A stretch of 64,000 bases of DNA from NCBI GenBank assembly GCA_019096065.1, contig JAGUCH010000002.1, positions 17,124,501 through 17,188,500 on the forward strand. The letters are read 5' to 3'. The notes under the pieces were generated by a model. The model saw nothing but the letters and a program-made list of their open reading frames with translations. It searched no databases and was not told the DNA's origin. This DNA is from Paracyclopina nana (lineage: Eukaryota; Arthropoda; Copepoda; Cyclopoida; Cyclopettidae). Both the position numbers and the translations under genes were made by a program. Below, one piece after another: positions 1 to 64,000 of this stretch; positions within the stretch are counted from its first letter, which is position 1; each line of letters starts with the position of its first letter.

Positions 1-221
1 ATCAACGTCGTGGACAGAGAGGAACGACACGAGAAGAGGAACGAAAGGTTTGCCGACCTCGTCCTCAGGGGAGACGGCCTCGTCAAGGCCTCGGTTGGTC
101 GGGATGCAATGTTCACCGTGAACGCCAAACATCTCGTGGAGAAGATTGGAATCCGGGTGTACGACCCGTCCGGTCGGGTCGTTCCTCATCGTGAATCTGA
201 GGTCCAGTCGGGCATCACAAG
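1..221 (+). CDS. Filamin, internal exon (5' part of gene lies before the window)
   Basis: Open from the first base to a donor (AAG|GTAATG at 221/222). The peptide has the start of a filamin Ig-like repeat: RGDGLVKASVGRDAMFTVNA followed by a strand-loop-strand segment. The exon ends in phase 2 (AG|), which joins exactly to the next exon at 2774 (|G ATC) to give ...SGITRIIYCPQKVGPYTIHI, the normal middle of a filamin repeat. Filamins cross-link actin at the cell cortex and bind receptors and signalling proteins through these repeats. Only the C-terminal part of the gene is here; the actin-binding CH domains would be upstream. Arthropods have more than one filamin-type gene (cheerio and jitterbug in Drosophila), and I cannot say which this is. 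Confidence 0.85.
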
Positions 222-305
222 GTAATGTCTAGTATGAAAAGGAAAAAACCCAAATAATTAGTAATTTTGTCTATATAGTACGTGCATGTAAACGTATTCT
301 ACTAT

Positions 306-1025
306 AAGGCAGAGCAGGGACAAAGTTTTTTGCCAGATGGCGCTTTTCCAGCAAGTACTTTTGGAAAAACTGCCACTTGCATAGCTTGTCACGTGACTAT
401 GAGCGGCAATTTGATTGGCTGATCACCGGAGCCAGACGCGAAAAATATGGCTGCAACAATGAAAAGCTTGGAAATTTGCATGAGACGCAAATCATTTTAG
501 TGCTTGAAAGGGTGCCATTTTGTTGACAGGTTATGTCATGTTAGTGAAGTTTTCGGCACAAGTGCTCCACAAGCCAAACAATTGCCAATTTACTATAGTC
601 AATGCAGCATAGCCATGTCAAATGTACTTGCTCAAGTTGACAGGCTAGATGGCGCTGCGAATCTAGCGACTGTAATAAGCCAAATGCGTAAAGTCGCTAG
701 ATTCGCAGCGCCATCTAGCCCGGCAACTTTGCCCAGTACATTTGACATGGCTACACTGCATAGGCGACCACTAATGGGCTATTTTTGGGCTTTTGGTGAA
801 CAATTCTAAAAACTTTATTAATATGACATAATCTATGGATAAAATGGCACCCTTTCAAGCCATAAAACCATATGCAACTCACGCAAATTTCCAAGCTTTT
901 CATTCCTGCAACTAATTTTTTCTAACCTGGCTCCAGTGATCAGCCAATCAAATTGCCACTCATGATCACGTGACAAGTTTCCAAAAAGCGCCATCTAGCG
1001 AAAAAGTTTGTCCGTCCAATGGCTT
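306..1025. repeat. MITE-like element, two copies head to head (palindromic)
   Basis: 306-674 is one copy of a ~381-bp family also found at 7205-7585 and 34140-34520. 677-1025 is a second copy in opposite orientation. Both contain the landmarks CGCTAGATGGCGC, GGCAATTTGATTGGCTGATC and GAAAGGGTGCCATTTT. The outer flanks are AT (304-305 and 1026-1027) and AT also precedes the inner copy (675-676). The first copy lacks its last ~14 bases. The apparent open frame at 504-809 lies across this palindrome and is not a gene. Confidence 0.75.
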
Positions 1026-1419
1026 ATAGTTTTCTTGAAGTTTAAACCTATGGCTGTTGAAAACATTAGGCCGATTTCTAATTATCAAAGCAAGCTAGCA
1101 AGCAAGCTAAGCTAAGCTAAGCTAAGCTAGGTTCATAGGACATTTGAGGGTAACATCTCAGCAGATATTGAGGTCATTGGACCAAATTAGGTAGGATTCA
1201 TCAACCTACAGCTGCATTACAAATTTGGGCAAGTTCCGAGGTCATTTTGTTAGAATAAGAGATAGGTATCTATTATGAATGCTACCAAATTTGGTGCCAA
1301 TCGACTCAGTAGTTGCTGAGCTATAAGCCTCCAAATGTACCTTGCTTATTTAAGCTTGTGTATAAGAAATATTCCAACTAAGAATTTTTGTCTTCCCGTT
1401 CAAAACGTTTGTTAGGTAG

Positions 1420-1944
1420 GGGACCATATAAAATGCCCAAACTCGCCCAAACTCACCAAAACTTTTTAATCTTAAAAATTTCAATGTAGGTAGATCCAGT
1501 GGCATTAGCAGAGCAAAAATATACCATTTTTAATGTCCAAATCCAATTGGAGGTACCTTAAAAAGTCATTTAAAGAATAATAGAATACTTAATAATAGTC
1601 TGTCCACCCAAAAGTCCTTTTATAGCAGCAATTTCAATGTTTAAGTTAATAATTAACCCACTTCCCATAGGATTTGGAATCTGAAACTTTTTATATGTGC
1701 TCTCCTCATCATAAGGGAGCTTTTGGCATTAGAATTTTGAAGATCTAAAGGTTTGGGCGAGTTTGGGCGCACAGACTATTATAAAGTATTCTTTTATTCT
1801 TTAAATGACTTCTTAAGGTACTTCCAATTGGATTTGGACATCGAAAATGGTATATTTTTGCTCTGTTAATGCCACTGGATCTACCTGCATTGAAATTTTT
1901 AAGATTAAAAAGTTTGGGCGAGTTGGGGCATTTTATAGGGTCCC
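1420..1944. mobile_element. MULE-like MITE with ~185-bp terminal inverted repeats
   Basis: The left arm (about 1420-1605) and right arm (about 1765-1944) are inverted copies. Both start GGGACC from the outside and carry the motifs AAAATGCCC, ACTCGCCCAAACT and CCAATTGGA. The element is flanked by GTTAGGTAG (1411-1419) and GTTAGGCAG (1945-1953), a 9-bp target duplication with one mismatch. Long TIRs and a 9-bp duplication are typical of the Mutator superfamily. There is no transposase, so it is non-autonomous. Confidence 0.8.
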
Positions 1945-2200
1945 GTTAGGCAGTGATAAGTTTTGGATACTTACGCGACTATCTTCATAAAATATTTATG
2001 TTGAATCACAAATAAGTGCAACCAAAGCTGCCTTCATAGGGGAGTAGTCACTAAGGCCTACAAAAGTGGCAGGTTTAGGATCTACAATCATGGCGAGTTG
2101 AAAAGCCCATTTTTTCGCCATGGGATCAAAGGTCTTAAGATTTGAATGCTAAAACCTAGCAAATGATGCTCCCAACCGGAAATTGGTTGAAAGTGTTCTG

Positions 2201-2740
2201 AAAGTTATTGTAACGTGTTAGCACTCCTTTGTTTTACCCATGTTGAGTTTATGTCGTCATGTAACATCAACTGCCTTACCACCAATGTGAAATAAATCGA
2301 AAAAAATCCAAGGCGACATGGAAAATTGGTGTTTTCGATTTAACTTAGGTGGCAAAGCAGTTAATGCTGCATGATCAGATGAATTACATATAGATGAAAC
2401 GTATCAGTTTCACTAAGATTTTTATGCTATATGTGTGCGCATGTGAATGTTATTATTTTGTTATTATTTTACATTTGTGGCTACCCCAACCAGAAATTCT
2501 GAGCCCTCATACGCCAAACTAACCCTCAGAAAAACTTATACGTTTTATCTACATATAGTTAATTTCATTAATTAATATTAACTGCCTTGCGGCCAAAGTC
2601 AAATTGAAAACACCAATTATCCACGTCACCTTGGATTTTCTTCGATTTTTTGGCATAGGTGGTAATGCAGTTAATGTTCCATAACGACATAAATTCAACC
2701 TGGGTAAAACGAAGGAGTGTTAACACGTTACAATAACTTT
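2201..2740. mobile_element. Non-autonomous TIR element in filamin intron
   Basis: The left arm (about 2201-2365) and right arm (about 2585-2740) are imperfect inverted repeats. From the outside both read AAAGTTATTGTAACGTGTTA, and both later contain GTTTTACCCA, TTTATGTCGT and ACTGC(C/A)TTACCACC. The middle (about 2366-2584) is not repeated. I could not find a convincing target duplication. Its right end lies only ~33 bases before the next filamin exon. Confidence 0.75.
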
Positions 2741-2773
2741 AAGAAAACTTGAGAAAATTTTGAATGATTGCAG

Positions 2774-5073
2774 GATCATCTACTGCCCGCAAAAAGTGGG
2801 CCCGTACACCATCCACATCCTGGATCCGGAGCTGAACACCGCAGGCGAGCCCATCACCGTGGACGTCTTTGACCCGTCCAAGATCCGGCTGTCCAAGCTG
2901 GCCGAGGCTGCTCTCGGCCAAGAGAACCGAGTGCGCGTGGACACCTCTCAGGCTGGCGAGGGCGCCTTGTCGGTGAGCATTCGCGCAGCTGGCCAAGAGG
3001 TCCGCCACACGATCCAGGACCTTGCCAATGGCCAGTACGACGTGCTCTTCTACCCCACGATGGCCATCGTGCACAAGGTGGACATCAAGTACAACGGGCT
3101 GCCCATCACGGCCAACCCCGTGGAGACGAAGGTGAAGAATCCGGCCTTTGGCAAGGCGGTGACGGCGAGCGGCAAAGGCCTCTACCACACGAGGGTTGGC
3201 AAGGCGGCCTCCTTCATCATCCACACGATGGGCAAGAGCAGCAAGGACTTTGATGTCATCGTCTCGGGGCCAGCGGACGTCATTCCTCCCAACGAGGCCA
3301 TCCCGGTGCGGTGCTACCAGCAGAAGGACGGCAACCTCTTGGCGGAATTCATCACGCGGACGGCTGGAGGCTTCAAGATCGAAGTGCTCGACAACGGCCA
3401 GCCCATCGTGGGCTCCCCCTACACTTGCCTCAGCTACGACCCTGCCAGGGTCCGGGTTGTGGGGCTGCCGAAGAAGGACCGGGTCAATTGGGTGGACGAG
3501 GCCATCAGCTTCCGCGTGGAGCGGACCGAGGCCGGCTTCGCCGAGCTGGACGTGACAGTCACCTCTCCCTTGGGAGGCGAGCTGCCCCTGGAGATCAAGC
3601 GCATTGCCAAGGACCGGGAAGTCGACCTGGTGGAGTTCGTGCCCGAGGCCGCGGGCAACTACAAGTTCGTCATCCTCTACGGGGGCGAGCAGGTGCCGGG
3701 GTCGCCTGTCAACTTCATGGTGGAGGACCGGAGGTCCAACGAGCTCCGGGTCTACGGCGAAGGCCTCAGCAGCGGGCAGATCAACGAGGAGATCATCTTC
3801 TTCATCGAGGGCAAGCAGCTGGAGGGCGATCCTCTGGTGCGGATCCGGGGCGCCAGCTCCGCTCCCAAGGCCATGCTGCAACGCGAGAAGAACGGCACCT
3901 ACGTCGTCTCCTTCATCCCCAACGAGGTTGGCATCCTGGACATCAAGGTGTCGGCCCGATCCAGCCTCTCCGGACAGCCTCTGGAGCGCTCGTTCCAGGC
4001 CAAAATCAGCAATGCCAAGGCTGTCATCCCGGTGGGCGGCTGGAATCGGCTCCTCGACGACCAGGGCGTCACCGAGTTCCAGCCCGGAGAGGAGAGCCTG
4101 CTCGAGCTCGACGTGGCCAAGGCCGGCCCCGGCCAGCTCCAGAGCGAAGTCTTGACCCAGTACGGCGAGGTCAAGAGCTCCGTCGAGCCCGTCAACGACA
4201 GTCATCAGCGGCTGCTCGTGCGCTTCACGCCAAGGGATCCAGTGCAACACAACCTGGTGCTCCGGTGGAATGGCAAGCCTCTCGCCAAGAGTCCCATCAA
4301 GCTGGTGCCAGCCTCGACCTCAACACCACCACGTGGCAGCAATATTGACCAACAACAACAACAGCTGGTGGTCGGGAGGGTCAGGCTGACCGGCCAGGGC
4401 CTGGTGAGCGCGGTGTGCGGCGAAGACAACCACTTCACCATCGACGGGTCGTCGAGCAGCGACAACGGCCGACCCGAAGTGAGCATCACGGGCGGCCTCA
4501 AGGCCGACGTCCCCGTCCGGCTCCGGCCCGTGGGCAGCAACATCTTCGCGGCCACCTACACGCCCAGGGCGCCAGGCACCTACCTCCTCAACGTCCTCTG
4601 GTCGGGCCGCCAAATCAAGGGCTGCCCGCTCAAGATCAGCGTCGAGTCCTCGGGAGTGAACAAGGCCGTGGTCTGCTCCGGCGACGGCCTCCGCATCGGC
4701 ACGCTCGGCAAGGACATCCGGAGCTTCATTGACACGCGAAAAGCCGGCCCCGGGGAGTTGAGCCTGCACTGCGTGGGCCCCACCAACAAGACGGCCTACT
4801 GCGAGCTCAATGATCACCAGGACGGCACCTTTTCGCTCAACCTCAAGCCGCAGGAGGCGGGCAAGCATGTGCTGAGCATCCGCTATGGCGGGGTCCACGT
4901 CCAAGGCAGCCCCTTCATGGTGCGCGTGGCCGGAGCCCCGGACCCCTCCAGGGTCAGGGTCTACGGCCCCGGGGTGGAGCACGGGGTCCTGGCCATGTAC
5001 CAATCCAGGTTCATTTGCGACACACGCGGAGCCGGCGCCGGCCAACTCACCGTCCGCATTCGAGGCCCCAAAG
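2774..5073 (+). CDS. Filamin, 2.3-kb exon carrying about eight Ig-like repeats
   Basis: Acceptor TTGCAG|GATC at 2773/2774 and donor CCCAAAG|GTAAAC at 5073/5074; open throughout (about 767 codons). Repeats follow one another at roughly 90-100 residues. Each begins with a V-R-V-x-G-x-G-L type strand (for example RVRVVGLP, ELRVYGEGL, RVRLTGQGL, AVVCSGDGL, RVRVYGPGV). Most end with a G-x-x-I-x-G-S-P-F/V type strand (QPIVGSPY, EQVPGSPV, VHVQGSPF). Counting the parts completed by neighbouring exons, nine repeats can be seen in this window. A short Q-rich linker (QQQQQ) lies before the seventh. The exon is far more GC-rich, especially at third positions, than the introns and the nearby genes, which makes long open shadow frames on both strands. 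Confidence 0.93.
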
Positions 5074-6380
5074 GTAAACAAAACAATGAACACACATCAA
5101 TTCCCGAAATACTGAGATTCTGAGAATTTCCGCGAAAGATTTTTGGTAAACAAAACAGTGCATTATTAATTTCGCGAGATTTCACTATTTTCCGCGAAAC
5201 GGCAAAAGAAAATGCTAGAAAACGAAATATTGTTCAGTTCTGTGATTTCGCGATTTTCCGTTAAGGATTTGCTCTTTCTTGAGTAATTCTGAATAAGGAC
5301 TATAAGGTAAACAATTAAAACAAAACATTTTTGTTTCCCGAATTTTTCGATTGTCCGCGAAAGATTTGGGATTTTTTTATTTAAGGAAAACAAAACATTG
5401 ATGTTTCCCGAGATGTCACGATTTTCCGCTGAAGAATATTTGCTCTTCCTTTCAATGTTTATAGTTTATACTAAATACCGCGCACAAACGCAACGCAACG
5501 CACACCACAAAATAGTAAAATACCAAATACCGCGCACACAACTTTATGGCCTGGTTCCAACAATGAAAATCAATGTAGTGAAGACACCTTTATAAGTGTA
5601 GCATGGTCCGTGCTAGGTGGCTTTACTGGTTATTTTGTTGTAAATTGGAACCGGGCTCATATTAAGGAACTGATGGAACTGGGTTAAAGACAAGACAAAT
5701 TATTTTTCAAGAGTCAAGAAACTTGAGTGAGCAGTGTGCTCGGAAATCCAATCCTTTTGCATACAAATAACTACTCAGTTTCAAGTATTTTGTAGCTATA
5801 TTTCAAATGTGGAAATCCTTACAGCCCGAATTTTTATCAAGTGATTTTTTTAAGTGTGTGCGGTATACTAAATACTGCACATCAAAGTTTTGTTTGAAAA
5901 AAGGCAGTGAATTAATTCTTTGAAGATATTTGAAAAAGATGAAAAAATATTTCTATAGCCTGCCTCCTGTAGCCAAAATCAGTTCATTTGCCCAAACTGT
6001 ATTGTAAAACTATTTGTCTTCATTGTGCATTCATTGTGTGCATTAGAATAATTGCCTGTTTAATTTTCCCAATTGCATTTGAATTTTTGAGCATTGTACA
6101 ATTTTTAGTAGAGTGCGTTGCGTTGCGTTTGTGAGCTGTATTTAGTGTGTACCCTTTTGTCAATAATGGTAAACAAAGCATTTTCAGCAAAAGGCAATAA
6201 TTTTCTGCGAAAGATTAGCTCTTTTAACTTCTTTGTCGCCTTTGGTTGGCTGAAAACGCCACATATCAGAGAGGCACGCGCAAGGACGCTTTTCTAGCAT
6301 CTGGTTTTACCCTCGAACAGTGGCGCCATCTTGCTGGGGAATTTGGAAAATGACTTTTACTAATGAACTTTTCTCCTTAG
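5074..6380. other. Filamin intron with degenerate short repeats
   Basis: AT-rich. About 5100-5450 contains a loosely repeated motif around GATTTCxCGATTTTCCGCGAAAGAT, with GGTAAACAAAACA between units. A short (GCAAC)n-type run is near 5490, and its complement is near 6115-6130. No coding sequence seen. Confidence 0.6.
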
Positions 6381-6562
6381 GCGCATTCCGAGTTGAAATG
6401 CAAAGGGAGTCTCAGAAAGATCGCACAATCTTGTGCAAATATGAGCCCACTGAGCCGGGTGATTACCGAATCGAGGTCAAATGGAGTGGGGAACACGTGC
6501 CAGGATCCCCGTTTATGGTCATGATCTTCGACACTCAGGAGGAATTGACGAGGTTCCTTCAG
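6381..6562 (+). CDS. Filamin, exon completing the last Ig-like repeat
   Basis: Acceptor TTCTCCTTAG|GCGC at 6380/6381 and donor CTTCAG|GTGAGT at 6562/6563. Joined in frame to the previous exon it reads GPKGAFRVEMQ...CKYEPTEPGDYRIEVKWSGE, then HVPGSPFMVMIFDTQEELT. This is the second half of a filamin repeat followed by a polar helix-like stretch. In filamins the last repeat normally mediates dimerisation; that role is inferred here from position only. Confidence 0.9.
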
Positions 6563-7662
6563 GTGAGTTTTTGAATTTGCGTGAAATTTCACTTGATTTC
6601 CTACAGCGAAATGTCAACCAAATATAATAGAGATCTAAATCATAACAATAACATTGACATAGAGTCTTCCAAGCGATCTTTATGGGCAAAATTGGTGAGC
6701 AGCCGGAAAAGAAATGATCAGTACCAGATAGTTCTATTTAGAATTAGTTTCTACACGGCATGGCTTTTTCTGTAAGAAATTGTATGAGTGCATTAGATAT
6801 AAAAAAACAACACTTTCCTGAGTCAGAATGACGTACTTCAGTAAGCGTATCGATTTGGGCACAACCCTTTTTTTCAATTTTGATTTTTTCGCTAAATCTT
6901 CATTTTTTTTGTTTGAGGCTAACAATAATTACTATGACTATTTACAAAACTTCGTCTATTTTTAGTTAACTTTGATTTTTCAAAGGAAATCATGATTACT
7001 TCTGCCTTTTAAAGAATTGTTCGCCTGAAAAAAATAGTACCGTTTTGTCAACAAAAAAGTCATCGTAGCAAGAAAATGTTATGATTTGGATCTCTATAGA
7101 AAGCACTAACAAATTTAGGCAGCTTGTAAATGTTGGACTATTTTGGATAAGTGGACATTTAAATGCTTTTTTTAGCTTCTTTAGTAAGTTTGAAGCATTG
7201 CTATGAGCCAGTAGAGGGACAAACTTTTTTGTTAGATGGCGCTTTTTGAGCAAGTATTTTTGGAAAAACTGCCGCCCGTTAAACTTGACTTGTGAATAGA
7301 AGCGGCAATTTGATTGGCTGATCAGCAGAGCCAGGCTAGAAACATTTGGTTTCAAAGAAGAAAAGCTTCACAATTTGTGTGAGTTGCGAATCGTTTATTG
7401 GCTTGAAAGGGTGCCATTTTGTTTGCAGATTATGTCGTATTAATGAAGTTTTTGGCGCAAGTGCTCCAAAAGCCAAACGATTGCCAATTTTTGTTCATCT
7501 ATGTAGTGCAGCCATGTCAAATGTATTTGCTCAAGTTGCACGGCTAGATGGCGCTGCGACTCTAGCGACTCTACGCCTTTGCCTTATGCTGCACATTTGC
7601 TATCAGCGATGACTGAAAGATTATGGAGAAATGTCTAACTGCTCTTTATATTCCTTTTTCAG
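6563..7662. other. Filamin last intron
   Basis: AT-rich intron of 1.1 kb. Its only recognisable content is the MITE copy at 7205-7585. Confidence 0.7.
7205..7585 (+). repeat. MITE-like element, full-length copy (381 bp)
   Basis: Same family and same length as the copy at 34140-34520. It starts GAGCCA and ends TGCCTT (the other copy has AAGCCA...TGGCTT) and is flanked by AT on both sides (7203-7204 and 7586-7587). It carries the family landmarks AGATGGCGC near both ends and GATTGGCTGATC inside. Confidence 0.75.
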
Positions 7663-7788
7663 GGAGGTTATTCGCCAAATGGAGGAGTGAGCGAGGTATA
7701 CGGGAGCATATATGGGCACATGAACTACTCTGTCCCACCACCAATTCATCATCCCTCATGGAGAGGAAGCCAAAGCTTCATTCATTGA
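7663..7788 (+). CDS. Filamin, terminal coding exon
   Basis: Acceptor CCTTTTTCAG|GGAGG at 7662/7663. The previous exon ends in phase 0 (FLQ|), so reading continues GGYSPNGGVSEVYGSIYGHM and ends PPPIHHPSWRGSQSFIH with TGA at 7786-7788. This is a 41-residue Gly/Pro/Tyr-rich tail of a kind not shared by vertebrate filamins. No homology was checked; the support is splice phase, the acceptor, and a poly(A) signal 90 bases later. Confidence 0.72.
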   Translation, partial: GGYSPNGGVSEVYGSIYGHMNYSVPPPIHHPSWRGSQSFIH

Positions 7789-8112
7789 CTTGGGTCAATT
7801 GTTATGAAATATGTTTTTTTGTACATTTACACTACTTTTATTATCATACTGTGTGCGTAGTTGGATTAGGCTCCGGAATAAAACTCTAGCTCTTCTTGAC
7901 TAGTGAATCTAAATCTGGAAATCACCTTGACTCAACCTCATCATTGATGTTTTTGAGATTTTCTCCTGAACTCTTTGGAAGACTCAATAGCCATCAATGG
8001 AAGCCTTGACAATTGATGTTGCTCTTGATTTGTGCATAGTTGATTTATTCATATACGCAGAAGAATCAGTGGCATTTTTATTGTGAATTAGACCTTGAAT
8101 TTCTGATCAGAA
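7789..8112. other. Filamin 3' UTR and tail-to-tail gap to kelch gene
   Basis: The filamin poly(A) signal is at 7877. On the minus strand an AATAAA (8077-8082) lies ~31 bases past the kelch gene stop. Part of the stretch near 7975-8060 is repeated at about 35500-35580, the equivalent place in the second kelch unit. Confidence 0.6.
7877..7882 (+). promoter_or_regulatory. Poly(A) signal of the filamin gene
   Basis: AATAAA about 90 bases after the filamin stop codon, followed by a T-rich stretch. Confidence 0.65.
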
Positions 8113-8678
8113 TCAATGGTAGGGGATAACATAAGATTCTTTTTTAAATATACCCTGAGGCAAAACTTTATGTAGAACCCATCCATCCTTGGTGGGGTTG
8201 CTCAAGTTCAACTTCAAAATTTTCATGTAAAAATCCATATTTGTGTCCTTTCCCCCAAAAACATACAAATAGCCTTGATCTTCCACCACCCTTGCAGTTC
8301 TGATTGTTAATGGGTAGTCAGGCAAATTAGTCCAAGTGTTTGAGGTAAAGTTGAACAATTCCACTGTATTTCTAAGGAAGGCACCGACAGTGACAAAATA
8401 CCTATTCCCCGTGCCATCTTTGTAACCAGTGCATCCCTGAGAACTTACTCTTTCACCAGCTCGAGACTTCACCACTGAATAAGAGTCAGTATCAAATCGG
8501 TATTCAAACAGATGTGACTGTAATACATCTGGATTAGCTGTGCCAATGAAATAGACTCTGTTTGTGTCTCCAGAAATGAAACTTGCACAGGTAAATTTCA
8601 TAATTTTAGTTTCTAAGCCTGACGCTGGCAAAGACATGAGTTGGCGCCATGTGGAGTTGACATAGCCCCAAGATTGAC
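8113..8678 (-). CDS. Kelch-repeat protein, 3'-terminal exon (copy A)
   Basis: On the minus strand an acceptor (ACTTTAG|GTCAATC at 8679/8678) opens an exon running to TGA at 8113-8115. The peptide begins QSWGYVNSTWRQLMSLPASG and later has ELFNFTSNTWTNLPDYPLTI, then AR and GYLYVFGGKDT. The strand-turn pattern Y-x-x-x-x-x-W-x-x-L-P, followed ~20 residues later by Y-V-F-G-G, is that of kelch beta-propeller blades. The exon follows the one at 8864-9175 across a 185-bp intron (8679-8863). AATAAA lies ~31 bases downstream. Kelch proteins are mostly ligand-binding or adaptor propellers; no BTB or other partner domain is visible, so the specific role is unknown. Confidence 0.8.
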
Positions 8679-8863
8679 CTAAAGTAAAATGAAACAGTTA
8701 AAAAGGCCATAATAGAATAATGAATTGAAAAAAAACCAACAAAAGTAAATAAGGATCAAAGATTTTCATTTTTTGTTGTTTATTTATTTACCAGAGGTAA
8801 AAAAAAACCTTTGAATTGCCCAAGCCAGCAAAAATGGTAATTTCACATTTTTTGTTTATTTAC

Positions 8864-9175
8864 CTGAGGAGCCATGAAGATACATCACACCATCCAATGA
8901 AGCTACTTCCGAACCACCAGTCAAATCTATGTTATTGTTTTCATAGGTACGCAGCTGAACTGATGAGCCACCAATATTCCAAATTCGGTATTGCCTGCTT
9001 CCTTTCAGGCCAAATAGCACCAAAGTAAGGTTGTCATGTAAAACATACCCACCACATATTTCTTCAGACATGATAGGCCAATTAACATTAAATGTTACTG
9101 ATGGACTTAGTTCTTCATTGGAACTGATATCATTGACTGTTCCAGTGAGGGGATTAATCAGCAGGAAGTGGGTGA
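8864..9175 (-). CDS. Kelch-repeat protein, preceding exon (copy A)
   Basis: Minus-strand exon with acceptor TTTTTTAG|TCACCC (9176/9175) and donor TCCTCAG|GTAAAT (8864/8863). It encodes THFLLINPLTGTVNDISS, and later ICGGYVLHDNLTLVLFGLKG and IWNIGGSSVQLRTYENNN, propeller-blade-like strands. A start codon (ATG 12 codons before THFLL in an in-frame extension) overlaps the acceptor, so this could instead be a first exon. The Helitron copy 1 boundary lies ~136 bases upstream (at 9312), so any earlier exons would be on its far side. None are recognisable between 34649 and 35653. Confidence 0.72.
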
Positions 9176-9317
9176 CTAAAAAATCTTTCATTAATCACAA
9201 ATTTGGTGCCTGAGCTTAATTCGCTCAACAGTTTCGGATTCAGAAATGCGTGCCATTTGTAAGGGTGGGTCATTTTTATTACCTGGGGTGGAGGAATACT
9301 TCCAAAAGTTCTTTCGC

Positions 9318-9484
9318 TGTGACCTATGTCGCTCCCCAGTTTCGAGCCAGGAAACTGCACCAGGATATCGACCAGGAAGTAAATTGTCATCCAGAAAAAT
9401 TGAAAAAATCTCTGACCCATGCAGGATTCGAACCTGGTACACTCCGCTCTGCAGTCTGACACTCTACCATTGAGCCACCAGATA
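9318..9484 (-). repeat. tRNA-Cys-like sequence with tail (SINE-like) at left end of Helitron copy 1
   Basis: Reading the minus strand from about 9484: TGGCTCAATGGTAGAGTG (Pol III A box), loop CTGCAGA (anticodon GCA, cysteine), then GGTTCGAATCC (B box). The acceptor and anticodon stems pair poorly, so this is tRNA-derived rather than a working tRNA. A non-tRNA tail runs on to the element edge at 9312. The same arrangement occurs at 42903-43100. Confidence 0.7.
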
Positions 9485-10600
9485 CAGATATCTTTTATAT
9501 GTTTTGAACATTATAAATCATTTAAAATATTGTAGAAAGGTCGCATCTACTAATGCCAGGTATATAGATAGACCTGCCACTTAATTGAACAAGGCAATTT
9601 AATTGCAGGCTGTATATGGTAGGCCGTAGGCCTGCCATTTAACATTACAATTTAAAGTCAGGCCGTAGGCCTGACTTTAAATTGTTATTGGGCCTTCAAT
9701 TACATTAGAGGCCAGCCCTGTTACTTTTGCTAGGTTGACTGATGCTTCACATTTGAGCCTTAGTTTTAGGTTTGTTTTGAAATGGCTTTCCATGGCACAG
9801 TGGATCAAAAAGCTGAATTGATGCGCACGAAGAAAAATTATGCCTAAAAACAGATGTCCAATTATCAACGAGAGGGATTTATTTTTTTCGCACAAAAAAA
9901 AACTAAAACACAACGCTTTCTTTTCTTCTCGCAGCGCGCAGTGAAAAAACTCGTGAAATTGTAGGTGCAAAATCAGCCAATTTTCATCGGGCCATAACCT
10001 TAAAATTGAAATTCAGATATTAAAATACCTAAAAAATTCGATTTATAATTCTGTGAAATATTGATGGTCGCGTATATTAGGTGTCGCATGTGTCACATGT
10101 GTCAATTTGAGGTTTTTCTCAGCCTTGTCACTTCTCCATTGACCATTTTCCGATTTTTAAAAAGGCATATTTTGCCACGCGTTAATTACGTAGCGCTCGC
10201 CCAGTGTGACGTCACTCTGTTTGTAAGCTGAAAGCATCTTCAAAACAACAGCAACAGTTGCAGTGTGAGGTGGAAGACAAGCTAGAATTTGCAAGACTTT
10301 CTGGCCAAAATTACTGGAAAACAGAGCTTATTTTAAAGAGGACACCATGCCAAATTTCAGAAATAAGCAGCACAGTAAAAGGAGCCGAGCATTGCCTTTG
10401 AAAAACCAAGCTTAAATTCTCATGAAAAAAACCAATATACAGGAATGAGAAGCCCAAATGCTAAATGCCAAGAAAAAAGGTGAGGTTACTGTGAATTCTT
10501 TGTTTGAAATATGAAAAAGGATATTTTCAGATACGGCTCAATGGAGTAAAACAAAAAAGGAAGACTTACTGCAGATTAGCTCGCAATTGTGAAAACCGAA
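9485..10600 (+). promoter_or_regulatory. Helitron copy 1 leader and presumed promoter region
   Basis: AT-rich leader between the tRNA-like end and the satellite array. It contains hairpins of the GGCC-GTA-GGCC type (9648-9684 is a perfect 17-bp-stem example). It also holds a conserved stretch near 10465-10550 ending in the splice donor AAAAAG|GTGAGG (10479/10480), which is matched in copy 2 at 44020/44021. No promoter element can be named. Short open frames here (for example minus 9677-9970) have no recognisable product. Confidence 0.5.
9648..9684. other. Perfect hairpin, 17-bp stem with GTA loop
   Basis: CAATTTAAAGTCAGGCC, loop GTA, then its exact reverse complement. The right arm marks the start of a 3,111-bp duplicated block. 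Confidence 0.9.
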
Positions 10601-12775
10601 GATGCCTCCTTTCATGACTCGTGAAATCACCAGCTGCCTCAAAATATTTTGACCATGCCTGATGACCCTCTAGGACCTGGACACACTGGCCAACTCATCC
10701 TTGGTCTCACATGGAAGGCTGGAGTACAACCTCATTTTGGCTGCAGATCAGCTGGCTATAGTGAAAAACGAAGTTGCCTCCTTTCATGACTTGTGAAATC
10801 ACCAGCTGCCTCAAAATATTTTGACCATGCCTGATGTCCCTCTAGAACCTGCGCACACTGGCCAACTCATCCTTGATCTCACATGGAAGGCTGGAGGACA
10901 ACCTCATTTTGGCTGCAGATCAGCTGGCTATAGTGAAAAACGAAGTTGCCTCCTTTCATGACTTGTGAAATCACCAGCTGCCTCAAAATATTTTGACCAT
11001 GCCTGATGACCCTCTAGGACCTGGACACACTGGCCAACTCATCCTTGGTCTCACATGGAAGGCTGGAGGACAACCTCATTTTGGCTGCAGATCAGCTGGC
11101 TATAGTGAAATACGAAGTTGCCTCCTTTCATGACTTGTGAAATCACCAGCTGCCTCAAAATATTTTGACCATGCCTGATGACCCTCTAGGACCTGGACAC
11201 ACTGGCCAACTCATCCTTGGTCTCACATGGAAGGCTGGAGGACAACCTCATTTTGGCTGCAGATCAGCTGGCTATAGTGAAATACAAAGATGCCTCCTTT
11301 CATGACTTGTGAAATCACCAGCTGCCTCAAAATATTTTGACCATGCCTGATGTCCCTCTAGAACCTGCGCACACTGGCCAACTCATCCTTGGTCTCACAT
11401 GGAAGGCTGGAGGACAACCTCATTTTGGCTGCAGATCAGCTGGCTATAGTGAAATACGAAGTTGCCTCCTTTCATGACTTGTGAAATCACCAGCTGCCTC
11501 AAAATATTTTGACCATGCCTGATGACCCTCTAGGACCTGGACACACTGGCCAACTCATCCTTGGTCTCACATGGAAGGCTGGAGGACAACCTCATTTTGG
11601 CTGCAGATCAGCTGGCTATAGTGAAATACGAAGATGCCTCCTTTCATGACTTGTGAAATCACCAGCTGCCTCAAAATATTTTGACCATGCCTGATGTCCC
11701 TCTAGAACCTGCGCACACTGGCCAACTCATCCTTGATCTCACATGGAAGGCTGGAGGACAACCTCATTTTGGCTGCAGATCAGCTGGCTATAGTGAAAAA
11801 CGAAGTTGCCTCCTTTCATGACTTGTGAAATCACCAGCTGCCTCAAAATATTTTGACCATGCCTGATGACCCTCTAGGACCTGGACACACTGGCCAACTC
11901 ATCCTTGGTCTCACATGGAAGGCTGGAGGACAACCTCATTTTGGCTGCAGATCAGCTGGCTATAGTGAAAAACGAAGTTGCCTCCTTTCATGACTTGTGA
12001 AATCACCAGCTGCCTCAAAATATTTTGACCATGCCTGATGACCCTCTAGGACCTGGACACACTGGCCAACTCATCCTTGATCTCACATGGAAGGCTGGAG
12101 GACAACCTCATTTTGGCTGCAGATCAGCTGGCTATAGTGAAAAACGAAGTTGCCTCCTTTCATGACTTGTGAAATCACCAGCTGCCTCAAAATATTTTGA
12201 CCATGCCTGATGACCCTCTAGGACCTGGACACACTGGCCAACTCATCCTTGGTCTCACATGGAAGGCTGGAGGACAACCTCATTTTGGCTGCAGATCAGC
12301 TGGCTATAGTGAAATACGAAGTTGCCTCCTTTCATGACTTGTGAAATCACCAGCTGCCTCAAAATATTTTGACCATGCCTGATGACCCTCTAGGACCTGG
12401 ACACACTGGCCAACTCATCCTTGGTCTCACATGGAAGGCTGGAGGACAACCTCATTTTGGCTGCAGATCAGCTGGCTATAGTGAAATACAAAGATGCCTC
12501 CTTTCATGACTTGTGAAATCACCAGCTGCCTCAAAATATTTTGACCATGCCTGATGTCCCTCTAGAACCTGCGCACACTGGCCAACTCATCCTTGGTCTC
12601 ACATGGAAGGCAGGAGGACAACCTCATTTTGGCTGCAGATCAGCTGGCTATAGTGAAATACGAAGTTGCCTCCTTTCATGACTTGTGAAATCACCAGCTG
12701 CCTCAAAATATTTTGACCATGCCTGATGACCCTCTAGGACCTGGACACACTGGCCAACTCATCCTTGGTCTCACA
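10601..12775 (+). repeat. 172-bp satellite array, block 1 (13 monomers)
   Basis: Monomer landmarks GATGCCTCCTTTCATGACT, CTCAAAATATTTTGACCATG, CCTGATGACCCTCTAGGACC and GGCTGCAGATCAGCTGGC recur at exactly 172 bases (10601, 10773, 10945 ... 12665). The last monomer is cut off by the duplicated leader. Confidence 0.97.
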
Positions 12776-12778
12776 AAA

Positions 12779-13711
12779 GGCCTGACTTTAAATTGTTATT
12801 GGGCCTTCAATTACATTAGAGGCCAGCCCTGTTACTTTTGCTAGGTTGACTGATGCTTCACATTTGAGCCTTAGTTTTAGGTTTGTTTTGAAATGGCTTT
12901 CCATGGCACAGTGGATCAAAAAGCTGAATTGATGCGCACGAAGAAAAATTATGCCTAAAAACAGATGTCCAATTATCAACGAGAGGGATTTATTTTTTTC
13001 GCACAAAAAAAAACTAAAACACAACGCTTTCTTTTCTTCTCGCAGCGCGCAGTGAAAAAACTCGTGAAATTGTAGGTGCAAAATCAGCCAATTTTCATCG
13101 GGCCATAACCTTAAAATTGAAATTCAGATATTAAAATACCTAAAAAATTCGATTTATAATTCTGTGAAATATTGATGGTCGCGTATATTAGGTGTCGCAT
13201 GTGTCACATGTGTCAATTTGAGGTTTTTCTCAGCCTTGTCACTTCTCCATTGACCATTTTCCGATTTTTAAAAAGGCATATTTTGCCACGCGTTAATTAC
13301 GTAGCGCTCGCCCAGTGTGACGTCACTCTGTTTGTAAGCTGAAAGCATCTTCAAAACAACAGCAACAGTTGCAGTGTGAGGTGGAAGACAAGCTAGAATT
13401 TGCAAGACTTTCTGGCCAAAATTACTGGAAAACAGAGCTTATTTTAAAGAGGACACCATGCCAAATTTCAGAAATAAGCAGCACAGTAAAAGGAGCCGAG
13501 CATTGCCTTTGAAAAACCAAGCTTAAATTCTCATGAAAAAAACCAATATACAGGAATGAGAAGCCCAAATGCTAAATGCCAAGAAAAAAGGTGAGGTTAC
13601 TGTGAATTCTTTGTTTGAAATATGAAAAAGGATATTTTCAGATACGGCTCAATGGAGTAAAACAAAAAAGGAAGACTTACTGCAGATTAGCTCGCAATTG
13701 TGAAAACCGAA
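12779..13711 (+). repeat. Second copy of Helitron leader between satellite blocks
   Basis: Repeat of 9668-10600, including a second splice donor AAAAAG|GTGAGG at 13590/13591. Confidence 0.88.
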
Positions 13712-16700
13712 GATGCCTCCTTTCATGACTCGTGAAATCACCAGCTGCCTCAAAATATTTTGACCATGCCTGATGACCCTCTAGGACCTGGACACACTGG
13801 CCAACTCATCCTTGGTCTCACATGGAAGGCTGGAGTACAACCTCATTTTGGCTGCAGATCAGCTGGCTATAGTGAAAAACGAAGTTGCCTCCTTTCATGA
13901 CTTGTGAAATCACCAGCTGCCTCAAAATATTTTGACCATGCCTGATGTCCCTCTAGAACCTGCGCACACTGGCCAACTCATCCTTGATCTCACATGGAAG
14001 GCTGGAGGACAACCTCATTTTGGCTGCAGATCAGCTGGCTATAGTGAAAAACGAAGTTGCCTCCTTTCATGACTTGTGAAATCACCAGCTGCCTCAAAAT
14101 ATTTTGACCATGCCTGATGACCCTCTAGGACCTGGACACACTGGCCAACTCATCCTTGGTCTCACATGGAAGGCTGGAGGACAACCTCATTTTGGCTGCA
14201 GATCAGCTGGCTATAGTGAAATACGAAGTTGCCTCCTTTCATGACTTGTGAAATCACCAGCTGCCTCAAAATATTTTGACCATGCCTGATGACCCTCTAG
14301 GACCTGGACACACTGGCCAACTCATCCTTGGTCTCACATGGAAGGCTGGAGGACAACCTCATTTTGGCTGCAGATCAGCTGGCTATAGTGAAATACAAAG
14401 ATGCCTCCTTTCATGACTTGTGAAATCACCAGCTGCCTCAAAATATTTTGACCATGCCTGATGTCCCTCTAGAACCTGCGCACACTGGCCAACTCATCCT
14501 TGGTCTCACATGGAAGGCTGGAGGACAACCTCATTTTGGCTGCAGATCAGCTGGCTATAGTGAAATACGAAGTTGCCTCCTTTCATGACTTGTGAAATCA
14601 CCAGCTGCCTCAAAATATTTTGACCATGCCTGATGACCCTCTAGGACCTGGACACACTGGCCAACTCATCCTTGGTCTCACATGGAAGGCTGGAGGACAA
14701 CCTCATTTTGGCTGCAGATCAGCTGGCTATAGTGAAATACGAAGATGCCTCCTTTCATGACTTGTGAAATCACCAGCTGCCTCAAAATATTTTGACCATG
14801 CCTGATGTCCCTCTAGAACCTGCGCACACTGGCCAACTCATCCTTGATCTCACATGGAAGGCTGGAGGACAACCTCATTTTGGCTGCAGATCAGCTGGCT
14901 ATAGTGAAAAACGAAGTTGCCTCCTTTCATGACTTGTGAAATCACCAGCTGCCTCAAAATATTTTGACCATGCCTGATGACCCTCTAGGACCTGGACACA
15001 CTGGCCAACTCATCCTTGGTCTCACATGGAAGGCTGGAGGACAACCTCATTTTGGCTGCAGATCAGCTGGCTATAGTGAAATACGAAGTTGCCTCCTTTC
15101 ATGACTTGTGAAATCACCAGCTGCCTCAAAATATTTTGACCATGCCTGATGACCCTCTAGGACCTGGACACACTGGCCAACTCATCCTTGATCTCACATG
15201 GAAGGCTGGAGGACAACCTCATTTTGGCTGCAGATCAGCTGGCTATAGTGAAATACGAAGTTGCCTCCTTTCATGACTTGTGAAATCACCAGCTGCCTCA
15301 AAATATTTTGACCATGCCTGATGACCCTCTAGGACCTGGACACACTGGCCAACTCATCCTTGGTCTCACATGGAAGGCTGGAGGACAACCTCATTTTGGC
15401 TGCAGATCAGCTGGCTATAGTGAAATACGAAGTTTCCTCCTTTCATGACTTGTGAAATCACCAGCTGCCTCAAAATATTTTGACCATGCCTGATGACCCT
15501 CTAGGACCTGGACACACTGGCCAACTCATCCTTGGTCTCACATGGAAGGCTGGAGGACAACCTCATTTTGGCTGCAGATCAGCTGGCTATAGTGAAATAC
15601 AAAGATGCCTCCTTTCATGACTTGTGAAATCACCAGCTGCCTCAAAATATTTTGACCATGCCTGATGTCCCTCTAGAACCTGCGCACACTGGCCAACTCA
15701 TCCTTGGTCTCACATGGAAGGCTGGAGGACAACCTCATTTTGGCTGCAGATCAGCTGGCTATAGTGAAATACGAAGTTGCCTCCTTTCATGACTTGTGAA
15801 ATCACCAGCTGCCTCAAAATATTTTGACCATGCCTGATGACCCTCTAGGACCTGGACACACTGGCCAACTCATCCTTGGTCTCACATGGAAGGCTGGAGG
15901 ACAACCTCATTTTGGCTGCAGATCAGCTGGCTATAGTGAAATACGAAGATGCCTCCTTTCATGACTTGTGAAATCACCAGCTGCCTCAAAATATTTTGAC
16001 CATGCCTGATGTCCCTCTAGAACCTGCGCACACTGGCCAACTCATCCTTGATCTCACATGGAAGGCTGGAGGACAACCTCATTTTGGCTGCAGATCAGCT
16101 GGCTATAATGAAATACGAAGATGCCTCCTTTCATGACTCGTGAAATCACCAGCTGCCTCAAAATATTTTGACCATGCCTGATGACCCTCTAGGACCTGAG
16201 CACACTGGCCAACTCATCCTTGATCTCACATGGAAGGCTGGAGGACAACCTCATTTTGGCTGCAGATCAGCTGGCTATAGTGAAAAACGAAGTTGCCTCC
16301 TTTCATGACTCTTGAAATCACCAGCTGCCTCAAAATATTTTGACCATGCCTGATGACCCTCTAGGACCTGGACACACTGGCCAACTCATCCTTGGTCTCA
16401 CATGGAAGGCTGGAGGACAACCTCATTTTGGCTGCAGATCAGCTGGCTATAGTGAAAAACGAAGTTGCCTCCTTTCATGACTTGTGAAATCACCAGCTGC
16501 CTCAAAATATTTTGACCATGCCTGATGACCCTCTAGGACCTGGACACACTGGCCAACTCATCCTTGATCTCACATGGAAGGCTGGAGGACAACCTCATTT
16601 TGGCTGCAGATCAGCTGGCTATAGTGAAAAACGAAGTTGCCTCCTTTCATGACTTGTGAAATCACCAGCTGCCTCAAAATATTTTGACCATGCCTGATGA

Positions 16701-19700
16701 CCCTCTAGGACCTGGACACACTGGCCAACTCATCCTTGGTCTCACATGGAAGGCTGGAGGACAACCTCATTTTGGCTGCAGATCAGCTGGCTATAGTGAA
16801 ATACGAAGTTTCCTCCTTTCATGACTTGTGAAATCACCAGCTGCCTCAAAATATTTTGACCATGCCTGATGACCCTCTAGGACCTGGACACACTGGCCAA
16901 CTCATCCTTGGTCTCACATGGAAGGCTGGAGGACAACCTCATTTTGGCTGCAGATCAGCTGGCTATAGTGAAATACAAAGATGCCTCCTTTCATGACTTG
17001 TGAAATCACCAGCTGCCTCAAAATATTTTGACCATGCCTGATGTCCCTCTAGAACCTGCGCACACTGGCCAACTCATCCTTGGTCTCACATGGAAGGCTG
17101 GAGGACAACCTCATTTTGGCTGCAGATCAGCTGGCTATAGTGAAATACGAAGTTGCCTCCTTTCATGACTTGTGAAATCACCAGCTGCCTCAAAATATTT
17201 TGACCATGCCTGATGACCCTCTAGGACCTGGACACACTGGCCAACTCATCCTTGGTCTCACATGGAAGGCTGGAGGACAACCTCATTTTGGCTGCAGATC
17301 AGCTGGCTATAGTGAAATACGAAGATGCCTCCTTTCATGACTTGTGAAATCACCAGCTGCCTCAAAATATTTTGACCATGCCTGATGTCCCTCTAGAACC
17401 TGCGCACACTGGCCAACTCATCCTTGATCTCACATGGAAGGCTGGAGGACAACCTCATTTTGGCTGCAGATCAGCTGGCTATAATGAAATACGAAGATGC
17501 CTCCTTTCATGACTCGTGAAATCACCAGCTGCCTCAAAATATTTTGACCATGCCTGATGACCCTCTAGGACCTGAGCACACTGGCCAACTCATCCTTGAT
17601 CTCACATGGAAGGCTGGAGGACAACCTCATTTTGGCTGCAGATCAGCTGGCTATAGTGAAAAACGAAGTTGCCTCCTTTCATGACTCTTGAAATCACCAG
17701 CTGCCTCAAAATATTTTGACCATGCCTGATGACCCTCTAGGACCTGGACACACTGGCCAACTCATCCTTGGTCTCACATGGAAGGCTGGAGGACAACCTC
17801 ATTTTGGCTGCAGATCAGCTGGCTATAGTGAAACACGAAGTTGCCTCCTTTCATGACTCGTGAAATCACCAGCTTCCTCAACATATTTTGACCATGCCTG
17901 ATGACCCTCTAGGACCTGTGCACACTGGCCAACTCATCCTTGGTCTCACATGGAAGGCTGGAGGACAACCTCATTTTGGCTGCAGATCAGCTGGCTATAA
18001 TGAAATACGAAGATGCCTCCTTTCATGACTCGTAAAATCACCAGCTGCCTCAAAATATTTTGACCATGCCTGATGACCCTCTAGGACCTGTGCACACTGG
18101 CCAACTCATCCTTGGTCTCACATGGAAGGCTGGAGGACAACCTCATTTTGGCTGCAGATCAGCTGGCTATAGTGAAATACGAAGATGCCTCCTTTCATGA
18201 CTTGTGAAATCACCAGCTGCCTCAAAATATTTTGACCATGCCTGATGACCCTCTAGGACCTGGACACACTGGCCAACTCATCCTTGGTCTCACATGGAAG
18301 GCTGGAGGACAACCTCATTTTGGCTGCAGATCAGCTGGCTATAGTGAAATACGAAGATGCCTCCTTTCATGACTTGTGAAATCACCAGCTGCCTCAAAAT
18401 ATTTTGACCATGCCTGATGTCCCTCTAGAACCTGCGCACACTGGCCAACTCATCCTTGATCTCACATGGAAGGCTGGAGGACAACCTCATTTTGGCTGCA
18501 GATCAGCTGGCTATAATGAAATACGAAGATGCCTCCTTTCATGACTCGTGAAATCACCAGCTGCCTCAAAATATTTTGACCATGCCTGATGACCCTCTAG
18601 GACCTGTGCACACTGGCCAACTCATCCTTGGTCTCACATGGAAGGCTGGAGGACAACCTCATTTTGGCTGCAGATCAGCTGGCTATAGTGAAATACGAAG
18701 ATGCCTCCTTTCATGACTTGTGAAATCACCAGCTGCCTCAAAATATTTTGACCATGCCTGATGACCCTCTAGGACCTGGACACACTGGCCAACTCATCCT
18801 TGGTCTAACATGGAAGGCTGGAGGACAACCTCATTTTGGCTGCAGATCAGCTGGCTATAGTGAAAAACGAAGATGCCTCCTTTCATGACTTGTGAAATCA
18901 CCAGCTGCCTCAAAATATTTTGACCATGCCTGATGACCCTCTAGGACCTGTGCAGACTGGCCAACTCATCCTTGGTCTCACATGGAAGGCTGGAGGACAA
19001 CCTCATTTTGGCTGCAGATCAGCTGGCTATAGTGAAATACGAAGTTGCCTCCTTTCATGACTCGTGAAATCACCAGCTGCCTCAAAATATTTTGACCATG
19101 CCTGATGACCCTCTAGGACCTGGACACACTGGCCAACTCATCCTTGGTCTCACATGGAAGGCTGGAGGACAACCTCATTTTGGCTGCAGATCAGCTGGCT
19201 ATAGTGAAATACGAAGTTGCCTCCTTTCATGACTCGTGAAATCACCAGCTGCCTCAAAATATTTTGACCATGCCTGATGACCCTCTAGGACCTGTGCAGA
19301 CTGGCCAACTCATCCTTGGTCTCACATGGAAGGCTGGAGGACAACCTCATTTTGGCTGCAGATCAGCTGGCTATAGTGAAATACGAAGTTGCCTCCTTTC
19401 ATGACTCGTGAAATCACCAGCTGCCTCAAAATATTTTGACCATGCCTGATGACCCTCTAGGACCTGGACACACTGGCCAACTCATCCTTGGTCTCACATG
19501 GAAGGCTGGAGGACAACCTCATTTTGGCTGCAGATCAGCTGGCTATAGTGAAAAACGAAGTTGCCTCCTTTCATGACTTGTGAAATCACCAGCTGCCTCA
19601 AAATATTTTGACCATGCCTGATGACCCTCTAGGACCTGTGCAGACTGGCCAACTCATCCTTGGTCTCACATGGAAGGCTGGAGGACAACCTCATTTTGGC

Positions 19701-22700
19701 TGCAGATCAGCTGGCTATAGTGAAATACGAAGTTGCCTCCTTTCATGACTCGTGAAATCACCAGCTGCCTCAAAATATTTTGACCATGCCTGATGACCCT
19801 CTAGGACCTGGACACACTGGCCAACTCATCCTTGGTCTAACATGGAAGGCTGGAGGACAACCTCATTTTGGCTGCAGATCAGCTGGCTATAGTGAAAAAC
19901 GAAGATGCCTCCTTTCATGACTTGTGAAATCACCAGCTTCCTCAAAATATTTTGACCATGCCTGATGACCCTCTAGGACCTGGACACACTGGCCAACTCA
20001 TCCTTGGTCTCACATGGAAGGCTGGAGGACAACCTCATTTTGGCTGCAGATCAGCTGGCTATAGTGAAAAACGAAGTTGCCTCCTTTCATGACTTGTGAA
20101 ATCACCAGCTGCCTCAAAATATTTTGACCATGCCTGATGACCCTCTAGGACCTGTGCAGACTGGCCAACTCATCCTTGGTCTCACATGGAAGGCTGGAGG
20201 ACAACCTCATTTTGGCTGCAGATCAGCTGGCTATAGTGAAATACGAAGTTGCCTCCTTTCATGACTCGTGAAATCACCAGCTGCCTCAAAATATTTTGAC
20301 CATGCCTGATGACCCTCTAGGACCTGGACACACTGGCCAACTCATCCTTGGTCTAACATGGAAGGCTGGAGGACAACCTCATTTTGGCTGCAGATCAGCT
20401 GGCTATAGTGAAAAACGAAGATGCCTCCTTTCATGACTTGTGAAATCACCAGCTTCCTCAAAATATTTTGACCATGCCTGATGACCCTCTAGGACCTGGA
20501 CACACTGGCCAACTCATCCTTGGTCTCACATGGAAGGCTGGAGGACAACCTCATTTTGGCTGCAGATCAGCTGGCTATAGTGAAAAACGAAGTTGCCTCC
20601 TTTCATGACTCGTGAAATCACCAGCTTCCTCAAAATATTTTGACCATGCCTGATGACCCTCTAGGACCTGGACACACTGGCCAACTCATCCTTGGTCTCA
20701 CATGGAAGGCTGGAGGACAACCTCATTTTGGCTGCAGATCAGCTGGCTATAGTGAAACACGAAGTTGCCTCCTTTCATGACTCGTGAAATCACCAGCTTC
20801 CTCAACATATTTTGACCATGCCTGATGACCCTCTAGGACCTGTGCACACTGGCCAACTCATCCTTGGTCTCACATGGAAGGCTGGAGGACAACCTCATTT
20901 TGGCTGCAGATCAGCTGGCTATAATGAAATACGAAGATGCCTCCTTTCATGACTCGTAAAATCACCAGCTGCCTCAAAATATTTTGACCATGCCTGATGA
21001 CCCTCTAGGACCTGTGCACACTGGCCAACTCATCCTTGGTCTCACATGGAAGGCTGGAGGACAACCTCATTTTGGCTGCAGATCAGCTGGCTATAGTGAA
21101 ATACGAAGATGCCTCCTTTCATGACTTGTGAAATCACCAGCTGCCTCAAAATATTTTGACCATGCCTGATGACCCTCTAGGACCTGGACACACTGGCCAA
21201 CTCATCCTTGGTCTAACATGGAAGGCTGGAGGACAACCTCATTTTGGCTGCAGATCAGCTGGCTATAGTGAAAAACGAAGATGCCTCCTTTCATGACTTG
21301 TGAAATCACCAGCTGCCTCAAAATATTTTGACCATGCCTGATGACCCTCTAGGACCTGTGCAGACTGGCCAACTCATCCTTGGTCTCACATGGAAGGCTG
21401 GAGGACAACCTCATTTTGGCTGCAGATCAGCTGGCTATAGTGAAATACGAAGTTGCCTCCTTTCATGACTCGTGAAATCACCAGCTGCCTCAAAATATTT
21501 TGACCATGCCTGATGACCCTCTAGGACCTGGACACACTGGCCAACTCATCCTTGGTCTAACATGGAAGGCTGGAGGACAACCTCATTTTGGCTGCAGATC
21601 AGCTGGCTATAGTGAAAAACGAAGATGCCTCCTTTCATGACTTGTGAAATCACCAGCTGCCTCAAAATATTTTGACCATGCCTGATGACCCTCTAGGACC
21701 TGTGCAGACTGGCCAACTCATCCTTGGTCTCACATGGAAGGCTGGAGGACAACCTCATTTTGGCTGCAGATCAGCTGGCTATAGTGAAATACGAAGTTGC
21801 CTCCTTTCATGACTCGTGAAATCACCAGCTGCCTCAAAATATTTTGACCATGCCTGATGACCCTCTAGGACCTGGACACACTGGCCAACTCATCCTTGGT
21901 CTCACATGGAAGGCTGGAGGACAACCTCATTTTGGCTGCAGATCAGCTGGCTATAGTGAAAAACGAAGTTGCCTCCTTTCATGACTCGTGAAATCACCAG
22001 CTTCCTCAAAATATTTTGACCATGCCTGATGACCCTCTAGGACCTGGACACACTGGCCAACTCATCCTTGGTCTCACATGGAAGGCTGGAGGACAACCTC
22101 ATTTTGGCTGCAGATCAGCTGGCTATAGTGAAATACGAAGATGCCTCCTTTCATGACTTGTGAAATCACCAGCTGCCTCAAAATATTTTGACCATGCCTG
22201 ATGTCCCTCTAGAACCTGCGCACACTGGCCAACTCATCCTTGATCTCACATGGAAGGCTGGAGGACAACCTCATTTTGGCTGCAGATCAGCTGGCTATAA
22301 TGAAATACGAAGATGCCTCCTTTCATGACTCGTGAAATCACCAGCTGCCTCAAAATATTTTGACCATGCCTGATGACCCTCTAGGACCTGGACACACTGG
22401 CCAACTCATCCTTGGTCTAACATGGAAGGCTGGAGGACAACCTCATTTTGGCTGCAGATCAGCTGGCTATAGTGAAAAACGAAGATGCCTCCTTTCATGA
22501 CTTGTGAAATCACCAGCTGCCTCAAAATATTTTGACCATGCCTGATGACCCTCTAGGACCTGTGCAGACTGGCCAACTCATCCTTGGTCTCACATGGAAG
22601 GCTGGAGGACAACCTCATTTTGGCTGCAGATCAGCTGGCTATAGTGAAATACGAAGTTGCCTCCTTTCATGACTCGTGAAATCACCAGCTGCCTCAAAAT

Positions 22701-25306
22701 ATTTTGACCATGCCTGATGACCCTCTAGGACCTGGACACACTGGCCAACTCATCCTTGGTCTAACATGGAAGGCTGGAGGACAACCTCATTTTGGCTGCA
22801 GATCAGCTGGCTATAGTGAAAAACGAAGATGCCTCCTTTCATGACTTGTGAAATCACCAGCTGCCTCAAAATATTTTGACCATGCCTGATGACCCTCTAG
22901 GACCTGTGCAGACTGGCCAACTCATCCTTGGTCTCACATGGAAGGCTGGAGGACAACCTCATTTTGGCTGCAGATCAGCTGGCTATAGTGAAATACGAAG
23001 TTGCCTCCTTTCATGACTCGTGAAATCACCAGCTGCCTCAAAATATTTTGACCATGCCTGATGACCCTCTAGGACCTGGACACACTGGCCAACTCATCCT
23101 TGGTCTCACATGGAAGGCTGGAGGACAACCTCATTTTGGCTGCAGATCAGCTGGCTATAGTGAAAAACGAAGTTGCCTCCTTTCATGACTCGTGAAATCA
23201 CCAGCTTCCTCAAAATATTTTGACCATGCCTGATGACCCTCTAGGACCTGGACACACTGGCCAACTCATCCTTGGTCTCACATGGAAGGCTGGAGGACAA
23301 CCTCATTTTGGCTGCAGATCAGCTGGCTATAGTGAAATACGAAGATGCCTCCTTTCATGACTTGTGAAATCACCAGCTGCCTCAAAATATTTTGACCATG
23401 CCTGATGTCCCTCTAGAACCTGCGCACACTGGCCAACTCATCCTTGATCTCACATGGAAGGCTGGAGGACAACCTCATTTTGGCTGCAGATCAGCTGGCT
23501 ATAATGAAATACGAAGATGCCTCCTTTCATGACTCGTGAAATCACCAGCTGCCTCAAAATATTTTGACCATGCCTGATGACCCTCTAGGACCTGAGCACA
23601 CTGGCCAACTCATCCTTGATCTCACATGGAAGGCTGGAGGACAACCTCATTTTGGCTGCAGATCAGCTGGCTATAGTGAAAAACGAAGTTGCCTCCTTTC
23701 ATGACTCTTGAAATCACCAGCTGCCTCAAAATATTTTGACCATGCCTGATGACCCTCTAGGACCTGGACACACTGGCCAACTCATCCTTGGTCTCACATG
23801 GAAGGCTGGAGGACAACCTCATTTTGGCTGCAGATCAGCTGGCTATAGTGAAACACGAAGTTGCCTCCTTTCATGACTCGTGAAATCACCAGCTTCCTCA
23901 ACATATTTTGACCATGCCTGATGACCCTCTAGGACCTGTGCACACTGGCCAACTCATCCTTGGTCTCACATGGAAGGCTGGAGGACAACCTCATTTTGGC
24001 TGCAGATCAGCTGGCTATAATGAAATACGAAGATGCCTCCTTTCATGACTCGTAAAATCACCAGCTGCCTCAAAATATTTTGACCATGCCTGATGACCCT
24101 CTAGGACCTGTGCACACTGGCCAACTCATCCTTGGTCTCACATGGAAGGCTGGAGGACAACCTCATTTTGGCTGCAGATCAGCTGGCTATAGTGAAATAC
24201 GAAGATGCCTCCTTTCATGACTTGTGAAATCACCAGCTGCCTCAAAATATTTTGACCATGCCTGATGACCCTCTAGGACCTGGACACACTGGCCAACTCA
24301 TCCTTGGTCTAACATGGAAGGCTGGAGGACAACCTCATTTTGGCTGCAGATCAGCTGGCTATAGTGAAAAACGAAGATGCCTCCTTTCATGACTTGTGAA
24401 ATCACCAGCTGCCTCAAAATATTTTGACCATGCCTGATGACCCTCTAGGACCTGTGCAGACTGGCCAACTCATCCTTGGTCTCACATGGAAGGCTGGAGG
24501 ACAACCTCATTTTGGCTGCAGATCAGCTGGCTATAGTGAAAAACGAAGTTGCCTCCTTTCATGACTCGTGAAATCACCAGCTTCCTCAAAATATTTTGAC
24601 CATGCCTGATGACCCTCTAGGACCTGTGCACACTGGCCAACTCATCCTTGGTCTCACATGGAAGGCTGGAGGACAACCTCATTTTGGCTGCAGATCAGCT
24701 GGCTATAGTGAAATACGAAGATGCCTCCTTTCATGACTTGTGAAATCACCAGCTGCCTCAAAATATTTTGACCATGCCTGATGACCCTCTAGGACCTGTG
24801 CAGACTGGCCAACTCATCCTTGGTCTCACATGGAAGGCTGGAGGACAACCTCATTTTGGCTGCAGATCAGCTGGCTATAGTGAAATACGAAGATGCCTCC
24901 TTTCATGACTTGTGAAATCACCAGCTGCCTCAAAATATTTTGACCATGCCTGATGACCCTCTAGGACCTGTGCAGACTGGCCAACTCATCCTTGGTCTCA
25001 CATGGAAGACTGGAGGACAACCTCATTTTGGCTGCAGATCAGCTGGCTATAGTGAAATACGAAGATGCCTCCTTTCATAACTCGTGAAATCACCAGCTGC
25101 CTCAAAATATTTTGACCATGCCTGATGACCCTCTAGGACCTGTGCAGACTGGCCAACTCATCCTTGGTCTCACATGGAAGACTGGAGGACAACCTCATTT
25201 TGGCTGCAGATCAGCTGGCTATAGTGAAAAACGAAGATGCCTCCTTTCATGACTCGTGAAATCACCAGCTGCCTCAAAATATTTTGACCATGCCTGATGA
25301 CCCTCT
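13712..25306 (+). repeat. 172-bp satellite array, block 2 (68 monomers)
   Basis: 67 consecutive full periods of exactly 172 bases separate the first (13712) and last (25236) unit starts, with no net indel. Variant monomers recur in order, showing higher-order repeats. A monomer with CTCAACATATTTTGACC is at about 17881, 20805 and 23901 (17 and 18 units apart). An ATACAAAGATGCC monomer recurs every 7 or 8 units in the first half. The last unit breaks off into unique sequence (TTCTGGACTGTCC). Confidence 0.97.
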
Positions 25307-25605
25307 AGGTTCTGGACTGTCCTGTCCTGGACTGGCTGTAGAGGAGCTGGCAATAGTGAAAATCGAAGAGTCATTTTGGAGGACTTGTGACCCAGTTGGA
25401 GCTGCACCCAATTGCAAACTCATCCTCAACCTCTCTACAGTGGTTAGAGCCACTAATTGCCTCACACAGAATCAACAAATGTGAACAGAACATTAAGTGC
25501 TTCTGGCTGAACAAACAATCCATAAAATAATTCAAATCATCACAACAATATGTGACTTGTGTTTACTGTGATATGTATTTAAAACATATTTTTTTCTCTT
25601 TTTAG

Positions 25606-25651
25606 ATTCTATTGGATATTAACCCGAAATAATCAATACTAAAGTTTCACT
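25606..25651 (+). promoter_or_regulatory. Conserved splice acceptor and short leader before the Helitron ORF
   Basis: TTTTTTTCTCTTTTTAG|ATTCTA (25605/25606) is matched in copy 2 at 47666/47667. With the donor at 10480 (or 13591) it would splice out the whole satellite array as a leader intron, placing the first ATG 46 bases into the second exon. Confidence 0.55.
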
Positions 25652-26473
25652 ATGTCTAAAAAGGATTTTCCTGATAAAGACTTTAAAAACAAGGATTTTT
25701 CATCATTTGTTAATCAAATGTCTAATCAACAGCTAAAGATAATTAGAAATATCCTGAAAAGAAACACAGTTTTTTCATCAACTAAAGATAAAAAATTTGT
25801 GCTTAAACATTACATTAAAGAGTTTGACAACCCTCTGGCTGAATTGAAAGCTCATTTGGAGCAATCAATTGAAAATTGTCATATAGAGCCTGGAGAGCTA
25901 TCTCCTTTGGAAGAGTGCATAGGCAAAAAGTCAAACACTCACATAACGCAACCGAAAGACCTCTTGACCTCAAAAACTAGATTCAATGCCAAGAGAGACA
26001 GACAATTATTAATCTCTCATTATTGTACATTTGACAACCCTCTGGCTGAATTGAAAGCTCATTTGCAGCAGTCAATTGAAAATCGGCATACAGAGCCAGT
26101 TGAGATCTCTTATTTGGAAGATTTCATTGGCAAATTGTCAAATATACAAATTATTCTCATCAAGCAAGCATTGAAAAGAACAACACAATTTCGCTCCACA
26201 AGAGATAAAAAATTTCTGTTGGATCATTTTATCCTGCTTGAAAACCCATTAGCTGAATTGAAGGCTCTTCTGAGTAATTCAATTGAAAAGCTAAATAATG
26301 AGAGTGATGAAATTGGAAATTTTGAGGCATTTGTCCAAAATCTACCAGCTAACAACATCAGAGAATTGAGGAGTTTTCTGAATAGGAATACAAAATTTGA
26401 CTGTGCCAAAGATAAAAAGTTCCTGATCAAGCACTATCAAAAATTTCTCCTTTCTCTCCATTGGTCAAGTTAA
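25652..26473 (+). CDS. Helitron ORF, N-terminal 69-residue repeat modules (four)
   Basis: Starts ATGTCTAAAAAGGATTTT, the first ATG after the conserved acceptor, and is shared with copy 2. The protein is made of four modules of about 69 residues. Each has the pattern LEDFIGKxSN...LK(R/S)xTxFxxxRDKxFLxxHY, then xxFDNPLAELKAHLEQSIEN and a short acidic linker. Modules look alpha-helical and highly charged; I do not recognise the fold. The frame ends at TGA/TAA near 26471, but the next module sequence (KLKEDMASSF) continues in the -1 frame. The same break exists in copy 2, so the true product probably runs on into the USP region. Copy 2 has six modules. Confidence 0.72.
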   Translation: MSKKDFPDKDFKNKDFSSFVNQMSNQQLKIIRNILKRNTVFSSTKDKKFVLKHYIKEFDNPLAELKAHLEQSIENCHIEPGELSPLEECIGKKSNTHITQPKDLLTSKTRFNAKRDRQLLISHYCTFDNPLAELKAHLQQSIENRHTEPVEISYLEDFIGKLSNIQIILIKQALKRTTQFRSTRDKKFLLDHFILLENPLAELKALLSNSIEKLNNESDEIGNFEAFVQNLPANNIRELRSFLNRNTKFDCAKDKKFLIKHYQKFLLSLHWSS

Positions 26474-27404
26474 AGGAGGATATGGCAAGTTCTTTTGAAT
26501 TCAAGGGAGCAGTGCTAGAAAATCCTCCAGGGGCAAATCTCTGTTTCCTCAATGGAACACTGAATGCCCTCTTGGCATGCAAAAGATTCAGCAAATTGCC
26601 AGAGAGCCAAGTGACAGTCCTCTGTCAAAATTCTTGTGCAAAATGTTGAATCCATCAGGACAATTAAATGCAAGGCTGATCAGGAATTGGATCGCATCTT
26701 TTGCTCCAGCATTTGCTGGTTCAGAACAAATGGATCCTTCAGAGCTTTTGGTATCTTTGATTCCTCAGTTTCCAGCTTTGGAAGAATTAACCAAACTCAA
26801 AATCCTGACAAATTTTCACTGTTCAGAGTGCTTAAACATCAATTGTTCCACGACAGATGTTATGTCATTCTTGAGTGAGTCCTTGCAAGGCAAATCTGTC
26901 AGTGACATTTTTGAAAAAAACAGGCATGGCATTTTGGATGAGTACAATTGCCAATTGTGCAATTGCACCACAAGACATCATCTGGAGGAAGAATTTTCTG
27001 ATATTCCAGAATTGTTGATAGTCTGCCTGAAAAGATTCGATTTTGATGGGAACAAGAGAAATGATCCTGTTTACCCATCCAGTTGCCTGAGGATTGCTAA
27101 TGCCAAGTTAGTTCTAAGGGCTGTTATTGAGCACCATGGTTTGACCACTGGATCAGGTCACATCACTACTTCAATTCCTTCCTTAAGTGGTTGGATAAAG
27201 TGTGATGACATGTGTGTTCAGCAATCTTCCATGCCTATGCAAGGCTACATTTTCTTCTATGAGAAAGTGGGTTCTGATGAGGCTCACAATCCTCCAGATC
27301 TTGCTCAAGCTGAAATTCCAACTAGGCAAAGGAAAAGCTCTAAAAAGTTGTCAAAGAGGATGTGGTCAATTTTGATCTTGATGACTTACATGCCAAAGAG
27401 TTGA
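26464..27404 (+). CDS. Helitron ORF, ubiquitin-specific-protease (C19-type) domain
   Basis: The Cys box PPGANLCFLNGTLNALLAC (26530-26580) matches USP G-N-x-C-F-x-N-x-x-L. A zinc-binding pair HCSEC...YNCQLC is present. A later strand LLIVCLKRFDFDGNKRNDPV is typical of USPs, and the His/Asp boxes TGSGHIT...SGWIKCDDMCV (near 27150-27215) and GYIFFYEK complete the fold. All three catalytic residues are therefore in place, so an active deubiquitinase is plausible. The reading frame is broken at about 26590-26605 and again near 27349 (one base short in CTCTAAAAAG compared with copy 2). The cysteine protease usually described in Helentrons is OTU-type, which this is not. Confidence 0.72.
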
Positions 27405-27981
27405 TGCCCTGGCAGCCATCTCTAAAGGTGAAAAGTTTGTAGATCTTTTGAAGACAATCCAATCATAAAGGCTGGGCTGAAAATGCATGCTGAGCTGAAA
27501 AGCTGGCAGCCAGAAAGGCCATGTGATGTCTGCAAAGAGTCTTGGTTTGATACCAATATTAAGCTCTCCAAGGGACTTTACATGTGTGAAAGGTGCAGGA
27601 AAGAGTCCTATAAGGAAAAATCAGTGCTTACCTTTTCGGAAGCCAATGACATGATTCCTGGTCCAATTCCTGACTGCTTGAGAGATCTCAACTTTGTTGA
27701 GGAATCAAGCATCAAGCTCATAAAGCCATTTTTGCGCATTTACAAAAGACAAGGTGGAGGAATAGGCTGCAAAGGCCACTGCATCAGTTTTTCACAAAAT
27801 GTGACTGAGTTTGCAAAAACTCTGCCCTGGGAATTGATGAGCTACCCATAATCATCCTTCAAAAGGCTGGTGATGTGAGCTCTAAAAAGTTCAAAGCAGA
27901 TGCAAAAAAATTCGAGTTGCTCTTGAGTGGCTGAAGCAAAATAACCCAGATTATTGCAACATCTCAATCAATGAGGAAAAG
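27405..27981 (+). CDS. Helitron ORF, zinc-ribbon and DUF6570-like linker to Rep
   Basis: The segment reads KMHAELKSWQPERPCDVCKE...GLYMCERCRKE (two CxxC pairs), then MIPGPIPDCLRDLNFVEESS...FLRIYKRQGGGIGCKGHCIS and FAKTLP. This is the conserved region (DUF6570) that precedes the Rep domain in Helitron transposases. It then continues IIILQKAGDVSSKKFKADAK and ALEWLKQNNPDYCNISINEE into the large ORF. Frames change at about 27390-27410, 27446-27449 (T-run one shorter than copy 2), 27825-27835 and the A-run at 27904-27910. In each case one base is missing. Confidence 0.72.
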
Positions 27982-30900
27982 TTGTCACAATATGAATCTG
28001 GAATAATTGAAAATGTCAACACCCTCAATGCCAATGAGGTACTTGTTGAGGAAACCAATTACACTCCAGTATTAAATGAGGACCGAGCTCTTCTGGAGGC
28101 AATCAATTCCTGGCATGATAATGACTTTGACCTACCTAGGCCTACTTCAACTGTAAATGAGTCAATTGAACATGAGAAAGTTGAAACATATGTCAAGTCT
28201 GCACTAAGCGAAATTGAGAAAAATGGCAAAAAGGAATTTCACTGGGTTGACACTGGTGATAAGCCTGAATGTGAATACCTTCCTGGATTTTTCACAAAGG
28301 CGTTTCCTAGGCTGTTTCCAGATGGCAAAGGAGATATCACAAGGCCAGTTCTTGGGAAAACTCCACCAATGACCAATTGGATCCAGCACCTCCTCAGATG
28401 TGACAGGAGATTTGCCAATGATCCATTATTCTTATTAATGGCTGTCAACATGCTGCAAAAACACAAAGCACTCACATTTGGCAATTTGTACTGCCAAAGA
28501 GTCTTAAGTGACATCACTGTGCAGCAGCTGAAGGAGAAACTGAAAGAAAATGATACATCAGTGTTGAAAAGTCTTTACTGTTTTTCCAATGCTATCAAAG
28601 GTAGCCAGCAGTTTTTCAGCCAACACATATCAAAAAGCTATAGCTTTCTCAGGGATATGAAAATCTCAAGTCAAGGCCAAGAAATGTTCAACTTGTTTCT
28701 GACATTTAGTGCTGCTGACATTCACTGGAGCTCGCTCCATGAATTGATACCAGGCCATGATGCCTATCTAGGCAAAACTGTAGTCAAAGACTTGAAACAA
28801 ATTCCTGACTCATCTGACCCCAATGATTTCATTGATGAGCCAACTGACTATGCTTTGCGCACAAAAGCTATCAATGAAAATGTTGACATTGTCAATGCTT
28901 ATTTCCAAAAGAGAATTGAGCTTTTCTGGAAGCATGTTCTAAAGCCAATTTTTGGCGGCAAAGAATACATACAAAGGTATGAGTTCCAGCATCGGGGTGC
29001 CATTCATTGTCATATGGTGATGTCGTGTGATTCTGGTCCATCTTGTGATGACTTAGATAATGCACTTGAGGCCTTGCCCAAAATCAAAGATGATATGACT
29101 GAGGAAAAAAAGTTGAAGGCAAAAGAGGACATTGAGATTATTCTCAAGGCTAGGAGAAAAATGGTTGACTTTACCTCTCTCCATGCTGGTATTAAGGCTG
29201 TTCATCCAGAGCTGAACCCAGTTCAATGGCCAAGCCCTTTTGGGCAAAATGTCAGCAAGCCAAAGTCAAATGTGCTCAGAGAAGACTTTTCTTCTATTGC
29301 CAATGACAAAAATGCTCTATATGACATGTACACTCGGCTGGTAAACAGAGTATTACTACACCACTGTAGAATGTTCAGTTGCCAGGATGTCAAAAGAGCC
29401 AAAACTGTCACTTTCAAGGACAAGGACGGCGTACTGCGTAAAAAAAGAGAGTTCCCATGCCGCTTTAATTTTCCAGAGAAAATCTTTGGGTTTTCAACCT
29501 CTGAGTTTAAGCATGGAGGACTTGAAAAGGTCACAATGCAGCAGGGTGGTCACTCTGATGAGAGCATAAATCCTACTATCAAGGGGGCAGCCTATGTTGA
29601 TACAGATTTAAAGCATCTCAGAAATCACCCAAACATTGTTTGTCACATTCCAGAAATTGCTCTTCTTCATGGAGCAAACATTGACAACAAAGAGATCAAA
29701 AGCTTTGCTCAACTGCAGCGCTACTTGATGAAATATGTTATGAAGCCTGAAACTTCATCGGACATGTTTTCAAATCTTGCATGCACAGTGGCTCAAAAGC
29801 TGAAAGATGGCGAGACTCTGAAGAGTGCTGCTCAAAAGATCCTTCTTAAAAGCATAGGTGAACGTGACATGAGCCTTAATGAGTGCGCTCTGATAGCTCA
29901 AAACTTACCCTATGTGATTTATAGCAAAAGGCCTCGGCCAGCTAATTTGAAGGGGTCAAAAAAAGTTAAAATGACAGTTGCATCAGATGATGATGAAATT
30001 GCTGAGGATGACTGGGCTCAAGCCTATTGGAGCAGGGATAAACATCCTGGCTATCACAAACTTTGTGATGACTACCCTGATGAATTTTCCTACTCCAAGC
30101 ATCCCAAAGACATTTCGCTAAGAGAGTTTATGAACAACTTCTCCAAAAGTTGGAAATATTCTCCAAATGCAAATGTCTTTCCTTACTTTATACCAACCTA
30201 CAGATATGTTGTTCAAAAAAGCAAGCCCAATTATCAGGAGTTTTGCAAAAATCTGTTGCTCCAGGACAAGCCTGGATGCTATTTGGACAATGTGGGCACT
30301 CAGTTTGAGTCATGTTCTGAGGAACTCAAAGACTTTGTTGAGAATAGTCCATTTTGTCCAAGGTTGGTGAAGGAGGAGTATCAAGAGAGTCAATTTGAAA
30401 TTAAAGAGCCAGAAAAAGACAAGCCTAAAAAACCCATTGAGGGGAATGCGCTTGATGAGCTTTACATTGAAAATCCATCCAAGGTCTCTAATGCTCCCAG
30501 AGATGACTGGATGGAATTATGTGCTCATGATAATGACAAATATGATGCTGGCCCTGATGAGCATGCTGAAAATCCAGATTGTCCTCTTGAGGATGAAATT
30601 CTGGATGACAATGGCTACAATTGGTATTCTGATGCCAAGGAGCTTGGAATGACTCTTGCTTCATTCAAAGAGATCACAAAGTGGCTGGACTTTCAAAAGA
30701 AGTCCTTTAAACTGCCAAATTTTGATCATGTCAATTTTGACACATCTCTGCTGAATAGCAAACAAAAAATGGCCTATGATTTCATGACTGCATGGGTGAT
30801 CAAAAAAGTTGAAAATCCAGACAAAACTCCACCAGTGTTCTTGAACATTTCAGGCAGGGCTGGATGTGGCAAAAGCTTTTGGCTGAATTGTCTTGCACAG

Positions 30901-32217
30901 TTCATCAGAAGTCATGCTGGCAACAATTTTTTGAAGATCTGTGCTCCTACTGCATCAGCAGCATTCTTGGTGAATGGGTCAACCATACACAGCTTACTCA
31001 AGCTTGATATCATCAAGAACACCAGAGCAGAGATCAGCCCCTTGACTGGTGACACGCTGAAAAACATGCAAGATGATTTCAAAGATGTCCAACTTTTGGT
31101 CATTGATGAAAAGTCAATGCTTGGTCTTCATATGTTGTACTGTATTCACTCTAGGCTGAAAGAGCTTAAGGGCAAAAGTCTTAATGCTGAGTCTGGACCT
31201 GCCTTTGGTGGGGTCTCCATTGTGCTCATGGGTGACTTTGCTCAGCTGCCTAGCGTTGGCGACAATGCTCTATACACAAACACAACAAAAAACTTGCCTC
31301 ATGTTCAAATCATGGGCAAAACTCTGTTCAATCAGTTCTCACAGACAATCATTTTTGATCAGATCATGAGACAGCAGGGTGATGATCAGCTGAAATTCAG
31401 GCAATGTCTTGATAGCTTGGCTTCGGGATCATTCACTATTGCAGATTGGGAGTTTCTTAAGCAGAGAGAGTTGTACAATGAAACTATGTTTACTCATGAG
31501 CAAAGACAAGACTTCCTCTTGAATGGCATTTTGCTGTGTGCTCTCAGAGATGACATGACTAACTACAACTCAATGAGAATCAAAGCCATTGGCACTCCAG
31601 TTGCCAGCATAGCCAGTGAAAATAACTGTGCTGAGGCCGCCAAGGCAAATTCAATCAAGGCTCAAGGTTTGCCCTCTCAAATCTCAATAGCCAATAAATG
31701 TCAAGTCATTTTGACAACAAACACATGGAAGGAGGCTGGGCTCACCAATGGTGCCAGAGGTGAAGTCAAATTCATCCTCTACACTAGAGGGAAAAAGCCA
31801 AGTTCTCTGCCAGCAGCTGTTATCGTTCAATTTGACCAATACAATGGGCCAAGCTATTGTGATGACATCCCTCGATGTGTGCCAATTGTGCCCATCACAA
31901 AGACTTGGTACAGCAACAAGCAGTTGTGCACAAGGGTCATGGTTCCTTTGGAGCCAGCTTATGCAATGACCATTCACAAAAGCCAAGGAAGGACTCTGGA
32001 TAAAGTGATCTTGAACATTAGCAAAAGTGAGTTTGCCAACGGTCTAGCTTACACTGCTATAAGCAGGGCAAAAAGGATAGAAGACTTGGCTTTCAATCCT
32101 ATGCCTAATTGCATCAGGTTCACTAATATTTACAGAGCAAAGATTTTCAAGGATAGGAGATTGCAAGATACAAAAGAGAAAATCAATGATGAACAATTTC
32201 AAGCTGATCAACTATAG
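27982..32217 (+). CDS. Helitron Rep/helicase transposase (Y2 HUH Rep plus Pif1-type helicase)
   Basis: An uninterrupted 1,411-codon frame that is really the C-terminal part of the longer ORF; it has no ATG start, and TTG-TCA continues from upstream residues. The Rep domain (Helitron_like_N) has the two-His motif EFQHRGAIHCHMV at about residues 334-346 and the paired-tyrosine motif YLMKYVMK at 581-588. These nick DNA and hold the covalent 5' link in rolling-circle transposition. The helicase has Walker A GRAGCGKS (958-965), Walker B LLVIDEKSM (about 1038-1046), GDFAQLPSVGD, and the late motifs AYAMTIHKSQGRTLDKV and LAYTAISRAKR. All catalytic residues are present, so this copy could be active. 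It differs from copy 2 by only about eight residues over the first ~1,090. Confidence 0.95.
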   Translation: MSQYESGIIENVNTLNANEVLVEETNYTPVLNEDRALLEAINSWHDNDFDLPRPTSTVNESIEHEKVETYVKSALSEIEKNGKKEFHWVDTGDKPECEYLPGFFTKAFPRLFPDGKGDITRPVLGKTPPMTNWIQHLLRCDRRFANDPLFLLMAVNMLQKHKALTFGNLYCQRVLSDITVQQLKEKLKENDTSVLKSLYCFSNAIKGSQQFFSQHISKSYSFLRDMKISSQGQEMFNLFLTFSAADIHWSSLHELIPGHDAYLGKTVVKDLKQIPDSSDPNDFIDEPTDYALRTKAINENVDIVNAYFQKRIELFWKHVLKPIFGGKEYIQRYEFQHRGAIHCHMVMSCDSGPSCDDLDNALEALPKIKDDMTEEKKLKAKEDIEIILKARRKMVDFTSLHAGIKAVHPELNPVQWPSPFGQNVSKPKSNVLREDFSSIANDKNALYDMYTRLVNRVLLHHCRMFSCQDVKRAKTVTFKDKDGVLRKKREFPCRFNFPEKIFGFSTSEFKHGGLEKVTMQQGGHSDESINPTIKGAAYVDTDLKHLRNHPNIVCHIPEIALLHGANIDNKEIKSFAQLQRYLMKYVMKPETSSDMFSNLACTVAQKLKDGETLKSAAQKILLKSIGERDMSLNECALIAQNLPYVIYSKRPRPANLKGSKKVKMTVASDDDEIAEDDWAQAYWSRDKHPGYHKLCDDYPDEFSYSKHPKDISLREFMNNFSKSWKYSPNANVFPYFIPTYRYVVQKSKPNYQEFCKNLLLQDKPGCYLDNVGTQFESCSEELKDFVENSPFCPRLVKEEYQESQFEIKEPEKDKPKKPIEGNALDELYIENPSKVSNAPRDDWMELCAHDNDKYDAGPDEHAENPDCPLEDEILDDNGYNWYSDAKELGMTLASFKEITKWLDFQKKSFKLPNFDHVNFDTSLLNSKQKMAYDFMTAWVIKKVENPDKTPPVFLNISGRAGCGKSFWLNCLAQFIRSHAGNNFLKICAPTASAAFLVNGSTIHSLLKLDIIKNTRAEISPLTGDTLKNMQDDFKDVQLLVIDEKSMLGLHMLYCIHSRLKELKGKSLNAESGPAFGGVSIVLMGDFAQLPSVGDNALYTNTTKNLPHVQIMGKTLFNQFSQTIIFDQIMRQQGDDQLKFRQCLDSLASGSFTIADWEFLKQRELYNETMFTHEQRQDFLLNGILLCALRDDMTNYNSMRIKAIGTPVASIASENNCAEAAKANSIKAQGLPSQISIANKCQVILTTNTWKEAGLTNGARGEVKFILYTRGKKPSSLPAAVIVQFDQYNGPSYCDDIPRCVPIVPITKTWYSNKQLCTRVMVPLEPAYAMTIHKSQGRTLDKVILNISKSEFANGLAYTAISRAKRIEDLAFNPMPNCIRFTNIYRAKIFKDRRLQDTKEKINDEQFQADQL

Positions 32218-32549
32218 ATTTATTCATACAATCTTCCAAGCTACAAGCAAAAAAAAAAAAAAATACCCACTAGTATGGATGAGGCCTTGTCGCGGCCTAG
32301 TGGCTTCTTTACAAACATCATCCACCTTTTTGGTTCATTCTGAACATTCTTGAACTAATTTTTAATGCACATGGCAATGACTTTTTGAGCTACTGTCCCA
32401 TGGAAAATAAACCCAATTTTTTGTGATAAACTAGCCAAAATTCACCGGGTCATCTGGATTAACTTGTGAGAAGTTGTGAGAAGACGAAGATGAAGAAGCT
32501 TAATAAAAATAGACAAAAACTACTGAAATTATTTTTGTTTGCCATTTTA
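32218..32549 (+). terminator. Gap between convergent Helitron genes: hairpin and poly(A) signal
   Basis: After the transposase stop comes an A13-14 run, then a two-part hairpin at 32267-32303 (outer arms CCACT/AGTGG, inner arms AGGCC/GGCCT, loop TTGTCGC). AATAAA is at 32406-32411. The hairpin is kept in copy 2 (54740-54776); the AATAAA is not. Confidence 0.55.
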
Positions 32550-33369
32550 TTAAAGCGAGGGCCACAGCAAAAAAGGTGCTGCAGCTGCTGCTTGCAGCTG
32601 CAGCCTCAGGGCCAGTTGCTGGGCCTGGACGTTGGCCATCAAATTGGGCTGAGCCTGCATAGGCAAAAGGGGGGCAGCCAATTGTTGTTGTTGTTGCTGC
32701 TGCAGCGGTTGTTGTTGTTGCTGCTGGCCTGCATGGCAACCACCACAGCACTGGTGCTGGTGGCCACCACCTCCATTGCTTCCACGACCTCTATTGCCTC
32801 CGCGACCTCCACGGCCTCCACGATTTCCCAGGCCTCCTCGATTTCCACGGCCTCCTTGATTTCCACGGCCTCTCCAACCTGCATGCCCTCTAGGACCTCC
32901 ATTGCTTCTGCGACCTCCAGCACCTTTGTCAGGGGCTGCTGGAGCAGGAGCCTCTGTGGCCTCCCATGTGGCAGAGTTGGAGGCTGCTGTTGCTGCAGCT
33001 GCCATTTTGGCTTCTTTGGCAGCCTCCCTCATGGCCTTATTGGCCATTTTTTGGGCCAAATTTCTTTTTCGATTTCTGAAGCAGAACAAATTTTTTTGAA
33101 GATTTGAAAAAATGGAAAATTAAATTACATTACCTTTCTTGCCTCGCCTTTGCCCTTTGGATGGCCTTGTTCATGACATTTTCAGAAATGTTCATGTTTT
33201 TAGCCATCTGAACAAGGCCATCCTCATGACTTGTGGTGGCTTCCTGGCTGATCTGGGGCTCTGGAGGTGTCACTGCCACCTCCACCTCCATTACCTCCTC
33301 TTTAGGCTGGGCATTAGCCCTGGTAGCCCTCTTCCCTCCTCTTGCTGCTCCTGCCTTCTTCTTTGCCAT
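32550..33369 (-). CDS. Helitron-borne RGG-box, Gln-rich protein (spliced, convergent)
   Basis: Minus strand. Exon 1 is 33369-33134 (ATG at 33369), with donor AAAG|GTAATG; a 58-bp intron (33133-33076) has acceptor GCTTCAG|AAATCG; exon 2 is 33075-32550 (TAA). The spliced length is 762 nt, 253 residues. The order is: a basic start MAKKKAGAARGGKRATRAN; an acidic linker with EVMEVEVAVTPPEP; a charged helical stretch (QMAKNMNISENVMNKAIQRA); an Ala-rich stretch; an RGG/GGRG box of about 60 residues; a Cys/His cluster HQHQCCGGC; Gln runs; and a hydrophobic end. AATAAA overlaps the stop (32551-32546). RGG boxes bind RNA or G-rich DNA; a function in transposition is only inferred. Copy 2 keeps the splice sites and frame, with indels in multiples of three. 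Confidence 0.72.
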
Positions 33370-33825
33370 CTTGATTAATAATGTGGAAAAGCTGACCAGA
33401 ATGGTTAGCACATGCGCTCATCAACATGGACCAAAGAACAAGCCAGTAGCAGCAATTTTTTAGTGGAATATTTACAGTAATAAAATACTTCATTTGTATT
33501 CTCATAGTTAATAAATGAGTAGATGAGTAAAACCAACTTCTACAAACAAATGGAAAAGGCATTTTTGAAAGAGTACAGATTTTTTATCACAAAAGATATT
33601 TTAAGGAAATTCACAACTCCAATTCACTATGTAACGATCAGGGTCATTTCCTTTTTGCCAGCTAAGCCTAACTGGCACCAACAAATGTGGCATGGACAGT
33701 TGGCTTATCTGGTTGAGGCCAATGCTGATGTGCTGCTTGGCTTGCTCTGACCTGGCATGCCAATGTCAAGTTGCTGAGAAATAGTACCAAACTTAATAAA
33801 AAGTGAAACATATAATCTTGTTAAT
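33370..33825 (-). promoter_or_regulatory. Upstream region of the RGG gene
   Basis: Conserved with copy 2 (55813-56260), including GCATGGACAGTTGGCTTATC and TGGTTGAGGCCAATGCT. It presumably contains the RGG gene promoter. An in-frame upstream ATG at 33411 would add 14 residues. No named motif seen. Confidence 0.4.
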
Positions 33826-33914
33826 AACCTCCATGGCTCAGTTGATAGAGTGGCCGACTAAGACATAGGAGGGTAGTGGATCAAGGCTCAAGAGTGGAAA
33901 TTTTTTTTTTTTTT
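33826..33914 (+). repeat. tRNA-like Pol III unit near right end of Helitron copy 1
   Basis: TGGCTCAGTTGATAGAGTGG (A box) and GGATCAAGGCTC (degenerate B box) are spaced as in a tRNA and followed by a T14 run, a Pol III terminator. The stems pair badly, so it is not a working tRNA. The same unit with different bases is at 56264-56353 in copy 2. Confidence 0.6.
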
Positions 33915-34139
33915 ATCTATGGATTTTGCCTTCTCTTTTGATAATCAGTTAAATAAACAGTAAGAAAAGTAAACTCATTCAGCAAAAGGTATTTATTTCA
34001 TCATCAATGAATACGAAGGCTAAAAATGCAATTTCTTAATTTTAGCTCCTTAATTGAAAAGAAAATAGTAATCTTCAAAAATATATAGTGTATAGATAAT
34101 TCCAATTGAGTCATCAAAACCATGTAATCTGTGGCCAAT

Positions 34140-34520
34140 AAGCCATTGGAGGGACAAACTTTTTCGCTAGATGGCGCTTTTAGGGCAAGTATATTTGAGA
34201 AAACTGTCGCGCGCGAAAATTGTCACGTGATCACGAGCGGCAATTTGATTGGCTGATCGGCGGAGCCAGGCTAGAAAATTTTTGTTTCAACCATGAAAAG
34301 CTTGGAAATTTGCGTGAGTTGCATAGGGTTTTATGGCTCGAAAGGGTGCCATTTTATCCATAGAATATGTCATATTAATACAGCTTTTAGTATTAGTGCA
34401 CCAAAAGCCAAAAAATAGCCCATTTTTGATCGCCTATGTAGCGCAGCCATGTCAAATGTACTGGGCAAAGCTGCCGGGCTAGATGGCGCATGGAATCTAG
34501 TGACTTTACGCCTTTGGCTT
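34140..34520 (+). mobile_element. MITE inserted in Helitron copy 1 (empty site in copy 2)
   Basis: AAGCCA...TGGCTT, 381 bp, flanked by AT (34138-34139 and 34521-34522). Copy 2 has the uninterrupted site GGCCAATTTGTCCAG at 56457-56470, which defines both ends exactly. Same family as 306-1025 and 7205-7585. Confidence 0.88.
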
Positions 34521-34599
34521 ATTTGTCCAGTTTATTTGGTGCAACAGCATAATTTACAATTATGGTGAAACAAACTCATCAGAAATCTACTTTCACTCG

Positions 34600-34648
34600 A
34601 AACCGTAGGCCCGCCCCCCGCTGTCCATTTATGGACGCCTTTACCTAG
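34600..34648 (+). other. Right terminus of Helitron copy 1
   Basis: AACCGTAGGCCCGCCCCCCG, then hairpin GTCCAT-TT-ATGGAC (34623-34636), 8 spacer bases and CTAG (34645-34648). GGCCCGCCCCCC is the inverted complement of the first 12 bases at the left end of copy 2. Identical in copy 2 at 56600-56646. Confidence 0.85.
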
Positions 34649-35653
34649 TTTTTTTCATTGATCCTGCAGAGGTTCTCACTGCATGCTTGTTGGTCAAGAA
34701 ACAAGTATCATTGTACATGAATCCATTGCAGGTTTGCCTTTGAAGACATGCAAATGTGCACTTTTGAAAGTCCCTAAAAAATCAATACAAGATTTTACTT
34801 AATTGTGTCTGATAAGGTAAAGGTCTTACAAATTTTGTCCAAATTGTACCAACTCCATGGAGGATGTCTCGAAAAAATCTCCACCTTTGAATGATTTTTG
34901 GGACATTTTAAATGCCATGGGGGCATGAATATTCCAAAAAAATAGTAGACATCCAACCATAGTGAAAATTCTCTTTTCAATGTAGCTGGAATGGCTTAAA
35001 AATTGTGCTTGTTGAAGGGCTTGCATTAGTAATATTTAACAGTAAATAGGCTAAACATTAACCTGGATTGAAATGATCACAAAAACGGATCTTTTCCTTA
35101 TCAAGGTTAGATCAGAACTGAAACCTTTTAAGCAAGAATGACTTAAGTTTATGGTTGCAATTATTTTGATAAAAGTTCCTCCAATACTTGCTAATATTTG
35201 GCAGGACATTGAGCTCTATAGTAACTCGATCAATTGTTCTACAATAATCCAGTGAGTCATAATTCTTTGAAAAGCTTTGGCAACTTTTCATAACTGCATT
35301 TTGCTGGACAAACTGACTGAACTTCTGGTTACGATCAATGATAGGGTATGACCTAATTTTTTTTTCTCAATATGCCATGAGGCAAAACTTCATGTCATGT
35401 CTATCCATGGTTTGTTGAGTTGGTAAAGTCTAAATTCAAAACACCCATTAAAAAATCCCCCTTTGAGTCCTTTACCACAAAAACCTACTTGGGCTTCAGT
35501 GATCCAATTGCCATGAATGGAAGCCTTGAAACCTTAATTTGCTTTTGATTGGTGCATAGTTGATTTAAGTACAACCATTATGATAAGAGGCATCAGCGCA
35601 AAAAGAAGTGGCTTTGATGTATCAGGCCAAATGTGTATTTATTCTGATCAGAA
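34649..35653. other. Kelch-unit flank, duplicated at 59.9-60.5 kb
   Basis: 34655-35310 matches about 59935-60480 (GAGGTTCTCACTGCAT, CATGCAAATGTGCAC, TGAATGATTTTTGGGACAT, CAACTTTTCATAACTGCAT). The two differ by indels that are not multiples of three, so it is not coding. The remaining part (35340-35650) contains a degenerate extra copy of the kelch 3' end (TGAGGCAAAACTTCATG) before the real one. Confidence 0.6.
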
Positions 35654-36112
35654 TCAATGGTAGGGTATAACATAAGATTCTTTTTTAAATATACCCTGAG
35701 GCAAAACTTTATGTAGCACCCATCCATCCTTGGTAGGGTTGCTCAAGTTCAACTTCAAAATTTTCATGTAAAAATCCATATTTGTGTCCTTTCCCCCAAA
35801 AACATACAAATAGCCTTGATCTTCCAGCACCCTTGCAGTTCTGATTGTTAATGGGTAGTCAGGCAAATTAGTCCAAGTGTTTGAGGTAAAGTTGAACAAT
35901 TCCACTGTATTTTTAAGGAAGTCACCGACAGTGACAAAATACCTATTCCCCATGCCATCTTTGTAACCAGTGCATCCCTGAGAACTTACTCTTTCACCAG
36001 CTCGAGACTTCACCACTGAATAAGAGTCAGTATCAAATCGGTATTCAAACAGATGTGAGTGTAATACATCTGGATTAGCTGTGCCAATAAAATAGACTCT
36101 GTTTGTGTCTCC
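35654..36112 (-). pseudogene. Kelch gene copy B, 3' part of interrupted terminal exon
   Basis: Over 95% like 8113-8570 by eye, ending at the same TGA. The frame is open here, but the sequence stops matching at 36112 (GTCTCC), where the 6.7-kb repeat element begins. The rest of the exon is at 42839-42872 and 56647-56721. Confidence 0.85.
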
Positions 36113-36329
36113 TATATGCGCGGTATATATAACGTTACTGGGACATAGAATTGCACACCCGGGCTATTGGGACCCGAATGAACACGATCAATTTTAAGGC
36201 CCTTAGGCCTAGAAATATCAACTTTTTAAATTTTTTTCATAAAATATAGGCCTTCAGGCCCCTCTGGGCCAAATTTCATAAAAATCCAAGGCCTTCATTT
36301 TTTTCATGTTTTATTGGGACATGAGCATG

Positions 36330-36540
36330 TGCAAATTGCTATTGGGACATCAATCCACATGCACTGTTGGGACAAAAATGTGCAAATTGCTATTGGGACA
36401 TATATGAACATGCACTATTGGGACAAAAATGTGCAAATTGCTAGTGGGACATCAATCCACATGCACTATTGAGACCAACATTATAAAATGCTATTGGGAC
36501 TGAAATGAACATGCACTATTGTGACAAAAATTAACACTTT
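36330..36540. repeat. Minisatellite, unit about 30-35 bp (ATTGGGACAxAAATGTGCAAATTGCT)
   Basis: Degenerate tandem copies of CACTATTGGGACAAAAATG and TGCAAATTGCTATTGGGACAT. Confidence 0.75.
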
Positions 36541-36778
36541 GGGCCAGTGGCCAGTAGACTTTGGGCCAGTAGACTTTGGGCCAGTAGACTTTGGGCCAGT
36601 AGACTTTGGTGCCAGTAGACTTTGGTGCCAGTAGACTTTGGGCCAGTAGACTTTGGGCCAGTAGACTTTGGGCCAGTAGACTTTGGGCCAGTAGACTTTG
36701 GGCCAGTAGACTTTGGGCCAGTAGACTTTGGGCCAGTAGACTTTGGGCCAGTAGACTTTGGGCCAGTAGACTTTGGAC
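36541..36778. repeat. 16-bp minisatellite GGGCCAGTAGACTTTG, about 15 units
   Basis: Near-perfect 16-bp tandem repeats (two units with GTGCCAGTAGACTTTG). A short degenerate block recurs at about 37330-37380. Because 16 is not a multiple of three and there are no stops, all frames give long artefactual ORFs. Confidence 0.95.
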
Positions 36779-36814
36779 AAACAAGCTTAAAGGAGCTGAA
36801 TATCACTGAACTGT

Positions 36815-36955
36815 GCATTTTTGTCCCAATAGAAAGAGTGCTTTTCTCCCAATAGAAAGAGTGCTTTTGTCCCAATAAAAAGTGTGCTTTTGTCCCAATA
36901 AAAAGTGTGCTTTTGTCCCAATAAAAAGTGTGCTTTTGTCCCAATAAGAAAAGCT
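36815..36955. repeat. ~24-bp minisatellite (TTTTGTCCCAATAAAAAGTGTGC)
   Basis: Six tandem units; a second block lies at about 37420-37525, as part of a ~580-bp duplication (36760-37010 versus 37340-37600). Confidence 0.9.
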
Positions 36956-37039
36956 ATAGAAATTAAGGAGGAGCCATAAATAGCCAATCATTTAATTACC
37001 TCAACAAATCCCCACAATATGGGGTAAAACGATTTACTT

Positions 37040-39180
37040 TGCCTCACACTAGAAGTCAAGCTGCCTCAAATTATCAGCCACAACTGACATTTTGACTCAA
37101 ATTTGACCCTATCAAGAATTCCGAGTTTCCTTAGCAGTTAATTACGCGATGCGCAAGTTTTCGCTCTTGCAACCCAATCATGAGTCAAAAGTTTGACTTT
37201 GCCTCACATTTTGGGTCCAATTGCCTCAAATTATCAGTCACTAATGACATTTTGACTCAAAATTGGCCTTATCAGGAATTTCGCGTTTTCTTAGCAGTAC
37301 ATTAGTAGAATTACGCGATGCGCAAGTTTTGGGCCAATACACTTTGGACCAGTAGACTTTGGGCCAGCAGACTTTGGGCCAACAAAATTAAAGGAGCTGA
37401 ATATCACTGAACTGTGCTTTTCTCCCAGTTAAAAGTGTGCTTTTGCCCCAATAAAAAGTGTGCTTTTGTCCCAATAAAAAGTGTGCTTTTGTCCCAATAA
37501 AAAGTGTGCATTTGTACCAATAAGAGAAGCTATAGAAATTAAGGAGGAGCCAAAAATAGCCAATCATTTAATTACCTCAACAAATCCCCACAATATGGGG
37601 TTAAAAGTTTGACTTTGCCCCACATTTACAGTCTAGTTGCCTCAAATTATCAGCCACAACTGACATTTTGACTCAAATTTGACCATATCTGGAATTTCGT
37701 GCTTTCTTTGCAGTCTCTTAGCAGCATTACGCGATGCGTAAGTTTTTGCTCTTGCGAACCAATAATGTGTCAAAAATTTGAATTTGACTGCGCATGTTTC
37801 CGCTCTTGCGAACCAATCATGTGTCAAAAGTTTGACTTTGCCTCACATTTAGAGTCCATTTGCATCAAATTATCAGCAAGTAATGACATTTTGACTCAAA
37901 TTTGACCTTATCAGTAATTTCGTGTTGTCTTAGCAGTTTATTAGCAGTGTTACGCGATGCGCAAGTTTTGGCTCTCGCATTGTCAAAAATAAGTCAGAGT
38001 TTGACTTTGCCTCACATTTTGAGTCCAGATGCCTCAAATAATCAGCCACTACTGACATTTTGACTCAAATTTGACCTCATCAGGAATTTCGTGTTGTCTT
38101 AGCAGTTTATTAGCAGCACTACACGATGCGCAAGTTTCCGCTCTTGCGAATCAGTCATGTGTCAAAAGTTTGCCTTTGCCTCACATTTAGAGTTCAATTG
38201 CCTCAACTTATCAGCCACTAGTGACATTTTGACTCAAAATTGGCCTTATCTGGAATTTCGAGTTTTCTTTGTAGTTTATTAGCAGTGTTACGAGATGCGC
38301 AAGTTTTGGCTCTCGCATTGTCAAAAATAAGTCAAAGTTTGACTTTGCCTCACATTTTGAGTCCAGATGCCTCAAATAATCAGCAACAACTGACATTTTG
38401 ACTCAAATTTGACCTTATCAAGAATTTCGAATTTTCTTTGTAGTTTATTTGCTGCATTACGCAATGCGCAAGTTTTGGCTCACGCATTGTCAAAAATTAT
38501 TCAAATTTTGACTTTGCCTCACATTTAGGGTCCAGATGCCTCAAATAATCAGCCACTACTGACATTTTGACTCAAATGTGACCTTATCAAGAATTTCGAG
38601 TTTTCTTTGTAGTTTATTAGCAGCATTACGTGATGCGTAAGTTTTCGCTCTTGCGAACCAATAATGTGTCAAAAGTTAGGCTTTGCCTGACTTTTAGAGT
38701 CCATTAATTCTCCTCAAATTATCAGCAAGTAATGACATTTTGACTCAAATTTGACCTTGTCAGGAATTTCGCGTTTTCTTAGCATTTTATTATTAGTATT
38801 AAGCGATGCGTAAGTTTTCGCTCTTGCGAACTCAAAGTGAATCAAAAGTTCAACTTTGCCTCACATTTTGAGTCAAGCTGCCTCAAAATATCAGCCCAAA
38901 CTGACATTTTGGCTCAAAATCGGCCTTGTCAAGAATTTCGAGTTTTCTTTGCAGTTTATTAGTACTATTACGCGATGGGCAAGTTTTCGCTCTTGCGAGC
39001 TCAAAGTGAGTCAAAAGTTAGACTTTGCCTCACATTTAGAGTCCAATTGCCTCAAATTATCAGCCTAAACGGACATTTATCTTCAAAATCGGCCTTGTCA
39101 AGAATTTCGAGTTTTCTTTACAGTCTATTAGTACTATTACGCTATGCCTAAGTTTTCGCTCTTGCGAGCTCAAAGTCAAT
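37040..39180. repeat. ~170-bp tandem repeat, about a dozen divergent units
   Basis: Landmarks TTTGACTTTGCCTCACATTT, ACTGACATTTTGACTCAAA and TTACGCGATGCGCAAGTTTT recur about every 155-172 bases, interrupted once by the minisatellite duplication at 37320-37600. Confidence 0.85.
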
Positions 39181-42100
39181 CAATGTTAAAATATGATCCA
39201 TAATGGTCCCTGAGTCATGAAATGAGTCATGGATGATCCAAGTCTTCAATTTGAGTCATTTCTGTATTCTTGACTCAAGTCCAAGAATCAATTCTGAAGT
39301 TTGACCAAGAAGAAAAATGCACACGCTTTGTTGGGACATTCTTTCAAAGAACCTTTTTGCCTCAAGTGGAATTGACATTAGGTCCAAACATGGTCCAAAA
39401 TGGTCCCTGAGTCACGGATGATCCAAGTCTTCAATTTGAGTCATTTCTGTAAACTTGACTCAAGTCCAAGAATCAATTCTGACGTTTGAGTTGGTTGCTT
39501 GGCCAAGTAGGAAAATGCACACGCTTTGTTGGGACATTCTTTCAAAGAGCCTTTTTGCCTCAAGTGGACTTGACGTTACGTTTAAAGATGGTCCAAATTG
39601 GTCCCTGAGTCATAAAATGAGTCATGGATGATCCAAGTCTTCAATTTGAGTCATTTCTGTAAACTTGACTCAAGTCCAAGAATCAATTCTGACGTTTGAG
39701 TTGGTTGCTTGGCCAAGTAGGAAAATGCACACACTTTGTTGGGACATTCTTTCAAAGAACCTTTTGGCCTCAAGTGGACTTGACGTTACGTTTAAAGATG
39801 GTTCAAAATGGTCCCTGAGTCATGAAATGAGTAATAGATGGTCAAAGTCTTCAATTTGAGTAATTTCTGTAAACTTGACTCAAGTCCAAGAATCAATTCT
39901 GAAGTTTGAGTTGCTAACTTGACCATGTAGGAAAATGCACACGCTTTGTTGGGACATTCTTTCAAAGAGCCTTTTTTCCTCCAGTGGACTTGACATTAGG
40001 TCCAAACATGGTCCAAAATGGTCCCTGAGTCATGAAATGAGTAATAGATGGTCAAAGCTTTAATTTGAGTCATTTCTGTAAACTTGACTCAAGTCCAAGA
40101 ATCAATTCTGACGTTTGAGTTGGTTGCTTGGCCAAGTAGGAAAATGCACACGCTTTGTTGGGACATTCTTTCAAAGAGCCTTTTTGCCTCAAGTGAACTT
40201 GACATTAGGTCCAAACATGGTCCAAAATGGTTCCTGACTCATAAAACGAGTCATAGATAGTCAAAGCTTTAATTTGAGTAATTTCTGTAAACTTGACTCA
40301 AGTCCAAGAATCAATTCTGACGTTTAAGTTGGTTGCTTGGCCAAGTAGGAAAATGCACACGCTTTGTTGGGACATTCTTTCAAAGAGCCTTTTTGCCTCA
40401 AGTGAACTTGACATTATGTTCTAAGATGGTCCAAAATGGTTCCTGAGTCATAAAACGAGTCATAGATAGTCGAAGTCTTCAATTTGAGTCATTTAGGCAA
40501 ACTTGACTCATGTTCCAGAGTCATTTCTAAAGTTTGAGCTGCTAGCTTGGCAAAGTAGGAAAATAAACAGGCTTTGTTGGGACATTCTTTCAAAGAGCCT
40601 TTTTGCCTCAAGTGAACTTGACATTAGGTCCAAACATGGTTCAAAATGGTTCCTGAGTCATAAAACGAGTCATAGATAGTCAAAGTCTTCAATTTGAGTC
40701 ATTTAGGCAAACTTGACTCATGTTCCAGAGTCATTTCTAAAGTTTGAGCTGCTAACTTGGCCAAGTAGGAAAATGCACACTCTTTGTTGGGACATTCTTT
40801 CAAAGAGCCTTTTTGCCTCAAGTGGACTTGACATTAGGTCCAAACACGGTCCAAAATGGTCCCTGGGTAATAAAATGAGTCATAGATGGTCAAAGTCTTC
40901 AATTTGAATCATTTCTGTAAACTTGACTCAAGTCCAAGAATCTTTTCTCAAGTTTCAGTTGGTTTCTTGGCCAAGTAGGAAAATGCACACTCTTTGTTGG
41001 GACATTCTTTCAAAGAACCTTTTTGCCTCAAGTGGACTTGACATTAGGTCCAAACACGGTCCAAAATGGTCCCTGAGTCATAAAATGAGTCATAGATAGT
41101 CAAAGTCTTCAATTTGAGTCATTTCTGTAAACTTGACTCAAGTCCAAGAATCTTTTCTCAAGTTTGAGTTGGTTTCTTGGCCAAGTAGGAAAATGCACAC
41201 TCCTTGTTGGGACATTCTTTCAAAGAGCCTTTTTGCCTCAAGTGGACTTGACATTATGTTCAAAGATGGTCCAAAATGGTCCCTGAGTCATAAAATGAGT
41301 CATAGATAGTCAAAGTCTTCAATTTGAGTCATTTAGGCAAACTTGACTCATGTTCCAGAGTCATTTCTAAAGTTTGAGCTGCTAGCTTGGCAAAGTAGGA
41401 AAATAAACAGGCTTTGTTGGGACATTCTTTCAAAGAGCCTTTTTGCCTCAAGTGGACTTGACGTTACGTTTAAAGATGGTCCAAATTGGTCCCTGAGTCA
41501 TAAAATGAGTCATGGATGATCCAAGTCTTCAATTTGAGTCATTTCTGTAAACTTGACTCAAGTCCAAGAATCAATTCTGACGTTTGAGTTGGTTGCTTGG
41601 CCAAGTAGGAAAATGCACACACTTTGTTGGGACATTCTTTCAAAGAACCTTTTGGCCTCAAGTGGACTTGACGTTACGTTTAAAGATGGTTCAAAATGGT
41701 CCCTGAGTCATGAAATGAGTAATAGATGGTCAAAGTCTTCAATTTGAGTAATTTCTGTAAACTTGACTCAAGTCCAAGAATCAATTCTGAAGTTTGAGTT
41801 GCTAACTTGACCATGTAGGAAAATGCACACGCTTTGTTGGGACATTCTTTCAAAGAGCCTTTTTTCCTCCAGTGGACTTGACATTAGGTCCAAACATGGT
41901 CCAAAATGGTCCCTGAGTCATGAAATGAGTAATAGATGGTCAAAGCTTTAATTTGAGTCATTTCTGTAAACTTGACTCAAGTCCAAGAATCAATTCTGAC
42001 GTTTGAGTTGGTTGCTTGGCCAAGTAGGAAAATGCACACGCTTTGTTGGGACATTCTTTCAAAGAGCCTTTTTGCCTCAAGTGAACTTGACATTAGGTCC

Positions 42101-42300
42101 AAACATGGTCCAAAATGGTTCCTGACTCATAAAACGAGTCATAGATAGTCAAAGTCTTCAATTTGAGTCATTTAGGCAAACTTGACTCATGTTCCAGAAT
42201 CATGGCCAAGTAGGAAAATGCACACTCTTTGTTGGGACATTCTTTCAAAGAGCCTTTTTGCCTTATGTGGACTTGACATTATGTTCAAAGATGGTCCAAT
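39180..42300. repeat. ~210-bp tandem repeat, about 15 units
   Basis: Landmarks GTTGGGACATTCTTTCAAAG, CAATTTGAGTCATTT and GGTCCCTGAGTCAT recur every ~210 bases. A nine-unit block is duplicated: 39600-40100 matches 41488-41990 at an offset of 1,888. Confidence 0.93.
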
Positions 42301-42838
42301 AAGTCACAAAAAGTTACTGAGTATTATTTGTGTCATTTCTGCTATGTCAGCTGTATAGCTTGAGTCACTTGTTCAAGGCAAATAATGCACACGCCTTGTT
42401 GGGACATTTTAAAAATTCCAGTTATTATGAAGCTTCAAGACTTTTTAAACAATAAACCTATGTTTTAGTGAGCTTCTTTGTCCCTTTTTATCCTTAATAC
42501 TTAATTTTACTTATTTTCATGAGTCTACATTAAGTCCTAATAATTCATGTTCATTTTCAAAAATGCACATGCTTTATTGGGACAAATGCACACGTTTTAG
42601 TGGGAAAGGTTGCGTGATAATCAAAAATTAAAAATAGAGCATGTGCATTTTTTGCAATTTTCATGACACTATTGGGACATTTTAGTTTTAGGTTTAAATT
42701 AATCAGGGGGGTCCAAATAGCCAGAAAAACACGTTTTTAGAAAATGTCCCAATAGCCCGTCCCAATAGCCCAAGATCGCATTTTTTATGTAGCGCTATTA
42801 GGACGCCATGTCCCAGTAACCGTCATATGAGGAACACC

Positions 42839-42872
42839 AGAAATGAAGCTTGCACAGGTAAATGTCATAATT
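42839..42872 (-). pseudogene. Kelch copy B exon fragment between two insertions
   Basis: AGAAATGAAGCTTGCACAGG...GTCATAATT matches 8573-8606 of copy A. It is bounded on the left by the 6.7-kb element and on the right by Helitron copy 2. Confidence 0.88.
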
Positions 42873-42899
42873 GGGGGGCGGGCCGAAGGCCCGCCCCCC
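42873..42899. other. GC-rich hairpin at left end of Helitron copy 2
   Basis: A perfect 12-bp stem (GGGGGGCGGGCC) with GAA loop. The same 12 bases occur inverted 23 bases before the right-end hairpin, so they form an asymmetric terminal inverted repeat. Copy 1 lacks this hairpin at its left end. Confidence 0.9.
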
Positions 42900-42904
42900 A
42901 CATT

Positions 42905-43100
42905 TCGCTGTGACCTATGTCGCGATCCAATTTCCAGACAGGAAACTGTACCAGGAAGCCGTACCAGGAAACCGTACCAGGATATCGACCAGGAAGTAAA
43001 TTGTGATCCAGAAAAATGGAAAAAATTCTCTGACCTGGGCAGGATTCGAACCTGGTACAGTCTGATCCGCAGCCAGACACTCTACCATTGAGCCACCTGA
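42905..43100 (-). repeat. tRNA-Cys-like sequence with tail at left end of Helitron copy 2
   Basis: Minus strand: TGGCTCAATGGTAGAGTG, a 5-bp anticodon stem TCTGG/TCAGA around loop CTGCGGA (anticodon GCG by position), and GGTTCGAATCC. It is homologous to 9318-9484, but the anticodon has changed and the acceptor does not pair. The tail includes a repeated CCAGGAAxCCGTACCAGGA segment. Confidence 0.7.
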
Positions 43101-44164
43101 GACACCTAACATAATTAAATTTTTTCTGCTACTTTATTGAGCACATTAGAGTAGGCTGTAGGCCTGCCAATTAACATGAAATTTTAATGGAAGGCCGTAG
43201 GCCTGCCAATAAACATACGGCCTGCCATTACATAGTAATTGGGGGGTGGGCTACTTTTTTGCTCAGATATGCGACATCAAAATCAAAATTCCGATTTTTC
43301 CTGTAAACCTTTTCCTAAGTGACATATTTTTTACAACAAAAAAAGACTTTGCAGACAAAAAAAGGACTTTTTATGCGTAGATTGTGTGACATTCGGCCGT
43401 TTTTGTGTATGTGGTCGGAAAAGTGGTTGTTTTTTAAATAGCCTGAAAAATTGTTATCGTTTTTGGCCTGAAAAATTGTGGTTGCAAAAGTTGTTGTTTT
43501 TGGCCTGAAAATTTTTCCGAGCGAGTTCGAGTTGCCTTTAATGGAAAACGAGCTTGGTCAAGTCGATTTAGAGGCTTACGAGTTCATCCAATTTTTCATC
43601 AATTTTGCCGATTTTTTTATTTAAGTTTTAACGAGCTGCCAAAATTTTTTTCGAGTTTGGCCAAAAAAATTTTGAGCGAGTTCCGAGTTGGACGCTTATT
43701 CAGTCTGAGCCAAGTTTTGCTTTCGAGTTACCAAGTCGAGTTCGAGCTCGTTCCATCAATAGTTGGTTAGCTGAAAAAAAACAACATCATCAGCTGTAAT
43801 GAGCGCGGTTTCGATACAGCCTGTTGGTGTAACACCTGTAATTCCCGTGACTTTCTGAGAAAATTTGGCAGTGATTCAAAAGAGCCTCAAGTTGCAGAAA
43901 TCAGGCGAAATTGACGGGAAAAGCAGCACAGTGCTGAGTATTGCCATGGAAAATTGGCTAAACTCTAGAAATACCTGGAAAATATTTTCAGAATAAGGAG
44001 CATAAACGCCAAGAAAAAAGGTGAGGTTACTCTGAATTCTTTGTCTGAAAAATAAAAAAAGGATATTTTCAGTTCTGGCTCAATGGAGAAAAATTGGTCA
44101 ATCCAGGAAGGCTGTAGGACAACCTCTTTTTTGCTGCAGAATGATGGCTATAGTGAAAAACGAA
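43101..44164 (+). promoter_or_regulatory. Helitron copy 2 leader and presumed promoter region
   Basis: Contains GGCC-GTA-GGCCTGCCA hairpin motifs near 43150-43230 as in copy 1. The middle is largely unlike copy 1. It becomes alignable again at about 44010-44095, with the donor AAAAAG|GTGAGG at 44020/44021. No other gene seen. Confidence 0.5.
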
Positions 44165-47100
44165 GATGCCTCCTTTCATGACTCGTGAAATCACCAGCTG
44201 CCTCAAAATATTTTCACCATGCCTGATGACCCTCTAGAACCTGTACACACTGGCCAACTGATCCTTGGTCAATCCTGGAAGGCTGTAGGACAACCTCGTT
44301 TTTGCTGCAGATTGATGGCTATAGTGAAAAACGAAGATGCCTCCTTTCATGACTCGTGAAATAACCAGCTGCCTCAAAATATTTTCACCATGCCTGATGA
44401 CCCTCTAGAACCTGTACACACTGGCCAACTGATCCTTGGTCAATCCTGGAAGGCTGTAGGACAACCTCGTTTTTGCTGCAGATTGATGGCTATAGTGAAA
44501 AACGAAGATGCCTCCTTTCATGACTCGTGAAATAACCAGCTGCCTCAAAATATTTTCACCATGCCTGATGACCCTCTAGAACCTGTACACACTGGCCAAC
44601 TGATCCTTGGTCAATCCTGGAAGGCTGTAGGACAACCTCGTTTTTGCTGCAGATTGATGGCTATAGTGAAAAACGAAGATGCCTCCTTTCATGACTCGTG
44701 AAATCACCAGATGCTTCAAAATATTTTCAACATGCCTGATGACCCTCTAGAACCTGTACACACTGGCCAACTGATCCTTGGTCAATCCTGGAAGGCTGTA
44801 GGACAACCTCGTTTTTGCTGCAGATTGATGGCTATAGTGAAAAACGAAGATGCCTCCTTTCATGACTCGTGAAATAACCAGCTGCCTCAAAATATTTTCA
44901 CCATGCCTGATGACCCTCTAGAACCTGTACACACTGGCCAACTGATCCTTGGTCAATCCTGGAAGGCTGTAGGACAACCTCGTTTTTGCTGCAGATTGAT
45001 GGCTATAGTGAAAAACGAAGATGCCTCCTTTCATGACTCGTGAAATAACCTGCTGCCTCAAAATATTTTCACCATGCCTGATGACCCTCTAGAACCTGTA
45101 CACACTGGCCAACTGATCCTTGGTCAATCCTGGAAGGCTGTAGGACAACCTCGTTTTTGCTGCAGATTGATGGCTATAGTGAAAAATGAAGATGCCTCCT
45201 TTCATGACTCGTGAAATAACCAGCTGCCTCAAAATATTTTCACCATGCCTGATGACCCTCTAGAACCTGTACACACTGGCCAACTGATCCTTGGTCAATC
45301 CTGAAGGCTGGAGGACAACCTCATTTTTGCTGCAGATTGATGGCTATAGTGAAAAACGAAGATGCCTCCTTTCATGACTCGTGAAATCACCAGATGCTTC
45401 AAAATATTTTCAACATGCCTGATGACCCTCTAGAACCTGTACACACTGGCCAACTGATCCTTGGTCAATCCTGGAAGGCTGTAGGACAACCTCGTTTTTG
45501 CTGCAGATTGATGGCTATAGTGAAAAACGAAGATGCCTCCTTTCATGACTCGTGAAATAACCTGCTGCCTCAAAATATTTTCACCATGCCTGATGACCCT
45601 CTAGAACCTGTACACACTGGCCAACTGATCCTTGGTCAATCCTGGAAGGCTGTAGGACAACCTCGTTTTTGCTGCAGATTGATGGCTATAGTGAAAAACG
45701 AAGATGCCTCCTTTCATGACTCGTGAAATAACCAGCTGCCTCAAAATATTTTCACCATGCCTGATGACCCTCTAGAACCTGTACACACTGGCCAACTGAT
45801 CCTTGGTCAATCCTGGAAGGCTGGAGGACAACCTCATTTTTGCTGCAGATTGATGGCTATAGTGAAAAACGAAGATGCCTCCTTTCATGACTCGTGAAAT
45901 CACCAGATGCTTCAAAATATTTTCAACATGCCTGATGACCCTCTAGAACCTGTACACACTGGCCAACTGATCCTTGGTCAATCCTGGAAGGCTGTAGGAC
46001 AACCTCGTTTTTGCTGCAGATTGATGGCTATAGTGAAAAACGAAGATGCCTCCTTTCATGACTCGTGAAATCACCAGATGCTTCAAAATATTTTCAACAT
46101 GCCTGATGACCCTCTAGAACCTGTACACACTGGCCAACTGATCCTTGGTCAATCCTGGAAGGCTGTAGGACAACCTCGTTTTTGCTGCAGATTGATGGCT
46201 ATAGTGAAAAACGAAGATGCCTCCTTTCATGACTCGTGAAATAACCTGCTGCCTCAAAATATTTTCACCATGCCTGATGACCCTCTAGAACCTGTACACA
46301 CTGGCCAACTGATCCTTGGTCAATCCTGGAAGGCTGTAGGACAACCTCGTTTTTGCTGCAGATTGATGGCTATAGTGAAAAACGAAGATGCCTCCTTTCA
46401 TGACTCGTGAAATAACCTGCTGCCTCAAAATATTTTCACCATGCCTGATGACCCTCTAGAACCTGTACACACTGGCCAACTGATCCTTGGTCAATCCTGG
46501 AAGGCTGTAGGACAACCTCGTTTTTGCTGCAGATTGATGGCTATAGTGAAAAACGAAGATGCCTCCTTTCATGACTCGTGAAATAACCTGCTGCCTCAAA
46601 ATATTTTCACCATGCCTGATGACCCTCTAGAACCTGTACACACTGGCCAACTGATCCTTGGTCAATCCTGGAAGGCTGTAGGACAACCTCGTTTTTGCTG
46701 CAGATTGATGGCTATAGTGAAAAACGAAGATGCCTCCTTTCATGACTCGTGAAATAACCTGCTGCCTCAAAATATTTTCACCATGCCTGATGACCCTCTA
46801 GAACCTGTACACACTGGCCAACTGATCCTTGGTCAATCCTGGAAGGCTGTAGGACAACCTCGTTTTTGCTGCAGATTGATGGCTATAGTGAAAAACGAAG
46901 ATGCCTCCTTTCATGACTCGTGAAATAACCAGCTGCCTCAAAATATTTTCACCATGCCTGATGACCCTCTAGAACCTGTACACACTGGCCAACTGATCCT
47001 TGGTCAATCCTGGAAGGCTGTAGGACAACCTCGTTTTTGCTGCAGATTGATGGCTATAGTGAAAAACGAAGATGCCTCCTTTCATGACTCGTGAAATAAC

Positions 47101-47385
47101 CTGCTGCCTCAAAATATTTTCACCATGCCTGATGACCCTCTAGAACCTGTACACACTGGCCAACTGATCCTTGGTCAATCCTGGAAGGCTGTAGGACAAC
47201 CTCGTTTTTGCTGCAGATTGATGGCTATAGTGAAAAACGAAGATGCCTCCTTTCTTGACTCGTGAAATCACCAGCTGCCTCAAAATATTTTCAACATGCC
47301 TGATGACCCTCTAGAACCTGTACACACTGGCCAACTGATCCTTGGTCAATCCTGGAAGGCTGGAGGACAACCTCATTTTGGCTGC
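44100..47385 (+). repeat. 171-bp satellite array of Helitron copy 2 (19 monomers)
   Basis: Unit starts from 44165 to 47242 are spaced 171 bases, with one 1-base loss near 45302. The monomer is the relative of the 172-bp unit in copy 1 (shared GATGCCTCCTTTCATGACT, CTCAAAATATTTT, CCTGATGACCCTCTAGAACC). It differs at fixed sites such as GGTCAATCCTGG for GGTCTCACATGG. Confidence 0.96.
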
Positions 47386-47666
47386 AGATCACACCCTCAT
47401 TTAGGCTTCAGATTAGCCGGCAATTGTGAAAATCAAAGAGGCCTTGTGAGAGGACTTGTGACCCAGTTAGAGCTGCACCCAATTGCAAACTCATCCTCAA
47501 CATCTCTAGGGTGGCAAGAGTTCATCTCAAATAGAATCAAGAAATGTGAACAGAACATTAAGTGCTTCTGACTGAACAAAAAATCCACAAGATAATTCAA
47601 ATCCCTACAACAATATGTGTCTTTTGTTTATGCTGATATGAATTTAATTTTTTTTTCTCTTTTTAG

Positions 47667-47712
47667 ATTCTACTGGATATTAACCCAAAATAATCAAAAC
47701 AAAAGTTTCACT
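47667..47712 (+). promoter_or_regulatory. Conserved splice acceptor and leader, Helitron copy 2
   Basis: TTTTTCTCTTTTTAG|ATTCTACTGG at 47666/47667, matching copy 1; the first ATG follows at 47713. Confidence 0.55.
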
Positions 47713-48945
47713 ATGTCTAAGAAGGATTTTCCTGATAAAGACTTTAGAAACAAGGATTTTTCATTATTTGTTAATCAAATGTCTAATCAACAGCTAAAGA
47801 TAATTAGAAATATCCTTAAAAGAAGCACAGTTTTTCATCAAGCAAAGATAAAAAATTTGTGCTTAATCATTAGTTTAAAGAGTTTTACAACCCACTGGCT
47901 GAATTGAAAGCTCATAAAGAGCAAAAAATGAAAAATCGGCATACAGAGCTCGTTGATGAAACTCCTTTGGAAGATTTAATTGGCAAAATGTCAAACACTC
48001 GTATCAAAAAGCTAAAAGAGCTATTGAATTCAAAAACAAGATTCAGTGCCAAGAGAGACAAACAATTTTTGATCTCTCATTACTGTGCATTTGACAATCC
48101 TCTGGCTGAATTGAAAGCTCATTTGGAGCAATCAATGGAAAATCAGCATACAGAGCCTGTTGATGTATCTCCTTTGGAAGATTTCATTGGCAAAATGTCA
48201 AACACTCTTGTCAAAAAGCTAAAAGAGCTATTGAATTCAAAAACAAGATTCAGTGCCAAGAGAGACAAACAATTTTTGATCTCTCATTACAGTGCATTTG
48301 ACAATCCTCTGGCTGAATTGAAAGCTCATTTGGAGCAATCAATTGAAAATCGGTATACAGAGCCTGTTGATGTATCTCCTTTGGAAGATTTCATTGGCAA
48401 AATGTCAAACACTCTTGTCAAAAAGCTAAAAGAGCTATTGAATTCAAAAACAAGATTCAGTGCCAAGAGAGACAAACAATTTCTGATATCACATTATAGT
48501 GCATTTGACAATCCTCTGGCTGAATTGAAAGCTCATTTGGAGCAATCAATGGAAAATCGGCATACAGAGCCTGTTGAGATATCTCCTTTGGAAGATTTTA
48601 TAGGCAAATTGTCAAATATGCAAATCAAGCTCATCAAGCAAACAATGAAAAGAACAACAGAATTTAGCTCCAAGAGAGATAAAAATTTCTGTTTGATCAT
48701 TTCATCCTGCTTGAAAATCCATTAGCTGAATTGAAGGCTCTTCTGAGTAAATCAATTGAAAAGCTAGGCAATGAGAGTGATGAAATTGGAAATTTTGTGG
48801 CATTTGTCCAAAATCTTTCTTCTAACAACATCAGAGAGTTGAGGAGTTTCCTCAAAAGGGATACACAATTTAACAGCGTTAAAGATAAAAAGTTCCTGAT
48901 CAAGCACTATCAAAAATTTCTCCTTTCTCTCCATTGGCCAAGTTA
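47713..48945 (+). pseudogene. Helitron copy 2 ORF, N-terminal modules (six, frame-broken)
   Basis: Homologous to 25652-26473 but with six 69-residue modules. Modules 3 and 4 are a near-identical 207-bp direct repeat (starting about 48181 and 48388). Frame breaks relative to copy 1 are at the T-run near 47831 and the A-run near 48682, each one base short. The break at the end (about 48915) is shared with copy 1. Confidence 0.7.
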
Positions 48946-49915
48946 AAGGAGGATATGGCAAGTTCTTTTGAATTCAAGGGAGCAGTGCTAGAAAATCCTC
49001 CAGGGGCAAATCTCTGTTTCCTCAATGGAACACTGAATGCCCTCTTGGCTTGCAAAAGATTCAGCAAATTGCTAGAGAATCAAGTGACAGTCCTCTTTCA
49101 CAATTCTTGGGTAAAATGTTGAATTCATCAGGACAATTCAATGCAAGGCAGATCAGGAATTGGATCGCATCTTTTGCTCCAGCATTTGCTGGTTCAGAAC
49201 AGATGGATCCTTCAGAGCTTTTGGTATCTTTGATTCCTCATTTTCCAGCTTTGGAAGAATTGACCAGGCTCAAAATCCTGACAAATTTTCACTGTTCAGA
49301 GTGCTTAAACATCAATTGTTCAACAACAGATGTTATGTCATTCTTGAGTGAGTCCTTGCAAGGCAAATCTGTCAGTGACATTTTTGAAAAAACAGGCATG
49401 GCATTTTGGATGAGTACAATTGCCAATTGTGCAATTGCACCACAAGACATCATCTGGAGGAGGAATTTTCTGATATTCCAGAATTGTTGATTGTCTGCCT
49501 GAAAAGATTTGATTTTGATGGGAACAAGAGAAATGATCCTGTTTACCCATCCAGTTGCCTGAGGATTGCTAATGCCAAGTTAGTTCTAAGGGCTGTTATT
49601 GAGCACCATGGTTTGACCACTGGATCAGGTCACATCACTGCTTCAATTCCTTCCTTAAGTGGTTGGATAAAATGTGATGACATGTGTGTTCAGCAATCTT
49701 CCATGCCTATGCAAGGCTACATTTTCTTCTATGAGAAAGTTGGTTCTGATGAGGCTCACAATCCTCCAGAGCTTGCTCAAGCTGAAATTCCTGCTAGGCA
49801 AAGGAAAAACTCCAAAAAAATTGTCAAAGAGGATGTGGTCAATTTTGATCTAGATGACTTACATGCCAAAGAGTTGATGCCTTGGCAGCCATCTCTAAAG
49901 GTGAAAAGTTTGTAG
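48946..49915 (+). pseudogene. Helitron copy 2 ORF, USP domain (frame-broken)
   Basis: Same Cys, His and Asp motifs as copy 1 (ANLCFLNGTLNALLAC; TGSGHITASIPS; WIKCDDMCV). It has the shared break near 49065 and a private one at 49388-49393 (six A where copy 1 has seven). The second half (49406-49915) is open and runs further than copy 1: KIVKEDVVNFDLDDLHAKEL. Confidence 0.7.
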
Positions 49916-50455
49916 ATCTTTTTGAAGACAATCCAATCATAAAAGCAGGACTGAAAATGCATGCTGAGCTCAAAAGCTGGCAGCCAGAAAGGCCATGTGA
50001 TGTCTGCAAAGAGTCTTGGTTTGATACCAATATTAAGCTCTCCAAGGGACTTTACATGTGTGAAAGGTGCAGGAAAGAGTCCTATAAGGAAAAATCGGTG
50101 CTTACCTTTTCGAAAGCCAATGATATGATTCCTGGTCCAATTCCTGACTGCTTGAGAGATCTCAACTTTGTTGAGGAATCAAGCATCAAGCTCATAAAGC
50201 CATTTTTGCGCATTTACAAAAGACAAGGTGGAGGCATAGGCTGCAAAGGCCACTGCATCAGTTTTTCACAAAATGTCACTGAGTTTGCAAAAACTCTGCC
50301 CTGGGAATTGATGAGCTACCCATAATCATCCTTCAAAAGGCTGGTGATGTGAGCTCTAAAAAGTTCAAAGCAGATGCAAAAAAATTCGAGTTGCTCTTGA
50401 GTGGCTGAAACAAAATAACCCAGATTATTGCAACATATCAATCAATGAGGAAAAG
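49882..50455 (+). CDS. Helitron copy 2 ORF, zinc-ribbon and DUF6570-like segment
   Basis: Reads AAISKGEKFVDLFEDNPIIK, then CDVCKE...CERC and IPDCLRDLNFVEE...GGGIGCKGHCIS. This copy is intact across the T-run that is short in copy 1. Shared frame changes are at about 49875, 50300 and the A-run 50378-50384. Confidence 0.7.
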
Positions 50456-53400
50456 TTGTCACAATATGAATCTGGAATAATTGAAAATGTCAACACCCTC
50501 AATGCCAATGAGGTACTTGTTGAGGAAACCAATTACACTCCAGTATTAAATGAGGATAGAGCTCTTCTGGAGGCAATCAATTCATGGCATGATAATGACT
50601 TTGACCTACCTAGGCCTACTTCAACTGTAAATGAGTCAATTGAACATGAGAAAGTTGAAACATATGTCAAGTCTGCACTGAGCGAAATTGAGAAAAATGG
50701 CAAAAAGGAATTTCATTGGGTTGACACTGGTGATAAGCCTGAATGTGAATATCTTCCAGGATTTTTCACAAAGGCATTTCCTAGGCTGTTTCCAGATGGC
50801 AAAGGAGATATAACAAGGCCAGTTCTTGGGAAAACTCCACCAATGACCAATTGGATCCAGCACCTCCTCAGATGTGACAGGAGATTTGCCAATGACCCAT
50901 TATTTTTATTAATGGCTGTCAACATGCTGCAAAAACACAAAGCACTCACATTTGGCAATTTGTACTGCCAAAGAGTCTTAAGTGACATCACTGTGCAGCA
51001 GCTGAAGGAGAAACTGAAAGAAAATGATACGTCAGTGTTGAAAAGTCTTTACTGCTTTTCCAATGCTATCAAAGGTAGCCAGCAGTTCTTCAGCCAACAC
51101 ATATCAAAAAGCTATAGCTTTCTCAGGGATATGAAAATCTCAAGTCAAGGCCAAGAAATGTTCAACTTGTTTCTGACATTTAGTGCTGCTGACATTCACT
51201 GGAGCTCGCTCCATGAATTGATACCAGGCCATGATGCCTATCTAGGCAAAACTGTTGTCAAAGACTTGAAACAAATTCCTGACTCATCTGACCCCAATGA
51301 TTTCATTGATGAGCCAACTGACTATGCTTTGCGCACAAAAGCTATCAATGAGAATGTTGACATTGTCAATGCTTATTTCCAAAAGAGAATTGAGCTTTTC
51401 TGGAAGCAAGTTCTAAAGCCAATTTTTGGCGGCAAAGAATACATACAAAGGTATGAGTTCCAGCATCGGGGTGCCATTCATTGTCATATGGTGATGTCGT
51501 GTGATTCTGGTCCATCTTGTGATGACTTAGATAATGCACTTGAGGCCTTGCCCAAAATCAAAGATGATATGACTGAGGAAAAAAAGTTGAAGGCAAAAGA
51601 GGACATTGAGATTATTCTCAAGGCTAGGAGAAAAATGGTTGACTTTACCTCTCTCCATGCTGGTATTAAGGCTGTTCATCCAGAGCTGAACCCAGTTCAA
51701 TGGCCAAGCCCTTTTGGGCAAAATGTCAGCAAGCCAAAGTCAAATGTGCTCAGAGAAGACTTTTCTTCTATTGCCAATGACAAAAATGCTCTATATGACA
51801 TGTACACTCGGCTGGTAAACAGAGTATTACTACACCACTGTAGAATGTTCAGTTGCCAGGATGTCAAAAGAGCCAAAACTGTCACTTTCAAGGACAAAGA
51901 CGGCGTACTGCGTAAAAAAAGAGAGTTCCCATGCCGCTTTAATTTTCCAGAGAAAATCTTTGGGTTTTCAACCTCTGAGTTTAAGCATGGAGGACTTGAA
52001 AAGGTCACAATGCAGCAGGGTGGTCACTCTGATGAGAGCATAAATCCTACTATCAAGGGGGCAGCCTATGTTGATACAGATTTAAAGCATCTCAGAAATC
52101 ACCCAAACATTGTTTGTCACATTCCAGAAATTGCTCTTCTTCATGGAGCAAACATTGACAACAAAGAGATCAAAAGCTTTGCTCAACTGCAGCGCTACTT
52201 GATGAAATATGTTATGAAGCCTGAAACTTCATCGGACATGTTTTCAAATCTTGCATGCACAGTGGCTCAAAAGCTGAAAGATGGTGAGACTCTGAAGAGT
52301 GCTGCTCAAAAGATCCTTCTTAAAAGCATAGGTGAACGTGACATGAGCCTTAATGAGTGCGCTCTGATAGCTCAAAACTTACCCTATGTGATTTATAGCA
52401 AAAGGCCTCGGCCAGCTAATTTGAAGGGGTCAAAAAAAGTTAAAATGACAGTTGCATCAGATGATGATGAAATTGCTGAGGATGACTGGGCTCAAGCCTA
52501 TTGGAGCAGGGATAAACATCCTGGCTATCACAAACTTTGTGATGACTACCCTGATGAATTTTCCTACTCCAAGCATCCCAAAGACATTTCGCTAAGAGAG
52601 TTTATGAACAACTTCTCCAAAAGTTGGAAATATTCTCCAAATGCAAATGTCTTTCCTTACTTTATACCAACCTACAGATATGTTGTTCAAAAAAGCAAGC
52701 CCAATTATCAGGAGTTTTGCAAAAATCTGTTGCTCCAGGACAAGCCTGGATGCTATTTGGACAATGTGGGCACTCAGTTTGAGTCATGTTCTGAGGAACT
52801 CAAAGACTTTGTTGAGAATAGTCCATTTTGTCCAAGGTTGGTGAAGGAGGAGTATCAAGAGAGTCAACTTGAAATTAAAGAGCCAGAACAAGACAAGCCT
52901 AAAAAACCCATTGAGGGGAATGCGCTTGATGAACTTTACATTGATAATCCATCCAAGGTCTCTAATGCTCCCAGAGATGACTGGATGGAATTATGTGCTC
53001 ATGATAATGACAAATATGATGCTGGCCCTGATGAGCATGCTGAAAATCCAGATTGTCCTCTTGAGGATGAAATTCTTGATGACAATGGCTACAATTGGTA
53101 TTCAGATGCCAAGGAGCTTGGAATGACTCTTGCTTCATTCAAAGAGATCACAAAGTGGCTGGACTTTCAAAAGAAGTCCTTTAAACTGCCAAATTTTGAT
53201 CATGTCAATTTTGACACATCTCTGCTGAATAGCAAACAAAAAATTGCCTATGATTTTATGACTACATGGGTGATCAAAAAGGTTGAAAATCTAGACAAAA
53301 CTCCGCCAGTGTTCTTGAACATTTCTGGAAGGGCTGGATGTGGCAAAAGCTTTTGGCTGAATTGTCTTGCACAGTTCATCAGAAGTCATGCTGGCAACAA

Positions 53401-54689
53401 TTTTTTGAAGATCTGTGCTCCTACTGCATCAGCAGCATTCTTGGTGAATGGGTCAACCATACACAGCTTACTCAAGCTTGATATCATCAAGAACACCAGA
53501 GCAGAGATCAGCCCTTTGACTGGTGACACACTGAAAAACATGCAAGATGATTTCAAAGATGTCCAACTTTTGGTCATTGATGAAAAGTCAATGCTTGGTC
53601 TTCATATGTTGTACTGTATTCACTCTAGGCTGAAAGAGCTTAAGGGCAAAAGTCTTAATGCTGAGTCTGGACCTGCCTTTGGTGGGGTCTCCATTGTGCT
53701 CATGGGTGACTTTGCTCAGCTGCCTAGCGTTGGCGACAATGCTCTATACACAAACACAACAAAAACTTGCCTCATGTTCAAATCATGGGCAAAACTCTGT
53801 TCAATCAGTTCTCACAGACAATTATTTTTGATCAGATCATGAGACAGCAGGGTGATGATCAGCTGAAATTCAGGCAATGTCTTGATAGCTTGGCTTCTGG
53901 ATCATTCACTATTGCAGATTGGGAGTTTCTTAAGCAGAGAGAGTTGTACAATGAAACTATGTTTACTCATGAGCAAAGACAAGACTTCCTCTTGAATGGC
54001 ATTTTGTTGTGTGCTCTCAGAGATGACATGACTAACTACAACTCAATGAGAATCAAAGCCATTGGCACTCCAGTTGCCAGCATAGCCAGTGAAAATAACT
54101 GTGCTGAGGCCGCCAAGGCAAATTCTATCAAGGCTCAAGGTTTGCCCTCTCAAATCTCAATAGCCAATAAATGTCAAGTCATTTTGACAACAAACACATG
54201 GAAGGAGGCTGGGCTCACCAATGGTGCCAGAGGTGAAGTCAAATTCATCCTCTACACTAGAGGAAAAAAGCCAAGTTCTCTGCCAGCAGCTGTTATTGTT
54301 CAATTTGACCAATACAATGGGCCAAGCTATTGTGATGACATCCCACGATGTGTGCCAATTGTGCCCATCACAAAGACTTGGTACAGCAACAAGCAGTCTT
54401 GCACAAGAGTCATGGTTCCTTTGGAGCCAGCTTATGCAATGACCATTCACAAAAGCCAAGGAAGGACTCTGGATAAAGTGATCTTGAACATTAGCAAAAG
54501 TGAGTTTGCCAACGGTCTAGCTTACACTGCTATAAGCAGGGCAAAAAGGATAGAAGACTTGGCTTTCAATCCTATGCCTAATTGCATCAGGTTCACTAAT
54601 ATTTACAGAGCAAAGATTTTCAAGGATAGGAGATTGCAAGATAAAAAGAGAAAATCAGTGATGAACAATTTCAAGCTGATCAACTCTAG
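50456..54689 (+). pseudogene. Helitron copy 2 Rep/helicase transposase (two one-base losses)
   Basis: Homologous throughout to 27982-32217, with the HUH, YxxKYxxK, Walker A and B motifs unchanged. The frame is lost at the A-run 53761-53765 (copy 1 has one more A), between the helicase motif GDFAQLPSVGD and the rest, and resumes in another frame from 53767. A second one-base loss near 54642 alters the tail; the matching stop codon is TAG at 54687-54689. If the losses are real, this copy cannot make a full helicase. If they are assembly errors, it is intact. Confidence 0.88.
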
Positions 54690-54739
54690 ATTTATTCATA
54701 CAATCTTCCAAGCTACAAGCAAAAAAAAAAAAAAAATAC

Positions 54740-54776
54740 CCACTAGAATGGATGAGGCCTTGTCGCGGCCTAGTGG
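54740..54776. terminator. Conserved two-part hairpin between convergent Helitron genes, copy 2
   Basis: CCACT/AGTGG outer and AGGCC/GGCCT inner arms, loop TTGTCGC, as at 32267-32303. Confidence 0.6.
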
Positions 54777-55022
54777 CTTCTTCACAAACATCATCCACCT
54801 TTTTGGTTCATTCTGAACATTCTTGGACTTAACAAATTTTTAATGCACAGCAATGACTTTTTGAGCTACTGTATAACCTCAAAATGTTTGTGATAAACTA
54901 GCCTTAATTCGTGGGGTTATCTGGATAAACTTGAAGTTGTGAGAAGAAGATGATGAAGAAGCCTAATGAAAGTAGACAAATAAAAAAAACTACAGAAATG
55001 ATTTTTGTTTGTTGTTTTTTTA

Positions 55023-55812
55023 TTATAGCGAGGGCCACAACAAAAAAGGTGCTGCAGCTGCTGCTTGCAGCTGCAGCCTCAGGGCCAGTTGCTGGGCCTG
55101 GATGTTGGCCATCAAATTTGGCTGAGCCTGCAGTGGCTGAAGAGGGGCAGCCAATTGTTGTTGTTGCTGTTGCTGCTGCTGTGGTTGTTGCTGCTGGCCT
55201 GCAAGGCAACCGCCACAGCACTGGTGATGCTGGCCACCACCTCCATGGCCTCCAGTGCCTCTGGGACCTCCACGGCCTCCACGACCTCCACGGCTTCCTC
55301 GTTTTCCACGTCCTCCCCAACCAGCATGGCCTCTTGGACCTCCATGGCCTCTGCGACCTCCAGCACCTTTGTCAGGGGCTGCTGGAGCAGGAGCCTCAGT
55401 GGCTTCCCATGTGGCAGAGTTGGAGGCTGCTGTTGCTGCTGCAGCCATTTTGGCTTCTTTGGCAGCCTCCCTCATGGCCTTATTGGCCATCTTTTGGGCC
55501 AAATTTCTTTTTCGATTTCTGAAGCAAAAAAAAATTATTTGAAGATTTGAAAAAGAGGAAAATTAAATTACAATACCTTTCTTGCTTGGCCTTTGCCCTT
55601 TGGATGGCCTTGTTCATGACATTTTCAGAAATGTTCATGTTTTTTGCCATCTGAACAAGGCCATCCTCACGGCTCGTGGTGGCTTCCTGGCTGATGAGGG
55701 GCTCTGGAGGTGTCACTGCCACCTCCACCTCCATTACCTCCTCCTTAGGCTGGGCATTGGCCCTGGTAGCCCTCTTCCCTCCTCTTGTTGCTCCAGCCTT
55801 CTTCTTTGCCAT
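55023..55812 (-). CDS. Helitron-borne RGG-box, Gln-rich protein, copy 2
   Basis: Exon 1 is 55812-55577 (236 nt, same length as copy 1). A 58-bp intron (55576-55519) has donor AAAG|GTATTG and acceptor GCTTCAG|AAATCG. Exon 2 is 55518-55023 (TAA), with AATAAA overlapping the end (55024-55019). The spliced length is 732 nt, 243 residues. The N-terminal and helical parts are almost unchanged (T for A, K for R). The RGG box is 10 residues shorter by in-frame deletion, and the Gln run differs in length. Retained frame, intron and splice sites in two copies argue for a real, constrained gene. Confidence 0.72.
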
Positions 55813-56263
55813 CTTGATCAATAATGTGGAAAAGCTGACCAGAATGGTTAGCACATGCACTCATCAAGATGGACCAAAGAACAATCCAAGAGCAGCATTT
55901 TTTAAGGGATTATTTTACAGCATTAATATACTTCATTTGTCTTCACATAGTTAATAAATGAGTAGATGAGAAAAGCAAACTTCAACAATTAAATGTACAA
56001 AGTATATTTGAAAGAGCACAATTTTTTATCACATCAGAGATATAAAGGAAATTCACAACCCCAATTCATTATGTAATGATCAGGGTCATTTCCTTTTTTG
56101 CCAGCTTAGCCTAACTAGCACCAAAAAATGTGGCATGGACAGTTGGCTTATCTGGTTGAGGCCAATGCTAATGTACTGCTTGGCTTGCTCTGACCTGGCA
56201 TGCTAGTTGCTGAGAAATAGTGCCAAACTTAACAAAAAGTCAAAGGAGTTATTTTGCTAATAA
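55813..56263 (-). promoter_or_regulatory. Upstream region of the RGG gene, copy 2
   Basis: Matches 33370-33825 at roughly 90% by eye. No named regulatory motif visible. Confidence 0.4.
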
Positions 56264-56353
56264 CCTCCTTGGCTCAGTTGATAGAGTGGCTGTCTATGAC
56301 ACAGGAGGGTAGTGGATCAAGGCTCATCTGCGGAAATTATTTTTTTTTTTTCC
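56264..56353 (+). repeat. tRNA-like Pol III unit near right end of Helitron copy 2
   Basis: TGGCTCAGTTGATAGAGTGG, a partial anticodon stem CTGT/ACAG around CTATGAC, and GGATCAAGGCTC, then a T-rich run. Same position as 33826-33914. Confidence 0.6.
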
Positions 56354-56599
56354 ATTTCTTAATTTTAACACTTTAATTGAAAGGAAAAAAGTAATCTTCA
56401 AAACTATATAATGTATAGATAATTCCAAATGAGTCATCAAAATTGTGTAAGCTGTGGCCAATTTGTCCAGTTTATTTATTGCAACAGTGCAGCCAATGCA
56501 AACCGTTTCTCATGACCTAATTGGTATTTTTTCTTGTTGCAACAGCATCATTTACAATTATGGTGGCAAAAAATCATCAGAAAGCTACTTTCATTCGAA

Positions 56600-56646
56600 A
56601 CCGTAGGCCCGCCCCCCGCTGTCCATTTATGGACGCCTTTACCTAG
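56600..56646 (+). other. Right terminus of Helitron copy 2
   Basis: ACCGTAGGCCCGCCCCCCG, hairpin GTCCAT-TT-ATGGAC (56621-56634), spacer, CTAG (56643-56646), then kelch exon sequence TTTTAGTTTCTAAG. Confidence 0.9.
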
Positions 56647-56721
56647 TTTTAGTTTCTAAGCCTGACGCTGGCAAAGACCTGAGTTGGCGCCATGTGGAGT
56701 TGACATAGCCCCAAGATTGAC
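56647..56721 (-). pseudogene. Kelch copy B, 5' part of interrupted terminal exon
   Basis: Matches 8607-8678 including the acceptor (ATTTTAG|GTCAATC at 56722/56721). It is separated from the rest of the exon by Helitron copy 2. Confidence 0.88.
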
Positions 56722-57686
56722 CTAAAATGAGTTAATCAAAGCTTTAGTAAAGCTGAACATATCTATCCAGGATCAAATCAAGATGATCGATAATGTGACC
56801 TATTATCTCAGCTGCACTTCTACACTTCATCTGACTATGCTATGGATGGGCTTCTGACAAAAAAAAGTAGAGTTCTTTGAATCGTGAGTTTCATAGATAG
56901 CAGTATCATAACAAAGACATACCATCTACCGACTTTTTTGAAGAAACACTTGGGAGTTGAGTTCAAAATCATGTTTTGTTTTGATAAGTCGAGCCACTTT
57001 TTTTAGGGCGGGTAATTTTTTTAAATGGTTACTTTTTTACTAATGCATAGCATCAGGACTCTTAACATCTTGGTATTGAGTGTCTCATGTTTATCATAGC
57101 CTTAAAATCATTCTATTTTACCGTAATGAAGTAATCCTTTTAAAAAATTCAATACACTTATTTGCTTGGGTCTTTATTTCGAACTACTTCTCCTGTCGCA
57201 AAAACGCGGTAACTCAGTTTTTCTTCTCCTGCAGTGTCAGCTGAAAATCCCAAAAGTTGCCCATGAAGGCCGCTGGGATCGTCCTACATCAATGTTACTG
57301 TTATGATGCTGATGTGAATGAAAAAACTGTCAGGTGATAGAAAACGCCAAATTTCAGCAATTTTTGAAGTGAAAAATCCATGTCTGGTAAAGCTGATTAA
57401 CAGGCTCCTCCCACTGGAGCACTAAAAAATTGGCGCTAAAATCTAAATTTGAATTTCCCGCTTTTTCCCTTAAGCAAGCAGCATAAGCGCCATCGCACAA
57501 ATGACAAAAGAACTAAAATAAGTTCAGTGAATTAGTTTGCATACTTCCGTCTAGAATTGCCATAGCGGATGGCCCTGGATCAAATGTATCTATATAATTG
57601 AGCCAGCGAGGTTTGAAATATAAAAAAAAACCTTTGAATTGCCCAAGCCAGAAAAAATGGTAATTTCAAATTTTATGTTTATTTAC
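56722..57686. other. Kelch copy B intron, enlarged
   Basis: 965 bp, compared with 185 bp in copy A. The ends match copy A (for example AACCTTTGAATTGCCCAAGC near the left exon), but about 780 bases in the middle are new. I see no coding sequence or clear element ends in it. Confidence 0.6.
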
Positions 57687-57998
57687 CAGAGGAACCATGA
57701 AGGTACATCACACCATCCAATGAAGCTACTTCCGAACCACCAGTCAAATCTATGTTATTGTTTTCATAGGTACGCAGCTGAACTGATGAGCCACCAATAT
57801 TCCAAATTCGGTATTGCCTGCTTCCTTTCAGGCCAAATAGTACCAAAGTAAGGTTGTCATATAAAACATATCCACCACATATTTCTTCAGATATGACAGG
57901 CCAATTAACATTAAATGTTACTGCTGGACTAAGTTCTTCATTGGAACTGATATCATTGACTGTTCCAGTGAGGGGATTAATCAGCAGGAAGTGGGTGA
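57687..57998 (-). pseudogene. Kelch copy B, preceding exon
   Basis: Same splice sites as 8864-9175 (acceptor TTTTTTAG|TCACCC, donor TCCTCTG|GTAAAT). The encoded residues are nearly identical (A for S, V for I, Y for H), so the exon itself is intact. It is listed as pseudogene because the following exon is split by about 20 kb of insertions. Confidence 0.75.
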
Positions 57999-58300
57999 CT
58001 AAAAAATCTTTCATGAATCACAAATTTGGTGTTATGGAAATTATACAGCTTCTTTAAAGGCAATTTTACATGGTCACGCCTGCAAAAGATTCTTCCAAAT
58101 TCGTATTGTTGCGGTAACTATCGTTGAAAAATTTAGGAAACTTAGGATGGGTTAAAAAAACTGAAGCTTGACACCAATAAAATTTCCAGAAAGCAAGTTT
58201 CTAGTCACTTTTTGACAGATAGTGGCTTTTCTGCATTGAAAGGGGCCATTTTTGGGCTACGCGCATGAGTCCAGCTTTGCTAAAATTGCTGAATAGCTAT
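57999..58300. other. Region upstream of kelch copy B
   Basis: Matches copy A only as far as CAAATTTGGTG (about 58030), then diverges. No feature recognised. Confidence 0.4.
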
Positions 58301-58309
58301 TTTATATTA

Positions 58310-59060
58310 TTGGGACATATTAAAATGTGCCATATAGCCAATAAGGTAACGAGGCTATACAATCTGATTTTAAAAAAGTGCCCATTTCTTATAATCCCAT
58401 ATAGGAAATAGTCATATCAGATTGTCCCATTAGAAATGATCCCATGGCTAATTGCCTCAAAGCATATTGCCCCATATAGCATTTTAGAGTATACCATAAT
58501 GTCTCATAGCCTATTTCCCATATCATTTGGTCTCATAGCATTTGTCTCATGGTACGTTGTCAAATAGCATAATGTCCAATATAGCATATTAGAGTATAGC
58601 ATAATGTCTCATAGCCTAGTGTCCCTTATCATTTGGTCTCATAGCATATTGTCTCATGGTATGTTGTCAAATAGCATAATGTCCCATAGCATATTTGCTC
58701 ATAGCATATTGTCCCATATCATTTTATTTCATAGCAAATTGTCACACAGGGAAAAGTGCCGTAGGGCAAAAGTGTCCAAGGGCAAAAGTGTCCAAGGGCA
58801 AGTCCCCAGGGGCAAAAGTCCCCAAGGCCAAATTATCTAAGGGCAAATGCTTCAAGGGCAAATATCCCTCGGGCAAAAGTCCCCAGGGGCAAAAGTCCCA
58901 TGAGCAAAAGACTCCACATGCAAACAGACAAGGGCAAAAAGACCAAAGGCACATGGCCAAAGGCATAAGTCCTGAGACCAGCTAATTGCCACATTGCATA
59001 TTGTCTCATAGCATGTTGTTCCATGACAAATTGTCTCATAACTAATTGTCTCATATCAAA
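58310..59060. repeat. Simple-repeat domain, TGTCTCATAGCATAT type
   Basis: Irregular ~13-bp units based on ATAGCATATTGTCTC. It encloses a second family at 58741-58980 (GGGCAAAAGTCCCCAA, 12-18-bp units). Its reverse complement forms the next domain. Confidence 0.85.
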
Positions 59061-59084
59061 TTGTCACACTATGCGACAAAATCG

Positions 59085-59625
59085 ATTTTCTATGGAACAA
59101 TATGCTATGTGACAAATTGCTATTAGAAAATTAGCTATGGAAAATTATGATGAGACAATATGCTATGTGACAATATGCAATGAACGGATTTGCCATGTGA
59201 CAATATGCTATGAGACAATTTGCTATGAGACAATACGCTATGAGACAATCTGCTATGGGACAATAAGTTATGGGACAATATGCTATGTGACAATATGCAA
59301 TGAACGGATTTGCCATGTGACAATATGCTATGAGACAATTTGCTATGAGACAATACGCTATGAGACAATCTGCTATGGGACAATAAGTTATGGGACAATA
59401 TGCTATGTGACAATATGCTATGAGCCAATTTGCCATATGACAATATACTATGAGACAATATGCTATGAGACAAAACGCCCTGTGACAATAAGCTATGTAA
59501 CAACATGCTATGAGCCATTGCGCAATGAGACAATTTGTTATGGGCTATTGTGCTTTGTGACACTATGCTGTGTGACAATAGGCTATGTGACAAATGCTTA
59601 TTATGACCATTTGCTTTGATCATTA
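59085..59625. repeat. Simple-repeat domain, inverted: CTATGAGACAATATG type
   Basis: The same ~13-bp unit as 58310-59060 in reverse orientation, so the two domains form a long imperfect inverted repeat. A 120-bp block (about 59159-59278) is repeated immediately at 59279-59398. Long open frames here are artefacts of the repeat. Confidence 0.88.
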
Positions 59626-59889
59626 AAAAGAGCCTTGTTACCTTATTGGAAGAATTTGAAATTAATAATTTGCAACATTTTGTAAACCTGGACACATGCG
59701 CGTAGCCAATATTAGAAGTGTTCCTGGCAACTTGGGTGCAAATGCACTCAGTTTTTGCTGAGATTTGAGCCTTCAAAAGAATTCCCTGCTTAACTTGACT
59801 TAGCCTGAAAAATGAGCTTAAAACCTCAACTTAAAAAAACATAGGAATGCTTAAAACTTTCAGAAAACTTTCTGAGAATTTCTGGTTGT

Positions 59890-60490
59890 GGGTGAGATTA
59901 CCAGGGGTGGATAAAGACCTCCAAAAGTTCTTGGTTTTTTTCGTTGAGCCAGCTGAGGTTCTCACTGCATACTTGTCAGTCAAGTAGCAAGTATCATTGA
60001 ACTTGAATCCATTGCAGGTTTTCTGTTGAAGGCATGCAAATGTGCACCTTTGAAAGTCCCTAGAAAATCAAGGCGAGATTGCACAAACTTGCACCTGCTT
60101 AGGTTGAGGCACTCTTACAAATTTGGGCCAAATTGCACCAATTGCATGGATGATGGCTCGAAAAAACCTCCACCCTTGAATGATTTTTGGGACATAAATG
60201 CCATGACAGCATGCAAATTGCAAAAAAATAAGTGACATTCAAGGCAAGTGGAAATTCTCATTTTAAATGACTTTAAAAATTTGCTCAGCAAAGTGCTCTA
60301 CTTGGTATTATTCTCAGCCTTGCTTTAAGGCTCAAAATTGGCCCTTTTTGTGAAAGATTGCAAAAACTGCTGTTTGCCTTATCAAGGCTAGAACAGAACT
60401 GAAAATTGCCTTTGGACAAACATGACTGATATGGTTGCAGTGGCAACTTTTCATAACTGCATCTTGCATGACCAAACTGACTTTTTCACA
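59890..60490. other. Kelch-unit flank (copy of 9281-9311 plus 34649-35310)
   Basis: Carries ATTACCAGGGGTGG and CTCCAAAAGTTCTTGG followed directly by TTTTTTTCGTTGAGCC. In the first unit the two parts lie on either side of Helitron copy 1. It is therefore the unoccupied site for that insertion. Confidence 0.75.
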
Positions 60491-60799
60491 TACTATTTGC
60501 TAACTAAAATTGGCCAAAGTATGTTGCAACAGAAGAGGATAATCTAGTTTAAAAACCGCAAAATGTCACCTTGTATTTCACATTGATGTCAATGTTATGA
60601 TCACTTCTAATGCCTTCTAGGGTTGACTAAACTAGTTAACAAAGACATTTGAATCGCTCAAGTTGTTGGCAGACTAGAATGTTTTAGTCGACCCTAGCAG
60701 ACTGGCTTTACTAGCTAAGGTTAGGTTAGGATTGGCAAAACTATTGCTGATGGCAAAGCAACAAAGATTTAATTGACCCTAGCTAGCCTGCGATTAACT

Positions 60800-61630
60800 A
60801 GTTTGACTACATAGTGCACAGTGGGGCAAAGTAGATGAAAAAGTTCACGAATAAAAATGGCTCGTTGTGCACAATGGGGAAAAGTGGACGAAAAAAGTTC
60901 ATGAATAAAAATGGCTGATTGTGCACAATGGGGTAACATTGACGAAAAAAGCTCACCTTCAGTAGTTGCCCATAGCGCACAGTGGGGTAACACGGACAAA
61001 AAAGTTCACCTTTAAAAGTGGCCCATAGTACACATTAAGGTAAAGTGGACAAAAAAATCTTTAAAAATAAGCCCAAAGTGCACAGTGGGGTAAAGTAGAC
61101 AAAAAATACCATTTAACATAGTTCACAGCGGGGTCACAAATACCAACAAAATCCCTATGAAAGTCGCTTTTTTGTGCGAAAGTAGAGTGGAAAACGTAGC
61201 CCAAAAAGCACAGTGGAGTAAAGCGGACAAAAAAAGTTTGCAATTTAGAGCGGCTCAAAAATGCACACTGGGGTAAAGTGGAAAAAAGTTCATCCTCAAA
61301 ATAAGTCGTATAGTGCACAATAGGATAAAGCGGACGAAAAAATCCCTTTCAGATGTGGTTCATAGTGCACATAGAATTGGGGTAATGTGGACGAAAAAAA
61401 TAGCACATAGTTCACAATTGGGCAAGAGAAAGAAAATAGTTTGCAATTAAAAGTTGCACATAACTCACAAGGGGGAAAGTGGATGAAAAAAGGTTTGCCT
61501 TTTAAAGCAGCACAGTAGGATAAAAGTGGACGAAAAAAACTTATCCTTCTTATAAGAAGACTATCGATCATGCACAGTACGATAAAGTGGACAAAAAAGT
61601 TCATCTTGGTATATCTGTTTAGATCCGAGT
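60800..61630. repeat. Degenerate ~55-60-bp minisatellite (GTGCACAGTGGGGTAAAGTGGAC)
   Basis: About 14 units beginning G(T/C)GCACAxTGGGGTAA and followed by GACGAAAAAAGTTCA. Open frames on the minus strand are repeat artefacts. 60490-60800 and 61630-61785 show nothing recognisable. Confidence 0.85.
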
Positions 61631-61827
61631 CAGCAAAAATCCTCTCTGCCAAAAATCGTTCAATTGAACATTTGTTGAATTAAAATTCGTTTGATCATTG
61701 TAACTTGACTTTACAGAAGAGATAACAGGGATCCCATAACGAATTTATCTTGATCTTGCAGAAATTATTAGCTAAAAAGCACACTTTTATTGAAACAAAT
61801 TAAGAATATAAATGACAGACAACAACT

Positions 61828-62210
61828 TCACATTTGGGTGAAATACGAGTCCTGCATGAGATACAGCTTGTCAATGGGGTTGGCGCTGTGCAGCAACTCC
61901 ACCCCCGGGGGCTAAGCATGGGCGCTCGCAGGTGTATGCAGGTGCTGATGCACCTGAGGCAGGTGATGAAGGTACTACAGGTGCATGTCCTGTAGATGCA
62001 GGGCGCTAGAAGGTGGATGCAGGTGCTGAAGCACCTGAGGTAGGTGCTGAAGGTGCTACAGGTGCATGTCCTTTAGATCCAGGGCGCTAGCAGGTGGTTG
62101 TAGGTGCTCATGCAACTGAGACAGGTGCTGCTTGTGGTGCATGGGCATGCCCCGCAGATCCAGGGCCTCTTGGGTCGACCCCTTGGGTATCGGGGTGACG
62201 ACATTGGGCT
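61828..62210 (-). pseudogene. Decayed copy of the LMX1-type gene's last exon
   Basis: Minus strand, same ending as the gene at 63829: SANPIDKLYLMQDSYFTQM with TGA at 61828-61830 and an AATAAA at 61791-61786. Upstream it has three in-frame stops (TAG at about 61912-61914, and two at the HL* ends of repeated His/Gln/Leu-rich units). The His-rich part is present about three times in tandem (HLQHLPQV-type units), and the copy extends further upstream (IPKGSTQEALDLRGMPMHH) than the window shows for the main gene. It is a duplicated and decaying 3' end. Confidence 0.72.
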
Positions 62211-62224
62211 GTCTCACTGGTCTC

Positions 62225-62697
62225 GTAGGACTCCTACCCTTGGATCGACAACGGACCAGCCGTGGATAGACTGCGACGAACCGGCCTCGGATCGACGAAA
62301 CGGATCGTCCCTGGATCGACTACTACTACGGACAGTCCCCAAATCGACGAGACGGATCATCCTTGGATCGACTGTTAGAACACACAGTCCTTGGATGGAC
62401 CAGGACTGACATGTATTTGGTTAGACAAAAAAATGAACTGTACTTGGATAGACAAGACGAATCATCCTTGGATCGACTATGAGAACATACAGTCCCTGGA
62501 TCGAATAACGGATCGTCCTTGGATAGACAAAAGACGGGTTGTACTTGCATCGACGGGACGAATCAGCCTTGGATCGACTGAGAGAACAGACTGTACTTGG
62601 ATCGACTGGGAAAACATACTGTACTTGGATCGACTGGGAAAACGGACTGTACTTGGATAGACTGGGAAAACAGACTGTACTTGGATAGACTGGGAAA
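62225..62697. repeat. ~30-bp repeats, TTGGATCGACTGxGAxAACxxACTGTAC type (left arm)
   Basis: Degenerate tandem units based on CTTGGATCGACTGGGAAAAC. Their reverse complement (AGTCTATCCAAGGACAGTCT) makes up 63220-63665, so the SGNH exon between them is flanked by inverted repeat arrays. Confidence 0.85.
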
Positions 62698-62921
62698 ACT
62701 TTATTTTTTAGCTTTGCCAACCACCATTTAGTAGCAGTATGCACAGAAGTCAGAATTTGAGGCTTGAAATTGAAAACAATCGAAAATTCCGTTTCAAAGC
62801 TGGCAACACTTTTGCTGTCAGAGTTAAAACTCAAATAGTTGAAAGTGCTCAAAAAATGAGGTACAGCTTAAAATGTTAGTCAAATTTTCGAAGCATGCTA
62901 TTAATTGTTTCTTAATTCCAG

Positions 62922-63186
62922 GAAGCAAATAATATTGATTGGTTTATTGCCTTGCCCTCAAAAGGAGACTGAAACAAAAGAGCTTTTTAAAAAAGCTTGT
63001 AAAGGAATGCTGCAGCTTGCAAGAAAATACTCTTTCTGCACTTATATTCCGATGGAGAAAAAGTTCCTTAAAAATGGACATGCCATTGATGGCTACTTTT
63101 CTGATGGCCTACACTTGAATGCTTGTGGAGCATCTGTCTATGCAAATTATTTGTACCAATGGCTTATGGCTTTGCCTAAGAAATAG
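62922..63186 (+). CDS. SGNH-hydrolase-like exon, C-terminal fragment
   Basis: The acceptor TTCTTAATTCCAG|GAAGC (62921/62922) opens a frame to TAG at 63184-63186. It encodes KQIILIGLLPCPQKETETKE, then FCTYIPMEKKFLKNGHAIDG and YFSDGLHLNACGASVYANYL. The D-G-L-H-L-N-x-x-G block carries the Asp and His of the SGNH/GDSL catalytic triad. The earlier blocks (GDS and GxND) would lie in upstream exons, which I cannot find here. Such esterase domains occur in cellular enzymes and in some transposable elements. The inverted repeat arrays on both sides suggest a mobile element, perhaps one that captured the exon. Confidence 0.55.
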
Positions 63187-63219
63187 ATGTCTAATTTTAT
63201 CAGATATTATTTCATCATT

Positions 63220-63665
63220 TGGCAATCTATCCAAGGACAGTCTGTTCTGAGAGTCTATCCAAGGACAGTCTGTTCTGGTAGTCTATCCAAGGACAGTCTG
63301 TTCTGACAGTCTATCCAGGGACAGCTCGTTCTAGTCTATCCAGGGACTGTTTGTCATTGCAGTCTAACTTAGTACAGTACGTTCTAGCTGTCGATCCAAG
63401 TACGATCCGTTTTTCGATTCAGGGACAGTCTGTTCTGTCAGTCTATCCAAGCACAGTTCGTTCTAGTCGATCCAGGTCCTGCTAAGTCGTAGTAGTCGAT
63501 CCAAGGATGATCCGTTTCATTGATCCAAGGACTGTTCGTCTTCATATTCTATCCAAGGACGATCCGTCTCGTCGATCCAGGGACTATGGGTTCTGTCTGT
63601 CTATCCAAGGATGATCCGTTGCAGTCTATCCAGGGACAGTATGTCCTAGTCGATCCAAGTACGGC
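63220..63665. repeat. ~30-bp repeats, CTATCCAAGGACAGTCTGTTCT type (right arm)
   Basis: Inverted partner of 62225-62697; about 15 degenerate units. Confidence 0.85.
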
Positions 63666-63786
63666 CGCCCGTCTCGTAGTAGGTAGCAATGTCATCCATA
63701 ATATCGAAAACCAGCTTTATTGTCATCACTGTGACAATGTGCTGTATTTAAAATATTTGCTGAAATGCTGCACTGAAGAGCCCACT

Positions 63787-63792
63787 TTTATT
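63787..63792 (-). promoter_or_regulatory. Poly(A) signal of the LMX1-type gene
   Basis: AATAAA on the minus strand, 37 bases past the stop codon. The same signal is kept in the decayed copy. Confidence 0.6.
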
Positions 63793-63828
63793 GAAACAAA
63801 TATGGCATGTAAATGACATAGAACAACT

Positions 63829-64000
63829 TCACATTTGGGTGAAATACGAGTCCTGCATGAGATACAGCTTGTCAATGGGGTTGGCGCTGTGCAGCGACTC
63901 CACCCCCGGGGGCACAGCATGGGCGCTCGCAGGTGGGTGCAGGTGCTGGTGCACCTGAGGCAGGTGGTGGAGGTGCTGAAGGTGCTGGGGGTGCATGGGC
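63829..64000 (-). CDS. LIM-homeobox protein, LMX1 type, C-terminal end (gene continues past window)
   Basis: Minus strand, open from the window edge to TGA at 63829-63831. The peptide is rich in His, Gln, Leu and Pro (HPQHLQHLHHLPQVHQHLHP), then PPGVESLHSANPIDKLYLMQ and DSYFTQM. The motif N-P-I-D-x-L-Y-x-M-Q-x-S-Y-F at the extreme C-terminus is the signature of LMX1 LIM-homeodomain transcription factors (vertebrate LMX1A/B end in close variants). The LIM and homeodomains would be in upstream exons beyond 64000. The identification rests on this tail alone. Confidence 0.62.
   Translation of the reverse strand, partial: PMHPQHLQHLHHLPQVHQHLHPPASAHAVPPGVESLHSANPIDKLYLMQDSYFTQM

Follow-up and report, generated by a model that had tools for sequence, protein, structure and literature searches.

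Deubiquitinases of the OTU and VTD classes have already been published on Helitrons and Helentrons (PMC4067079, PMC9741609). In zebrafish Helitrons, the VTD domains cut ubiquitin in vitro and have been proposed to be protective (PMC9741609). The proteases of Helentrons have been suggested to cut Rep/helicase subunits (PMC4067079). A further source mentions a Trichomonas vaginalis protein, XP_001314237.1, with Transposase_11 and Peptidase C19 domains, as well as Ginger1 transposons with OTU or Ulp1 and Mutator with Ulp1 (PMC2836005). Among the rolling-circle elements, Helitron2 is described as having asymmetric terminal inverted repeats, palindromes at both ends, a single Rep/helicase ORF without endonuclease, and T-rich flanks (PMC4067079). 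Here we show how a locus of Paracyclopina nana compares with these systems.

Fusion of a USP domain to a Helitron Rep-helicase

At positions 25652-32217 of the window (the whole 64,000-nucleotide stretch of DNA analysed), five parts follow one another on the same strand: first a region of N-terminal repeats, then a USP domain of peptidase family C19, the zinc/DUF6570 region, Rep, and last a PIF1 helicase. We refer to this element as copy A, and to the second one in the window as copy B (Table 1). A Pfam profile search was run on the five open pieces of copy A, with matches considered to E<=1, and returned UCH (PF00443) at 2.3e-13, DUF6570 at 1.3e-12 and, both within one 1,443-aa frame, Helitron_like_N at 2.3e-22 and PIF1 at 1.4e-17. 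The motifs of Rep and helicase (HUH-like, two-Tyr, Walker A and Walker B) are given under their customary names and definitions. The series of Cys box, CxxC pairs, His box and Asp box, followed by DUF6570, Rep and Pif1, that an earlier note had read from the letters alone could be located in copy A through ORFs, Pfam matches and individual residues, and copy B retains the CxxC pairs and, as the note had also claimed, the catalytic residues. All boxes of the USP are present, with the refinement that a frame break separates Cys box and USP body, which lie in different frames in both window copies; in copy C, everything from Cys box to Asp box lies within a single 342-aa open frame.

Table 1. Features of the two copies in the window and of their surroundings (window positions).
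Feature	Position	Strand	Evidence or remark
Copy A open piece, N region	25643-26473	+	ORF listing
Copy A open piece, Cys box	26416-26649	+	ORF listing
Copy A open piece, USP body	26499-27404	+	ORF listing
Copy A N-terminal region, ~70-aa repeats	25652-26473	+	repeats read by eye
Copy A USP (peptidase C19) domain	26482-27341	+	ORFs, Pfam
Copy A USP catalytic codons	Cys 26542, His 27159, Asp 27204	+	
Copy A USP CxxC pairs (starts)	26820, 26949	+	
Copy A zinc-binding CxxC pairs (27522, 27585), most of DUF6570	27432-27851	+	Pfam
Copy A end of DUF6570, Rep (Helitron_like_N), PIF1 helicase	27886-32217	+	open, 1,443 aa
Copy A Rep motifs	HUH-like 28990-29019, two-Tyr 29716-29751	+	
Copy A helicase motifs	Walker A 30853-30876, Walker B 31099-31119	+	
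Copy A 172-bp satellite arrays (10569-12760, 13680-25309)	10569-25309	+	81 unit matches
Convergent gene, two ORFs (33417-33130, 33119-32550)	32550-33417	-	Gly/Arg- and Gln-rich product
Copy A 3' end: subterminal inverted repeat, palindrome, CTAG, then T's	34608-34648	+	
Copy B 5' end: G-rich perfect hairpin preceded by T's	42873-42899	+	
Copy B 172-bp satellite array	44094-47391	+	20 unit matches
Copy B N region, USP, DUF6570, Rep, helicase	47713-54654	+	
Copy B USP: Cys-box ORF, later USP ORF	48889-49122, 49388-49915	+	
Copy B DUF6570	49921-50325	+	
Copy B Rep and helicase	50360-53764, 53761-54654	+	
Copy B 3' end	56606-56646	+	41 bases identical to copy A

A USP lies upstream of Rep at all six Helitron Rep loci found in this 92-Mb genome (A-F), including the diverged copy F. 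In copies D and E, UCH and DUF6570 share one natural open frame each, and in copy F, where the domain order is unchanged, a single frame extends from the His box of the USP into DUF6570. Because of these frames, the USP is fused to the Rep-helicase rather than merely adjacent to it, as the earlier note had proposed. Copy A taken by itself might suggest two proteins, with the USP encoded on its own directly ahead of Rep, since its pieces lie in different frames and the ATG at 26481 follows the stop of the N region at 26473. However, the frames of D, E and F that join the USP to DUF6570, and the last N repeat, which by eye seems to continue around this very ATG in the frame of the USP piece, leave such an arrangement with hardly any probability. 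With a dN/dS of 0.19-0.21 (three comparisons that all share one split; 28 changes), the fused USP is, on this codon measure, under selection against amino-acid change, and it is less constrained than Rep (0-0.03) and helicase (0.07-0.11).

Class of the protease and of the element

The best protease profile in copy A is UCH, and copy C matches the same profile from position 8 to 254 at 1.2e-17. In the five pieces of copy A, no OTU family and no VTD (herpes tegument type) protease was matched by Pfam at E<=1. The profile comparison that the earlier note had called for is thereby settled towards C19, and for these pieces an OTU class is rejected. A chance resemblance is ruled out as well, both by the profile scores and by copy F, whose USP is ~38% identical and was matched at 3.0e-31; its UCH score lies under the Pfam cut-off. 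NCBIfam gave no match for three USP proteins; the nearest solved relatives in the PDB are deubiquitinases of the USP15/USP4 kind (best E 5.9e-7). The structure prediction that had likewise been proposed was run with AlphaFold on single sequences of the USP body and N region, and its models, at a mean pLDDT of 38, are uninformative either way. Judged by its profile matches, the domain is a peptidase C19 (USP), and as such a predicted deubiquitinase.

The Rep has an HUH-like motif as well as two tyrosines and shares its frame with a PIF1-type helicase, which places the element in the Helitron superfamily, and asymmetric terminal inverted repeats with palindromes at both ends are features of Helitron2. 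The 5' hairpin is found in copies B, C, D and E and is absent from copy A, whereas the matching 3' subterminal arm and palindrome occur in A-E; for copy F, element ends were not found. Insertion within TT is a trait of Helitron2 and Helentrons; both ends are bordered by T's in copies B-E. Between 27886 and 32214, where the frame stops soon after the helicase, no AP endonuclease was matched by Pfam at E<=1, and the five pieces of copy A gave no endonuclease match; the USP region and the second gene come in addition. Because of the ends and the missing AP endonuclease, the element appears to fit Helitron2 better than an endonuclease-bearing Helentron. Canonical Helitrons start with 5'-TC, end in CTRR at the 3' side, and insert between A and T. 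The element does not match this class: the 3' end does read CTAG, but a G-run hairpin forms the 5' end and T's are found on both flanks. ORFs resembling those of the convergent minus-strand gene occur in copies B and C (A, B and C examined), and the satellite arrays of copy A belong to the 5' portion of the element.

Frame breaks and the proposed role of the USP

We put a probability of roughly 0.6 on the reading that the element is a rolling-circle transposon, Helitron2-like, that a USP with its catalytic residues present, itself preceded by a repeat region, sits on the N-terminal side of its Rep-helicase, and that this tethered USP would remove ubiquitin in cis. Most likely, it would shield the Rep-helicase from proteasomal turnover during DNA nicking and unwinding; it may also act at the nick, stripping ubiquitin off chromatin or off proteins of replication and repair. 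By analogy, the deubiquitination by VTD domains of zebrafish Helitrons can be counted in favour of such a mechanism (PMC9741609). Against the reading stand the interrupted frames, the UCH score of F under the cut-off, and the weaker constraint on the USP than on Rep and helicase. The fusion suggests that some transposons bring their own means to resist or use the host ubiquitin system.

Would a USP on such an element need to have a role at all? Helitrons often capture gene pieces, and a host USP fragment could have been taken up passively; this is very improbable, however, given the presence of the USP at every Rep locus including the diverged F, its dN/dS of ~0.2, and the fact that none of the eight UCH loci of the genome with the highest scores is a close relative that could be its host source (best E 2.8e-4). 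Instead of taking off ubiquitin, the domain could also process the polyprotein or have some other ubiquitin-like modifier as its target. The subunit cleavage suggested for Helentron proteases (PMC4067079) speaks for this, but the closest solved relatives being USP15/USP4-kind deubiquitinases, and the retention of the CxxC pairs, make it unlikely.

The predicted protein, from N region through helicase, would comprise about 2,190 residues. Of the single protein of this length claimed earlier, the USP-DUF6570 junction holds in D, E and F, but since every copy has one-base frame breaks, none of the six reads through as assembled. In agreement with the earlier note, such one-base breaks join the pieces, and they mostly fall inside short homopolymer runs. 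Programmed frameshifting or small introns are unsupported: by eye, the breaks between N region and USP and between DUF6570 and Rep are placed differently in F than in A-E. Some breaks are common to all of A-E, which leaves these causes a small probability. If the breaks are real, the six copies would be relics of a fusion that was functional in an ancestor and no longer is, which we consider a substantial possibility, though short of an even chance. Breaks are present in each copy read; moreover, one-base indels are rare in noncoding sequence at the 3' side (0-1 for each B-E pair) and between two DDE-type elements (2, against 76 substitutions over 4,089 sites), which argues against assembly-wide errors. 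On the other hand, the B-E pairs differ by 9-19 substitutions versus 7-14 one-base indels over ~5,830 coding sites, these indels lie mostly in runs of at least 3, and their ratio is that expected from consensus errors in near-identical repeats. The Rep-helicase of copy A, furthermore, is open over its full 1,443 aa.

Comparison with known transposon-protease pairings

The same genome holds a DDE-type transposon with a USP at all nine transposase loci found. It is tentatively conceivable, and somewhat less than an even bet, that two unrelated transposon classes, Helitron2-like and DDE-type, each acquired a USP and kept it under selection. If so, this would point to a barrier to transposition that depends on ubiquitin and is strong enough to have selected one countermeasure twice. 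The second USP-bearing transposon suggests a general part for ubiquitin in DNA transposition, as an obstacle or as a tool; this idea is already in print (PMC2836005, PMC9741609), and the single-protein USP-Rep case makes it testable. A USP on a Helitron was not found in the open-access literature searched, within which a USP joined to a Rep-helicase would be a third Helitron-linked deubiquitinase class beside OTU and VTD; three scans of viral contigs gave no confirmed relatives.

With cellular USPs (USP15, USP4 and USP5 in the PDB) the domain shares a catalytic core and His and Asp boxes that align, but the resemblance is distant and the USP here sits on a transposon protein. The element has the asymmetric terminal inverted repeats, end palindromes and T-rich flanks of Helitron2, and a Rep/helicase in which no endonuclease was found, to which it adds the USP, the repeat region and the opposite-strand second gene; whereas Helentron relatives are described with their 3' subterminal repeat 38-60 bases from the end, it lies nearer here, at 29 bases from the CTAG end (PMC4067079). 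Ginger1 and Mutator likewise pair a transposase with a ubiquitin or SUMO protease, although both transposase and protease families are others, and XP_001314237.1 of T. vaginalis, mentioned as a single protein, carries a C19/USP on a transposase protein that is DDE-type and not rolling-circle (PMC2836005). The OTU and VTD Helentrons are rolling-circle elements that also encode a papain-like deubiquitinase with the same suggested benefit, but of other deubiquitinase classes and, in the VTD elements, together with the AP endonuclease that was not found here (PMC4067079, PMC9741609).

Domain content and joining of the protease to the Helitron protein

Copy A is one of six genomic copies (A–F) of the element, and its coding region falls into five open pieces, running from a region of ~70-aa repeats (the N region) through a Cys-box piece, the USP body and a zinc/DUF6570 piece to a 1,443-aa Rep-helicase. 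Searching these pieces with Pfam returned UCH (the profile of the peptidase C19, or USP, deubiquitinase domain; 2.3e-13), DUF6570 (1.3e-12), Helitron_like_N (2.3e-22) and PIF1 (1.4e-17), all on the + strand; at E≤1, none of the OTU families appeared. The protease is thus of the USP class and not OTU, as the earlier note had proposed. By itself the Cys-box piece has no UCH match, being short and in another frame. The best PDB sequence match of the USP is ubiquitin carboxyl-terminal hydrolase 15 (2.2e-6 for copy A, 5.9e-7 for copy C), in an alignment that spans the His and Asp boxes.

The further proposal, that USP and Helitron transposase form one protein, is supported. UCH and DUF6570 share a single frame in copy D (403 aa; UCH at 83-254, 3e-11; DUF6570 1.4e-12) and copy E (340 aa; UCH at 134-254, 4.3e-10; DUF6570 2.9e-13), and in copy C the catalytic USP lies inside a single 342-aa open frame (UCH at 8-254, 1.2e-17). 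Frame breaks interrupt the coding part of every copy. A 270-aa frame of copy F runs from the USP His box through the Asp box into DUF6570. Pfam finds only DUF6570 in that frame and UCH under its cut-off in the preceding piece (4.6e-4), so that F is assigned a USP through its resemblance to A and C. A reading by eye shows the last N repeat continuing in the USP frame, and the N-USP and DUF6570-Rep breaks at positions that differ between A–E and F.

Are these breaks real? In the coding part (~5,830 sites), pairs among B–E differ by 9-19 substitutions and 7-14 one-base indels, the latter mostly in runs of at least three (e.g. 6 of 7 for B-C, 8 of 10 for C-D). Such a ratio of indels to substitutions suggests errors in the consensus of near-identical repeats. 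It is no proof, because such indels are few both in the 3' noncoding part (~1,650 sites; 0-1 per pair among B–E) and between two copies of a DDE-type element (2 indels, against 76 substitutions, over 4,089 sites). The breaks of copy A are confined to the N-USP-DUF6570 part, leaving Rep-helicase open.

Copies, element ends and non-coding parts

The searched genome (91.95 Mb, 10 contigs), in which the window spans C2:17124501-17188500, has 80 matches to Chitin_bind_4, a family linked to arthropod cuticle, which points to an arthropod. Helitron_like_N gave seven matches at six loci, all on contig C2, and the USP protein query (14 matches) and DUF6570 (12 matches) returned the same six loci. In copy F, Helitron_like_N is weak, with two pieces under the cut-off (4.8e-4 and 5.3e-4). 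Blastn aligned B–E pairwise at 99.3-99.5% identity across 8.6-10.5 kb, and aligned A with these four at ~95% across ~8.1 kb. Protein identity of F to the others is 38-48% for the USP, 68% for DUF6570 and 43-80% for Rep-helicase pieces; judged by sequence, F is much older than A–E.

Positions of the features. Plain coordinates are those of the window.
Feature	Position	Strand	Remark
Copy A, coding region	25652-32217	+	five open pieces, ORF reading
Copies A, B	in window (C2)		
Copy C	C2, 14.66 Mb		
Copy D	C2, 17.25 Mb		
Copy E	C2, 17.26 Mb		
Copy F	C2, 14.49 Mb		
172-bp satellite arrays, copy A	10569-12760, 13680-25309		
172-bp satellite array, copy B	44094-47391		
Convergent two-ORF gene	32550-33417	-	3' side; Gly/Arg- and Gln-rich product; similar in A, B, C
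DDE-type transposon with separate ~300-aa USP ORF	L053:4753-9132	-	weak profile matches
Same	L054		weak profile matches
Same	L055		weak profile matches
Same	L062:45-4801	-	weak profile matches

At the 5' end, B–E carry a G-rich hairpin after T's, perfect in B, D and E and with four different bases within the G-run in C, and its arm recurs inverted close to the 3' end. The 3' end of A–E is a palindrome, CTAG and then T's. Given these ends, and with no AP endonuclease found by Pfam in the pieces of copy A, the element is Helitron2-like by its sequence features, following the definitions in PMC4067079. The 5' hairpin is absent from copy A, whose similarity to the others begins at ~9312. Searching the genome with the final 107 bases of B returned at least 41 rows, with 40 of 135 candidates scored: A–E and 36 others (80-98% identity; C1-C6 and C9). 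One of the latter is a 46-base piece beside another row. The additional places that resemble this 3' end, at 80-92% identity, number at least 35; L053:1346 is one of them, and many lie within C5:6.8-7.4 Mb and C4:8.6-9.4 Mb. They may be non-autonomous or related elements.

Each of A–E has a 172-bp satellite array in its 5' part (81, 20, 10, 12 and 11 unit matches, respectively), located between donor-like and acceptor-like splice sites read by eye; the satellite may lie within an intron of the 5' leader. The convergent gene has no significant Pfam match. Bases 34215-34414 (200 nt), which belong to the 3' part of copy A, are repeated inverted at 782-981 (86%), with related arms at 7281-7453, and by eye copy A apparently has an insertion absent from B. 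Just outside copy A, an ORF at 35654-36163 (-), kelch-like by eye, is probably part of a host gene.

Selection and a second USP transposon

By Nei-Gojobori counting (A vs B, C and D; E left out), dN/dS is 0.19-0.21 for the USP, 0.03 for DUF6570, 0-0.03 for Rep, 0.07-0.11 for the helicase and 0.25, from six changes, for the middle region, estimates that are coarse because the three comparisons share one split. Between A and B, the 281 USP codons hold 16 synonymous and 12 nonsynonymous changes (binomial test of 12/28, with the neutral share taken to be 0.77, p ~1e-4), and coding sites differ by 1.7% vs 9.0% in the 3' noncoding part.

UCH also marks a ~300-aa repeated ORF elsewhere in the genome. 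At locus L053 this USP ORF lies downstream of ORFs with C2H2, HTH_Tnp_4 and DDE_Tnp_4 matches (0.0023-0.035, all under the cut-off), a unit that is repeated at L054 (97.9%) and L055 (81.9%). A transposase piece as query found nine distinct loci (11 rows), all nine with a USP ORF 1.7-2.0 kb off on the same strand. They include lineages ~40% identical, one of which, L062, has the same layout. No transposase match lies close to the remaining 14 of 23 USP rows, which are mostly fragments but include the intact L056 ORF. For the USPs of L053-L056, dN/dS is 0.11-0.22 in five of six pairs, and L053-L054 shows just one change. The catalytic Cys occupies one column in an alignment of four sequences. 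Similarity between the two kinds of transposon USP is very low (best E 0.002, DDE-type locus DDE1 to copy F), lower than between DDE1 and one host-type locus (3.7e-5), which makes separate uptake by two kinds of transposon likely, though not proven.

Possible role and known systems

A deubiquitinase in cis could keep the transposase off the proteasome, or its targets could be proteins that carry ubiquitin at the nick; we infer that protection from the proteasome is the simpler of these roles. The USP might instead process the long protein. Searching an open-access library, we recognised no paper on a Helitron with a USP, a result that does not establish absence from the literature as a whole. 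Protection has already been suggested for VTD Helitrons, and the benefit proposed in that paper (PMC9741609) is the same as the one proposed here. For DDE transposases, a C19 domain has been published in one Trichomonas protein (PMC2836005).
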